This document shows, in pieces, positions 1 to 64,000 of a stretch of DNA of 64,000 bases (position 1 is the first letter of the stretch; every line of letters starts with the position of its first letter). Origin of the DNA: Sabellastarte sp. h YS-2021 (lineage: Eukaryota; Annelida; Polychaeta; Sabellida; Sabellidae). The notes beneath the pieces were generated by a model, which worked only from the letters and a program-made list of their open reading frames with translations, searched no databases and had not been told where the DNA came from. The stretch spans positions 4,898,001 through 4,962,000 of the forward strand of contig OZ024928.1 in NCBI GenBank assembly GCA_964017235.1, read 5' to 3'. The position numbers and the translations under genes are program-made.

Positions 1-1180
1 CAAAGAACAAAAGAACTTGAATAACATTTTAACAAAAAATAAACTATATTTGCATGCACTTTATTGGCTATTTAATCTTCAGTTTGTTCACCTCATTTTT
101 GACAAGATCATGCGGGGAAAATCACAGTGTTTAAAATCGGCCAGGTTATATGATTGATAACAATAGTGGAACGGGAGCAATACACACAAACCTGTATCAT
201 GTAGTAACATTATATTAACGTCAGTTACTTTTCCTGTTCTGCCTTTAGTCTTAAACCCTCTACCATATTGTAAGTTTTAATCTTCCTTTATACCAACATT
301 CTACTGGCTGGCCATATGACTACCACTTTGCAGCCAGTCACTATCTATTCTGATAAAGGAGTTAACCTGAGGAGGTTTGCCATCCTCAGTCGCAGGATCA
401 CAGAGATATCAAACAAGTTTTATATTTTGTTGTTTTTCTGTCAATGGCTCACTGGATTGACTTTACGGTCCCCCACTTCAATTGTTTGGTCGAAAGGACA
501 GTTGTATAGCAATGCAACCTGTGGCATAGCCCTCTTATGGCCAGTCTTGCTATTTGCGACGCTGGTCGCAATATTGCCAGATCTTGGATGTATTTATAGT
601 TTTACTCTCATGTAAGATAATCATTCTTATAACACTGCTCTTAAAAATAACGTGTAGTTTTTCTGACAAATAAGCTGGAGATCAATAATGTACTGATCAA
701 TACAACTTCATCACTTGTATTTAACATACCTTCTAACAAATAGAAAGGCCTTCAAAACGGAAACAAGTGTGGATATTTGCAGGTTCTGTAAGTGGCAACA
801 TTGTCAGCAATTTTGCAAGGTGCAAAAGTTCTTAAGAGCTGTGTCGCCTCTCATTTTACCTATACTTGTAATCACCATTGGCACGCAGCGAGGTGCTGTT
901 ATGGGTCATCAAGCTATGAGTTAAAATGCATGACCAAAAGGCTGGTCGCGAGTCCTTTATAATCTGTTTAAACATTTTCTTTTCCTGCCTAAAATTGACA
1001 TAAAAGTCATGGCAAACTTGAATTTCTAGACAACTTGCAACAAAGAACAGATTGTATGGTCAGTCAGTCAATGGGAGATGGGTGTTAGTGACATACAATT
1101 GTCATGCATTGTTATCTTAATATTCAAAATATTTACGTCAGAAACGAAAATTCTCTACCGAATGATCCATACAGTGTTAT

Positions 1181-1203
1181 GGGGGGGGGGGGGGGGGGGG
1201 GGG
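1181..1203. repeat. poly-G tract, 23 G
   Basis: An uninterrupted run of 23 G. It is one of several long G or C runs in the window (others near 8971, 26327, 45014, 45812 and 54257). Runs like this are prone to slippage and to sequencing error, so the length is uncertain. Confidence 0.95.
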
Positions 1204-1927
1204 TATTAGATTCGCAAGTGACACTTCATATCATCTTGCACACAATGCCTGGACTTGTTTGCTTCTTGTAATTACATCACAGAAGAAGATTTGAATACAC
1301 CATTACTGAGTTTTTTTGTAATTTTTTTATTTGGCTGTTAAGACGTATTTTTCTTTCCAAATAAACCACAAATGATAAATAACGATGCAAATTACAGGAA
1401 TAAAAAGCCAGACAAAGCCATACCTCTATGAACAAATTACTAAATTGAATTCAACCCATGTGATTAAGTAATTTGAACGGTGACCACATAAGACTATCTC
1501 TCTCAGCTGTGGCCAAAATACCTGTGGTTTGTAAAACCACAAAAAGGTCCATTTGTTCCGTCCGACCAAATCTCAGCAGCCCTGGAATGTGGACGTCTGA
1601 ACCAGTATTTACAGATGTGCAGTAACAATGATCACTTCAATGATCACTTCACAGATGCATTGTTAAAAAGTACAAGTGGAAATGCTTTGTGATTGAGAAA
1701 TTCTTTATTGGACATTCCATAGAAAATTATAGATTATGCAAAGTTCACACTTCCTCGGTCTATTGTCTCTTATGAAGACCTGAAGATCAATTTCTTGTGT
1801 GCACAACATCATCTTGTGATAACAATATGCAGTTGCCTGGACATTTATTGCGTGGTATGGCTGACGCGTAATGTTAGAAACGAATGGCTTGTGTATTATA
1901 ACAGTGCATTCGACCTGGTGGGTCATA

Positions 1928-1940
1928 AGGTCAAAGGTCA
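1928..1940 (+). promoter_or_regulatory. AGGTCA direct repeat with 1-nt spacer (DR1-like)
   Basis: Two perfect AGGTCA hexamers in direct orientation separated by one A. This is the textbook DR1 arrangement bound by RXR-type and HNF4-type nuclear receptors. No neighbouring gene was recognised, so function is only a possibility, and a single 13-bp match can occur by chance. Confidence 0.3.
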
Positions 1941-2030
1941 GTGACGGTGGAGATACAGAGAGAATAAATTAGGAAATTGACTGGAAGTACCATTGGTTAC
2001 GGAAATACTCATACCAAAGTGGAATAGAAT

Positions 2031-2230
2031 AAACTACCATTTGGTTACATAATGACCCTTAGAGGGTAGTTAACATGCAATCACTAGAATAGTTAATATT
2101 CATACAATTATATAACATACAGTAGTGTCACACCAAGGTGAGACAAAATGAAATACCATCTGGTTACACAATGACCCTTAGAGGCTAGTTAAATATGTAA
2201 CAGTTACTGCTCATACGATTATATAGCATT
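2031..2230. repeat. degenerate tandem duplication, about 118-bp period
   Basis: Two adjacent segments share the pattern ACCAT[T/C]TGGTTACA.AATGACCCTTAGAGG.TAGTTAA followed by a similar CATACAATTATATA tail. The copies have diverged by several substitutions and small indels, so the duplication is not recent. Confidence 0.7.
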
Positions 2231-2421
2231 TTGTGGTTTCAGAGTCTTAGGGAAACAGTACAGTCTGGTCAGTGTCAACGTTAATAATAGGAGTCCAGGT
2301 CAGCTGTGTCCAGTTAGTGTCAAAGTTGATAGGGGGAGCCCAAGTCAGCTGGGTCCATCTTGCTGTGGGAAGCAATTTACCCAAAATAGATAATGATCTA
2401 TATAATATGATCTCCCTAAAC

Positions 2422-2700
2422 GTGGGTAAGGTCTGAAGGGGTCTGGCTAATTATTGAAAAGTTTTAACCCAAAATCATGAAGGAGCCATATCATTCCGGA
2501 GATACCTCCCACCAGATGGGTTAGGTCTGAAGGGGTCCAGCTCATCCTCGAAATCGCAAACTAGGAATTCCTAGTGAGTACAAACAATCCAAGTCTATAG
2601 GCAACGCCACATCAGTCCAAAGAGACCTCCTGATAAGTGGGTTAGTACTGAAGGGGTCAAGCTCAGCCTCAAAATCAAAAGCTAGGCTCCCCTAGGTTGG
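2422..2700. repeat. three degenerate tandem units
   Basis: Three units of roughly 100-120 bp each contain GGGT.AGG.CTGAAGGGGTC followed by a CTC-A-CCTC-AAATC-like segment. They are imperfect and irregularly spaced. No coding potential is visible. Confidence 0.6.
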
Positions 2701-4241
2701 TAGGTGGGTGCCTGGATCAGCCAGGTCCTGCCTAAATTCAATCAGTATAAGCTGACAAAGATGATTATAAGTCTATGAGAATAAGGTCATGCAAAAATCC
2801 AGTTTAAGTTATCAGCCTGCTCGTTTTGCTTTAACAGGAGGGTGGTTGGTGATTTTTTCCATATATTCACAAACTCCAATTGGACTTTCTGATTGACTTT
2901 AGAATTTGAAATTCTACCAGATTGGACTTTCTGCCATGACATATATATTTCGTCCTTATGACTCCAAAAGATACCTGGGTACATGGGTAGTACACTCCGT
3001 AGAAGATATGTCCTAAATATCCACCGAGTCACCCACCCAGCCCCTCTTCTTCACCTCTCTAGAGTATGTCTCTCTGTACAGCTTTGTTGAGTCTCGTGAG
3101 ACGTTTTTCAAACATTTCAAAAAGTGGCCACAAAGGCAAAACTCTGTCAGAGTTATATCAAATGCCAATAAAAATCATCCAATCCAATGCAAATTTGCAT
3201 AAAGAAGTCCAACTCAAATCCAATGTGGGTTGAAAAAAGAAGCATAGACAAACCCTAATAGGTTGTACCTCATGATTCCAGTAAGGGAAAGTTTGAAAAA
3301 AGTAAAATATGATAATTTAATTAGGGAATTCCCTTATCTAAAACTACTATTTCAACGTGAAAAACATAAGTTTATTGACTTAACTACCCTAGAAAATGAG
3401 GTAGATCACAGTATTTGCTGACGTAACAATATTACATTTATTAGTTACGAGTTTCAAACATCCTGTGCAACCTCTCTGATATTGAAACTTATTCAAAGAT
3501 ACCAAGTCTTCTAATTAGGCTTTCTAATTGTCACTTTACTTACAGAAGACGAGCTGTCAACAGCAAGGTGTGACCATTAATATTAAAAATCCAGTAACAA
3601 TATTTGAAAATGTTATTCTGTTTGAAGAAGGTAAAAATATTTTAATTTTAAATCTGCATTTAAAAATTAGACATAGTTTTCTACAAATGTGCAATATTTT
3701 TTTTGGTCTAAAGGTAATAAATATATACCTTCAAGAGAAATCATTTATTTACAGAAGAATCCAGTTAGTGCATTGTTCTCGTGAAGTGTTTCACAGATAT
3801 ATATCTAGGCTACATCTTAAGATAACATAAAATACTAATTTATCTAACTTATATCTATCTATTCTATCTGAAAATGACAAATATCTGCACATTTTAGAAC
3901 CAGACCCTGAGGGCAATTATGTAGTAATATGAAGGAATATCTCGTCTAAATCTGTTATCATAAGAGTGATAAATTCCCCTTCAATTACCTCAGTAATATG
4001 ATAATTTTATCAGAAAACAATTTGATCTTGTATGCCAATATTTTGATGAATGGCATCTATCTTGTTGATAAATGACACATGTAATGCATGTCTTCATGTT
4101 TCCCATTTGTGATTTCCCCCCTTTTTGACAGTAAGGTGCGCAAATTACACAAACAATTTTAAAAATAATTTAGTCATTATGACTCCGTGTTCTGGAACTC
4201 TCTTCCGTTTTCCATAGGAAAAAGTCCCTCTGTTGTATCCT

Positions 4242-5732
4242 TAATACCCCTTTCACACTACAGATGTTATCACTAGCGGTAACCCACGTTTGGAAAATGT
4301 CCTTGTACTTGGATCGCCATCTAACGTCCCTGTGTGACCTTCCGAGTCAGTGGCAAACCGCCCATTACCTTCCACGCCCTACGGAAGTTTGCAACCCTTT
4401 TAAATTTCTGCCTCTGATTTCAGTACAGTGGGCATGCACAGACAATTTTGCGCATGTGCTAATGAATTTCTGACTACAGTAACCAAAGGTGTGATCCATG
4501 GTGTACATAAGGTTGTGATTCGGACATCTTCGGTGTAATACGGCGACATAAGAAGAGTAAAGGTATTGGTCATTTGTCACGTGTTTGTTCGACTGCTCCC
4601 AAAGGTGAGTTGAGGTTGCATCTCTGTGACCAACATTTGAAGTAGTGTCATCTGACTGTTAGTGATGGTTTATAAATACAATAAATAATTGTAAATACAT
4701 CAGATAAGCAAAAATTATAAAATTATAATAAATACCAACTACACTCATATTGGAAATATTTCCTTTTTAAAAAAGTTCACCTAAGGCCGAGGCAAAGAGT
4801 TACCACTCTTTATTTACCAATATGCAGACAATATTGTAGCTTTAAGTGACTTTCATAGTATTCCAAATAACCAAGAAAATCATCAACAGTATTGGCCTTC
4901 TCACCTGGTTAGCACCTCTTGCACCATCTCCACAACTGGTTCTTCTATGGATAACCGGTTCTGAACCGACTATAAACCTGTAAGAACCGGGGAGTGCACC
5001 ACAGGATCCCCAAAAGTACTTCAGGGACCCATACAGGCCTCTAATACCTCATAGCCTCTGAAGAGACTGAGAAATAGTTTACCAGTCGAAATACAATTGA
5101 CCCAGAGTTAATTATATCAGGCTAATATTACTTTATTATTGCCTAGCTTGGCAATTAGCAGGAAACAGTTTTTTAGTTTTGTTCACTATGAGTGCTCCTT
5201 CAACCACTGCTAGTCAAGCTGAATTCTGTGATGCCATGTCTAAAGACAACGTCACCTCGGAACTCCCAAGTGGCTGGGACACACCCATCCCCATAAGCAA
5301 GATTTCAGCAGAACATGGACAAATCAAACCTGTCTCACATCATTTCAAGAATGAAGGACACAGTTGCAAATATATGCAGTTTCAGTATGCTAGAGGGATG
5401 TACACCAAAATTTGAATCAGACAGTACTTCCGAAAGAAGGTGTATTGAGTTGTGTTGGATTTGCATTGATTCAAATTACACTTTCTGGCCCCAATTTGCA
5501 TCAACCAATTAGTGTGATTACTTATGGCTATTATTTGGACTGCAATGCACTCAGCAGTTTCCCACTTTCTTTCTTCTGACTGTTATTGAAGGTTAAAAAC
5601 AGTGTCCAATCAGTGGCCTTCCACCTGTAGTGAGAACAACCCAGACAAAATGGGGCAGCCTGGGGGCGGTTCCGCTGCCACGAAAAACTTCTTAACGCTG
5701 GACACAGTGCCTGTAGTGTGAAAGGGGTATTA
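4242..5732. mobile_element. 1.49-kb DNA transposon with perfect 22-bp TIRs, non-autonomous
   Basis: The first 22 bases (TAATACCCCTTTCACACTAC plus AG) are the exact reverse complement of the last 22 (5711-5732). The next inner bases also match partly. Both ends are flanked by TA if the element is taken to start at ATACCCC, which would fit a TA target duplication, but other readings are possible. The interior has only short open frames without transposase motifs, so this looks like a non-autonomous copy. The superfamily is not assigned. Confidence 0.75.
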
Positions 5733-5845
5733 GGAAAAACCTGAAGGCTCACCTTTTAAACTCAGGCTTTCCCACTTTCCATCCGGTCACACCCACAATC
5801 TTGAATAAGTGACCTAGACTGTCCCCCACTACACTTTTTAACACT

Positions 5846-5905
5846 AATTTTGTTAACCTCATTCCCCATTGCGGGGAAGATATTGTGCCTGCAAAGCAGT
5901 AGATC
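5846..5905 (+). repeat. dispersed repeat fragment (first copy)
   Basis: The segment with GGGAAGATATTG.GC.TGCAAAGCAGTAGAT recurs at about 19040-19100 with a few substitutions. It is a piece of a dispersed repeat family of unknown class. Confidence 0.6.
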
Positions 5906-8900
5906 TGATTAAGTTTTGTGCCCAAGTGAGGTAAGGTTTAAAGGCAAATAGTAGCAATTATTGAATTCGTATTGAGGCAACTACTCTCCACTTATCTTCG
6001 TCAGTTGCTCCCCCCACCTGTTGATAAAAATAGTTGTGGATTCTTCTGTTTGGATGTTCACCAAAACCAGTTGCCGCAGCTGGTAAAGAAGTGCTTCTTC
6101 TTCTAACTCCTGTACAATGTACTGTAGATTAGTCTCTTTTGCCACTCTATATCAAGTAACTCTCAGTCTGTTCTTCATATTCTCAGTATGTTCACTCTTA
6201 TACCCGAGGTAGACATGGGAGAGTATACTTTGATCATCTTGAAGAATAAATCAAAATACAGGCGGTTTTAGATTTGCCAGAATTCATACAAAAGAGGCAG
6301 AAAAAAGAATTCCAGACTTCTATGATATTCTTTGACATTCTCCGACTGATCCATCATTAAGCTTCAACAATGCAAAAATTATACTGGGATTATCCTACGA
6401 TTACCCCACAAATCAGCTACAGGTAGGCTACAATCAATTCAATCTGTGGATGCAAAGACTCTTCTGCCACAAGTAAAAAGTGAGTTGAGAGCAACGAAGA
6501 ACATTTGGTGAATTTACTGAGTGATTTGATAGCCAATGCCCTACAACAGAGTTACGTAATGAAAGAATGTGATTCCTCTTGTAGTGAATTGTTAAAAATG
6601 GTGAATACCTACAGTACTTATGAACATCAAGTTGTCATTGTTAAGTGGCAGAAGATGAAAATGTTTCAAGACGTTTTCCGCAACGAGCATCAAATAATTT
6701 TCTATTCGCAGATATTCGCCATGTAAATTCACTTCTGTTTGACCTGGGCTTTAGGCCTTCCCTGTTCTCTGTATGTTTTATCTGCCTCTTATTTATTGGC
6801 CAAAGGTGACTTAAATATACCAAAGTCATACACAACACCCTTTGTTATCTAAACAACTTTGGAAACAAATTTATTCAAATGATACAGATTAAATGAACAG
6901 AAGCTGAGAAAAGTTAAGGCTCTAAGTCAATCTTATTTTAGAAAATAGCCCAATGTGAAAAAGAAAATTTTCAAACGTATTAGTCTTCTTGGGTTGTTGC
7001 AGAAAAATAATGAATATATTTTGGTTGTTTTGACTGTGTTTATATGAATTTAAGCATTAGGTGTGAGAGGAATATTGTCTCAGTTAAGCATGGACTTAAA
7101 TTCTTTCCTGAATCCCAACTTAAGAAGCCCAAACTTGGCTAAATCAGAGTCTCAGAATTTAATGAGATTTTGACTTAAGTCAAGGACTTATGTATAAAAT
7201 TCTGACTAAAGTCAGGGACTTAAGTAAATCCGACATTTGGTCCAAAGGAACAACTTACATTTAAACAAGTTATATCAGTGGTACATAACAACAGAGAAGA
7301 TAAGTGCTCATGTACTATATGAAATTAAAATAGCAGATATTCTTATTGATGAGTTGTCTGCCTTGGCTGTCAGTAGAAGTGAAACATCAAGTCAGTTACC
7401 ATTGATTTACTCAACAAACAGATTAGACACAAGACCGTTCTACTTGAAATATAATTGCTCATCTTACACCCACAATGGCAGGTATTTATTATGACAAGAG
7501 CAGACATGCAGACAAACCTTTGGGAAAAAGATTACTTACCGTAAACTCTGTAATTTCTTACACCCACTGCAACCAATACCGTTGATCAAACAAATGATTT
7601 TGATTATAATACTGCCTTCAACAATTTTTATAGGTCCTCGGTTTTTCATCTCATCATAAGCCACTCTTGCATCGCATCATCTAGGCACACAAAAAAATTG
7701 GCTACTTTGCAAGGGACGCTATAGCTACAGTGCCATTTTGCGTTCACACAGTATGGCTACACACGCATCCATGTCTCAAGGAAAATTACGTGAGATTTGG
7801 GCAAGTGAATTCTCCATGCTAGTGTTGTAGGATCTCCCCATTTACTTACAGGGTTTGCGTGTGCGTATGATACACTCGCGTGTACCTTGCATGTAAATAA
7901 ACCCACTGTGCAACCTGTGGCTAGTCGCAGGCTGTTCTTGGATGTGCATGTAGTGACACTCATGTTGGGAGAGTTTAACTTGTTTGCACGGGCATAGATC
8001 TACTGCCCTACAAACAGGCCACGTCTGTATTTTTCACCAATGATCATAACACACGTTTATGTGTTCACATGTACAATGGAATATAAGAGAAGTTATAGAC
8101 TGTAACCTCAGTGTAAGTACGACCTGTCGCAATAAGAGACTGGCTATTGAACCAGATGTAAAACTTTCACTTTGTAGACAAATTGTATCAGTCTTATTAC
8201 AACCGGAAGTTGATAGGGTGGAGTAAGGCAGCGCATAGTAGTTGGTAAACAATCTGCAATGAAAACTGCTACGCAACTACCAAAAATCCTAGTTCAAGTT
8301 GGGCTTTAAATTGAACCAAGAACCTTAGATTTAGAAGTGGTGTATGTTACCCAATGTGACACTATGTCCCCGTCAAACAGCACAGTTATCAAACAAAGAA
8401 ATTGATACAAGAAAAGATAAAATGTCAAATTATAGATGTTATGTCGCTTTCAGCAGCTTATGGCCCTGTCACACCTTTACTTATGGTTGTATCTGTATGT
8501 ATTTACTTTCTACTTAACGACCTTATTGTCATTGCTCTGGAAAGAGACCCCAATATGTAGGAAGTAGAGGTTGAAGAATGAGTCAATTGAATATATATCC
8601 CACCTGGCTTCACCTCTCAGGCATCTGTATCTACCAAAACAGAAGGCAGCCAGAATCACAACCAAAGTTGTAGAGACATGTCATAAGTACATCCCTCATG
8701 TTGTCATGAGTTGGACTTGACATCAAGACTAGAACTGGGAGAGAGACATGATTTAATGACAAAAATTGAAGAATTTCCACACGTAGGGGTGGGGCAGTTC
8801 AGTTCTGGGGAAGTTGTTTCTATCTTAAATTATTTTGGTTTTCACCATATACACGTGGTCCAATTTGATTGGTCACTCCTTTTTCAACTTGTTTGAACCC

Positions 8901-8970
8901 CTAATGAATCTGTCATTTTGAAGTTAGAGGGACTTGGGAACACAGCACCGAAAATTTTATCACCCTCCCT
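5906..8970. other. non-coding DNA, nothing recognised
   Basis: No frame here shows domain motifs or a credible exon structure. The segment 7080-7230 has a recurring (GA)CTTAAGT.(A)GGACTTA pattern, a weak local repeat. Otherwise I see nothing to annotate. Confidence 0.5.
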
Positions 8971-8983
8971 CCCCCCCCCCCCC
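8971..8983. repeat. poly-C tract, 13 C
   Basis: An uninterrupted run of 13 C after a CT-rich lead-in (CACCCTCCCT). It has low information content and its length is uncertain. Confidence 0.9.
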
Positions 8984-10467
8984 TTAAGTACAGTTATATT
9001 ACATTATGTCTTATTTCACATATGTTATCAGTGCAGTAACAATGTGGCTCGACTTGGTCATGGTCGTTCGTGAGTGTTTGTATTACGACACGTCGGTTCA
9101 TACATTATAAAGATCAATTTTTCATCAAAACTTTAATAATACACTAATATATTACTTACCTTATAAAATCTTATGATAATAAGCGTTTTTAACACTGACA
9201 TTTTTAAGTTGTCGCAGTTTTCAAGTGGAAACAACAATGGCTACTTCCCTCAATTTTTTAACCGCAAATATAAATTCTCAGTACTCAGTACTTTATCAGA
9301 TAGGGTCAAAGATCAAACTACAAAAATTCGTTTTTTATTTAAAACCGGCTAATTAATAAAATATATTTCTTCTGAAGCCCTTGACCAACACTAATATCTA
9401 CGACTCTCGTCGGTTCACTGTCACCTATTAGTTCCGACGCATCGACTCTAGTATTTCTTGACGACTTACAGCACTACATGTTATAATATTTTGTGAGCAG
9501 ATGACTCTCTCTAGTAACAATGGTGGAGCTGCATACATTATCATATGCCATTAATGAACATGGAGTATCAGAATATGATATCTATAATGCTTTCCTGTGG
9601 GACATAATATACATGTGATACCTCTTCTTGATGCCACCTGTGCTTATTATGTGGAATGTTGTGGAAGTGTGTTGTTATTATTTTTTTCCATTGGAAGTGG
9701 TAGTCTTCTCAGAGGGAGTGCTGTTGCTTGCCTGCTCACCTGTATTTACAAGAGGATGGTTTTTCTTTAACACATGTATGATGCTGCCACCTCTTGTATT
9801 CAGCAAAGAACTATATGATAGAGTATTAATATATGCTATTGTATTACAGTCACTAAGGTTTCATTTCAGTTTTAGTGAGGATATCACAACGATCTTTGCC
9901 TCAACACTAGTTTAACCAATGTTTTAGTTATTTGATTTTATATTAACACTGGAATACATTCGTGTACTTCCAAGTATGTTTTTAGGGTGTTTTCCTTCCA
10001 TTTCATTTAGTTATTACAGATATAGATGTAAACTTAAGATATAAATACAGTGAATTGTTAACCTTAATCACAGTTCATGTACTCCTTTGCTAACACACTG
10101 GTTATTAAATTGCTGTAAACTCCACCTTGTCAATCCATTTCTGTGTCTTTTTCATTACTTGGTCTTTGATCTTGTCTTGACCTTGAGGTCTGACCTTTTA
10201 CTTAAGACTTTGGATTTGACCTTTGGCCTACTTTTGGCTGACACTTGCAGCATGGTGCGCACAGTTTTAGGAGTAACACCGACATCTTATATATACAAAC
10301 ACAAAGAATTTTACTCATGTGTGCTATATACAATTTATGTAGTTTTAGGATATAATATCATAATTCCCATTTGCCTCTTTTACTTCTCTTCAACTTCCTG
10401 GGAACTGACAATTCTGGTGTCGATGAATATCTTTAACATTATGGCTCTTTTTATTGTAAAATATTGG
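8984..10467. other. non-coding DNA, nothing recognised
   Basis: AT-rich sequence without a supported gene. Three TGACCT hexamers lie within about 60 bp near 10170-10225, similar in spirit to the half-site clusters of the YR element 3' repeats. The surrounding sequence does not align with any of them by eye. Confidence 0.45.
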
Positions 10468-10700
10468 GGGGGAACGGTGGTAACACTCTGGCCTCCCACC
10501 TCTGAGGCCGGGGGTTTGGTTCCTGGCACGGCCTCAAGTGGGAAAGCTGGTAGTTGCTTCCCGTTGGTTGGCAGTTTAAAGTACAGATCCCTTATGAACT
10601 GTATGTACTGGTTTCCTCTGCCCTTCCAACTACCCATCGTGATATGACCTGTACAGTGTTGAAAGCGACATAAAACCCCAAATAAAAAAATATTGTAAAA
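10468..10700 (+). mobile_element. tRNA-derived SINE, copy 1 (degenerate head)
   Basis: This aligns along its length with the better-preserved copy at 26568-26800: a GGTGGTAACACTC head, CACCTCTGAGGCCG, a degraded box B, a GGGAAAGCTGG..GTTGCTT body, and a tail GTGTTGAAAGCGACATAAAA followed by CCCCAAATAAAA. Box A has lost bases and box B reads GGGTTTGGTTCC, so this copy is probably not transcribed. Any long frame across it is fortuitous. Confidence 0.8.
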
Positions 10701-11879
10701 TATTATATTATATGTCACCCATAAAATAAATTGTTACATTTGTAACATGCAGACTTCTCTATAATGAACCTGACGTTCAATCCAATAGATTGTAAGAAAA
10801 AATTACCCATATAGTTGTGCATATTTGTGATGTATATCCGGAAAGAAAACAATACAAACCAAATCCAAAGGGTGTGGATTGTCTACTTGGTCTTCTTGAC
10901 TGAGAAAAATTTAAATTATAAACCAAAAGGATTGTTTTCAATTTTATTATTCACCACCTTGCTTTAATAACAAATCTAAGACCAAATTTATTAAAAAGTG
11001 CAAAAATAATCAGGTATGGAACGTTTCCAGGGGCACCAGTGAGTATCACAACTTCAGTTTTTAACTTAGTATTTCTCCCCCATTTGTAGGTTACAGAGTT
11101 GTTGAAATATTTTTAAAAAAATTGCACCTATTTCTGTATTCATAACACCCATAATTCATAGTAAGGCGAGTTTGTGTATAAATAATAATAATATTTTCAA
11201 TTTTTTATGTCAGGGAATTTTGGTCGTATATATAAAAGAAGAAACCATTCTATCCTCTTCTTGGGTTATTGTAAATTCATGAATAAGGTAACACAGGCGT
11301 GCCTAACTGGCATAGGAATTTTGTAAAACAGACTGTTAATAGGGATATGGTAAATAACAGATGTGTGTTTACTGTAAAGATGTCTATAAAAATTCAAAGA
11401 GTACAATATATTTTTTTTCATGGCAGACTGATATCAGCTGCAGATGTGAAAACATCCCATTGCCTGATATATCGCTGGTTTCACCCAATGTGACAGCTGT
11501 TTGGGTGTTTGGCATACAACAAGTCAATTTGTTTCCTCACCTAATAAATGTGACTGGATATTAGGTCATTCTAAGCTTGTGTTTCCACAATCCCAATGTT
11601 TGATCACTAAATGCTTATGTATCTGTTTTCTTGTTTGTTTGGAAGTTTGTTTGGAAGTTTGTTTATGGCTTATCCCCCCAAACTCTTGCACGGATGGTAA
11701 TGAAATTTTTAGGGAGCACCGGAACTTTTGTAAACAAGAAAGAACGGATTCAAGTTTGGGCATGATCAATATCCTTGATTCTGGAGCAATTTTTTATTTA
11801 CGTTATCATAGAAACCAATGAGATCATTTACTTAATGCCCTGTGCAAAACTTTTGCTAAGTCTGCACTTGGTTCCCCTC

Positions 11880-12070
11880 CGATTGCTGTAGTTTGTCTGT
11901 TTGTGTGTTTGTTTGTTAGCAGGATTAGGCCAATATTACTGATATCTTCATCAAACAAGTGAAGTCTTGGTTTAACTTAGATCCCATTATATTTTGAGAG
12001 AGATCCAGATCATCGCCGTGGATACAAAAATATCAAAGGCACGGAATTTTCCCAATTATTATTGATGCAT
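11880..12070 (+). repeat. dispersed repeat (TGTTTGTT / ATCCAGATC family)
   Basis: It contains TGTTTGTTTGTTAGCAGGATTA, a middle section ending TTTTGAGAGAGATCCAGATCA, and a trailing AT-rich part. Related copies lie at 13920-14110, 20580-20775 (reverse), 26880-27260 and 63215-63500. The better copies begin with an ACC.CCAAGGAGGT box. It is a common invertebrate dispersed repeat with no coding content. Confidence 0.55.
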
Positions 12071-12350
12071 CTGTTTATATCTGTTTTGTGTCTGAGTTGG
12101 TCTGCAATTGGTCAGATATATAAAAAAATGAGATTGCTGAAGGAAAAGCCTTTTTTCCTAACCTGTCAATAGAAAACTGATCCTGTCAAAATCTATCAGA
12201 AGGGAACAAACTCATTTGTTTGACAGATATAAATCTACCAATTTTTATATCCGTATGGAAAGATGGGCTTAAAAACACTACTTATTTTGTGGTTATGATT
12301 GGAATTTTGTTATTTTTGCTATTCTTCCATCAAAATTTCTTCAGCGTGGT

Positions 12351-12580
12351 AGACAAATATTTTGCAATCAACCTTGCTTATATGTACTTATGTATATCAG
12401 TAAATGTCTTGATATTTTTCTGTAATTTATTGGCTGTAAGTCAATTATATATGACATTTCTTAAGCTTCTTGTACAGACAAATATTTTGCAATCAAAACA
12501 GCTTATATGTACTCGTTTATACCAGCAAATTTCTTGATATTTTGCTGTTATTTATTGGCTGTAAATCAATTATATCTTTC
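12351..12580. repeat. tandem duplication, 125-bp period, two copies
   Basis: AGACAAATATTTTGCAATCA starts at 12351 and again at 12476. In both copies it is followed by GCTTATATGTACT, a CTTGATATTTT segment and TTATTGGCTGTAA.TCAATTATAT. The copies differ at a handful of positions. The open frame across this region is a by-product of the AT-rich repeat. Confidence 0.8.
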
Positions 12581-12962
12581 ATCTAGGAAAAAATGGAGGG
12601 ATTGGAATTAATAAGCAATCATTGGACTTGAATTCAGAATTCAGGCATTTGGAAACGGAAAAAAAGGAAAATTATATGCAGTAAGAGAATATATGTCAAT
12701 GATCTGCTATCATGATTCGGTGATTGAGGAAGTGGAAACAACCCATTGGAATTTCCAACAGGAACAGAAGTTCATTAAAATCTACATACAACTTTCTGAT
12801 CTACTTTGCAAACAAACAGACTACTGGGAAATGTAGTCATTAACATGAGTAGCCATTTGCCACAAAATAGTAACCAAAATGAACAATTCTCTTCAATATT
12901 CAACATTCATTAATTATGAAAACCTGTCATGTTTGCTACTCAACAAACAGCAATGGCTATGG

Positions 12963-13104
12963 AAGCCCGGAACCGCCATCCAAATTCAAAATTTGAAATA
13001 TGCTATTTCCGAATACATATTTTGGATTCCAAATAGCCTATTTTGAATTCCAAATGCGATTTTTCAAATTTTGAAGTTCGAATTTGGATGGCAGTTCTAG
13101 GCTT
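12963..13104. mobile_element. 142-bp foldback / MITE
   Basis: The left end AAGCCCGGAACCGCCATCC and the reverse complement of the right end AAGCCTAGAACTGCCATCC continue together into CAAATTC, about 25 bp with three differences. Past these arms the interior is also roughly self-complementary (AAAATTTGAAA against TTTCAAATTTT). The whole unit would fold into one long hairpin. This is typical of a small foldback element or a collapsed MITE pair. Confidence 0.75.
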
Positions 13105-13919
13105 TTGTAAATGGCTGATATATCAATGTAAATTTGTGAACAAATTTTTCAAACTTCCTGTTGTGTAATTAAGGTGAAGAACTTTCTTCTGGTAAATATT
13201 GTTGACGTTTGTAATAAATGAGTTTGATAAAATGGTAAATTGGTTGCTAAACAGCCACTGAAGTTTCCTGTGTGAGTTTTTTCAGCCGCCCACGCAAATC
13301 TCTGTGAGTTTGTTTGCAGAATTTACAGCTTTGATTTCCAGGAAGGTTGCTTTTATTACCTGTTTTGCTAATTCCATGAGACATAAATGTCAAAATGAAA
13401 TTTGGAAGGGGAAATATGTTAGTTTGTAAGTTAGGATATTATTAAATAAATCAACAACTTTTTATAACATATCTGCTGTGTTTAATCTACCACAGCTAAA
13501 ATCAGTGCCATTTTTCAACTATGTTTGAAAACCTTTCCGAAAGGATATTTCCTTCCCAACCATCATGTTCAATTTATTTAGTGTGTTGGGACCTATCTTT
13601 TTTTCCTTTTTGTACTAACATGCTACAGTGAAAATAACCCATGTGGAAAGAACACAAGAGTCAAAACCTACTTTAAGCAACATGGCATTATACAATAATC
13701 TACATGGTCCAATTAATGGTTCACAGCAACATAGAAATATCATGAGGAGGGCAAAGAAGTCTAGATAACTCATTTTTAAAGGTTTGGCATGTCTGACAAC
13801 TCTGATCTGAGGTACAGCGTGAACCAGGATAGCTCTAGAAGTCTGGCCTGAAACACCTGACAGCCATGATGCACCTCATCTTCTTGAGCCTTTCCACCAG
13901 TACCATGCCAGTAATTACC

Positions 13920-14110
13920 ACCACCAAGGAGGTATTATTTGCATGATAATTTGTCCACTTGTCTGTTTGTTTGTTGGAAAGATTATACAAGTAGTACTGG
14001 TTGGATCTCTATGAAATAAAATGAGAAGATGGGTCTTTGTCCATCTGAGGTTCCATTAAATTTTGAAAGTCATCTGGATCACTGTCTGGCTACCCAAAAA
14101 ATCTTGATTT
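13920..14110 (+). repeat. dispersed repeat (CCACCAAGGAGGTATTATTT family)
   Basis: It starts with CCACCAAGGAGGTATTATTT and continues with TGTCTGTTTGTTTGTTGG, TTCCATTAAATTTTGAAAGT and CATCTGGATCACTGTCTGG. The reverse complement of 20580-20775 matches it closely over the same landmarks. Confidence 0.7.
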
Positions 14111-14287
14111 TCCAATTTACATTAGATTAGATTGATCCTGATTTAGCATTAACAATGAAATGATACAATTATTTAATATAAATACTGAAAGGAAATTGAC
14201 TTATTATTATGTGCCTTTGCAGATTGATGCACTATCCAATCTCTCTTGTGTAGTAAGGTAACAGGGGAGAAAGATTCAAGTTTGTTT

Positions 14288-14500
14288 CTAACTTTTTATT
14301 TTGGGTTTTACGTTGCTTTCAACACTGTACAGGTCACACCATGGTGGGTAGTTTTGTGGGCAAAGGAAACCAGTACATCCAGTTGGTCAAGTCTTTGTAC
14401 TGTAATCTGCCTACCATCGGTAAGGAACTACCAACTTTCCAACATAAGTTCCGGGGTTCGAACCAATGACCTCAGAGGTGGGAGGCAATATGGGCCATCT
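14288..14500 (-). mobile_element. tRNA-derived SINE, copy 2, reverse orientation
   Basis: On the minus strand it reads CCTCCCACCTCTGAGGTCA, a good box B (GGTTCGAACCC, plus-strand 14454-14464), the same body as the other SINE copies, and the tail GTGTTGAAAGCAACGTAAAA. The 5' part with box A is truncated or degraded. Confidence 0.85.
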
Positions 14501-17500
14501 TGTCCTATCTTGTCTTAATACAACTAATTGTCCCCTAAAATGGAGACAATTGATTGTATCCAAACAGAAGTTTCACAAGTCTTCCCAGAGTAAACAGGGA
14601 TTGGTAGGTCATGAGACTTATCTTTTCAGTCATTATAAACCTTTTCAGCTATAATGTAATGACAATTTATAAAAGGTTTTACAAAAGGTCGTGTATGTGG
14701 AACTGAAGTATTAAATACTCCCCACTAATGGAGAAATGAGCCACTTCAAGGGATAAATTTACCTAAAGTAAAACATTACAATGACTTGTCTAAAGGTTAA
14801 TTATAATATAGTTAACGTTAATGTAAGTCTATTTCTTAAACTTGTAGATGTGAACAGCTCAAGAATGAACAATTGCAAAGTTACTGTAGGTCATTCAACT
14901 ATGAAAAAAAATTAAGTATAATTTAAGTTTTATTTGAATTTTATTTTTCCTTTGTAGTTATTTAGTAAACATGTATGAACTTAATTAAAGCGTTTTCTGA
15001 ACTTTTACCCTTAATAAAATCCCCCGTCTAGATATCTGTTGTTCATCTATGTTTCCCTGTTTGATCAGAGCAAACTTAATAAAAAATGTAAATTCTTGTG
15101 AGAAGCAATCAAGGTTTAAAGGAAACACTCACACTGTAAACCCCATGGAAGGTGCCAATCACACAACAGGGGTGAAATCCAAATATTTTATGATTTCTAT
15201 TTATCTCCCATATATTTTACTTTCTTCATAGCAGGAAAGAATCTTATATTCTTCCATTTTCCACCATCATTTTTTAGCACATTCTGAAAATATCTAGTAA
15301 TTTTTTATATGTTCCCATATTTTTGCTGAGCTTGTTGTGTGGTATAATTAGCCTTACTATTGCTCTCTCATATTGAAAAATATATAACTACTAAACATGT
15401 AACTATTAATTTTAAGAAAATCATTGAATTGTTAAAATCTGTAACAACAAGTTCAAAGGCATAGAAATATCTCTCAGGTTTATTTTTCAGGCCATTTTTT
15501 TTCGAATAAATAACAATGTTTTGAAACAAGCTGATGTCTTCTTGCAGTCGTTTCCACAAAACTAAACTACAAATTTATATTGAGATGAACTCATATATTT
15601 CTGCACATTTTCTATGTATTCTATTAGTCTGAAGTTGATGACCAGTTTATGGTACTTTTTTGAAAATAAAATTGGCAAACCCTGAATGAATATTTCTGAA
15701 TGAATATTTTTTTGTGGCCAGTAATCATAAAATGAGCCTATTTTGCTCAAATCAGTTATGGAGTAGTGACTCTGCATATTTTTAGTTCTAGAAAAGGAAG
15801 TGTGTTCTTGGGCGGAAATAATGCTCAGTTAATGGGTCTAATTTTCCATAATTTTTTAGCTTTGAACTTTAACAACACATCAAGTATTTAATATATTTTA
15901 ATGCTGATAGCTCAGATGTCTTTATTTTATCATTAATTGTGTCAGATATCATTTCCTAAATATTTGAGGAAATACTAAAACGTTGTTTGCTTTGCCTCTC
16001 ATTGCTGAAAACCCTGAGATCAGTTTATGGGTCTCTTTTAAAAAACAAGGTCGAAAGGGGTATCGGTCTACCAGCATGAGCTGCAAAGCCATAAGAGACA
16101 TGAGTAGTGCACTGAAGCGATCACCGATTTTCAGTACTAACTCATCCCATTGCCACTTAACTTCACTGAAGAGACATACTCATCACATTTTGCCATAATC
16201 CGTGCATGTACGGAGACTAAAAAAAAAATAAAATAAAATAAAACGAAAAAATAATATTACAAAAATAATTCCTGGAAACAAGAGCCTCACTAGAGTTTGT
16301 GTTAAAAAATGCCAAACTTAACTTATCACCAAAATTAGACCCATAAACTGATCACCACTACTATACACAATATATATTTTTCATGAGGTGAGAAAATGCC
16401 ATAAACTATTGCTGAGCCAATTCTTTATCCTATGATGAAAAACGATAGCTATTTGAATATTTTTATTGCTATGCAATCATATAAATATGTATTGTAACCT
16501 ATTCTCTAATTTTATGTACTTTATAATCTTTCATGAATTTTTTTGCAATTGAAAACCATCTGTATCAGAAGTGGCATTGTCTATGGCCCGGAATGTACTC
16601 ATATACAAATTTATTTTCTGCAAATATTTATAACAAACAAACTTAAAAATTACTACAGTAATAGATATAAAACACATTTTATATACATTTGCATAAATAT
16701 ATGAGACCAATAGGTAAATATAACAATTGCAAAACGTAGCTCTTGGATTTTCCTGGAATTGCTTTTCCTTTCTGTGAAGGTTTGTTTTAGTAAGAAAAAG
16801 CTCTGTGTGAGAATGTTTACTTTGAGTACGAATTTAGTAAATACATCTGACACCTGTAAATGGAAACATTCATAAAAAAGCAAATTAACTAATACTTAAT
16901 GACAATGCACTTTTACTTAAGAATTCAGGCAGCAACAAGAGGCATTATTTTAGTAGCTGTTACACTGTTACTAACTACTAACTTTGTCAATAGAGATTTC
17001 TTCCAGATCACAAATGTTAATTAAACTGCCTCACTTATTGTAAACCTTAGGTAAAGGACACATCACCTTACAGTACAACATGTTAATATCTTTGTTTTAT
17101 ACAATAACAATAACTTTATATTTTAGTTGGAAGTAAAGAACCAAAGATTTACATAACTAACACTTAATAACAGGGTCTGAGTTATCTTTACATTTGAAGA
17201 TTTTAACCAACAGTAATTTAAGGTTTTGATTTACACAAGAGTTTGCTAACTTACAGTTAACTAACAGCTAACATTGACTCAGTCCTCCAGAAAGTGGAGC
17301 CGGATCTGGATTGATGAGTTGATGTGGTTTTTAGCACTATCTGTGGGCGAGGGATTTTGTGTTTTCAAAGACTACTTGTTGGAAAACTGTTATGGGGGAT
17401 TTTTTGTGAAGCCTCTTGAGGTCAACCCAAACAAAAGAAATTAAAGTAGTTTTCATAGCTGAAATATTTACCATTGGCTGTTTGAAGTCCTCGTGTATAT

Positions 17501-17924
17501 ATCTATAACATCTATTGTCATATACTCTTAAAGATGTTTTTATGAAACATATGCAAGTAAGGCTATTAAAAACGATGTGTTTAGGTGAACAATAGACCCT
17601 AGATACTACAGTTTCCAAAGTAGTTCTTATTTTCTAGAGAAAAGATTCTGGGGATATCATACAGCATTTACATATGCAAACATATTATAATACTTAAGAA
17701 GAAGGTGTTTTGCAAAACTCGCTGGTCGCATGCATGGAAACAAACACTTATTCTGAATTTAAGAAATATGTGGTTAATCATATACAAATCATGCAATATA
17801 CGTCACTATTATCAGCCATAGAGACAATGGCATTACAAGTGGTTGGTTGTGTGAGTGGTTAAGTACCTAAGTGAATGTCTGTATTGATGTCTAGATAGGC
17901 TTATATGTAAAACATTACAGGTAT
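14501..17924. other. AT-rich non-coding DNA, nothing recognised
   Basis: Reading frames are short and lack motifs. A low-complexity A-rich stretch with AAAAT repeats lies at about 16220-16255. I find no RNA gene, TIR pair or exon that I can support. Confidence 0.5.
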
Positions 17925-18350
17925 CCACTGTCATTAAGTCCCATCTCAGGAGCAGGCTAAAGAACCTCAGGAATGTTGATGAATGGTCATCCCTGAGACT
18001 CTGTCTTTACGTTAGGGAAAGTCAGTCAGCTTGGAGCTTGGGCTGTACTTAGAACGGGTCAAATGGCTATACACAGTAAAAATAGTGTGCATTATAATAA
18101 ATGATACAACAAATGACAATGATACAACAAATGAATAATATCATATATATATAGATGATCTTGCAACCAGTGCTCAAGGTCATTGGGTCCTATCCCAATG
18201 GCCGGCTAAAGAATCTTAAGGGCCCTGATAAATGGTCATCCTTGAACCTCTGACTTTCAGTTAGGGGAATGTCAGTCATTTGAAAACTTGGTCCATATCT
18301 GTGCAGTCAGGATGGGTCAAAGAGCTCTTTGAGTCCTGCAGTACAAGGAG
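17925..18350 (+). repeat. two tandem copies of a dispersed repeat
   Basis: Copies at about 17925-18100 and 18165-18350 share GGCTAAAGAA.CT.A.G, GAT.AATGGTCATCC.TGA, CT.TTACGTTAGGGAA.GTCAGTCA-like blocks and a GGTCAAA.G.CT end. A third copy lies inverted at about 19500-19680. No coding content is visible. Confidence 0.7.
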
Positions 18351-19029
18351 ATACTACACAGAGTATAAATGTATATCCATCGTGTTTCAAGAATTTCAGA
18401 AAATATAAGAAACAAAAAGAAATGGCATGTAACTTACAAAAATGAAGCTTCTCTGTGTAATTATGTATATATTTAGCCATCTTGTTGAGTTGTGATCACA
18501 AAAAATTAGTTGTTATCACCAGACAATGTTGTGATCACCACAGAATGTCTCACAATCATCAGGGATGTGGTGCTCATAACTTACTTGCGTCAGAAATGAT
18601 GACATCATCTTGTGGGCATTACAAATTTGGTTGTGAAATTTCTTGTGTAGTCAGCACGACATAATAAGTTGTGTGTTCACCTGATCTCACGAAGACAATT
18701 TATTTATAGTTCTAACATAATGGAATTTACCTCTGATGAAGGTCAAATCTTGGCACTATATTGATAACAGACCCTCTCAAACTTTAGGAAATGCTAGAAA
18801 TGTGATCATGGCATGACCAAGAACCTTGAAATAACAGCCAACTGTCAGGTTTGTGACACAATAGTTTTGAACGTCTGAAAATATACAGGACAACTTTGGT
18901 CCCACGTCTGTCTTTCAACTTCCGGCCCATTAAGCCATGTCAGAGTTACATCTGAGAATTCAGTTTGGATAAGTTTGACCAGAACATTTCAATGCAATGT
19001 ATCGCCTCTCGACTCTCCCTATGATAATG

Positions 19030-19100
19030 ATTTTGTTTAATTAGCACACTGAGTTCCCCTTCGTGGGAAGATATTGCGCTTGCAAAGCAGTAGATTAGAT
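19030..19100 (+). repeat. dispersed repeat fragment (second copy)
   Basis: GGGAAGATATTGCGCTTGCAAAGCAGTAGAT matches the fragment at 5846-5905 with a few substitutions. Only this short conserved core can be aligned by eye. Confidence 0.6.
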
Positions 19101-19499
19101 TAGATATCACACAGACACAAATATCTTGAGGTTTTGGTTGGCATACCCATTTCATCATCTGGCATATAATAGTTTCAATTTCAGTTACCATACTAGATTT
19201 CCCAATTCAAACATCTGATCAGATGAAATTACACAGAAAGCCATGTGCATGGAATTGAGAGACAAGAGTTAGTGTTTCACAACTAAAACCCTTATTCCAC
19301 TGTTTGGAGTTTGCCTTCGGACTAGAGGAATTTGGTATTCAGGATCCAAATTATGAAGGTCATTCGACTTATCCTCTCATTCCTGATAGTCAAGATCCCA
19401 ATCACGGTTGCTGTGGCTACCTGTGAAAATAATTAACATTATAAAGCCTTTGTACGTGAGCACTTTTCTCCTATTATTACTGTTATTACTATTATTATT

Positions 19500-19775
19500 G
19501 TGTATTTATACTCGGAGCAATATCTCCATATAACACAGGAATCAAAGCACTGTTCAACCCATCGGACAATACAGGAACAGCCCAAGCTCGCAAGTAACTG
19601 ACATACCCTTAACTGAGAGACAGAGGCTCGAGGATGACCATTTATCAACATCCTTGAGGTTCTTTAGCCTGCCACTCGGGATGGGACCGCCATTTCTTGG
19701 GATGTACTTGTGCAGTCAGGATGGTTCAAATGGCTCTTTCAGTCCTGTAGTGCATGAGGATATTGTGCTAAGTAA
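19500..19775 (-). repeat. inverted copy of the 17.9-kb repeat, with an adjoining forward fragment
   Basis: The reverse complement of about 19500-19680 matches the repeat at 17925-18100 (GGCTAAAGAACCTCA, ATAAATGGTCATCCTCGAG, AGCTTGGGCTGT). The next 75 bases (GTGCAGTCAGGATGG.TCAAA) match 18300-18350 in forward orientation. The locus is therefore a rearranged head-to-head arrangement. Confidence 0.65.
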
Positions 19776-20323
19776 AACATACAATATAATGATACAAAAC
19801 ATTAATATATTAATCAGTCCGCAGCAGATCGCAAGGCAAATATCTTCAGATGTGTGACTTATTATTCTATTGTCAACAATAGTAGTAGTAGTAGCCTCAC
19901 AATTTTAACAGCTTTCATAAAAGTGAAACAGTGGTATAATGGCTGAAATGTGACCCAGGTATAAGTGGCTAGAAAGTTGATATCACAATCTGAATATCCT
20001 GAGTTCATATGTATCTTATTTGCATCATATTTGTTCATCAACGGGCAACATTACATTTTAACAAACGATGAAGTTTCAACTTATTTTATCAAAGTGAAAA
20101 GGAAATTTTTTTGCATATATTATAGAACCAATTGTTTGAAATTATGCCCCAAACAGGTGGCCTAGTACTGCAGTGAGTGGTTAGCTATGGTACACTTCTC
20201 TCCACAAGTGGTATTTTAAATGGGGGTAATCATTTTTCATTCATCATATATACGTGATTCATATACGTGTATAATGTCACTTCAGAAATATATTTTACAG
20301 AGCTTCTGCTCGTTTAAAGTGAT

Positions 20324-20425
20324 TTAGAGAGAAATAGAGATGCAGAGTTAGAGAGAAATGGAGATGTAGATTTAGAGAGAAATAGAGATGCAGATTTAGA
20401 GAGAAATAGAGATGCAGAAATAGAG
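20324..20425. repeat. 24-bp minisatellite, about four units
   Basis: Units of TTAGAGAGAAATAGAGATGC plus four bases repeat about four times with a few substitutions. On the minus strand this makes a short Ser/Leu/Phe repeat frame, which I regard as incidental. Confidence 0.85.
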
Positions 20426-20579
20426 GAAAAATCTTCAGTTAAAAATTCAAGTATATAATCTCTGGTGCCCATGCAATGGATATGTTTCACCCTTATTTTT
20501 TTCCATTTCAGAGTATTTGGAGAGTGCAGACCTCCCACAATGTATATAATACTAACTAAATAGAAAACCCAAGTTATTT

Positions 20580-20775
20580 TTTTTCGCATCCAGATGGTGA
20601 TCCAGATCATTCTCAAAATTTAATGGAATCTAAGTTAGATCAAGACCAATATTATGATTTGTTTCATGAAGTTCAAACTTGTAGTATTTGTGTAATCCCG
20701 CTAAAACAGACAAACAGACAAATAAACTGTCATGTAAATAATACCTTCTTGGCGGAGGTAAATATTTAACCCTGG
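20580..20775 (-). repeat. dispersed repeat, reverse copy
   Basis: The reverse complement begins ATTTACCTCCGCCAAGAAGG and continues with TTTGTCTGTTTGTCTG, TTCCATTAAATTTTGAGAAT and GATCTGGATCACCATCTGGA. These are the same landmarks, in the same order, as 13920-14110. Confidence 0.75.
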
Positions 20776-21318
20776 ATACATTTTCCTATTAAGATATTCA
20801 AGTAACTAATGTTACAAAAACAAGCTGATGTAGTCATTTGTCTTCGCATGAGTCGTCACTATAGCTGATGACAAATATATAAAACCCAGTATTTTCTTCG
20901 TAAGATGCAAAATAACCATGGATTAATCATCATGGGTCTTAAGCTTGGATTGTTTTGGCACATTCTTCATCAGTCGCTGACAGTCTTACAACTATGGTAG
21001 ATGCTTCATGAATCTGGCACTTTTCGTGTTCAAGTAGTCAAGTAATTGTACAATGTTTGGCTTCTATCACAGCATTAATGTGACAGAACTGGTGAGAGTG
21101 GTGGCAAATCTTCCAAGAGCTGACTACACAACGCCATTTTCCTGCCCAAGTTCAGCCAGTGGCCGAAACTTGCTAAATGTGGATAGCCCTTTTTAATCGC
21201 CGACTATGTGGTACTATAGTCCTGTATGTGGGACCTGGGCATTAACAAATTATGTGTTTAATCGCTTGGCTTTCTGTGGCTGGGGTGTTTGATTCCAGCT
21301 TAATACTGAGTACTTACT

Positions 21319-21880
21319 CAGTCCCCAACTCCAACAGACAACAACAGAGGATTTAAAAGTTTATTATACAATAACATGAATATAATAAATTGTTACATCA
21401 CACTAACTACTAAGAATATGTACATTTCTATTATAAAAATATATAAAACACGAATGTAAAATACAGTTTCATTAAGATTATAAAACAGCCATTTCATGAT
21501 AATTATTCAGACTAGATTCCACAAAATTATGACCTTTGTCCAAGGTCACCCCTCGACCCCTGGGTCGATTTAACTTGACTATTTTTGACCTCTGAAGGTC
21601 AAAGCTTTTGACCTTATCTGACCTCTGATCCAAGGTCACCTGCCGACCCCAAAGGTCATCCTGATTACCCTAGACCCATAAGGTCACGCTTAAAATACTG
21701 TTTTGACCTCTGAAGGTCAGATCTGTGAAAGCAAGGTCCTGATGATTTTGACCTTAATCTAAGAATATGTACTTGCTAAGCATTCAAGTTTCACTTACTT
21801 TAATGCTGAATACTGTTACATTTACACTAAAATTTTAACTTTCTATGTACCATTTACGACTTAATATTGAAAAATTCCCC
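21319..21880 (-). repeat. Element A, B2 terminal direct repeat
   Basis: This 562-bp segment is a near-copy of 22387-22947. The main difference is a short rearranged stretch near 21400 / 22465. It contains an AATAAA-type signal about 50 bp before its minus-strand end and twelve AGGTCA/TGACCT hexamers at about 21535-21760. It ends on the minus strand in GGGGACTG. Confidence 0.9.
21535..21760. promoter_or_regulatory. cluster of 12 nuclear-receptor-type half-sites in repeat B2
   Basis: I count 12 exact AGGTCA or TGACCT hexamers in about 230 bp, several arranged as TGACCT-CTGA-AGGTCA (everted, 4-nt spacer) and one everted with 8 nt. AGGTCA is the canonical nuclear-receptor half-site. The B1 copy (about 22601-22830) keeps 11. 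Binding is not shown by sequence alone, and a simple internal repeat origin is possible. Confidence 0.5.
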
Positions 21881-22386
21881 CTTTAGCCAGAATTGTTAGT
21901 CATCAGAGGAAGAATAGGAAAAAAAAATGGAAGTTGATAAAGATATGAATTCAAAGAACCTGGAGGCCAAGGGAAGGCAGCCTGAAGCCTAACAAGAGTG
22001 CAAGCCCGTGAACGCCATTGGTAACTAGCTTTGGCGCACGCTGCTGCACCCCACCCCCCCCTGCGCCAAAGGGTGTGAAGTTAGAGAGACACACCACCTT
22101 CCAATGAGCACTCCAGGTTGAAGGGAGGGAGGGTGGGAGCAAAAAGTCCTTCTTGACTCTTCAAATTCTTGTGAATCAATGATTCTACCCCCAGAATTTG
22201 GAGGGAAAAGCCAGGAAATATTAAGTCTGACCAATGAATTTAAAATACTCCCTGATTTATAGAGGAGAACCCCTGATGACCCCTTTTTCCCATTTTTTAT
22301 TTTATTTTAGTCTGGTACCCAACCCCCTGAAGGCCCCAAGGTTGGAGCAAGGACTGACTGGGCCAATGCCTGGACACTGCCCCCGA
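21881..22386 (-). repeat. Element A, A2 segment
   Basis: This 506-bp segment lies between the two B repeats. On the minus strand it starts TCGGGGGCAGTGTCCAGG right after the GGGGACTG end of B1. About 230 bp of it align (roughly 80% by eye) with 38237-38465, the A1 of element C. It holds a CCCTCCCTCCC run also found in the A segments of B and G. The cognate A1 of this copy is absent. Confidence 0.85.
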
Positions 22387-22947
22387 CAGTCCCCAACTCC
22401 AACAGACAACAACAGAGGATTTAAAAGTTTATTATACAATAACATGAATATAATAAATTGTTACATCACACTATAAAAGTAGTGATGTTACATCACACTA
22501 TAAAAGTATATAAAACACGAATGTAAAATACAGTTTCATTAAGATTATAAAACAGCCATTTCATGATAATTATTCAGACTAGATTCCACAAAATTATGAC
22601 CTTTGTCCAAGGTCACCCCTTGACCCCTGGGTCGATTTAACTTGACTATTTTTGACCTCTGAAGGTCAAAGCTTTTGACCTTATCTGACCTCTGATCCAA
22701 GGTCACCTGCCGACCCCAAAGGTCATCCTGATTACCCTAGACCCATAAGGTCACGCTTAAAATACTGTTTTGACCTCTGAAGGTCAGATCTGTGAAAGCA
22801 AGGTCCTGATGATTTTAACCTTAATCTAAGAATATGTGCTTGCTAAGCATTCAAGTTTCACTTACTTTAATGCTGAATACTGTTACATTTACACTAAAAT
22901 TTTAACTTTCTATGTACCATTTACGACTTAATATTGAAAAATTCCCC
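22387..22947 (-). repeat. Element A, B1 direct repeat
   Basis: It pairs with B2 at 21319-21880. It follows the YR stop codon by about 45 bp and runs to the minus-strand sequence GGAGTTGGGGACTG, where A2 begins. It shares the half-site cluster and the polyadenylation-like AATAAA with B2. Confidence 0.9.
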
Positions 22948-22992
22948 AAACCCCAAGCCATGTAGGAGTAGAAGCAGTATGTAATACAAAGT

Positions 22993-23992
22993 CTACGAAT
23001 GAAGCGTTCGCTTGAAAACTCGAGCTACTTGATCACCTGCAGTCGCAGCTGGACGAATGTATCTCCAAACGCATTCAGACGCCCAGGTGCCATGTTCCTT
23101 GATTTCCTTGACTGGTATGTCCAAATCATAAGCCAATGAAGCACCTGAGCGCCTGAAATGTGTAATAATTTGATGGCAAACCAATGGCAAGATTAATTTT
23201 TGATAAAGTTTTCCTGATACGCGTATCTGTGAGTACTTGCCATCCTGCAGCTGTTTGGACTTGGAACAAAGGTTCATTGTGCCCCGGATTATATAAGGCC
23301 ATTATTTTCTTCAACGCCCTGTAAGGACATATTGGGGACACCCCCAGCTTGGGAATAGTCACCATTCTGTATTCATCCCTGTATTGAATCGTCTTGGACC
23401 ATTTTAGGAGTAATTGAGCCTCGTTCTTTAAGAAGAATACATCGCCCCCAGTGAAATGCCTTGTACTGTCAAACTCGGTTATAGCATGGCGGGCCAAATT
23501 CGACAAGCGAAAGAAACCGAAGAACGCAGTCAAAAAGACAGCTTTAAAGACGTCTGCATGGGGGAATCTGTGACAACTCGCCACCATACGCTTAAGAGTC
23601 TTTATGTCTATGATATTTCTCTTTGTTAAGACCATGGGCCTGTGTAACTTCAGAGCTTTTATGAAATAACCGACTTTGGGCTGCCTCCATGCTTCATGAG
23701 GCAAATCATACAATATGGACATGGCCCTAATGGCCGAGACATGATTCATAACCATTTTAACAGACACCTCATTTTCCACCAAAAATTCCAGGTATGATAA
23801 CACTACTGAAACTGATACTTTTGATAGGTTAACCTTGGTAAACAGGCAAAATGCAACAAAGGATCTAAATAACATGTTTTTACATTTTACAGTTCTAGGT
23901 CGAAATGCAGACCTTGTTCTCACTGAAGCCTTTCTGGCATATTCTGTGCAACCGTCATTCTCTGAAATACAAAGTATAGCATCTGTAGCCAC
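22993..23992 (-). pseudogene. Element A tyrosine recombinase, broken by an 8-nt deletion
   Basis: A tyrosine recombinase (phage-integrase fold) that would join the circular DNA intermediate to the target. Visible: the N-terminal SAM-like core-binding part (SAFRPRTVKC), the first catalytic Arg (FFGFFRLSNLA), the Lys region (LKWSKTIQYRD), and after a frame change the second Arg (FRRSGA), HGTWASECVW and the Tyr (WRYI). Compared with element C (TFHAFRRSGA), eight bases are missing near 23150-23160. This removes the HxxR histidine and shifts the frame, so a functional enzyme is not expected. A 3' splice site (TATTTCAG, AG at 23962-23963) sits at the start in the same phase as in other copies. Confidence 0.9.
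23961..23985 (-). promoter_or_regulatory. 3' splice site before YR, element A
   Basis: On the minus strand CTTTGTATTTCAG ends at 23962. The next base starts an exon whose first two bases complete a codon of the YR frame. The equivalent pyrimidine-AG lies at the same place and phase in B, C, E and F. The 5' partner is unknown. Confidence 0.6.
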
Positions 23993-23996
23993 AATT

Positions 23997-26018
23997 TCAT
24001 AAGCTGTAATCGACTTCCATCATATTAATACTGACCGGAAGCCACACAGGATTTTCAATAAACTGTTGAAGTTGTATTACATTTTCTTGTGTGAATTGCC
24101 ATCTAGATAACAAATCAGCTACTGTATTGTCTCTACCAAGTATGTGCTCATACTGAAGATCAATGTCAGCCAAGGCCGCTATATACCACACATTCCTGGC
24201 ACATGCGCCCAGAAAAGGGTCTCTGGCCTTCCCAGCACTCAAGACCTTGACCACAGCGTCATTGTCGCACTTGACCAAAATTGTGGTACCAGACCAAAAA
24301 CGAGCAAACAAACGCAAGGCCATGACAATATTAACCATTTCTAGATGCACAATGTCTAAGTTTGCATAACCGCGTTCTATGGGGAGATGGTACACAAAAT
24401 TGCCCCACCTGCCACCAAGACCGGTCAAGCATGCGTCAAGTTGTAAGACTGATTTTGATTTAGCATAATGGTACATGGATACGCCATTGTACAGTGGTAA
24501 AAACTTGTCGAACCATCTAAGGTCCCTGTGAAAATCTTGGTCTAATTCTACCCTGGCAGGGTTACTGACGCGACGCAACATTGTCAACATTCTGTTGAGG
24601 AAATACCTGGCTGGCTTGACGCATTTATGAACATATAGTAGGGTGCCGAGCAGGGATTGAAGCTGACGCTTGGTACACCACTTTTTCCCTTTCCATTCCT
24701 TCACCATTTCGCGTACAACGCCCAATTTCTCAGGCGGTATAGCTACGGTTCCCTCTACAGTATCGACCAAAATACCCAAGCATACAGCCTTGGTCGTGGG
24801 TTCAACCAATTTTGTTTTACTGATAGTCAGACCTAATTGCGTCATAACGTCAACCAATGCGTCAAATGATGCACGCGCGACGCTTGGCGTCCCGTATCCA
24901 AGGAAATCATCAATATAATTTATAACGTTTACGTCACGTAAACGCATGACGTGACGCACTGCGTCGCTGGTTCTCTGAAAGAACTGGCTTCCGTGCCGGC
25001 TCCCGAACGGAATTCTCGTATCAATGAACGTGACGCCCCAGTTGACGCCTAGGAGGTCATAATCACGCGGATCTGCATTGAGATGCCTGAACGCCCTACT
25101 GACGTCTACTTTAAAAATGTGTGCCCCTTTTCCAATTTTTACTAACTCTTGAGTCAAATCATCAATGGTGGGGAACGTCAACTTAAAGTCAGATCCCATG
25201 TATCCATTTTTTTCCACCCCCGCATTTACTGACTCCCCCCTGGGCCAGCTTAAATCTAAAATCACCCTCCTATTTTCCGAATTTGGCTTGTCCCTTGTCA
25301 TAAATGGGGAGTAATGCAAATTTTTTATGGGAGAGTTTTCAAAAGGGCCTATTATTGCCACAAATTTTTGCTCTTCTTCAATGTATTTAGTCACATGTTC
25401 AGGGAATAGTACAGCTGACCTATGATTTTCTTTGTCGTGTTTCAATGTGCACGTTCTGTTAAATCCCAAAGGGAACCCGAACTTTAGACATTCCAATAAC
25501 TGTTCATCCCAATAGCCTTGTAGCATAGTTTCCCATGCATGAATATTAAGCTGAGTCGGTACAGGAATGCGAGCACCTAAATAATTTGGTAGGTCATATT
25601 TTTTAACCTCCTCATGCAACTGAATTGGATCTGTACACTGGACTTCTGAAACGGTTTTTTGTGTAGGCATTATTGGATCTGTAAGGGGTATGAACCCAAA
25701 TTTGACCTTGGACTGCGCATTCCAAAGGTCATAAGCCTTACACAGAGTGGGACCCGTCACTTTGCTTTGATCATTGTAAATGATTGAATTGATGAATTTG
25801 TCACTTTCAGTATTTTTAATGTCAAAAATCAACCTTTGTCCATCTATTGGGGTTTGACAATATTCCTGTGACACTAACCCGTCATTTGGAGGCGTACTTT
25901 TTGTCACCTCACCGCTATTGTTCTTGATTGCCACTTCTTCAGAAGTGATCCCCATTGTTCTGGGGGCCAGACTAACGCCTCTGTTAATGACCATTGTGTC
26001 TTGCATGGTCGCCCCCAC
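23997..26018 (-). CDS. Element A pol: reverse transcriptase - RNase H
   Basis: An intact 673-residue frame. The N-terminal third is a family-specific linker (KFGFIPLTDPI; LNIHAWETMLQGYWDEQLL). The RT core follows: RRVILDLSWP, FKVDVSRAFRHL (first Asp), PFGSRHGSQFFQR, and the catalytic box NYIDDFLGYG at about residues 365-372 (plus strand near 24905-24922). RNase H comes next with LDACLTGLGGRW, the VHLEMVNI glutamate, KCDNDAVVKVL and NTVADLLSRW. It ends in VDYSL, like the DYN[IL] ends of C and E. The start shown is only where the frame reopens; an in-frame TAA (26034-26036) separates it from an upstream fragment with SYADVVRG. It would make cDNA from element RNA in the cell. Confidence 0.93.
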   Translation of the reverse strand: MGATMQDTMVINRGVSLAPRTMGITSEEVAIKNNSGEVTKSTPPNDGLVSQEYCQTPIDGQRLIFDIKNTESDKFINSIIYNDQSKVTGPTLCKAYDLWNAQSKVKFGFIPLTDPIMPTQKTVSEVQCTDPIQLHEEVKKYDLPNYLGARIPVPTQLNIHAWETMLQGYWDEQLLECLKFGFPLGFNRTCTLKHDKENHRSAVLFPEHVTKYIEEEQKFVAIIGPFENSPIKNLHYSPFMTRDKPNSENRRVILDLSWPRGESVNAGVEKNGYMGSDFKLTFPTIDDLTQELVKIGKGAHIFKVDVSRAFRHLNADPRDYDLLGVNWGVTFIDTRIPFGSRHGSQFFQRTSDAVRHVMRLRDVNVINYIDDFLGYGTPSVARASFDALVDVMTQLGLTISKTKLVEPTTKAVCLGILVDTVEGTVAIPPEKLGVVREMVKEWKGKKWCTKRQLQSLLGTLLYVHKCVKPARYFLNRMLTMLRRVSNPARVELDQDFHRDLRWFDKFLPLYNGVSMYHYAKSKSVLQLDACLTGLGGRWGNFVYHLPIERGYANLDIVHLEMVNIVMALRLFARFWSGTTILVKCDNDAVVKVLSAGKARDPFLGACARNVWYIAALADIDLQYEHILGRDNTVADLLSRWQFTQENVIQLQQFIENPVWLPVSINMMEVDYSL
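24240..25060. other. GCGTC/GACGC-rich block inside element A RT
   Basis: I count about 14 GCGTC or GACGC pentamers in about 800 bp, where roughly one is expected at this base composition. They fall in different codon phases, so they are not one favoured codon pair. The same block exists at the homologous place in element B (41670-42300). Meaning unknown; see findings. Confidence 0.7.
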
Positions 26019-26033
26019 CCCTATTGTTGCATT

Positions 26034-26267
26034 TTAATTGTCCTGACTGGGGACTTCATTGTGAAATTTTCTTACCTGAAACCTACTTTTTTGACACGGG
26101 CCAACATTATTTGGGTCCTTCATGCAGAAACTTGTAATGTTGTTATTCACAGAATTTTGATTCATAGTGATTTGGTTGCCCCTGACCACATCGGCATATG
26201 ACCTCACCCCCCTTTGAGGGTCCCTGATTCTATAAATTTTGAAGGAAAGATATAATACAAGATGCAA
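26034..26267 (-). pseudogene. Element A, N-terminal pol fragment upstream of an in-frame TAA
   Basis: This 77-codon stretch is in the same frame as the main pol frame and separated from it by TAA. It contains SYADVVRG, matched by SYADIVKG at the corresponding place in element D, so it is genuine pol N-terminus rather than chance. The start shown is not a real initiation codon; the element is cut off just upstream. Confidence 0.7.
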
Positions 26268-26326
26268 CCATCCCGATAAAAGGTTCTTGGAGGTTCGGGC
26301 TGGGACAGTGAAGTGGTGGTGGTGGT

Positions 26327-26339
26327 GGGGGGGGGGGGG
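26327..26339. repeat. GGT microsatellite and poly-G tract beside the break in element A
   Basis: (GGT)n followed by 13 G lies about 50 bp beyond the last alignable base of element A. It may mark the truncation breakpoint, although this is only an association. Confidence 0.8.
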
Positions 26340-26567
26340 CAGCTATACAGGAAGACTCGATTTCTAAACATACACTACCGGTTTACCCTAGCATGAGGTC
26401 CATTTACAGAACAAGAAGTCATAAAGAAAAGTAATTGTTGAAATGATAGCCCCTAACAGTGATAAGGACATAACAGGATGCCCACTAGAATTAACTTTTT
26501 ACATATTTAAAAAGATTTAACCCCAACCCCCTTGCTTCTCACCCTTTCATGCTTTTATCAGGAGATA

Positions 26568-26805
26568 TAGGGGCCACGGTGGCAGAGTGGTAACACTCTC
26601 GCCTCTCACCTCTGAGGCCGGGGTTCGATCCCCATCAGGGCCTTATGTGGGAAAGCTGGCAGTTGCTTGCCGTTGGTCGGCAGTTTACAGTACACAACCC
26701 TAGCGAACTCTATGTACTGGTTTCGTCTGCCCTTACAACTACCCGTCGTGATATGACCTGTACAGTGTTGAAAGCGACGTAAAACCCCAAATAAGTAAAT
26801 TATCA
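26568..26805 (+). mobile_element. tRNA-derived SINE, copy 3, best preserved
   Basis: It shows an RNA polymerase III internal promoter: box A TGGCAGAGTGG (26580-26590) and a perfect box B GGTTCGATCCC (26622-26632), about 31 nt apart. The tRNA-unrelated body and the tail GTGTTGAAAGCGACGTAAAA, then CCCCAAATAAGTAAAT, follow. The tail is shared with copies at 10468, 14288 and 53590. The head is tRNA-like but lacks a foldable tRNA 3' half, so it is a SINE and not a tRNA gene. Confidence 0.92.
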
Positions 26806-26879
26806 GGAGATATACATCTAAACTCATGTTTCAGGACAGTTGCTTACAAACTTTTAACTATAAGACCTTGATTACCTTC

Positions 26880-27260
26880 AACAGAAGGTTTTTGTGTGCA
26901 TTAATTTGTCTGTTTGTCTATATTTGTGATAACTCCAGGAATAATGAGTAGATCTTTATGAAATTTTAGACATGGGTAACGTCTGACCAAAGGAAGAAGT
27001 GGTGAAATTTTGGCAAACATCTGGAACATATTCCGGATTAAACAAAATCCGGAAATTTGTAAGATCTCATTTTAAATGTATTCTCAATGATGTTGGCTTT
27101 CCAGTTTACATTACTCCAAAAGTAATGAGCAGATCTCCATGATTTTCACATGTGGCTGGGGTCTGTTCAAAGGAAGAACCAATTAGATTTTAAAAGTTCC
27201 ACAAACAAAGAAATCCCACATTTTTGAAAACACCCCGGTGGAGGTCTGTACTCTATAAGT
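26880..27260 (+). repeat. dispersed repeat related to 63215-63500
   Basis: Two successive versions of TTACTCCA.AAGTAATGAGCAGATCTTTATGA and GTCTGACCAAAGGAAGAA occur here, after TTTGTCTGTTTGTCTAT. The copy at 63215-63500 has the same landmarks (TTACTCCAGAAGTAATGAAC, AGATCTTTATTAAAAATTGG). Confidence 0.65.
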
Positions 27261-27907
27261 GTTATCTAGTTCACACCTAAAATAAAAGTTTACAAATCTG
27301 TGCAAACTCCTTTTACCCTCAGCCCCACTTCCTTACCACAAGCCTTACATGATTTGTAGCTATATCGTTGAGATGAATTATCTGCTAAAATTTCAGAAGA
27401 CATAAGTAATAGAAATCAGAGATTTCAATCGGATGCCTATTCCTCTAGACAGTCAGATCACTGTCCTCGTAGACAAATGGCCCTTTCAAAGCTTCTTCAC
27501 AAAGGAATGTAAATATTATTTATCAAAATGTCGACCCAGAAATAACCACTTTCAAATGTTTGTCTAGTCTTTCCTCGGGCTGTGGGAAAACAATCATGAT
27601 TAATTGAAAACTAACAAAAAACAAACTGTCGCCCAAATGGATGGTTTAAACACACACACAATAAATTTGGATTTTCAATTCAGATGTGAATTTAGATTGT
27701 CAATACCGAGTGGATCTCGTTTGAGTAGGATCAGACCATGGTTAAACCCCATCTTGTTTGAAAAGTAACCATGGTCGGATGCCTATTGTATGAGTTATGC
27801 ATATGGATATTGCAAGATCAATCACTAAAACAGTTCTGGATCAGCAATCTAGACTCAGATTGTTTTAATGAGGTTAAACCCCACTTAGTTTAGAAATATG
27901 ACTCAGT

Positions 27908-28104
27908 GGCCGTATTCTACAACAATACTTAGGATCATTTCTCACTTAGATTTCCAATATTTCTTAAATTTCAAGTAAAAAAATGATAAAACTGAACATT
28001 CCTAACTTTTGTTTTGTGAATACAAAGTGCACGAAAAGGTGGAAAACCTTCCCTAACTTAGATCTAAGGTTGCCTTATCTAAGTATTGTTGTAGAATATG
28101 GACC
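27908..28104. mobile_element. 197-bp MITE-like element with TIRs
   Basis: The left end GGCCGTATTCTACAACAATA with CTTAG and the right end CTAAGTATTGTTGTAGAATA with TGGACC are reverse complements over about 24 bp with one or two differences. The inner flanks (CTTAGAT) also correspond. No coding capacity; superfamily not assigned. Confidence 0.75.
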
Positions 28105-31100
28105 CAGATCTGATGTATACGTTTGAATTATGGACAGACAGACAGAACCGATTACAATACCGATACATGATTATGTGTGTCAGTCCTTTTCATAATGGTT
28201 TAGTCAAAGAATATTTATAATAGAAACATGTTGATTATGCACCAGTCCTAGGTATATATGGACTTGTAGTTAGCGTATTGAACCTTAAACCCCGGTCCCA
28301 ATTGCACTAGGTTGGCTCCTGACCACAAAGGTAATATAGCTTCAAGTTAATCTTATTGCATGTACAACTTAGCTTTTTACCTGTGAAGGATAGGAGTGTT
28401 ATCCTGGAGACTGTACATGTTTGTCAGTGTTGTCAAACATGTTTGTAAACATTTTGGATCAGACTGATCATGAGCCATCTCTTCAGTCAAAAGATGGCTC
28501 TGACTAATGCTGAGGTGTTATTGCTAATCTTTATGTTAATCATCCAGTTTAGTTCAATGACATATCTCACTCACTATTCAGGGAAAATATAGCAGAGTAA
28601 TCATTTGCCAAGAGAAGATCAGTCACAGATTTTCTCTGATTACTGCACAAAAGGATGACAGGGTCTTTTATTACTAGTTATCTCTATGAATCGGCAGCAG
28701 TCTTGTATCATTTGTTTTGCCTCACTTTATCATTTCAGACCCCTTTTCAACAGGATAAGTCGCAGCAGTCTTCCAGTGTTTAAGACTTATGGCTACTCGT
28801 GAAGGTGGAACAGTAGTACTAAAATCAGAAAGTTTTTGGTTCTTTTCTCGAATGAGTCATGACGTCATTACTCTTGGTGAAGGTATATATATGTGTCCCA
28901 ATTCACCTGAGAGTATAATAAGTAGTAGTAGTAGTAGCATCAGTAGCAGTAGGAACAAACATCAATAATAATAATAATATTTGAGGCAAGACTAAGGCTA
29001 GTTTGAAGTATTTGCATATGTGGAAACATTTATATAATAAGCCATTTGATGATAAAGTATGTGTTTGAACTAAATCTTCAGTTATCAGGGCCAAGTTATG
29101 ACAAAAACACAGATATTTGATGGGCATCTTTGATAGCAAACTTGTGGAAATAGATGGGATTTTTAGGTGTTAAGTAACCATAAAATAGCCATATTTCATA
29201 GAGTTAACATCAATTCCATTTGGTGAATGAAATATTAAACTAAAATTAATATTCTTTTCTTTTGTTAAAAGCTGAAGGTTTAATTAAACAATTACTTTCT
29301 GACAAAAAACCGGATACAAAGTGTTTAAGAATGAAGTTATAAAGAGAAAATAAATTTAATATTACTACCTGAATATTGTATGTGTAATATATATTATGTA
29401 ATATAATATGAAAATTATATGTCATAGCTCAGATCAATTAATTACAACTTGTAAGAAAGCTTTTAATGAACTTGAACTAAGATTTGACCTTGTCCAAAGT
29501 AACATATATTTAACATACTTTCCGAATTTACTGTTATCAACGAAATTAACATTCCAAACATAGCATTGCTTGGGCGCTTATATTAAGACATTAAGCAAAT
29601 GTTATTTGCTGTAATAAATTACACATAATTAGATATACAGTCTTCTGTTAAAAAATCGTATATATGATGGTTTATGTAATCCATTATCAGTTATAGTAGA
29701 TTCACATATTCCTTCAGAGAAATAGTTAAATAATTACTGTCCACAAGTCCCACAAATAATTTTCTAAGTTCTTCAGTCATAATGCACCACCAAGTTTTTG
29801 AAACTCTCTTCCTTTTCTTACAAAACCATTCCCTTAAAAATATCATTTAGGAAAGACTAAATATGCCAATATGGTGATCAACCTCCCTCACCAGACATTA
29901 TTCAATAAGTAGTGTTTTACCCCACTCCAAAGTAATTTGCATATCCCCCAGTCTATTAAAACTAATGTAAACCTGGTGTTTCTACCAGAGTTTCTGCCAA
30001 AACCCCTCTTCATCAGTATGTAAATTAATCATGTGTCACAAATGGGGAAGTTGATTCTTTAAATTGGTAAGGGATGTGAGGAAATTAGACTGTTCACCAA
30101 TGAAATAACCTGCAACTTAAAGTGAAAATGATATTATAGTAAACAATTTTATATACTTGAATATAAATACTAACAATGTATGTCATTTGTGACATTTCAC
30201 TAAATTTTAATCAGTCTTTTTAAAGTACAATACAGAAATATTATGAAATTGTTCCACGTGATATATAATATCAATTATTCAAGAAATAAATAGAACCTGT
30301 TAATGATCAAATGTGACAGATTGCCAAAATAAACTCAGTTTGGTTGAAGCAGTTTTATTACCTGAGGCAAATTTCACCTCTTAAAGTTGAAACTTAAAAT
30401 TAAAAACCTTCTTTTAAAGCATCAATATTGTAGTCGTTTTCACTAGCCTTACACTCCAAATAATTCTGTTTTTTTAATATGTAAAATAGGTATGCAGAAA
30501 TAAAAATAATCAAACTTCTTATTCCCATAACCTTGTATAAATGATATATTTAATAATTAAAATTCAAATGCTTGCCACCTTTTCATTCATCTTTGATTTC
30601 TTGAGTACTGACCTATATTTGAAGTTGAATACTGATCCTTACACATACCATAAATTTTGTAATAAATATCTCCTCTATAAGACATGCTCCTTTACATTTT
30701 GTAACAGAAACATTCAGTAATTAAAACATAAGTTCAAAGTTGGTCTTAAAACATCCCGTTCAACAGTCATGTTTTTATATGGACATGGTGTCAGCATTTG
30801 CAACTTGTGGGAATTGAAACCATACAGATGACTGCCTATGATTAGATGCCAAACTTGCTAACTCACTTGTACCTGGGATGTTGGGATGTAAAACCCCAAC
30901 TTTGACCATTGCTAACCACAAGATCACCAAGGACTTGTAATAAAAACAAAGACAGTATGGACATTCTATTGTTTTATGAAATAATTTTTTACTGATATAT
31001 ATTGATGAACATGAAACAAATGAATTTGAAATTTGCTCTCACAGGTAGCAATTCAGCCTAAATATGACCCTGGCCGTTGAATAGGACATGAAAACCCAAT

Positions 31101-31379
31101 CTTTGATTTTGATATTTGCTATTTTTATGCATTACTGAACTTACGTTCAGTGAAAAACTGGGTGTTTATCCGATAAAATATGCTATATTTATAGTCCCCA
31201 AGTTTAATGTACACATATAGGGGTGGATTAGATTGGAACAATTTATTTCCAGAAATGGAAGATGTGTTTTCAAAAACATGTGTTTGGAATCAAATGTTTC
31301 TATTTCTGAAAATAGTAGAGATACTAAACCAACAAACAGGGATACTTAAAATCAACTTAAGACATATCTCTGGCACAAG
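28105..31379. other. AT-rich non-coding DNA
   Basis: No supported gene. Trinucleotide microsatellites (AGT/AGC and AAT repeats) lie at 28917-28980. The rest is strongly AT-rich with stops in all frames. Confidence 0.5.
28917..28980. repeat. AGT/AAT trinucleotide microsatellites
   Basis: A run of AGT units with a few AGC interruptions is followed, after a short gap, by (AAT)5. A related AGT run occurs at about 19882. Confidence 0.9.
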
Positions 31380-31665
31380 AGATTTTGGAAGAAAATTCCA
31401 CTCTTGTTTGGGCTGGCATCAAGGTGCCGGCAAATTCAGCCCTGGGGGTGTCCTATTTCTGGTCAGTTGTGTATTAGTACTGATCATTAACTAGGTTGTG
31501 TCCTTGCATTTCATTGGTGGTCAAGTGGTCACCTTGTAGCAGACCTTCATGAATTTTGGAGGTGAACAGGGTCACACTGCAGTTTTTAGAAATCTTTTAC
31601 AAGTCTTTTTACATTTTAATTTTAAGGTTTTTAGTTTTTATTGTTTATAATTGATATTCGGCGAC

Positions 31666-32804
31666 ATGGCAGAAGCGGCCACTCGTCCATATAATTTGAG
31701 GTCGAGGGAAGAAGTTGTGGAGTTGCCAGTGCAGCTACACTTGTCGGATGACAACAGATTCATGTCAAATCTTCTGGTCAGCGACAGGACACAGACTGGT
31801 CAAGTTTTGGGTTCTGATTCTTCAATTCATGATAGTGACTGTGATGCGTTGGTTAATAGTCCCCCTTCCAAAGCTAGTAGTTCCGGTCACACTGTTGTAA
31901 ATAAAAAATGTGAGTCGGATCCAACTTTGTCTGCTAACAATGATGTCAGTCAACAGGTCATAAATATGCAGATATTGAGCCAGTTAAAGTCGTTGGGAAG
32001 AAGGTTAGATGACATGGAGGCAAAAAATTGTAAAAAAACCAGTGATCAAACCAAAATTAAATAAAAAAACATCAAGAAAAAGGTCAAAAGTACCAAAACA
32101 TCAGTGGCCCCTGGTACTTCCATTGCTACTCCGGATCTTAACGTCTTGAGGCAAGATGCACTGATTCAGCTTAAGGTGGAGCAAAGGCTCAAAGAATTGC
32201 AGGAAACTGAAGAGCAAGGTAAATTAAAGACTTTGCGAGGTGGATCGGTAGAAGTAATGGTGAAACACAAGGTCAAATGGGCTCATGAATATGTACTCTC
32301 GGGTTCGAATAAGGAACGGGTCTCTTATGACCAACTCTCAGTGGTACAATGGGTGGATGGCTTTTGCGGGATAATGAAAGAAGAAAAAAATTCTGATTCC
32401 AAGGAATTCATGTCAGATTACCTAGATTCTTTGTTAGATGATGCCCAGGATTTTTCGTGGGAGGCGGCAAAAGCCAGCCATGCAGTGTTATGTCGCATGG
32501 AGCAAGGGGAAATTGAAAATTATTCCCAGATAGAGAAAACTGATCGGACCCTGCGTGCCAATGCACAGAGGCACATTCATCCTAGCAACCAATTTCATAA
32601 AAATCTTTGACAAAAACCCCAAAAGCAATGCCATGTCACTATTTTAACCAATGTACTTGCTCACATAGTAGGAGTCATGATACAAAGGAGTCAGGTACAA
32701 TCATGTGAGTACTGCTTGTTTTTCAAATGGAATGAACTTTCCCTCGTGCTGAGATAGATTGCAAAAATAAATTGAAGAAACCAGCTGGATCAAAAAATGA
32801 GTAG
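31666..32804 (+). pseudogene. Element E gag-like protein, broken
   Basis: It begins at ATG 31666 (MAEAATRPYNLRSREEVVEL). An in-frame TAA at 32062-32064 interrupts a Lys-rich stretch; the frame then continues through the conserved gag core (VMVKHKVKWAHEYVLSG, RVSYDQLSVVQWVDGF, DFSWEAAKASHAVLCRM). After 32610 the frame is shifted, and the CCCH-type cluster (CHYFNQCTCSHSRSHD) is readable with two stops. The frame ends SKNE-stop at 32804, exactly like the gag ends of B and C. Gag would package element RNA into particles in the cytoplasm. Confidence 0.8.
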
Positions 32805-32850
32805 GTGTGGGTACTAGTTGGGCAGGTCACCCACCACACATAGATTTGTA
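32792..32850 (+). promoter_or_regulatory. decayed -1 frameshift site, element E
   Basis: The heptamer A-AAA-AAT (32792-32798) is in the gag phase (TCA AAA AAT GAG TAG). It corresponds to A-AAA-AAC in B, C and D, with the last base probably changed by CpG decay. About six bases later GTGTGGGT can pair with ACCCAC(C)ACAC, giving a 6-8 bp stem. In the -1 frame the next codon is now TGA, so the copy could not express pol this way. Confidence 0.55.
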
Positions 32851-35203
32851 TATTCAAAAAATTTCAAAAATGCCCATCAAGAGATACAGGCCACCAAACA
32901 ACTTGCTTTGTCATGGTTTCGCAGATAGAAGTGTTTTGATAATCCTGTCCCACATAAATCCTATGCTGCTCATGTAAAAAGTAATGTTCAAAAACCCAAT
33001 GTTATGGTTGACAGTGTAAAACATCCAGACCCAAACACATTGTCAAAAATCCTGTGGATAGAAGTACTTCTTACTGTTCAGTTTTGAGTTATCCAGTTTC
33101 TTCAGCGAAACAAAGTTGCAAACCCTCCACTGTGGCCGGGGTCCCTGTAAAATATGGCAAATGTGTCCCTGCTAAGTACTGTGTCCAAGTACCTGCAAGT
33201 ACTGTCCTGTTGCATAACAAGTTTTAATGTTTACAACACTTGCGTGATTCACAAAATGTTGTGATTCATGATGTAAATCACATGCATCAAAGTGTAAATG
33301 AACAGGGCATGAATTCAGTACTCAGTGCTAAGTGCACTAATAGAAATTGCGCGAATCAGTACTTAGAGGAGTGCAAATCTTTACCTTCTCGTTCCCATGA
33401 TATGTTACAGCCCTTGTTGGCTGATCTGGCAAAACCTTCATTGCAAGGGAATAAAAACAAAACTGGGTCTTTTGGTGGGGAATCTATTGACATGGAGGAA
33501 CGGGACAATGATAGTGCATCAACCTCACAGAAGGTAGTTGATGTTATGGTCAATGATCAATCTGAAAATGTTGCTTATGCATCTTCTTATGTGCACAAAG
33601 AGCCACATTTGGCTTCCTTAAAAATTTGTACCTTTGAGAGCAATAAAAACGGAAATGGGTCTTTGGAAGGGCTTAATATAAGTAACTGGTGTTCACACTT
33701 GTCTGACTATTGGGATGTTCAATTGACGGATTTATTAGAGTGGGTTTCCTCTGGATGTTGATAGAGGTACCGTACTCACATCTACAGAAACTAATCATGC
33801 TTCAGCTTTGCAAAATTCTCAACATGTCCAGTCTTACATTGAGGAAGAACTGTCTTTCCAGGCAATGTTAGGCCCTTTTCAGGCTAAGCCTATATCTTTG
33901 CACATGTAAGTAAGTAAGTAAGTAAGTAAGAAACACTTATATAGCGCCGAATTTGATGCAAACATCCTCTAAGGCGCTGATGTGCAAAAAGGGATAGTCC
34001 AGTTCCAGAAAGATGTCCGTTTCCATATTAGCGTCCGGTAGGGGAAAAAGGCTATGGTGGAGGATAAGCCAATCTAAAAAGGTATGTTTTCAACTGTTTC
34101 CTGAAACCAGAAATGGTTTAAAGTTGACATAAGTCGTGCATTTAGGCAAATCAAAATAGATCCCAGAGACATTGACCTTTTAGGCTTAAAATTTCATGAA
34201 CAGTACTTTATTGATAGATCAGTACCATTCGGATATCAGAATGGGAGCCGGATTTTTCAGAGGTGCACAGATGCCGTATGGTTTACCATGCAACAACATA
34301 GCTTTCCTCATCTGTTTAACTATATAGATGATTTAATATACACTGGCCTACCCTCTGATATACACACTTCTTTTCACTTCCTGTTGAATTTACCACAGGA
34401 CCTAGGTTTGGACATTTCCCAAAAGAAACTAGTACCACCTTCTACGTCAGTGGTGTGTCTGGGCATTTGTATTGACATGGTTACCAGAACTTTGTCCATT
34501 CCTGATCAAAAATTAGCAGAAATTGTTGATATTTGCAAATCCTGGACTTCCAAAACTTACTGCAGTAAGAGACAGTTACAGTCACTCTTAGGCAGTTTAT
34601 TGTATATCAGTAAGTGTGTTAAACACGCTCATTTTTTCCTTAATAGAATGTTGGCTCTGCTCAGAAATAATCATCATATAGATAAGATATTATTGGATCA
34701 ACCATTTTTCCAAGATTTATCTTGGTTTAATACCTTTTTATGTCAGTTCAATGGTACCACTTATTATGATAAGAAATTCCCCAGTTCACAAGTATATTTA
34801 GATGTTTGTCTGACAGGTTTGGGGTCATTTTGATTCAATGGTATATGCCTTGGAAATACCTTTTGGTTATGGAAATTATGATATTTGCCATCTAGAGATG
34901 CTGAATATAGTAGTTGCTTCCAAGCTTTGGGCAGTACATTGGAAAGACAAGAAAATTAAAATATATTGTGATAACATGGCAGTTGTGCAGGTATTGAATA
35001 CGGGCAGGGCTCGGGATCAAATTCTTGCACCTTGTGCTAAAAATATCTGGTTAATTGCGGCTACTTATAATATTGAGTTCATATGTTCTCACATCTCTGG
35101 TCCCACCAATAAGATAGCAGACTTACTGTCCCGTTGGGCTTTAACAGTGAATCCTGTTGCTAAACTTCATATAGATCTGACATTGCTCAATTATAATATT
35201 TAG
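32805..35203 (+). pseudogene. Element E pol (RT - RNase H), broken
   Basis: Readable pieces: the linker (33240-33761; WCSHLSDYWDVQLTDLL), YIEEELSFQAMLGPF just before a 210-bp insertion, then KVDISRAFRQIKIDP, PFGYQNGSRIFQR, the active-site NYIDDLIYTG, and LVPPSTSVVCLGICIDM. RNase H follows after a frameshift near 34830 (LDVCLTGLGS; ICHLEMLNIVVA; YCDNMAVVQVL; NKIADLLSRW), ending LNYNI. The YIDD box itself survives, but a segment corresponding to roughly 80 residues before the first RT Asp is gone, replaced by the insertion. Confidence 0.85.
33905..34118 (+). mobile_element. (AAGT)n-led dispersed repeat inserted in element E RT
   Basis: It starts with AAGTAAGTAAGTAAGTAAGT and continues with AACACTTATATAGCGCCGAA and CTAAGGCGCTGATGTGC. 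This is a style of dispersed repeat (SINE or non-LTR 3'-tail-like) common in invertebrate genomes. It interrupts E pol, and the flanking pol sequence is not contiguous, so insertion was accompanied by deletion. Confidence 0.7.
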
Positions 35204-35225
35204 GCATATTTTTCGTACCCCTTTT

Positions 35226-35235
35226 TATGTTGTAG
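35226..35235 (+). promoter_or_regulatory. 3' splice site before YR, element E
   Basis: CTTTTTATGTTGTAG ends at 35235. The following two bases complete a codon of the YR frame (AC, then TTA CCT GGC). Position and phase agree with copies A, B, C and F. Confidence 0.6.
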
Positions 35236-35822
35236 ACTTACCTGGCGTGGCAGCCCAGCTGGATACCTTGGCTTCCAATATACTGATGTATGGCTTAAGA
35301 CCTTCCACATTGCAGCAATATGAACGTATGTGGAAGGATTTCCCAACTAGGCCACTGGCTAGAGCAGATTTTAATTCAGTCTATGAGGGGGCAGTCCTTC
35401 TCATCAAATGGAGCAAGACCATGCAGGACAGGAAGCAGGCGGTAATAATTCTACTGCCAAATTTAGGAGTCTCCCCCGTGTGCCCTATAAAAGCTATTCA
35501 ACAGATGATTCCGTTGGTTTCTGCTGACCCCAACGACCCACTGTTTCTTGTTCCCAAAAGTTCCTGTCTAGTCCCTCTCACTGATTCAGTTGCGAGAAAA
35601 CATTTAAAGAAAATTTCAAATGCATTACATACTACCACTTACCTTACATTTCATGATTTTAGGAGAGCAGGTGTCAGGTGGGCCTTTCAACAAGGTGTTC
35701 CTTTAGAACACATCATGAAACATGGCACCTGGAAATCGGATGCTGTATGGTCATACCTCTCTTCTTCTATCTTCATTTCTTCTCCTGTTTCTTTAGCTTT
35801 TCAGACAGCCCTACAGTCCTAG
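35236..35822 (+). pseudogene. Element E tyrosine recombinase with internal deletion
   Basis: An open frame keeps the N-terminus (LASNILMYGLRPSTLQQYER) and the C-terminal catalytic part: LIKWSKTMQDR, HxxR in FHDFRRAGV, HGTWKSDAVW and the Tyr in WSYL. About 100 or more residues between MWKDF and LARADF are missing, including the first catalytic Arg box (FFGF.R.SNL in other copies). The protein would therefore be inactive although the frame is open. It lies directly downstream of pol with a splice acceptor in between. Confidence 0.85.
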
Positions 35823-36361
35823 CACTACTTGTGTTTGGGTGAACTCTTCATCTAAAAAATTATATAATTATATACACTTAATAATTCCATTTATATCATC
35901 ACCAGCCATGTAGATATAATTCATAGTCGTATTTTGATCACTGGTTTATGTGTGTGCAACGCACCTTTCCTCCACCATGACCTGGGAACAACAGTAACTT
36001 CTGGCATTGCAATGAACTTTTACATACATTCACTTTTGGGTAAATAATGCTTCATCAGTTGGGTATTGTTTTCACCTTCACTGACGTGCTGGTCATTTCA
36101 TGGTCGACAAACTCTGACCTTTCACCTTTGTATATTGATTATGCTATGTTTCTGTTTTCCTCCAAGGTCATGTGATTAGGTCAGTTTTAGACCTTGACCT
36201 TAGTGTGGTGGTCAATCTCATGATTAAGTTCTTTCCAATGCCAGATCTTGTAGTATTACAAACATTTTAAATTAAATGTGCATATGTCAAAAGAAGTAGA
36301 AATATAAATATAAAACCCATTTATTGCGTTATTTCTTGTCTTGGTACTCCCTGGGGGCTAT
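35823..36361 (+). repeat. Element E 3' region (B-type)
   Basis: It starts with a TTGTGTTTGGGTGAAC motif like the start of other B repeats. It carries four AGGTCA/TGACCT half-sites within 95 bp (36115-36205) and ends about TTGGTACTCCCTGGGGGCT. No second copy was found in the window. Confidence 0.6.
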
Positions 36362-36415
36362 AGAAATAAACACAGACTCAGTATTCACATATTTAAATAT
36401 TCAGATAAATGAATC

Positions 36416-36767
36416 CTGCAAGAAAAAAATGAGCTTAAAATACCTTTCTCTTATGATTTTTAGATATTTGCAGGCATGATTTCTAGTAATACATTCTTTA
36501 AGAAAAAGTCTTTCCAATATTTGAGAAATTAAATTTACACACAGGGTTATGATATCTGTAACAGTGGAAAGCCATTTCACCACCACTTCTGCAAGGAAAA
36601 AAATGAGCTTAAAATACCTTTCTCTTGTGATTTTTAGATATTTGCAGGCATGATTTCTAGTAATCCATTCTTTAAGAAAAAGTCTTTCCAATATTTGATA
36701 AATTAAATTTACACACAGGTTTATGATATCTGTAACAGTGGAAAGCCATTTCTCCACCACTTCTACT
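36416..36767. repeat. 173-bp tandem duplication, two copies
   Basis: CTGCAAG(G)AAAAAAATGAGCTTAAAA starts at 36416 and at 36589. The two units match almost throughout, with a few substitutions. A long minus-strand frame runs across both copies only because the unit is AT-rich and a near multiple of three. No gene is inferred. Confidence 0.9.
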
Positions 36768-38236
36768 GATTTTCATTGCATTAAAAGTGATCCATAAACA
36801 AAAAAAATAAAATATTTGAAAGTTAATTTTTATTTTACAAGCACATTCTTATCTCTGGTGTGTAATACACATTTATCTAATATCTTAACCAACACACAAT
36901 TATATTCCCCAAACTAAATGAAAAAGAAATGTATCTGCAATAAAAAAATGCTTTTTAAGATCGTAATATACTGGAGCTCTAATGAGTATTTACCTATAAA
37001 CATTTAATCTGTGCTACTTTTGTTTTGCAAAAAATGTTTTTCTAACACCTAATTTCTTCTAAGTACTTTTTTCAAATTTACCAAAACTCTTCTGATTTTC
37101 TCAGAAACAGACGATCTAAAATTGCAGTAATTTCCTCTGGCTGTTGAATAGGACATAAAACCTGAACTTTGACTTGCAGTAATTTCCTTTCAGATAAAAC
37201 ATGTAAATATGTATAAATAGGATTTAAATACGCAATCAAAAATAGTGTAAAAATAACTGTACAAATTCATAAACCCCATTTTCATTAAAACAAGAAGATG
37301 GAAAATGATATTTTAACATATCTTTCCAGGTGAAAAATCTCTACTTTGTACATCTCTACATTTTACAAAAATGAAGTTCGTCATCAGACATATCCAAAAT
37401 ATACTTCACAATGTAAGCCACCATATGACTAATTAATTTGTGTTAGACACTAAAGCCTTTGTATCCTCTGATGAAAATTGCCTTGTCCATGTATGTAAAT
37501 TTTTGGTGTTTCTCCCAGTGTTTTGAATAAACACCAAAACCAGAGTAAAACACTGGTTATTGAATAATGTCTATTGGGTTATGATCCTGAAAATTTGTCA
37601 TTTGGGAGGCAATGTGAAAGTTTGTAAGCCTAGTTGGAACATTCATAGACAATCAGTTACACTTTGTTTAACATACAAGACCATACATGAATTTAAGGGC
37701 AGAATAACAGCATTATGTAAACATAAGGCCACCTTAAGGCCATTTAATATAAGAGCAATTTAAAAAAACATAAGGCCAAGTTAAGGTTATTTACTACAAG
37801 AAACCTAAGTTTCCTTTATACCTTTAGGTGGACTTAAATTAAGTTGCACTGAAATTACTACCCATTTAGGTTGTTAGTATAAAATTGACAACTGTTAGTT
37901 TGTTGGCTTAGTACTGAAGCTTTAACAGATAATTTTGAAGATATTTGAATTAAACTTAATGCAATACAAGTATTGAATAGATGTATGGTATAGATATGTA
38001 TATAGTATAGATTAGGATACCCTCAACAACATTATTAAGTGATATATACAAGAGATAGTGTATGTAAATGAAAAATAAAAATAAATGAACATAAGTGTAA
38101 AACAGGAACTGCAGTATCTAGCTAAAATATTAAAAATACCTTAAATGGTCGAACAAAACAACCTCCCTAAAAGCTCCAACAGGAATGCCCTTACACCACA
38201 GTTTTGCAACCCAGTTTTTGCTAAAATTACAGCTTG
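36768..38236. other. AT-rich non-coding DNA
   Basis: No gene, RNA or mobile-element end was recognised between the 173-bp duplication and the left end of element C. A short TAAGGCCA..TTAAGG repeat occurs near 37720-37790. Confidence 0.5.
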
Positions 38237-38465
38237 TCGGGAGCAGTGTCTAGGTATTGGTCAGTCTTTGCTCCAACCTTAAGGCTCCAGGGGTAGGATT
38301 TCTAGAAATGCAGAAATGGATCATAAGAGGTTTAGCCCTGTAAAACAGGGAGGCTTTTGAATTTATTGGTTACTGGAAATATTTCCTGGCCTTTCCCTCC
38401 AAATTCTAGGGAGAGTCATTATATGACAAGAATCTGAAGTGTCAGGTAGAACTTTTTGCTATTTT
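38237..38465 (+). repeat. Element C, A1 segment
   Basis: It reads TCGGGAGCAGTGTCTAGG, GCTCCAACCTT, CAGGGAGGCTTTTGAATTTATTGGT, ATTTCCTGGCCTTTCCCTCC and AAGAATCTGAAGTGTCA in the same order as the reverse complement of 22386 down to about 22140. Identity is around 80% by eye. It marks the left end of an element of the A/C family. Confidence 0.8.
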
Positions 38466-38824
38466 AAGGACTTTCAGATTGTTGTGTGGTGATTTATAAA
38501 ATTGTAGAAAGACCTTTTTAGTATTTTTTAACTTTATTTTACATATATCAACAAGTTTTAGTGATTATTGCAAAGCATTGGACATTCTGGAACGTTATTG
38601 ATGAACAGTACGTGTAGTGTGATCTGATTTTTTTTCTTTTTGACAGCTCTTGTTTGACAACTTCAGGCCTGGATCCATTTGCCCGACGTCTGGGCCCCAA
38701 AGGGATGGTCTAACCTATGTTTCTTTGATTTGGGGTTAAATCTCATTTGGCTGAGAATCAATTTTATCAAATTCTCTGAACCATGGTCTGAAAAGGTCAC
38801 GCCAGAGCATCTCCAAGATGCCAC

Positions 38825-39048
38825 TCTAAAGTGGTGTCAGGGCATCACGGCTGTCAGTCCCCCCAGCCCAAGACTAGCCCAAGAAGTCGGGTTAGACCTG
38901 AGTTGGGTACCAGACTATGACCAGTGGGCATTGGGTTGAAATGTAAGGAGGTCTCTGATTGGTAGATTCATAAAGTGGTGGGAAAACTGGCTTCTTAAAT
39001 CTCAGTTACATAAATTCAGGACAGGAGGGTGGACGTGTTGATAATTTG
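38825..39048 (+). repeat. Element B, A1 direct repeat
   Basis: This 224-bp segment starts TCTAAAGTGGTGTCAGGGCA and is repeated without a visible difference at 44538-44761. It forms the 5' terminus of the element. Confidence 0.95.
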
Positions 39049-39392
39049 TTTTGAACCTGTCCTGTGTTATTGTTATGTGTTATATGAACTTTATTTTATT
39101 TGCTTTTAAATAGTTTTATGTGTGTTGTATGGAATGAACGGTCATTTAGTGTATTATTGACATTTTAACCTACATGTTATACAAGATTGATAGTGGACGT
39201 GGTTGCTGAACTCTGTGTGAATCTACAGTGAACTGTCATCGAGACAACCTCAGGCTTTATTCTGGCTAGGCAAAAGGGATGGTCAAACCTATTTTCTATT
39301 AAGTCCTTCGCAGTTTGCATAGCCGAAATTTAGACTGTGGTTGTATTGGCAGTTCCTAAGGTTTGTTGTGCCATTATTTCAGTATTGATAAC
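39049..39392 (+). other. Element B 5' leader
   Basis: 344 bp between A1 and the gag ATG. It has no long frame. It probably contains the transcribed leader and could hold the 5' splice donor that partners the acceptor before YR, but no donor can be chosen from one copy. Confidence 0.5.
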
Positions 39393-40568
39393 ATGGGAAA
39401 AAATAAAAATAAGTGCTGGGCATGTTCACAGAAACATTATCCGCCCACTGGAAAGAACTGTGTGTTTGCGAAAGAAAAGCAAGATACAGAGCAGGCAGTG
39501 GCTGAAGTACCGTCAGAAAATGACGCTCGGGACTCTTCATCGAGTAAGGTAGTAGTTAACAGAAAAGCAGTCGCACTAGAGAAGGACTCTGTGGTCAAGA
39601 AAGTATATACTGCTGGCCATGCTACCTATAGTGACTCAGAAGATGAAAGCTCGATGGAAGAGGGTGGACAGCTAGATATCCAGCAGAAGATTCTGTCTGA
39701 ACTACAGAAGGTCAGCTCGAGGTTGCAGGTGGTGGAGTCAAAGGTGGCGTCGGGACAGGGACACAGCAGGAGGATTAAAGATGGACGAAAGTTAAGTACT
39801 GTCAAACAATGTAAAAAACGTAACTGTCAAAAGTCATGTTGTGTTAAAACGTCCAGTAGTTCTGATAGTTCAGATGATGACACTGTATTACCCAATTTGT
39901 CTCATATAAGGGCGTCGAAGGTAATTCAGCAGCAAATAGACAGAAGTATTGCAAAGTTGGCAAAGAATCAATGTGAAGGTAATGAAAACTCACAAAAATT
40001 AAAATCTAAAAGGGGTGGCCCAGTTGATGTTATTGTACAGCAGAAAGTGTCATGGCCGCATGAACATATATTAGGTGGTCAAAATAGGCAAAGGTTAACA
40101 TATGACCAGATTACAATGCCTCAGTTTGTACAAGGTTTCGTAAAAAATATATTGGATGAGCAAAATCTGCAAAATAGGGAGCACATGTTACAATATCTAG
40201 GGGATATTATGGAAGATGCATCCGATTTCTCGTGGCAAAGTGCTAAGGCAAGTCATGCAGTTCTCCTTTGCGAGATGGAGAGAGGTAAGGTTACATGGCA
40301 GGACACCACCAGGATTGACAGGGTGAGAAGGGCTTATGCCCAAAAACATAGCTCGGGTAGACAAAATTGGGGTAAAAAAACTGGGGAGAAAAAACCGTGG
40401 TTTTGTAAACAATATCAGAGTGGCTCATGTACATTTGACAAGGATCATGAGACTGGGGGTAAAACTCATAGGCACATTTGTGCTACTTGCTTATCACAAG
40501 GTAGGCAACTCAGTCACCCAGAGCGTGAATGTCACTTTGCAAAGAAGGGTGTAGCAAAAAACGTATAA
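39393..40568 (+). CDS. Element B gag-like protein
   Basis: Intact, 391 residues from ATG 39393 (MGKNKNKCWACSQKHYPP). An N-terminal C-x2-C-x3-H...C motif may bind zinc; element D has the same spacing (CNKCGGSHPRP). A Ser/Asp/Lys-rich linker with a likely coiled-coil follows (ILSELQKVSSRLQVVESK). The conserved core is KVSWPHEHILGGQNRQRLTYDQ, DFSWQSAKASHAVLLCEMERG. The C-terminus holds a CCCH-like cluster (CKQYQSGSCTFDKDHE...CATCLSQGRQ). It ends AKNV-stop at a slippery heptamer. Role inferred from position: RNA-binding structural protein of the element particle. Confidence 0.88.
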   Translation: MGKNKNKCWACSQKHYPPTGKNCVFAKEKQDTEQAVAEVPSENDARDSSSSKVVVNRKAVALEKDSVVKKVYTAGHATYSDSEDESSMEEGGQLDIQQKILSELQKVSSRLQVVESKVASGQGHSRRIKDGRKLSTVKQCKKRNCQKSCCVKTSSSSDSSDDDTVLPNLSHIRASKVIQQQIDRSIAKLAKNQCEGNENSQKLKSKRGGPVDVIVQQKVSWPHEHILGGQNRQRLTYDQITMPQFVQGFVKNILDEQNLQNREHMLQYLGDIMEDASDFSWQSAKASHAVLLCEMERGKVTWQDTTRIDRVRRAYAQKHSSGRQNWGKKTGEKKPWFCKQYQSGSCTFDKDHETGGKTHRHICATCLSQGRQLSHPERECHFAKKGVAKNV

Positions 40569-40600
40569 GTGGCTGCTCATCTGCAAGTCAGGTGAGTGGC
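40556..40600 (+). promoter_or_regulatory. -1 ribosomal frameshift signal, gag to pol, element B
   Basis: Slippery heptamer A-AAA-AAC (40556-40562) is in the correct phase (GCA AAA AAC GTA TAA). After a 9-nt spacer, 40572-40583 (GCTGCTCATCTG) can pair with 40589-40600 (CAGGTGAGTGGC): 12 consecutive pairs including three G-U, loop CAAGT. The gag stop lies inside the spacer. Shifting -1 gives KKRIS and continues into pol. The same heptamer and -1 peptide start (KKR) recur in C and D. Confidence 0.85.
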
Positions 40601-42962
40601 GTCAAATATGCAGCAACTTCATGTGCACTTAGTGTTTTTAGTCAAAATGGAAAGATGGGTTGTAATGTAGCCTCAGATTGTGGGGGAACTAATGCTGACA
40701 TAGTGAAAAAAATTGAATCACCAGTTAGGTCTAGAGTGTTTACAAATTCGTCATATAGCATCAGAAATGTTAACGCACTCTTGGCCAGAGGTAATAAAAC
40801 CAAAATCTTGAAAAGAATGGCCACATTGCACACAAATTCAAGGTTGGTTCAAGGTGAGTGCAATCCAGTGGGAACAAAAATAGCGTCACTTGATAAACAA
40901 AACTCCTGTATTGACAAAGGCGTTGGACAGATTAATAGGGGTCACAATGCCAGTACCCGTTCTAGCCCAGTAGGTGTGAAGTCTATTCAAGGTAAGGAGG
41001 GTGGGGGTAGCGATGTAGTTGTTGCTAGCCAGCCTCCAACAATAGCTATTCAGAATGTGAGTGGGGAAAGTGACACTCCTAATGAATGTGGCATTGAAAA
41101 CTCTGAACAGGCTTTGTTGTATGATACTAATGGGTTGGATGATGACAAATTTGTCCATACAATATTTAACAAAGGTTTCAATCAAGTTGCAAGACGCCAG
41201 GCTGAATTGTCTTGCGTCAATTATCAACTATGGAAACAACAAAGCAAATTTGATTTTGGGTTTGTCCCTCTATCAGACTTTATAGCAATTCCAAATCATG
41301 AATGTTTGAATACAGATATAACTGACCCTAGTGCACTCCATAGACTGGTGAAAGCCAGTGGCACATACAATTTCTTGGGTGTCAAAATACCAGTGAGAAG
41401 TCAACTGAATGTAGATCAATGGGAGAAACATTTACAGGGCTACTGGGACACCCAACTCTTACAGCTTATCAAATATGGGTTCCCCATAGATTTTAATAGG
41501 CAGTCACCCTTGAGATGGGAAGACAAAAATCACAATTCAGCTCTTCAGTTCCCCCGAGATGTTGACGCTTATTTAGAAGAAGAGATACAATTTGGTGCCA
41601 TACAAGGTCCATACACAGAAAATCCCATCAAAAATTGTCATTTTTCACCTTTTTTAACTCGAGCAAAGAGTAATGCGTCACATAAGACGCGTCATTATAG
41701 ATCTGTCTTGGCCTAAGGATGCGTCTGTAAACCTAGGTGTTGATAAAAATTCCTACTTAGACCTGGACTTTCAGCTGACGTTTCCAACAGTTGATGACAT
41801 TCTTGACGCCTTCAATGATGTAGGCAGGGGTGCTTGCTTGTATAAAGTGGATATAAGTCGCGCGTTTCGCCACGTAAAGGTAGATCCCTTTGATTATGAC
41901 CTCTTAGGCCTCAAGTGGCGTGACGTTACGTTCTTTGATACGTGCCTGCCGTTTGGGAGCAGGCACGGGACGCAGATCTTTCAGCGTCTAAGTGACGCTG
42001 TGCGTTTCATGATGCGTCGTGACGGGTTTGACGTCGTCAATTACGTAGACGATTTTGTCGGTATTGGCGTCCCAAGCGTCGCGCAACGTTCATACGCCCA
42101 TTTATGTGAAGTACTTGGTGACCTTGGTCTGGATATTAGCGTCAAGAAGCTTGTAGCGCCATCCACAAAGGCAACATGCTTAGGCGTCGACATTAACACT
42201 GTAGACAGAACAATTGCCATACCTGAAGATAAGATGCGTCGTATTGAGAACATGTTACATGATTGGCAACTAAAAACATTTGCCTCGCGTCAGCAGCTTC
42301 AATCTTTGCTTGGCAATTTACTTTACATCCACAAGTGTGTCAAACCGGCTCGTATCTTCCTAAACTGTATGCTTCAACTTTTAAGGGATAAATATGACAA
42401 AAGTTCCATTACCTTGACCCATGATTTTCTACGTGACCTTAGGTGGTTTGTGAAGTTTGTCAGATCCTATAATGGTAAGTCATTTTTTGACCACAAGCCA
42501 ATTGAAGCCACTATTGAGTTGGATGCATGTCTCACTGGGTTTGGAGGTAGATGGGGTAGTTGGGTCTATCATGTACCAATCGAAAAGAAGTACAAAAACC
42601 TGGCCATAACTCAGCTTGAAACCCTCAATATCTTGGTGGCTTTGAGGTTATTTGCTTTTTACTGGCATAGGAAAAAGGTTCATGTCAGGTGTGATAATTT
42701 GGCAGCTGTGCAAGTGCTCACTTCGGGAAAGACCCGAGATCCATTTTTAGCAGCATGTGCCCGGAATGTTTGGATGGTTGCAGCTCAAGCTGACATCCAG
42801 GTGAAATACTCGCATATACCTGGCAGTAAAAATGAGGTAGCTGACATACTATCTAGGTGGACAAATTCTGATGCACAAATTAGTTTTTTACATTGTAAAG
42901 TTGAAAATCCTGTGTGGATGCACATTCCTGAAAACATATTGTATATTGATGATGAAATTTAG
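40562..42962 (+). CDS. Element B pol: RT - RNase H, one frameshift near 41685
   Basis: Entered by -1 shift from gag; the frame is open from 40529 to 41716. Linker motifs (KFDFGFVPLSDF; LNVDQWEKHLQGYWDTQLL) match A and C. Near 41684-41685 one extra base, judged against A (NRRVILDLSW), shifts the frame; from 41688 on the RT continues: RRVIIDLSWPKDASVN, YKVDISRAFRHVKVDP, PFGSRHGTQIFQR, active site NYVDDFVGIG. RNase H: LDACLTGFGGRW, TQLETLNILVAL, RCDNLAAVQVL, NEVADILSRW. It ends YIDDEI at 42962. The single indel in an otherwise fresh copy could be a sequencing error. The palm region carries a GCGTC-rich block. Confidence 0.9.
41670..42300. other. GCGTC/GACGC-rich block inside element B RT
   Basis: I count 15 GCGTC/GACGC pentamers in about 625 bp, in all codon phases, against well under one expected. 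TGACG/CGTCA cores are included (TTGACGTCGTCAATTACG). In the decayed copy C the equivalent places often read TGTC, CATC or GACAT, as expected from CpG loss. Confidence 0.75.
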
Positions 42963-42964
42963 AA

Positions 42965-43004
42965 CTAATTTATGCATAATTACAGACTCTACACTTTGTT
43001 TCAG
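42965..43004 (+). promoter_or_regulatory. 3' splice site before YR, element B
   Basis: A branch-like ACTAAT at 42964-42969 and the tract CTCTACACTTTGTTTCAG ending at 43004 form a strong acceptor. It lies between the pol stop (42960-42962) and YR. The two bases after it complete a codon of the YR frame. Phase-1 donor-like sites in this copy include CAAG/GTGAGT at about 40853 and CAAG/GTAAGG at about 40991, but the true donor cannot be picked. Confidence 0.65.
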
Positions 43005-43981
43005 GTGCTGGTCGTTTAAAAGAATTGCAAACAAGGGCTGCTGAAAGAGTGGAATCAGCATTCAGACCTAAAACCAGAAGGTGCTATGAACTGCTGTTTA
43101 GAAATTTTGTCGGTTTCTGTATATGCAGCAAGATTGTCATACAGTGTATCTCTTTGCAAGAAATCATGGCATATTTAGAATTTCTGGTGGAAAGCAATGT
43201 ATCTGCTAATATGTTGGCCAACAATATCTCAGCATTGAAAGCAAACTTTGTAAAGTGGGGTTTGAAATTCAAAATTTGGGATCATCCCCGCATCAAGTAT
43301 TTTTTAAAGTCTGTAAAAATAAACCGCCCACTATGCCCCACCCGCAGGAATATCATGTCCTTGGATATTTTGAAAAAACTGATCATAGCTTGTGACTCCA
43401 TAGAGTCGCATTATACATACAAAGCACTATTCCTAATGGCTTTTTTCGGTTTTCTGCGAATTTCCAACCTGGCACCTCACTCTTACTCGCAGTTTGATCC
43501 ATCAAGGCATTTGACGCCTTCAGATATAATGTTCAAAAAATCGACAATGATAGTGGTTTTGAAATGGTCAAAAACCATGCAGACTCGAGATCGAGTTCAT
43601 ACAATTGTCTTACCAAATTTAGGTTCCTCCATTTTGTGCCCAGTAAATGCGTTGAAGAAGGCTATGGCAGTGTATAGCCCTGGTCACAATGACCCTTTAT
43701 TTCAAGTTCTCACCAGAAAGGGTTTTAAATTGGTAACAGAATCTAGGCTTAGAAAAGTCTTGTCAAAATTGAATGTAAAATTGGGATTTGAGGCACATCA
43801 CTTCACATTTCACACCTTCAGGCGCTCAGGTGCCTCTTGTGCCTATAATGCACATGTGCCTTTGCAGAGTATCAAGACACATGGCTCCTGGGCGTCTGAA
43901 TGTGTCTGGACCTATATTCAGGAGGATGAAGCTAGGAGCTCAGAGATTGCTTCTTCTTTTAGTACTCTAATAAATGCATAA
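43005..43981 (+). CDS. Element B tyrosine recombinase
   Basis: Intact, about 325 residues when read from the splice acceptor; the frame has no ATG near its start, which supports expression by splicing. N-terminal core-binding part: AERVESAFRPKTRRCYELLF. Catalytic domain: first Arg in FFGFLRISNLA, Lys region LKWSKTMQTRD, HxxR in FHTFRRSGA, HGSWASECVW, and the nucleophile Tyr in WTYI. All key residues of the family are present. It is expected to integrate the circular cDNA. It ends just before repeat B1 (43998). Confidence 0.93.
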
Positions 43982-43997
43982 ATGTCTCCTTGGGCTT

Positions 43998-44537
43998 GAG
44001 GCTTTTTCATAATGTTCATGCAGTCAGACTTCATAAGTAGTAATACATGACTTTGACCTTTGACCTTCCTCTGGTTACCGTCCGTCTTTCACCTGTACAC
44101 AGGGGTGGGCCTGCAGTAGCCCAGGATTTTGACCCTTCAGGAATTTACATCAGAGGGGGGGGGGGAGGTCAGAGGTCATTGGTTGCTGAAATTACATTCA
44201 AATGCTAAACAGTAATTATCTTTTATAGTTTACGTGTGTACATTATTTATGAATATCATATCAAATCTAAAGTATATATTATTTTCAAGTATTCTATTAA
44301 AGGTTTTAATTTACTGATGTTGTTGTCTGTGTGTTTTAATCAGCTGTAACAATTTCATGGTGACTAATCTGTATGGCTGCATATGAACTTACAACTGCAT
44401 TTAGAGGAACTGTAATCTGTAAATACCAGTAGTTGAAGAATTGTATATGTATTATACTGAAATTAAAATGTATTATGTATTAATAAATCCAATGCTCCGC
44501 ATTTATTGTTTGCTTGTCTTGGGCTGGTTGGGGACTG
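43998..44537 (+). repeat. Element B, B1 direct repeat
   Basis: It starts GAGGCTTTTTCATAATG and ends GGGCTGGTTGGGGACTG, where A2 begins directly. It contains a perfect DR1 (TGACCT-T-TGACCT, 44054-44066), two further AGGTCA, an 11-G run, and AATAAA about 50 bp before the end. Confidence 0.95.
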
Positions 44538-44761
44538 TCTAAAGTGGTGTCAGGGCATCACGGCTGTCAGTCCCCCCAGCCCAAGACTAGCCCAAGAAGT
44601 CGGGTTAGACCTGAGTTGGGTACCAGACTATGACCAGTGGGCATTGGGTTGAAATGTAAGGAGGTCTCTGATTGGTAGATTCATAAAGTGGTGGGAAAAC
44701 TGGCTTCTTAAATCTCAGTTACATAAATTCAGGACAGGAGGGTGGACGTGTTGATAATTTG
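44538..44761 (+). repeat. Element B, A2 direct repeat
   Basis: It appears identical to A1 (38825-39048). It directly follows B1; a 95-bp unique stretch with CCCTCCCTCCC then leads into B2. Confidence 0.95.
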
Positions 44762-44856
44762 CCCTCCCTCCCTGCCCTTTGGTAAGATGTGATTTACTTT
44801 AAACCGGTTTTTAGGTTTTTATGGGTACTTGTTAACTTTTATTTTAATTTCTTTTA

Positions 44857-45405
44857 GAGGCTTTTTCATAATGTTCATGCAGTCAGACTTCATAAGTAGT
44901 AATACATGACTTTGACCTTTGACCTTCCTCTGGTTACCGTCCGTCTTTCACCTGTACACAGGGGTGGGCCTGCAGTAGCCCAGGATTTTGACCCTTCAGG
45001 AATTTACATCAGAGGGGGGGGGGGGGGGGGGGGAGGTCAGAGGTCATTGGTTGCTGAAATTACATTCAAATGCTAAACAGTAATTATCTTTTATAGTTTA
45101 CGTGTGTACATTATTTATGAATATCATATCAAATCTAAAGTATATATTATTTTCAAGTATTCTATTAAAGGTTTTAATTTACTGATGTTGTTGTCTGTGT
45201 GTTTTAATCAGCTGTAACAATTTCATGGTGACTAATCTGTATGGCTGTATATGAACTTACAACTGCATTTAGAGGAACTGTAATCTGTAAATACCAGTAG
45301 TTGAAGAATTGTATATGTATTATACTGAAATTAAAATGTATTATGTATTAATAAATCCAATGCTCCGCATTTATTGTTTGCTTGTCTTGGGCTGGTTGGG
45401 GACTG
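44857..45405 (+). repeat. Element B, B2 terminal direct repeat
   Basis: It matches B1 except for a G run of 20 instead of 11 (45014-45033) and one C-to-T difference (44380 / 45248). It ends in GGGGACTG at 45405. Element C sequence resumes right after. Confidence 0.95.
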
Positions 45406-45811
45406 CAGCCACTAGCGCTAAGGGAGTGATAGAGGGCCAGAGACAGATATTGGATCAGCCTCCAGAAGGTGAATCAGCCATTGGACAAGGTGGAGGACAG
45501 AATGGCACAGGAGCAGCATGGAGACAAGGGACAGAATGGCAAAAGCAGCAACAAGAAGTTAAGTAACTTTTGACAGCTTTGTGTAATAGTTAACAGTCAG
45601 GTAGTGAATCTTCTGATAAAGAACAGTACATTCCCACTTTAAACAAAATTAGGAAATCTGCCAAAATCCAACATCAAGTTGACAAAAGAATTAGGGAGCT
45701 AGAACAACAGAGTGAAATCGAAGATAGTCTGGGTAAAGTTAAATCCAAACGTGGTGGAAATGTAGAGGTTTTAGTAAAACATAAAGTTGCATGGCCCCAT
45801 GAGGCAATATT

Positions 45812-45832
45812 GGGGGGGGGGGGGGGGGGGGG
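45812..45832. repeat. 21-G run inside element C gag
   Basis: An uninterrupted G run located at the conserved ILGG codons of gag. Family copies have only a few G here. Confidence 0.9.
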
Positions 45833-46310
45833 TACTACATCCAGAGTATGATATGATCAGTTGACAATGTTGCAATGGGTACAAGGTTTCTGTAAAAACG
45901 TTTTGGAGGAACCAGACGATAATATTAGGGAGAAGATGATACAGTATATGGGGGAGTTTATAGAGGATGCCACAGACTTCTCGTGGCAGGGCACCAAAGC
46001 AACCCATGCTGTGTTGCTGTGTGAATTTGAGAGGGGGGGGGGGTTCCAATTGGGAAGACACAGCTCGGATTGACTGAATAAGAAGAGCCCACGCTCAAAA
46101 ACATTGAGTGGAGGTAAGATTTGGGTTAAAAATGAAAAAAATACAGAAATCTTGGTACTGCAAACAGTTTCAAAGTGGATCCTGTACATATAACAAGGAT
46201 CACGAAGTTAATGGAAAAATGCACAAGCATTTGTGTTCATTTTGTCTGTCACAGGGTCGATATTTAGGGCACCCTGAGAAAGACTGTATATTTAGTAAAA
46301 AGAGCAGTGC

Positions 46311-46323
46311 AAAAAACGAATAA
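46311..46323 (+). promoter_or_regulatory. -1 frameshift heptamer, element C
   Basis: A-AAA-AAC (46311-46317) in gag phase (GCA AAA AAC GAA TAA), as in element B. The -1 reading gives KKRISFC, matching B (KKRISGC) and D (KKRLGHC). The downstream hairpin is weaker than in B (TCCTT with AGGGA), probably through decay. Confidence 0.75.
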
Positions 46324-49300
46324 GCTTCTGTCCTTCTAAAAACCAGGGAATGGGCAGCAGTGCTTGATTCAGTGATATTGTGGGCGAAAAAATTGATGTT
46401 AAAGCATGTCATGAGTCAAAGGTAGAATAAATGATCAGTATTGACAGCAAAAAGGTCAAGGTCATATTGGGAGAAGGTTCTGCCTCCTCTTTCAAACAGT
46501 GTCACCATTTATTCTACAACAAAAATTGCAGCCCCTCAGAGGTGGAAAGCCTCCTAGTCCGTCCCATTGACCAATCTGTCAAAATATTTAAAGCCAGTGG
46601 GCAAAAGGCTATGACAAGATCAAATGCAGAGTTCGTTAAAGGTAGAAAAAATAGTACAAAGAATGTCCCCAGCTATAAAGTAAAAATAATAAAGTCGAAC
46701 ATTCTGGGCTACAAACCCTAACAAAGGCACTGACAATGATTGTTTTGACAGTTTATAGCCACATTCACGACAATGAGGTCATTAAAAGTGACAATAAAAC
46801 AGGAATAGATAGGGAGGGGGCGTTCTCTCACAGCACAATGGCCAATGCTCCCCTCTTTGCCATCCCCCAGGGCACATGTAGTGTAGAAAGGCTTGGGTCA
46901 CTGGGGAACTTAAACTACTAATTGTATCGAACAAAATTATTTATTGTACATTTTACCTAGTCAGAAAATCAAGTATTAAGGCATTTTAGTAACTTACTAA
47001 TCTTAACTTGTCGTTTTATATCTGCTTAAAATCAGTAGTAACATTCTCAGTAGTTAGTAGCTTAATTTTAATCCAGTTAACTTAGTAACTTAGTAATGTG
47101 TTAGTATTAATGTTAGGTCTTAGTATGTGTTGTTGTACAGTATATGTGATTACTAATAAATAATTTTTATCCCAACCTGACTTACTTCTTGGCTTGTGTT
47201 GGCTTGGCCTATTAGGGGCTATGCCTCTCAAGTCAGAAGTGATGACAGTGTTTATAGATCTACCTTAAGCGTTTGCTAGGTTGGGCCTTCAATCACATGA
47301 CTCTATTTTTGGCGCTCTGTGTTGTTTACCATGTGATTTCAAAGTGACCAGACATGGGAAATTAAATTCTCCCTCCCACCCTTCCCTCAATTGTGTGGCT
47401 ACTTTATGTATAGGGTAAATCCCATTACACTCCAACCCAACCACCACAACCATTTCCCACTTAGTAATCTCGATGTCACATGTAGTGTAGAAAGGCTTGC
47501 GTCACTGGGGAACTTAAACTACTAATTGTATCGAACAAAAATTATTTATTGTACATTTAACTAGTCAGAAAATCAAGTATTAAGACATTTTAGTAATTTT
47601 AGTAACTTAATAAGCTTAACTTGTAGTTTTATATCTGCTTAAAATCAGTAGTAACATTCTCAGTAGTTAGTAGCTTAATTTTAATCCAGTTAACTTAGTA
47701 ACTTAGTAATGTGGTAGTATTAATGTTAGGTCTTAGTATGTGTTGTTGTACAGTATATGTGATTACTAATAAATAATTTTTATCCCAACCTGGCTTACTT
47801 CTTGGCTTGTAATAATGATCATGATAACTCGCACAAAAGCACGTGCCTTATTGACACAGGAAAGGGTGACAATGATTGATCAGATACCCAACAAAAGTTG
47901 TTATTTGACATTATAAATACTCACAATGATAAGTTTATCAACTCTATTATTTTAATGATCAGAGTAAATTGACCAGCCTAAGACAATGCATTGCATATAA
48001 CCTTTGGTGCCAGCAATCAAATGTCAAGTTTGGGTTTATACCACTTACTGACCCTATTATGCCAAGCACTGATAAAGTCTCCACTATAAAATGCAAAAAT
48101 CTGGTAGAATTGCACGAGGAAGTTAAGAAACACAATTTGCCAAATTACTTGGGTGCACACATTCCTGTTACATCTCAGATGAATATTCACGCTTGGGAAT
48201 CATTATTGGAGGGCTATTGGGACAAACAGTTATTGGAATGTTTAAAATTTGGTTTTCCTTTGGGATTTAACAGAACTTGTCCTCTTAAGCATGACAAAGA
48301 AAATCACAAGTTAGCAGTAGAATTTCCAGAGCATGTCACCAAATGTATAGGGGAAGAACAAAAATTTGGGGGCATCATAGGCCCATTTGAAAAATCTCCA
48401 ATAAAAATCTTCATTATTCCCCATTCATGACAAGGAAATAAGCCAAATTCGGATAATAGAAGAGTAATTTTGGATTTAAGTTGGCCTAGGGGGGGAATCA
48501 GTGAATGCTGGAGTTGAAAAAATGGCTATATGGTATCTGACTTTAAGTTGATGTTCCCAATCGTTGATGATCTGATGCAAGAGTTGGTTAAAATTGGGAA
48601 AGGGGCACACATTTTCAAAGTAGATGCTAGCGCGGCCTTCAGGCACATGAATGTGGACCCGCATTATTATGAACTCTTAGGCGTCAACTGGGGTGTCGCA
48701 TTCATTGATACTAGAATTCCATTCAGCAGTCATCACGGAAGCCAGTTTTTCCAGAGGATAAGTGATGCAGTGCATGACATTATGCGTCAGCATGACATCA
48801 ACATCATAAATTATATTGAGGATTTTTTGGGATATGGCACACTGAGCATCGCACAAAATCTTTTGACACATTTCTTGATGTCATGACACAGTTAGGCCTG
48901 ACAGTCAGTGAAAAAAAGTTTGTAGAACCCACAACCAGAGCAGTTTGCCTGGGTATATTAATTGACACAGTGCAGTGTACTGTACCAATACCGCCTGAAA
49001 AGTTGGAGGTCATAAAGGAAATGGTCAAGGACTGCAGAGGAAGGAAGTTGTGTACTAAGCGTCAGTTACAGTCACTCTTTGGTATGCTACTGTACGTACA
49101 CAAATGCGTCAAACCAGCCAGGTATTTCCTAAATAGGATGCTGGCGATGTTACGTAATGTCAGTAACCCAGCTAGGGTTCAATTGAATGATGATTTTCAG
49201 AAAGATTTAGGGTGATTTGACAGGTTGTTGCCCATGTATAATGGGGTTTCCATGTATGCCCACACCAAGTCAAAATCCATTTTAGAACTTGACACCTATT

Positions 49301-49731
49301 TGACGGGTCTGGGGGGTAGATGGGACAATTTTGTGTACCATCTTTTCATAGTACGTGGATTCGCAAACCTGGACATTGTGCACCTGGAAATGGTCAATAT
49401 TGTCAAGGCCTTGCATTTGTTTGTTCGTTTTTGGTCTAGTACCAGAATTCTGGTCAAATGTTATAATGACGCCGTCGTTGAAGTGTTATATGCTGGCAAA
49501 GCCAGAGACCCATTCTTAGGTACATGTGCTCGCAACATATGGTACATGTTAATTTTGGCAGATGTGGATTAACAGTATGAACATGTCCTAGGTAGAGATA
49601 ACACAATAGCTGATTTATTATCTAGGTGGCAATTGTGTCAGCAAACTGTAGTACAACTTAAACAGTTCATTGAAAACCCTGTGTGGCTTCTTGTTAATGT
49701 GAACATGCTTGAGGTTGATTATAACTTGTGA
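46324..49731 (+). pseudogene. Element C pol (RT - RNase H), broken
   Basis: It is interrupted by relic G (46873-47810) and several stops and frameshifts. It resumes with DKFINSII and KFGFIPLTDPIMP, then NIHAWESLLEGYWDKQLL, as in A. The RT has KVDASAAFRHM, and its active-site box reads NYIEDFLGYG: the first Asp of YIDD is Glu. RNase H keeps GGRW and the VHLEMVNI glutamate, but CDND is CYND, losing a catalytic Asp. It ends DYNL at 49729-49731. Both enzymes are therefore dead by point change as well as by frame. Confidence 0.9.
46873..47810 (+). mobile_element. Relic G: B1-A2-B2 remnant of a third YR family inside element C
   Basis: Two direct repeats (46873-47197 and 47477-47810) match closely over about 325-334 bp and flank 279 bp. 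Both contain AATAAATAATTTTTATCCCAAC near the 3' end. The first copy continues TTGGCTTGGCCTATTAGGGGCT, a terminus similar in style to the GGCTGGTTGGGGACTG end of B; the second stops short of it. The middle part has CTCCCTCCCACCCTTCCCTC like the A segments of A and B. No ORFs or A1 are present. I also considered a miniature LTR element, but the repeats lack TG...CA ends. Confidence 0.65.
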
Positions 49732-49752
49732 AATTGTTGTTGCAGATACTAT

Positions 49753-49767
49753 GCTTTGTATTTTCAG
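49753..49767 (+). promoter_or_regulatory. 3' splice site before YR, element C
   Basis: GCTTTGTATTTTCAG ends at 49767, closely matching element A. An alternative AG after TTGTTGTTGCAG lies at 49744. The two bases after 49767 complete a codon in the YR frame (AT, AAC AAA GCC). Confidence 0.6.
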
Positions 49768-50750
49768 ATAACAAAGCCTTGACAGAATATGCCAGAAAGG
49801 CTTCAATATGAACCAAGTCTACCTTTCGACCAAGAACTGTCAAATGTTATAACATGTTATTTAGGTCCTTTGGGGCCTTTTGTTTGTTTGCTAAAGTAAA
49901 ATTATCACATGGGTCTGTATCAGCTGCATTGTCATATTTGGAATTCTTAGTGAAAAATGCTGTATCTGTAAATATGATCAACAACCATATCTCAGCCATT
50001 AGGGCTATGTCAATTGTATTTGATTTGCATTATGGGTCTTGGGAACATCCAAAAGTTAGATATTTTGTAAAGTGTTTGAAGTTACAGAGACCCATGGTAC
50101 TTCCCAAAAAGAATATTATAGATATAAACACATTGAAACGCATGGAGGCCTATGTCAGCAGTTTCCAAATGCAGAGGTGTACAGATCTGTCTTGTTAACT
50201 GCGTTCTTCGGCTTCTTTCGGTTGTCAAATCTCTCTCCACATGCAATATCTGAATTGGATAGTGCAAGGCACTTTACAGGGGGATACATATTCTTTCAAG
50301 AGAACAATGTTCAGCTCCTAGTAAAATGGCCCAAGACCACACAGTATAGAGATGAGTACAAATTAGTGGCATTGCCAAAGTTGGGTGCTTCCCCGATATG
50401 CCCCTACAGGGCCCTCAAAAATGCCATGAGATTGTATAATCCTGGAAAAAAATTCATCTTTGTTTCAGATTACGGAGGCTTCCAGTTGGCAGGTATTGAC
50501 AGACACATTACTTAGGAAAAATCTAGTAAAAATCAATCAGTACTTGCACCTTCCATCGAATTATTACACCTTCCATGCTTTCAGGCGCTCAGGTGCTTCT
50601 TTAGCGTATGAATTAAATATATCAGTGAGAGAGATTAAATTACATGGTACCTGGGCATCTGACTGTGTTTGGAGGTATATTCGTTCAACTGCATCAGCAG
50701 GTCACCAGGTTTCCCATACATTCAAAAGAGTGCTTCAGGATAAACAATGA
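49768..50750 (+). pseudogene. Element C tyrosine recombinase, frameshifted
   Basis: Three overlapping frames together cover the protein: N-terminus TEYARKAS and MLFRSFGAFCLFAK; first Arg in FFGFFRLSNLS; Lys region VKWPKTTQYRD (Ser to Pro relative to WSKT); HxxR in FHAFRRSGA; HGTWASDCVW and the Tyr in WRYI. Frameshifts lie near 50150 and 50460, and a stop occurs early (TGA at about 49809). The catalytic residues are all still readable, in contrast to copy A, where the HxxR His is deleted. Confidence 0.88.
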
Positions 50751-50754
50751 AGTT

Positions 50755-51178
50755 GTTCCATAATGCTACTACACGTACTCTGTGTTGGGGTTTGGGGAAT
50801 TTTTATAATATTAATTCGGCAATTTTGCAGTTAAAGCTTCTCATTAAAACTTCTTAAACTCACAGTATTCATTATAAGAAGTAATTTTAACCTACGTGTA
50901 TATAAACAGTTAATTAACTTTAAGTTTGACTGCCAAGGTCAGTGGATGACCTAAGATCAAGGTCAACACATATTAACTTCGATCTGACCTTTGGATCATA
51001 ACCTTGGTCTTCAGAGGTCAAACAGTAAATAATGATTGTAAGCTGAATATTGAACGATGGGGTCAAAAGGTGACCTCGAGAGAGGTCACAGTCCAATGCT
51101 AATCTAGTCAAAATGTTTATAAAAATGTATATAATAAACTTTTTAAATCCTCTGTGGTTGTTTGTTGGAGTTGGGGAC
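50755..51178 (+). repeat. Element C, single B repeat
   Basis: It starts near TTGGGGTTTGGGGAATTTTT as in element A and ends GGAGTTGGGGACTG. It holds seven AGGTCA/TGACCT half-sites at about 50935-51090 and TATAATAAA before the end. No A2-B2 follows. Confidence 0.85.
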
Positions 51179-51463
51179 TGTTTATAAAATATTGAAGTAT
51201 AACAACAGTTAATATACTTAAAAAGTAATTACGATGCATAGTAACAGGCAAAAACAACCATAGTTACAACTAAGATGCTATGCAAACTTTAAACAATGTA
51301 AAGCACTATATACGAATCTCTATGGTTAAATTTTTGCAATCACTGTTGGAGGTTGTGGTGCTGCTGTCTGACTTGTCTGCACAGCTGTTGTGGAAACTTG
51401 TTGAGTATCCAGAATCGTGAGGAGGTATTCACTTCCTGTGGTGGCCTGTGTGACCTCTGGTAG

Positions 51464-52421
51464 TTAAATAGTTGTAACTTGTGCCTGTTGAATTGTTGTG
51501 ACCTGTCTCTTGCCTTCTTTGGCCTTGTACTCTATTCCACTAAGAAGTTCACTATTTGGAGTAGAATCCTGTCGTGCACCCAAGAAACTGGAACTTATCG
51601 ACCTCATCTGCTGGAACTGATTTAAAATTGGATCTTCAGCAGTGGTAGTGGTGACAGCAGCTGATTGGTGTGAAGGGCTTGTGGTAGACGGCTGATGAGT
51701 AACATCTGATGACATGCTAATATTCATCTCAGATTCAGTCTCTCGTCAGGTATCTGGAACTGAATCTGTGGTTGTGGCCCCCAAAGGCTTCAGTGGTGAC
51801 TTAAATGCAGAAGACTTAGACACTCCCTTCCTTCTGATGTGACCTCGTAGAAATTTAAAACTGTCTCTCAACCAGCTCTGTCATTCATTGCTCTTCACTG
51901 CAGCTTGTCCTGACTTCGTGTGAGTGAGCTTGCCATATCTGGTATGTTGAGTCTCGAACCACTTTTTGACAGTGTTGACCAATAATTAATAAATTCCTGG
52001 CAGCTACTATTTCCCAGAGTCCCTTCTTTCTCTGCTTGTCTTTGAATTTCGTGCGAGTCCTGTTGTAGAGTTCGGCATTCTGCTTGACAAACTCCACAAT
52101 GGCCTCTTCATGAGAATCACTCAGGAAAATAGACTTCATTTGCCCCTTCTTCTGCCTGGATTGAGTTGATTCTACATCAGTTTCTCTGTTTGTTCGAGGT
52201 TGCTTTTCTGTCCTTTCCTTAGTCTGATCCATCTGCTCGGTCCTTTCTGTCCTCTCACTTTCCAACCTCTCTCTGTCCGTCTCCTCCTGCTCTTGTCTCT
52301 TCGCCCTCTCCTGCCTCTCTTTTCTTCTTCTCTCTATAACCTCAGCAGTATCTCCTAACTCAAACTGTGTATGAGATTGTTTAGGTACCTCAATCTTTCT
52401 TCTTCTGCCCATGCCATGCAT
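51464..52421 (-). pseudogene. MADF-type DNA-binding protein, broken
   Basis: From ATG 52421 (or 52412) the frame begins GRRRKIEVPKQ, then a long Glu/Arg-rich, probably helical stretch. A MADF/Myb-SANT-like domain follows (HEEAIVEFVKQNAELYN...LWEIVAARN). A frameshift near 51990-52000 leads into VNTVKKWFETQHTRYGKL and SGQAAVKSNE, then WLRDSFKFLRGHIRRKG. Two in-frame TGA codons stand where CGA is likely, at about 51884 and 51748. The C-terminus is Ser/Thr/Gln-rich. Such proteins are often multicopy and transposon-linked in invertebrates; which transposon, if any, is unclear. The domain call is by resemblance only. Confidence 0.6.
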
Positions 52422-52644
52422 TATATGTATAATCACAGCTTGTTAAGAAAAACAAAAACTTAAACTAAGTGAAACCTCAGAGAAGTTTCACTCCCAGCCA
52501 GTCCAGCCTCAGTCCAACTCAAAACTTAAAACTAATTTAAAAAAACTGGAAAAACTTTTTTTAAAAAGCTGCACACCTCCTCTCTCGCCAGAGTAAAAAC
52601 CCAAATAAAAGTGTATCTACTGACTCGCCCTTTTATAGCCACAG

Positions 52645-52908
52645 ATGCGGGAAAACATACCGTACAGTCGGTAACTTTAGCCAGAATGTCTGTAATGACA
52701 GGCCATAAGACAAAAAAATATTGCCGGCTTGTCAGTTACAGTTCCCAGCTTGTCTGTTACTGTGACAGGCCTGTCAGCTATTGTTAATGGCTTGTCTGTT
52801 TCACTTCAGGGCTTGTCCTTCCTGACTCTGGGACCCTAAAAGTTCCCGACTTTCCTGGAAAACAGACAGGCCGGCTAAAGGTACCGACTGTACGGTATGT
52901 TTTCCCGC
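52645..52908. mobile_element. 265-bp MITE with 37-bp TIRs
   Basis: TGCGGGAAAACATACCGTAC at the left continues as AGTCGGTAACTTTAGCC. The reverse complement of the right end is the same with a single difference (GTACCTTTAGCC). ACAG flanks both sides (52641-52644 and 52909-52912), a possible 4-bp target duplication. The interior repeats GGCTTGTC(T/A)GTTA several times and has no coding capacity. It lies just upstream of the MADF pseudogene, but I see no matching TIR beyond that gene. Confidence 0.88.
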
Positions 52909-53589
52909 ACAGTCTGTTTCTCATCACATGCAGTCTGGATCACCATATTTGGGACAAGCCAGAAGCATGATACAGACAGGCCTGTTGTGTTAACTGACAA
53001 TGCAGGAAGTGTAACCAACAGGCCACTAAGTTAACCAACAAGTCTGTAGGTACATGTAGTTAGGGTCTGTTACAAGGGTTGGAAGCTGCGAAACATGTCT
53101 GATATTTCACCGACTCTTCCCAACAAGCCTGGAAACTACAACCAACTGTAATAGACTATGTAAACATTGGTCCCCACTCTGTAAAAATACATAGTTACCT
53201 ACGGGTCAGCTCCAGTGGAACACCCACATAAAGAAGGTGCACAGAATAGATTGTCATGTGGCCAGTGATGAAGATGAATGATGAAAGAAGTGCTTTAAAA
53301 GAAATCATGTGATTTCTAATAATCGTAAGCCAATCAGAAATGAATTTTTGGATTAAAGCTTCGGTAAGACAATAGAATTGCTAAAGAACAATAAATAAGC
53401 CCTCGCAGTGACAGAGATCGACAATGATTGACTTACAAATTTTTAATGCAACATAGAAACTCAAGAGGAATGTAACTTCAATGGCAGTCATTGATAACAG
53501 TTCTTTATAATTTGGTGCAGCAAACCTTTCATGGAAGTGTTTGGAAGTAAATGGTTTAATGAGCCTTCACCTGGAGCTGGAGTTTATTT

Positions 53590-53645
53590 ATTTAGTGTTT
53601 TATGTCGCTTTCAACACTGTATAGGTCATATCACGTGAGTGCTTT
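53590..53645 (-). mobile_element. SINE tail fragment, reverse orientation
   Basis: The reverse complement reads CGTGATATGACCTATACAGTGTTGAAAGCGACATAAAAC, the 3' tail of the SINE family seen at 26568. The head and body are missing. Confidence 0.75.
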
Positions 53646-53818
53646 CTCATGAAGTTGAGGCATAACATAGCTTGGGAGGGGGCAACAGCTAATTATATAT
53701 GGTGAGCAAGTTACATGTATGATACTGAAATTTACTGGTTGTAGTATAGCAAAATATAAGGGTTGCTAAAGATAGGAAGGTAAGTATACGAGCTACCCAA
53801 ACCCCAGTAGTGTAGAAT

Positions 53819-54795
53819 TTAGGCAGAGAGTAGGGACTGAAAAGTAGAAGCGACTTTATCAGTGACATTATGGTCCTGGGTGATATAGGACCATACGCAG
53901 TCAGAGGACCAGGTCCCATGACTCTGAATGTCTTGGAGTGGAACGCTGGAATTAAACGCCAAAGTGGCACCGCTTCTCCTAAAGGAGTGGAATGTGATTT
54001 TGGAGTTATGTAACTGGAGAGAAAGATGGATAGAGGCCAATGCTCTTCTTAATCTGGAATCTGTCAAAGGAACCCATTGTTGTTTATATTTAATTTGAAA
54101 TAGGGGTTTGTTGTCACCAGAAGGTGTGATTAGCAACAAATTTTTAAGGGCAGACACTGGTCATAAGGGGGAGTTAGTAAGTGAGGGAATTTTGAGAAGA
54201 CGGACTTGATTTTTGGATTGGAGTGTCTTAGACCATTTAATCAGGATATGGGCCCCGGGGGGGGGGGGGGGGGGGGGGGGGGGCAAAAAATATGTCAGCT
54301 CTTGCAAGTTGTTCCAAGGGATTAAATGTCTGCATGGAATGTGGAACTAAATTGGAGATACGTAGGAAGGAAAAGAATGAGAGGAGGAATGCAGCTTTAA
54401 AAATCTGACCCATACACATGTTGTCGCACTTTGTTACAATAGCCTTCAGAGTGTCAACATCAATGACCGTTTTAAGTGAGAGGGGCAGCAAGGGTAAGGG
54501 ATCTGGTGAAATACTTTATCTGTGGATGAGAAAAGGGGGAAAGATCAAGACCATAGATGGATAGATTAGCCTTGATAGCCGACAAGTAATTTGCAATGCT
54601 GGCAGTGGATGCACCATTAAAAACTAAAAATTCAATGAAGACTAGGATGTGATTAGTATTAAGGTGGAAAATTGAAAATTGAGCAAAAATGCAAAAAGCT
54701 ATGAATATCCTAAACTTGGTAGTATAAGCCTTGGTGGTGGAGTGTCGAAATGCCAGTTGTAGACGCTGGTGGGCCTTTGACAGCAATGGACTATC
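53819..54795 (-). pseudogene. Element D tyrosine recombinase, broken
   Basis: Readable in pieces: KAHQRLQLAFRHSTTKAYTT (core-binding part), first Arg in SFFSFLRISNLVPH, then a poly-C expansion (plus-strand G27 at 54257-54283), ILIKWSKTLQSKNQ, HxxR in FHSFRRSGA, HGTWSSDCVW and the Tyr in WSYI. Breaks: a frameshift near 54480, the homopolymer, and an in-frame TGA at 54161-54163 where TGC (Cys) stands in relatives. The catalytic residues survive. A splice-like TTTCTATAG (AG at 54796-54797) precedes it, but its phase differs from the other copies. Confidence 0.87.
54257..54283. repeat. 27-G run inside element D YR
   Basis: This is the longest homopolymer in the window. It sits where the YR frame would read a short Pro/Gly turn before the ILIKWSKT strand, and translates as polyproline on the minus strand. 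Confidence 0.9.
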
Positions 54796-54806
54796 CTATA
54801 GAAATA

Positions 54807-57320
54807 TTAGATATCATAGTCAATAAACAGAGTGAAATCAGCCGGGACTACCCAGGTGGCCTGGGGAAGTAAACTATTGACCTTATTTTTATGTAACTCA
54901 CTAGTATGATATCTGGATAAGCTATCAGCTACAATGTTATTTTTCCCCAAAATGTGAATTAATCTAAGGTTAATGTCAGCTAGAGCAACTTCCATAGCAA
55001 TGTTACGTGCAATTGCACCTAGAACCACATCTTTTGTTTTTCCTGTATTTATAACTGAAACCACTGCTTGGTTATCACAAGCTATTACAATGGTTTTGCC
55101 TCTCCATTGGTTAGCCCAGACACGAACAGCTACCAAAACATTTAAAATTTGTAACTGGACAATATGAAAGTGGTTATAACCTCTAACCAGGGGTATGGTA
55201 TATATTTGATCATTAAAATAGGCACCCAAACCTTCTAAAGAAGCATCTAGTTCAATTTTTGCATGTACATGGACATGGTTAAAAAATGAAGTACCATTGA
55301 ACTTTGGGGCAAATCTGAGGAACCATGACAAGTCTTGAATGAACTCAGGAGTAAGGTTTATTGTACTTTCTTTGTGGGTTTGACGTAAGAGGTCGAGCAT
55401 GTGATTTAAAAAGTTACGGGAGTACCGTACGCATTTTGCAATGTATAACAAGGACCCTAATAGGGACTGAAGTTCTTTCTTGGTACATTGGGTTTTATTT
55501 TGCCATTGCTGACAAACAACCAATATTTCCTCCAGCTTTTGTTGTGGAATGGAAAGAGTGGAGTTAACAGTGTCAACCTCAATACCCAAACATACACATT
55601 TGGTAGTGGGAGCTACCAACTTGTTCTGACTGATTGTGAGGCCTACTTCTTGGAGCAATTTTTTAAATTTTTGAAAAGCAGGTTCTGCGTGGCTTACAGT
55701 TGCATTTCCAACCAGATCATCTATATAATTTGTCAAACAGTAACCAGCTTCGGCCATAATGTACCTAATTGAGTCTGTTATTCGCTGGAAGATGGCTGAA
55801 CCGTGCCAATAGCCGAAGGGTAGGCAAGTATCAAGATAGTACTTATCCAACTTAAGACCTAACAAGAAATAGCTATCAGGATCTATCTTAACATGTCTGA
55901 ATGCACGAGAGATATCTATCTTGTAGATTAGTGAGCCTTTGCCATATCTACGAATTTTCTGAGTAATATTATCGATAGTAGGGAGGGAGAGAATGAATGA
56001 ATTGTTGAGATATTGATCAGAAGACACACCTTGGTTAACAGATTGACCTTTGGGAAAACTAAGGTCAATTATGACACGTCTGTGATCAGAGGATGGCTTG
56101 GGCCTGGTCATAAAGGGAGAAATATGCAAGTTTTTTATGGGAGGTGCATCAAAGGGGCCTAAAATGGCTTTGAAACTGGTTTCTTCTTGCAAATAGTGGG
56201 ATATATCCTTGGGAAATAACTTAGCTGAGGCATGGTTAGTTTCTTCATGTTGGAGAGGGGAGGCAGGATTAAAGTCAAGAGGAAACCCGTACCGTATTAA
56301 CAGTAGCAGTTGTTTATCCCAATAATTTTTTAAATATTTGTCCCATGCATCAGGATTTAACTGTGATTGAATCTCAATTTGTGCTTCCATAAAGTTGTGA
56401 GTATTGGTGTCGACAATAGACCTATGTATGTCGAATATGGTTGCCAGGGACGAATTTTTACAATTTTTTGTTTTAGGTAACATCATTTTAGAAAGGGGGA
56501 TAAAGCCATATTTATCGATTGTTTGATTATCCCAATCTTTGAATAACTTACAATTCTTGGCCTTAGCCACGGCTTCTCTATGGCGAGGTCTGAACCTCAG
56601 GTCAAGGTCATATTTGTCAGAGTTGGAATCAACAGAATTTTTAAGACTCTGGTTAATTTTTGAAGACACTTTTGAATTCAGAAAGTTGCCATTATCAACA
56701 GTCTGTACTGCTTCACTACTACCAGGGCTGTCGACTGTAGAAGCACTAGCTGCTGATTGAACACTAACAACCGCCTCACCTCTGCAAGGGTTGTTTGTTA
56801 ATTTGTTACAGTTATTGATAACTTTAACATTTGTAACATTGCAGTTTGAAATGGGAACCCGAGTATTACTACTTTGGGGGACCACATCGTGTGTACATGT
56901 TCCATAATCCTTTTGGATGTTGTTTTTACTGACAGTTGAACTGTGATCCAATACTGACCAAGTATTATCGTCTGACACTTGGTGTAAACAAGCAAATCTA
57001 TTTACATTTTCAAAAACACTATTTGTTTGGAGTTTACCATCATTTTTACATAATGATGCGACTTTGGGGTCAGGTTTGCTATTTAAACCATAGTTAACGT
57101 TACTGACACTACAACTACCAATGTTAAACTTCTTACCTTTAACTAGACAGTTAGTTGACAGTTTGTTAACATTTTCACGAGGTTTTCCAACATTTTTACA
57201 ATGAACACCTGATTCTTCAGCACATGTAACACGTTTGTCAATATTGAAAGTAGTATTGGCAACGTGTGTACCCAGATGTGACACCTTGTTATTTATATTC
57301 TGCACTTTGCTTGCCTTCAA
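54807..57320 (-). CDS. Element D pol: RT - RNase H
   Basis: An 837-codon open frame. The first ~270 residues are a Lys/Ser/Asn-rich linker; KYGFIPLSKMMLPK and LNPDAWDKYLKNYWDKQLL align with A-C. RT: RRVIIDLSFPKG, YKIDISRAFRHVKIDP, PFGYWHGSAIFQR, active site NYIDDLVGNA (about residue 530). RNase H: LDASLEGLGAY, IVQLQILNVLVAV, ACDNQAVVSVI, NIVADSLSRY. The usual catalytic Glu of HLE (or QLE) is Gln here (QLQ), so RNase H is probably weakened or dead. It ends IDYDI. Upstream, an in-frame TGA (57342-57344) separates it from the fragment with SYADIVKG. Confidence 0.92.
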   Translation of the reverse strand: MKASKVQNINNKVSHLGTHVANTTFNIDKRVTCAEESGVHCKNVGKPRENVNKLSTNCLVKGKKFNIGSCSVSNVNYGLNSKPDPKVASLCKNDGKLQTNSVFENVNRFACLHQVSDDNTWSVLDHSSTVSKNNIQKDYGTCTHDVVPQSSNTRVPISNCNVTNVKVINNCNKLTNNPCRGEAVVSVQSAASASTVDSPGSSEAVQTVDNGNFLNSKVSSKINQSLKNSVDSNSDKYDLDLRFRPRHREAVAKAKNCKLFKDWDNQTIDKYGFIPLSKMMLPKTKNCKNSSLATIFDIHRSIVDTNTHNFMEAQIEIQSQLNPDAWDKYLKNYWDKQLLLLIRYGFPLDFNPASPLQHEETNHASAKLFPKDISHYLQEETSFKAILGPFDAPPIKNLHISPFMTRPKPSSDHRRVIIDLSFPKGQSVNQGVSSDQYLNNSFILSLPTIDNITQKIRRYGKGSLIYKIDISRAFRHVKIDPDSYFLLGLKLDKYYLDTCLPFGYWHGSAIFQRITDSIRYIMAEAGYCLTNYIDDLVGNATVSHAEPAFQKFKKLLQEVGLTISQNKLVAPTTKCVCLGIEVDTVNSTLSIPQQKLEEILVVCQQWQNKTQCTKKELQSLLGSLLYIAKCVRYSRNFLNHMLDLLRQTHKESTINLTPEFIQDLSWFLRFAPKFNGTSFFNHVHVHAKIELDASLEGLGAYFNDQIYTIPLVRGYNHFHIVQLQILNVLVAVRVWANQWRGKTIVIACDNQAVVSVINTGKTKDVVLGAIARNIAMEVALADINLRLIHILGKNNIVADSLSRYHTSELHKNKVNSLLPQATWVVPADFTLFIDYDI

Positions 57321-57341
57321 TTGATGGTTAACCTTTAAAGG

Positions 57342-57545
57342 TCAATTAACAGAATTTTTACCATATGCTTGGTGAATTGTGCCTTTAACAATATCTGCAT
57401 ACGAGACATTAGAATAGTAATGCCAGGTTGCCTTCCAGTTATGGGCCGGTATGCTTTTAAGCTGTGAGTTATAAATAACTCGGTCTGGGAATTTTTTTAC
57501 AATTTTCATCCCTTGTAGGCACTGCATTTAAGCAGTGCCCAAGTC
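57342..57545 (-). pseudogene. Element D pol N-terminal fragment
   Basis: It lies between the gag heptamer and the main pol frame. In the -1 frame the first codons read KKRLGHC, like B and C; that frame stops after about 20 codons. The gag-phase frame after TAA reads KKFPDRVIYNSQLK and SYADIVKG, in phase with pol up to TGA 57342. An A7 run near 57487-57493 is where the two readings could have been joined before an indel. Confidence 0.65.
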
Positions 57546-57552
57546 GTTTTTT
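57518..57552 (-). promoter_or_regulatory. -1 frameshift signal, element D
   Basis: The minus-strand heptamer A-AAA-AAC (57552-57546) is in gag phase (TCA AAA AAC GAC). Six bases later GGCACTGC pairs perfectly with GCAGTGCC, loop TTAAAT, extendable by one G-U and one U-A pair. The gag stop TAA lies in the loop. This is an independent instance of the arrangement in element B. Confidence 0.82.
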
Positions 57553-58474
57553 GACTTATTTTTACAATCTTGGCAAGAATGGGGATAAGATTTTCCTTGT
57601 GCATAGCAATGCTGACAAACGTAAAGATACATTTGGCCATTATTTTCATGGTCACCTTTTTGCATACAAGAGCCCCTCTGATAAAATTTACAGACTAAGG
57701 GACCTTTGGCAGTGGTAAGTTTGGTTTGAGGGCTAGGGGCCACTCTTTGGCCATGAACCCGACGCAACCTATCAATTTTATGAGTATCTTGCCATTGAAT
57801 TTTGTTATCCTCCATTCTACATAGGAGGACAGCATGACTTCCCTTAGCAGACTGCCATCCGAAGTCATGACTGTCCTCCATTAGCTCAGCCAAATAATCA
57901 AGCATATGGTTTTTGACAGTGTCGTCATTTTCTTCCCTTACAATTTGGGCAAATCCTGAGACCCACTGACTCATTGACAAGGCATCATAGGTGACCCTAT
58001 TCTTATTCAAACCTCCCAAAATAAAGTTCTGGGGCCAGGGGACCTCTTTTTTGACCCAAACACTGTCTTTTCCCCCCTCTGCGACTTAAACTTGCCTTGT
58101 TCATTGAGGTCCTTCAATTGCTGGATCCTTTGGTCAACCTGGGCCTGCATGCGTTTGGACTGCTGCAATGACTTGATGGATGGCAGGATGAGTTCATCAT
58201 CTTCTTCTTTGCTGTCTTCTGCTGGAGGTGTCGTCTTGCTGCTACTGGCCAAGCTTGAACCTGGGGAGTGGACTGTACTGTCGACCTTCCGTTCCATTTC
58301 CGCCATTCTGCCGCTGAGATTCTGGAGTTCTTGCAGTATCAGTGAATTAGTGTCCATGGTATCTGCGCTGGCTTCATTTACATCATTACTTTGCATTTCT
58401 ACTTTGCATTTTGAATTTATGGGGCGTGGATGACTACCTCCACATTTATTACAGTCAAAGTTTTTCTTGGGCAT
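57528..58474 (-). pseudogene. Element D gag-like protein, one frameshift
   Basis: It starts at ATG 58474 with MPKKNFDCNKCGGSHPRP (C-x2-C-x3-H type, like gag B), followed by a Met/Glu-rich helix (LILQELQNLSGRMAEMERKV). A G-run near 58078-58083 causes a frameshift. The core continues in the other frame: GGLNKNRVTYDALSMSQWVSGF, DFGWQSAKGSHAVLLCRMEDN, and the CCCH cluster CKFYQRGSCMQKGDHE...CQHCYAQGK. It ends SKNDLGTA-stop at 57528. Apart from the shift it is complete. Confidence 0.87.
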
Positions 58475-58850
58475 TCTGGAATATAAGATTGCACCTCTCG
58501 TTTTGGATCTGCCTGTATAGATTATTGGAAAGAGAGAAAGTTTATCTTTTATAGAAAAGAGAGTTGAAAATAATAAAAATGAACTCAGCCCTCAAATCCT
58601 GCTCCTCAGAGCTATCCAAGCTATCCAACTCAAAAGAGTAATGACGACTCAAAAGCCAGGGCTCGAACTCAGCAGCATCAGAACAGCATTGACACCACTG
58701 GACAGCAACTCTGTAAAACACTGAAACTCTAACGTTTCAGTGCTCTGAAACCCCAGAGTTTCCAAAACAATTAAACATAAATACATAAAATCGAATAAAA
58801 TTATTTTTGTAAAACGTGTTGCATGTTTGGTTTCAAAATTTAGAATGAAT
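58475..58850 (-). other. Element D leader, with a tRNA-like segment
   Basis: Upstream of gag D. On the minus strand at about 58710-58645 it reads GTCCAGTGGTGTCAATGCTG ... GAGTTCGAGCCCTGGC. This resembles box A and box B of a tRNA-derived sequence, though imperfectly. A small hairpin (ACTGAAAC / GTTTCAGT) lies at about 58722-58742. A CTATACAG acceptor-like site lies about 50 bp before the ATG. All of these are weak. Confidence 0.35.
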
Positions 58851-58908
58851 ATGGCTACTTTTGGCGGGAGGTTAAAGTTCAGAAACTGGGTTCACCAATT
58901 ACATAACT

Positions 58909-59911
58909 ATGTCAGTTCACAAACAAGAAAAACCTTTACTAGCACTGAATAGGGTAGCACCCTACTTGCTACCCCAGCCAAAACGACACACTGCTGTACA
59001 ACAGGACCTAGGTACACGTACATCCAACACAAGACAACCAGATGGAAGGGGTATATTACAGCCACCTCCCATCCCCATTATGGGAGAGCCCAGTGCTCAC
59101 AATTTCACATTATCAGGGTGAACTGATCCACTATCTACTCACCTTCAACCCAATCAAGACCATCTCACTACAACACAGAGGGCAAACTTACATCCTGAAC
59201 TCTATGTCGATGGCGTCATTCCAGACATCAACATGTTAAGAAGGATGCTTACCATTTCTTAATCTGTCACCAATGCCATTGCTGTTTTTGAATACCAGGC
59301 CAAACATCTTTCTATGCAATGTAAGCACTTAAGAAGATCTGGACGCTATAATACTTGGGAAACTGTCAATACACTACCTGAAAACCGTTCGCCCAATGAG
59401 GGCTTCCATGCCTACACTGGTAAGAAGAAAGTCAGTCAGGATGACCTAACGTTAGCACAGTGGATCAACGCTACCACAGTGGATCACAGGTCAGTTATTC
59501 AACATTTATTATACAAGGGACCAGACAACTGCAAGACATGCTCTCCTCCAGGTCATCCTTACAAAGAAGGACGCCACCTCATTACCATGGACAGCCATAC
59601 ACAATGATATGGCCATGTCCATGCATGACCTGGAGGAGGGCATCCTCCACTGAAATAATGCAACACAATGGTCATTAAACAGCATCAGTGCCTCTCAGAT
59701 ATCAATGGCAAATAGTCAGGCAACCGAAAACAACCAGTACAAGAAAATTTGTAAATATTATAGTGATGGGGCCTGCTCCCATGACTCCAACCATGGATCA
59801 TACAGGTACATGTGTTCCTTTTGTGAAAACCAGAGAAAGTCACTGCCTCACTCTGAGCAAAAATGTAATAATAGGTCAAGGACCAGGGACAGACAGCAAC
59901 ACTCCAATTAA
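58909..59911 (+). pseudogene. Element F gag-like protein, broken
   Basis: Readable blocks: a Pro-rich N-terminal part, HPELYVDGVIPDINMLRR, KKKVSQDDLTLAQWINA (the counterpart of YDQ..M.QWV.GF in other copies) and a CCCH cluster CKYYSDGACSHDSNHG...CSFCENQRKSLPHSEQKC near 59748-59865. Several stops and frame changes separate them. No A-AAA-AAC heptamer is visible at its end, unlike B-E. Confidence 0.72.
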
Positions 59912-62437
59912 ATAGTTACACCACTTGGACAGTATGCCGGGAGAGGCCAGGACAATCACAATAATAACTGTAATAATGAAGGTATAAAAATTGATCAATG
60001 TGATAATGATATAGATTCTAAATTCTTGGACAGCATGTGTAAAGGTGAAAATAGTCTAACAGACGAGTATGACAAACAGTTATTGAAAATAAACGTCAGT
60101 CATAATGAAAACATAACGAAATCTCAAAGTGTGTATCTGAACAGTAATACTATTCAATGTAATGAAGTGAATGTCAACATATGAACTGTTCTGGTAATCA
60201 GTATATAAATACTAACCCAAATGTATTTACTAACACTATTGTAAGTGATGTCGGTTTGTATTCTGACCTTAGTTATCTTAATATGGCTCAAATCCCTAGT
60301 GGTGATAATCAAAATGTTGATCTGGCAAGGCCATTTAACAGAGTGCGATCTATGCATCACTGCCACAATGGGTACACAATTAATGAAGCACCCATGGTCA
60401 GGAATACTGATTGCCGTTTTTACACTGTGGGCTTTACAAATCAATGTTTATCGAGTACTGTGGACAATATTGTCACACACTTAATATACATTTGTGATAC
60501 GAAAGGGAAACAAGGGTATTGTCACTGGAATCAAAACAAATTAAACGTGCAAGTAAAAAATTTTTTACTTGTAGTGATGCACAGGTAGGTTATTTACAAA
60601 TGTTTTTTTAGATCACAACTACAATTTCATTTGATTTGAATTTTTAGACTTGTGAACCAAAACAATAACTGCTCATATACTGAGCATATGCAATCCATTA
60701 TTGATCACCTAATCGAGTTGAAGACGGGTGATCAAGGCCCTGTTGGGCCAGTCGAAACTGGTGCAGAGACACAAAGTTATAATAGTATTGATAGAGATTT
60801 GAAACAGGGGATTACTCACCATGTTGCCGTTTGTCTGTTGTTTCAACCTAATCTCAGTGACGTCTCCAATGACACTGTCATTCACGACTTTAATGATAAG
60901 AACAAAACCAAAGGTTACTTAGCTCTTCAGGACACTGAATTTGTTTCATAGGCCCTGATAGAGAACATAGGGATACTAACAGCTTAGATACATACATGGA
61001 CATGGCCAAGGTCATCAGATCAACAGGAGTTTCTAATTATAAACAGATTCCCCATTTCTGACTATCCTGATAAAAGATTACTTCAATATCTTACATATGA
61101 GTTTCCATTATCGATAAAGAATCAAGATTCCCTCACCAACACAAAGATAACCAATCACCATCCGACATTGGACATTATTTGGCCAAATAAGGCTGACTTG
61201 GGGCCATAATTGGACCATTTGAACCTATTGACTATCCTTTCTTCCATTGCTCCCCATTGCTATGAAGACCCCAAAAGGGCAATCCAAATGGGTGTATGAT
61301 AACGTAACTATCGATTTATTTGACGGATCCTTATTATCTTTAAAATTCCCATCAGTAGATGACATTCTGGACCAGATTCGTTGTACAGAACCCCTGGTAT
61401 TACTTTCAAAAATTGATGTGGCCAGATCCTTTAGGAATCTATGTGTGGATCCAGCTGGCGCTTTCAAATTTGATATCAGATGGCAGGGACACTACTATCT
61501 GGGTCTGGTGGTCATGTTCGCCTGGATCCATGGAAGTTTGGCATTCCAGATGGCTTCCGACACCATAACCAAGTAGATGCAGAAGCAAGGTTACAATATG
61601 TTTGTATACATAGACGATTTTGTTATGGTTTCCAACGTGGATGATGCAGGGTGTCACTGTCAGGCCCTGCCTAACCTTCTTGAAGAATTAGGACTCTCAA
61701 TGAATCCTGACAAACGCTAATCCCCCCCCGTAGGGCTTTAACATATCTAGGTATCCACAGAGATATAGATAGCAAAACCTTGAGCATAGATGATGCAAAA
61801 TGTAAGAGATCTATCAAGAGTGTTTGACAGTAAGGATCAAAACCGTGCTTACTAGGAAAAATCTTTAGTCATTGCTTGACAAGTCCATCTACTTGCATAA
61901 ATGCATCAAGCCAGCCAGAATATTTGTAAACAGAATTTTGGCCTTATTTAGGGAAAACCATGGATCCAGAAAATCAAACTCATAAAGGGCTTCTACCAAG
62001 ACATTGATTGGTTCCTATGTTTCCTCCCCACATTCAGGGGCTCCACTAAACTTTTTAAGCCAGAAATAACAAATTCGCAGTCCATGCACATTATAACCTG
62101 CCTCAAATTTTGAAAATTTTTCACTGACCATAACCCATTTAAAATGTTGAACCTGGTTGTAGCCCTCAAGATCTGGGACAAATTTTGGAGAAACTCTACA
62201 GTTCAAATGTTTTGTGATAATATGGCGGTTGTCCAAGTGGTGGATTTGGGCAAATCGAAAGATGATTTCTTAGCTGCATGTATCAGGAATATCTGGCTAC
62301 TGACGGCTACCTTTGACACTGACCTTTACATATCACTCATCAAAGGAACAAAACAAACACAAAAGCAGATGCACTTTCTAGGATTTACTGAGACAAAGGC
62401 ATTAATAGTAATCTTTACGATCTACCTATATAGACAC
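59912..62437 (+). pseudogene. Element F pol (RT - RNase H), broken
   Basis: An Asn-rich linker occupies about 59940-60950 with many stops. The RT is recognisable from FPSVDDILDQI (61350), LLSKIDVARSFRNL, YYLGLVVMFAWIHGSLAFQ, a stop TAG at about 61573, and the active site VYIDDFVMVS at about 61606. RNase H remains include MLNLVVALKIWDKFW and FCDNMAVVQVVDLGKSKDDFL (about 62140-62300); the expected Glu before MLN is not present in frame. Numerous further breaks. It is certainly non-functional. Confidence 0.82.
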
Positions 62438-62736
62438 TAAGGCTGAAACGATTAGCAAATTTTGGTGGCCGGGTAGTCACTTGCATTAACCGTCGACTAA
62501 TCGATTAATTGTTTCTGACGTTTAGCATGTATGAGAAATACCGAAAACGTGTGTGTTCCGGATGGTTCCCGATGTAAACAAGCAAAATGGCGGATCGCGA
62601 GATGCTTAAAACCAAAGAATTCACCAGATTATTGGATAATTGGCCAATAATGTAATATTTTGATATTTTAAAAATAAAATGCATATAAAATGCATTAATT
62701 AACGCTCGACGATAGGAGAGGGTTATTGTAATCAGT

Positions 62737-62771
62737 TTGTTTCTGTCTGTCTGTCTGTCAGTCTGTCTGTG
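62737..62771. repeat. TCTG microsatellite
   Basis: GTCTGTCTGTCTGTCAGTCTGTCTGTG lies inside the hAT-like insert. It precedes a segment with AACTCAAAAACTATAACATC and AATTTGGTG.GGGG that looks like a common dispersed repeat. Confidence 0.85.
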
Positions 62772-63214
62772 CACCGTTGTGCCCTTATAACTCAAAAACT
62801 ATAACATCAATCAATCTCAAATTTGGTGGGGGGGTATTTCATGGGGTACAGACAGATTCTTCCAAATTTGGTGTAATTTGTTTGAAAATTAAAGTCAGGA
62901 GAGAGTTTTTCTTATTTCTAATTGGGAATACACAGTGAAACTGCTTCTCTTCATCCCATACGTAAAAAATCAATACTTTGCTCTTGATGATGTCATTACT
63001 CAGTGATGTCACAATACAATTGTCATTGTGAGGTCACAAACCTAGGTTGTGATACTTGCTGTCTTTAAGTAAAAATATTTCTTCTCATTTTATGTCTTGA
63101 AATTGACACAAAGATAATAGAGAGGGAGGTGGTATATTCATCATTTTATTAATTATTATTTCTGTTCTTATTTTCTGTTTTTTTGTTCTTTCAATTTCTT
63201 GACAAAAAATTACC

Positions 63215-63500
63215 ATGCATGATTTTCACCAAGAAGTGATCTTTAAGCAATATTTTTACCTCCACCAGCAGTTGCAGTTTATGTTTTTGTTTGCTAATTG
63301 TTTGTCTCTTTGTCTGATTTTTGTGTGTGTGTGTTTAGATTACTCCAGAAGTAATGAACAGATCTTTATTAAAAATTGGTGGATAGGACCTGGCCAAAGG
63401 ATCTGGATCTTCTTTTGGATACAAAAAAAAATCATGAATTTTCAGAGGTCCCATTTCAATGTATTTTTAATGACTTTGGCTTTCTACTTGATATTTCTAT
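63215..63500 (+). repeat. dispersed repeat inside the hAT-like insert
   Basis: Landmarks TACCTCCACCAGCAG, TTTGTTTGCTAATTGTTTGT, TTACTCCAGAAGTAATGAAC, CCTGGCCAAAGGATCTGGAT match the family at 26880-27260 and 13920-14110. Its presence shows the insert acquired or captured older repeats. Confidence 0.65.
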
Positions 63501-63830
63501 GAAGATTCATTTACATGTTTGGTTTTATTTTATTGTCTTCCTTACAATACTTTCTGTCACTTGAGAGACTGGTCACATGGAGTCGAGTGTTTTGCTCTCC
63601 CTGAGTGCATCTTGTTTGATATGTTTTAAGGTCTTAACTCGAGATACCCATGGTTACAATGATTGCGTAAAATCCACTATATGGTGATATATAAGGAAAA
63701 CAATTAACATTGGCGTCGACTAGTGCTTTGATAACCTACTTATCGACTAGTACGAATAATCGTTTCAGTTTTTATTAGACACCTATATATCGGAGAACAT
63801 ACCCCATTCAAGTTTCAACCTTGACCTACA

Positions 63831-63843
63831 TATATAATTTCAG
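63831..63843 (+). promoter_or_regulatory. 3' splice site before YR, element F
   Basis: TATATAATTTCAG ends at 63843. The next two bases complete a codon of the YR frame (GT, GGC AAT GTG). This is the same phase as in A, B, C and E although F is from a distant branch. Confidence 0.55.
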
Positions 63844-64000
63844 GTGGCAATGTGGCAACTTCACCCCTTTTTATCTCAGCCTGGCAGAGAGTTCTTCAAG
63901 CCTACAGACCATCTACACAGCAAACTCAAAGGACTCACTTCAGAACTTTTCTTTCCTTTTAATTGTTTTTTATCTTCCCCTTACCATTTCCATCTCATCC
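63844..64000 (+). pseudogene. Element F tyrosine recombinase, N-terminal part, cut by window end
   Basis: Visible frame: GNVATSPLFISAWQRVLQAY, then RPSTQQTQRTHFRTFLFFL. This corresponds to the N-terminal core-binding helices of the other YR proteins (element E: LASNILMYGLRPSTLQQYER). Catalytic residues would lie outside the window. It is probably decayed like the rest of F, but this stretch shows no stop. Confidence 0.65.

Follow-up and report, generated by a model that had tools for sequence, protein, structure and literature searches.

An in-phase slippery heptamer and a predicted downstream hairpin point to programmed −1 frameshifting between gag and pol in Ngaro-like retrotransposons

Introduction

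Retroviruses such as MMTV, EIAV and HTLV-1 use the heptamer A-AAA-AAC at their gag-pro or gag-pol −1 frameshift sites, and the RNA structures stimulating retroviral frameshifting are often pseudoknots. According to the accessible portion of a review (PMC5009743), A_AAA_AAC belongs to the −1 heptamers on which mammalian ribosomes shift most readily, pol lies in the −1 frame in 28 of 51 animal LTR retrotransposons surveyed in 2003, and the Sirevirus retrotransposons of plants have gag and pol in two frames together with a conserved, covarying stem of 11 bp with a 4-nt loop; neither DIRS elements nor tyrosine recombinases are mentioned in that portion. For the Ngaro elements of Xenopus, fungi and Cafeteria, the accessible text of published accounts (PMC9210276, PMC3783388, PMC8547959) describes gag, reverse transcriptase/RNase H (RT/RH) and tyrosine recombinase (YR) genes along with split direct repeats, with overlapping frames in Xenopus and, in fungi, a YR open reading frame which may be frameshifted relative to RT-RH. 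A further account (PMC3266345) states, in its accessible part, that Ngaro elements do not usually have overlapping open reading frames.

Here we describe Ngaro-like elements in which, very probably, a programmed −1 ribosomal frameshift signal serves to make Gag-Pol, and we find the same kind of signal, as recognized from sequence, across numerous families in a single large genome. The mechanism as such is known; a gag-pol frameshift signal in Ngaro- or DIRS-like elements was not found described in the accessible open-access literature, and the founding Ngaro papers, available by subscription, may mention one.

Results

Element B and its gag-pol junction

The window (that is, the whole 64-kb stretch of DNA analysed) contains the retrotransposon which we refer to as element B (38825-45322, forward strand), with matches to RT, RNase H and YR in Pfam located between its split direct repeats (A1 38825-39048 and A2 44538-44761; B1 43998-44454 and B2 44857-45322). 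The repeats, whose order A1 ... B1 A2 B2 was established for element B only, flank genes arranged in the order and orientation gag, RT/RNase H and YR, as for the Ngaro-like class, and no Pfam match to a methyltransferase domain was obtained at E 0.001 in the frames of element B that were scanned. Based on gene order, split direct repeats and the lack of a methyltransferase match, we classify element B as a Ngaro-like YR retrotransposon. Its Gag, which has no Pfam match and was assigned from position and a zinc-finger-like motif, has at least 88 related proteins. The gag frame is open from stop to stop over 39360-40568, with a first ATG at 39393, the zinc-finger-like motif at the C-terminal end and the TAA stop at 40566-40568. 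The pol frame (40529-41716) is −1 relative to gag and overlaps it by 40 nt (40529-40568); the remaining pol, comprising RT and RNase H as seen from the open frame and Pfam, follows in another frame (41658-42962), which shows that this copy is broken by a frame change somewhere between 41658 and 41716. The YR frame, with its Phage_integrase match, extends from stop to stop over 42980-43981.

The first-pass annotation of this DNA had placed A-AAA-AAC at the end of gag in the correct phase, followed by a 9-nt spacer and a 12-bp stem-loop, with gag and pol overlapping there in the −1 frame, and each of these points was borne out. The heptamer occupies 40556-40562 in the phase of gag (A AAA AAC GTA TAA), and the −1 frame reads AAA AAA CGT ATA AGT, i.e., KKRIS. 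The spacer (40563-40571) includes the gag stop and leads into the predicted stem-loop (40572-40600; arms 40572-40583 and 40589-40600, loop 40584-40588), which represents what we term the type II stimulator. The fold containing this stem has a free energy of −20.9 kcal/mol (z −4.41), which none of 200 shuffled sequences equalled, and its helix is kept in relatives through compensatory changes.

Other elements of the window

The window is crowded with further YR retrotransposon copies (22996-26057, reverse strand; 32131-35822, forward; 45576-50723, forward; 53822-58471, reverse). Elements C (46311-46317, forward) and D (57546-57552, reverse; D is locus L031) likewise carry the heptamer in phase with Gag, and the −1 peptides KKRISGC, KKRISFC and KKRLGHC given earlier for B, C and D are correct. 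In element D, the heptamer is followed after 6 nt by a strong predicted hairpin of type I (GGCACTGC-TTAAAT-GCAGTGCC, 57518-57539, reverse strand; z −5.83, 0 of 200 shuffles equally good), and the −1 frame of this damaged copy stops after 27 codons. The stem downstream of the heptamer in element C is no better than chance (z −1.22, 23 of 200 shuffles equally good), and this copy is also damaged, with gag and pol matches split between frames. Within element C, at 46873-47810, two near-identical blocks stand in direct repeat (64-nt and 222-nt pairs, ∼610 apart), which may be a short insertion bearing long terminal repeats. The element at about 32.1-35.8 kb has AAAAAAT at 32792-32798, possibly a decayed heptamer, to which no phase can be assigned because gag is broken there. 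A distant Ngaro-like element (59468-62356, forward strand), whose Gag is about 24% identical to that of element B, has no slippery heptamer at its gag end; hence, the signal is not universal among Ngaro-like elements.

Conservation of the heptamer

As a bare sequence AAAAAAC is common, with 25 occurrences in the window compared with 34.1 in shuffled sequences, so that it gains weight only from its phase, position and conservation. We therefore searched the host genome (1.786 Gb, 647 contigs) with the junction of element B, yielding at least 44 DNA matches of which 30 were taken for analysis, and with the RT protein, yielding at least 87 matches of which 30 were taken along with 20 small junction regions; since these searches score the best candidates only, the counts are lower bounds. 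Junctions were anchored on the zinc-finger-like motif of Gag, that is, independently of the heptamer. AAAAAAC is in phase in 52 of the 62 anchored rows, corresponding to 50 of 60 distinct places since L001 and L031 repeat copies of the window; the 50 include three copies (L056, L069, L072) from which the hairpin is deleted. When the 60 places are clustered at 80% identity, 10 of 12 clusters have the heptamer (18 of 23 at 90% and 5 of 7 at 70%), and the two 80% clusters without it are single copies, L070 and L079, both with AAAAAAT. The 21 of 80 loci which gave no match to the Gag motif were left outside this count. The heptamer is in phase in 14 of them (L026, L033, L034, L037, L040-L047, L051, L052) and present in L078, where gag and pol are fused; L021 and L028 are decayed and without it, the junction is absent from L015 and L029, and no heptamer was found in L053 and L055.

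A search with the Gag protein P0022, whose tail includes KN, gave at least 104 matches, from which 47 further Gag-anchored junctions were chosen for their spread of identity. AAAAAAC is in phase in 46 of these, a number which includes one fused (L121) and one truncated (L124) junction as well as one with a spacer shorter by one base (L091); 37 of the 46 are unique over 55 nt. The heptamer thus stands in the phase of the upstream gene and inside the gag/pol overlap, as at a −1 frameshift site.

Where the two genes of an anchored copy are in different frames (L056, L069 and L072 left out), they overlap by 22-73 nt and pol opens 3-60 nt before the heptamer; in the further set, overlaps reach 76 nt where the pol opening falls within the extracted piece. 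The gag stop of unfused copies ends 10-64 nt from the heptamer start. The change of frame must fall within the overlap, and it is there that the heptamer sits. Among the copies compared, no conserved pol start codon was found. The −1 frame is open from the heptamer for 850-974 codons into RT in L034, L039-L041, L043, L045, L059, L060 and others; pol is thus open through the signal in relatives, while copies B, C and D of the window are themselves broken.

Two types of downstream hairpin

In D-like families, the type I hairpin GGCACTGC...GCAGTGCC is located at a fixed distance of 6 nt 3' of the heptamer. Its exact full pattern, which excludes the spacer of D-like copies with TTAAAT, occurs 463 times genome-wide, and the reversed control does not occur. 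With the heptamer masked, the hairpin with a 6-nt loop gave 953 strand matches, the first 100 of which represent 78 places; AAAAAAC stands at the fixed distance in 63 of these and AAAAAAT in 6, each a C-to-T change beside G. Both strands matched at 22 of the 78 places, for which the better orientation was taken, and among the places with a single orientation 45 of 56 are exact. In the first 100 of the 463 matches the loop has 6 nt in 87 cases, 3 nt in 12 and 8 nt in one, so that 99 of these loops have a length divisible by three, as though translation ran through them in the −1 frame. The bases closing the loop, left free in the pattern, form Watson-Crick pairs in 30 of the 33 distinct 6-nt loops from the same 100 matches (A-T 19, C-G 8, T-A 3; 0 of 20000 shuffles), and the next bases inward do not (4000 of 20000 shuffles). 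In the type I alignment of 25 sequences (29 references without L056, L069 and L072, in which the hairpin is deleted, and L073, which has a loop insertion), nine sequences, those of D and its closest relatives with the loop TTAAAT, are unpaired at the loop-closing position.

In B-like families, the type II hairpin GCTGCTCAG...CTGAGCAGC begins at a fixed distance of 9 nt, and its stem mostly follows GCTG[CT][CT]CAN ... NTGRGCAGC. The first, smaller hairpin alignments (for type II, 16 references without L025 but with element C of the window) showed modest covariation, with 12-22 of 500 shuffles reaching the values for pairing and score, and it was after these weak counts that a larger type II set was made. 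It comprises 34 distinct sequences, namely the 37 unique junctions without L083, L087, L091, L093, L105, L121 and L124 (near-duplicates, broken or truncated), to which L001, L007, L017 and L030 were added. Here, 98.7% of the cells are paired and 14 cells are changed on both sides, each value being reached by 0 of 500 shuffles; the count of pairs with a change on both sides is 2, which 152 of 500 shuffles reached. The pair at the loop end occurs as GC, GU, AU, UG, CG and UA, sliding the arms reduces pairing to 17-51%, RNAalifold alone predicts the same helix with the same 9 pairs, and the loop gaps have lengths divisible by three. Prediction and covariation hence place an RNA structure 6 or 9 nt downstream of the heptamer, element C being the exception.

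Variant and fused junctions

Eleven of the 107 anchored places lack the exact heptamer. Gag and pol are fused in frame by an extra A in L005 and L035, AAAAAAT replaces AAAAAAC in L010, L027, L070 and L079, the heptamer has other substitutions in L024 and L025 and deletions in L016 and L066, and L085 combines an extra A with a substitution. In addition, L069 and L078 (96.4% identical) have in common a 23-nt deletion of the gag stop and the hairpin which creates a single gag-pol frame, and separate deletions have the same effect in L072 and L121; the A run is kept in all four. Searching the genome for the exact L069 junction gave a single occurrence. These four copies look like derived losses within signal-bearing families. 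To judge from their sequences, the deletion common to L069 and L078 has been propagated at least one time, whether by transposition or by duplication. This implies that one fused copy was multiplied, either unaided or with help, and argues that a fused Gag-Pol is compatible with copying, perhaps given help. Related intact copies without the heptamer, or with both genes in one frame, had been named at the outset as telling against frameshifting; a few such copies do exist, but they look derived.

Two attempts to extend the comparison to other species were abandoned. Viral contigs yielded 18 RT and 112 Gag alignment pattern matches, none of which was confirmed, and the single Gag homologue that was tested, P0022, matches a locus of this same genome at 100% identity, so that Gag homologues cannot be counted as cross-species evidence. 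Among the homologues, P0021 has RN instead of KN at the site; KN is missing from the ends of two Mytilus edulis records and of another protein that shares their tail and aligns over 42% of the query at 30% identity.

Discussion

Taken together, the phase of the heptamer, the short overlap, the hairpin with its compensatory changes and the loop lengths make −1 frameshifting the best explanation, and the reading offered by the first-pass annotation is supported by the in-phase heptamer in most 80% clusters, the compensated hairpin at fixed distance and the loops in threes. Ribosomes translating gag would be made to pause by the stem-loop that follows at 6 or 9 nt, with tRNA-Lys and tRNA-Asn occupying A-AAA-AAC; a fraction would slip back by one base into pol and produce a Gag-Pol fusion as a minor product, and the remaining ribosomes would terminate at the gag stop, releasing Gag. 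From what can be read in the DNA, we infer slippage at this place, as we do its efficiency, a Gag:Gag-Pol ratio and a retrovirus-like role in particle assembly.

Pol might instead be translated on its own, by ribosomes that reinitiate or initiate internally close to the gag stop, which does adjoin the pol opening, the heptamer then being incidental. A pol-frame ATG follows the heptamer soon in some copies (after 3 codons in L064, L065 and L068; after 12 in L017-L020, L022 and L023), but where such an ATG precedes a stop, the first one follows the heptamer at a distance of anything between 3 and 355 codons. Unlike the heptamer, the spacing and the stem, it is not conserved, and the upstream ATG of element B at 40529 is common to L002-L004 and absent from the other B-type families compared. 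We thus consider separate initiation very unlikely. An alternative in which the A run makes RNA polymerase or reverse transcriptase slip, shifting the frame in RNA or DNA rather than on the ribosome, deserves equally little credence. One extra A is indeed what joins gag and pol in L005 and L035, an extra A is also found in L085, and in L058 the A run is longer without loss of the in-phase heptamer. Yet the run is normally no longer than six A before the C, and in phase; an extra A disrupts the heptamer at just 3 of the 107 anchored places, and such slippage needs no compensated stem at a fixed distance.

It may further be asked if the conservation merely reflects protein sequence, i.e., a need for the KN of the Gag tail and the KKR at the start of Pol. 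In an alignment of 28 Gag tails, picked for completeness from at least 88, K and N do not vary, and KKR recurs in Pol. The choice of codons, however, is nearly fixed: elsewhere in Gag, AAA and AAG make up 0.605 and 0.395 of Lys codons and AAC and AAT 0.316 and 0.684 of Asn codons (third-position A is 0.323 of NCN codons), so that synonymous alternatives to AAA AAC are frequent in the same genes yet rarely used at the site, with AAG in 0 of the 78 masked places from the first 100 of 953 matches. By codon choice alone, 10 or more of 12 clusters would be expected with a probability of ∼5e-11 if they were independent; the clusters are related, and the value is a guide only. Moreover, the stem pairs stay paired through changes on both sides, while linker and spacer residues vary, and a purely protein-level constraint appears the least probable of all, to the point of being negligible.

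How the third gene would be expressed is a separate matter. Between the pol stop and YR of element B (42960-43010), a pyrimidine-AG sequence resembling a splice acceptor is present (TTTGTTTCAG followed by GTGC, with AG at 43003-43004). An acceptor-like site also follows the pol stop in the element at 23997-26033 (reverse strand) and in all 26 D-like loci for which the pol end was found (L031-L060; it was not found in 4 of 30); the site has the same YR phase in B, the element at 24-26 kb, L032/L034 and L059/L060, and not in the D copy of the window. This suggests a spliced YR RNA. No splice donor for YR was found, and a candidate at the CEMERG sequence of Gag was dropped as D-type families have no CEMERG donor. 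In L034, L039 and L040, an ATGATG in the YR frame overlaps the pol stop, making reinitiation an alternative for YR in that subfamily. A complete retrovirus-like plan, with Gag made alone, Gag-Pol by −1 frameshifting and the tyrosine recombinase from spliced RNA, is conceivable but doubtful; were it true, expression in the style of retroviruses would be older than, or independent of, LTRs and DDE integration.

If −1 frameshifting is confirmed, YR retrotransposons, the expression of whose open reading frames is little described in the accessible open-access literature, make Pol like a retrovirus, and the stoichiometry of Gag to Gag-Pol would be a need shared by retroelements with unrelated integration enzymes. 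Programs calling open reading frames, and repeat libraries, would then wrongly split Gag and Pol into separate genes. Hundreds of natural cassette variants, two types of stimulator and natural hairpin deletions make the rules for heptamer, spacer and stem directly testable.

Comparison with known systems

Retroviral sites share with the signal described here the heptamer, its phase, a short spacer, a 3' RNA structure and the relation of gag to pol; unlike retroviruses, which have LTRs and a DDE integrase, the elements have a tyrosine recombinase and split direct repeats, and simple stem-loops are predicted in place of the pseudoknots frequent in retroviruses. The Tec2 element of Euplotes reportedly has a programmed frameshift in its tyrosine recombinase gene and would thus be another YR mobile element using such a shift, albeit a ciliate transposon shifting within YR rather than between gag and pol. 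The Ngaro elements of Xenopus, fungi and Cafeteria share gag, RT/RH, YR and split direct repeats, but the accessible text of their descriptions (PMC9210276, PMC3783388, PMC8547959) contains no gag-pol frameshift signal. Sireviruses, as portrayed in the accessible part of the review cited above, likewise divide gag and pol between two frames and have a conserved stem showing covariation, their pol being in the +1 frame. According to the same source, finally, animal LTR retrotransposons have the −1 gag-pol junction in common with the present elements, many of them with classical heptamers, and it is the tyrosine recombinase which sets the elements described here apart from them.
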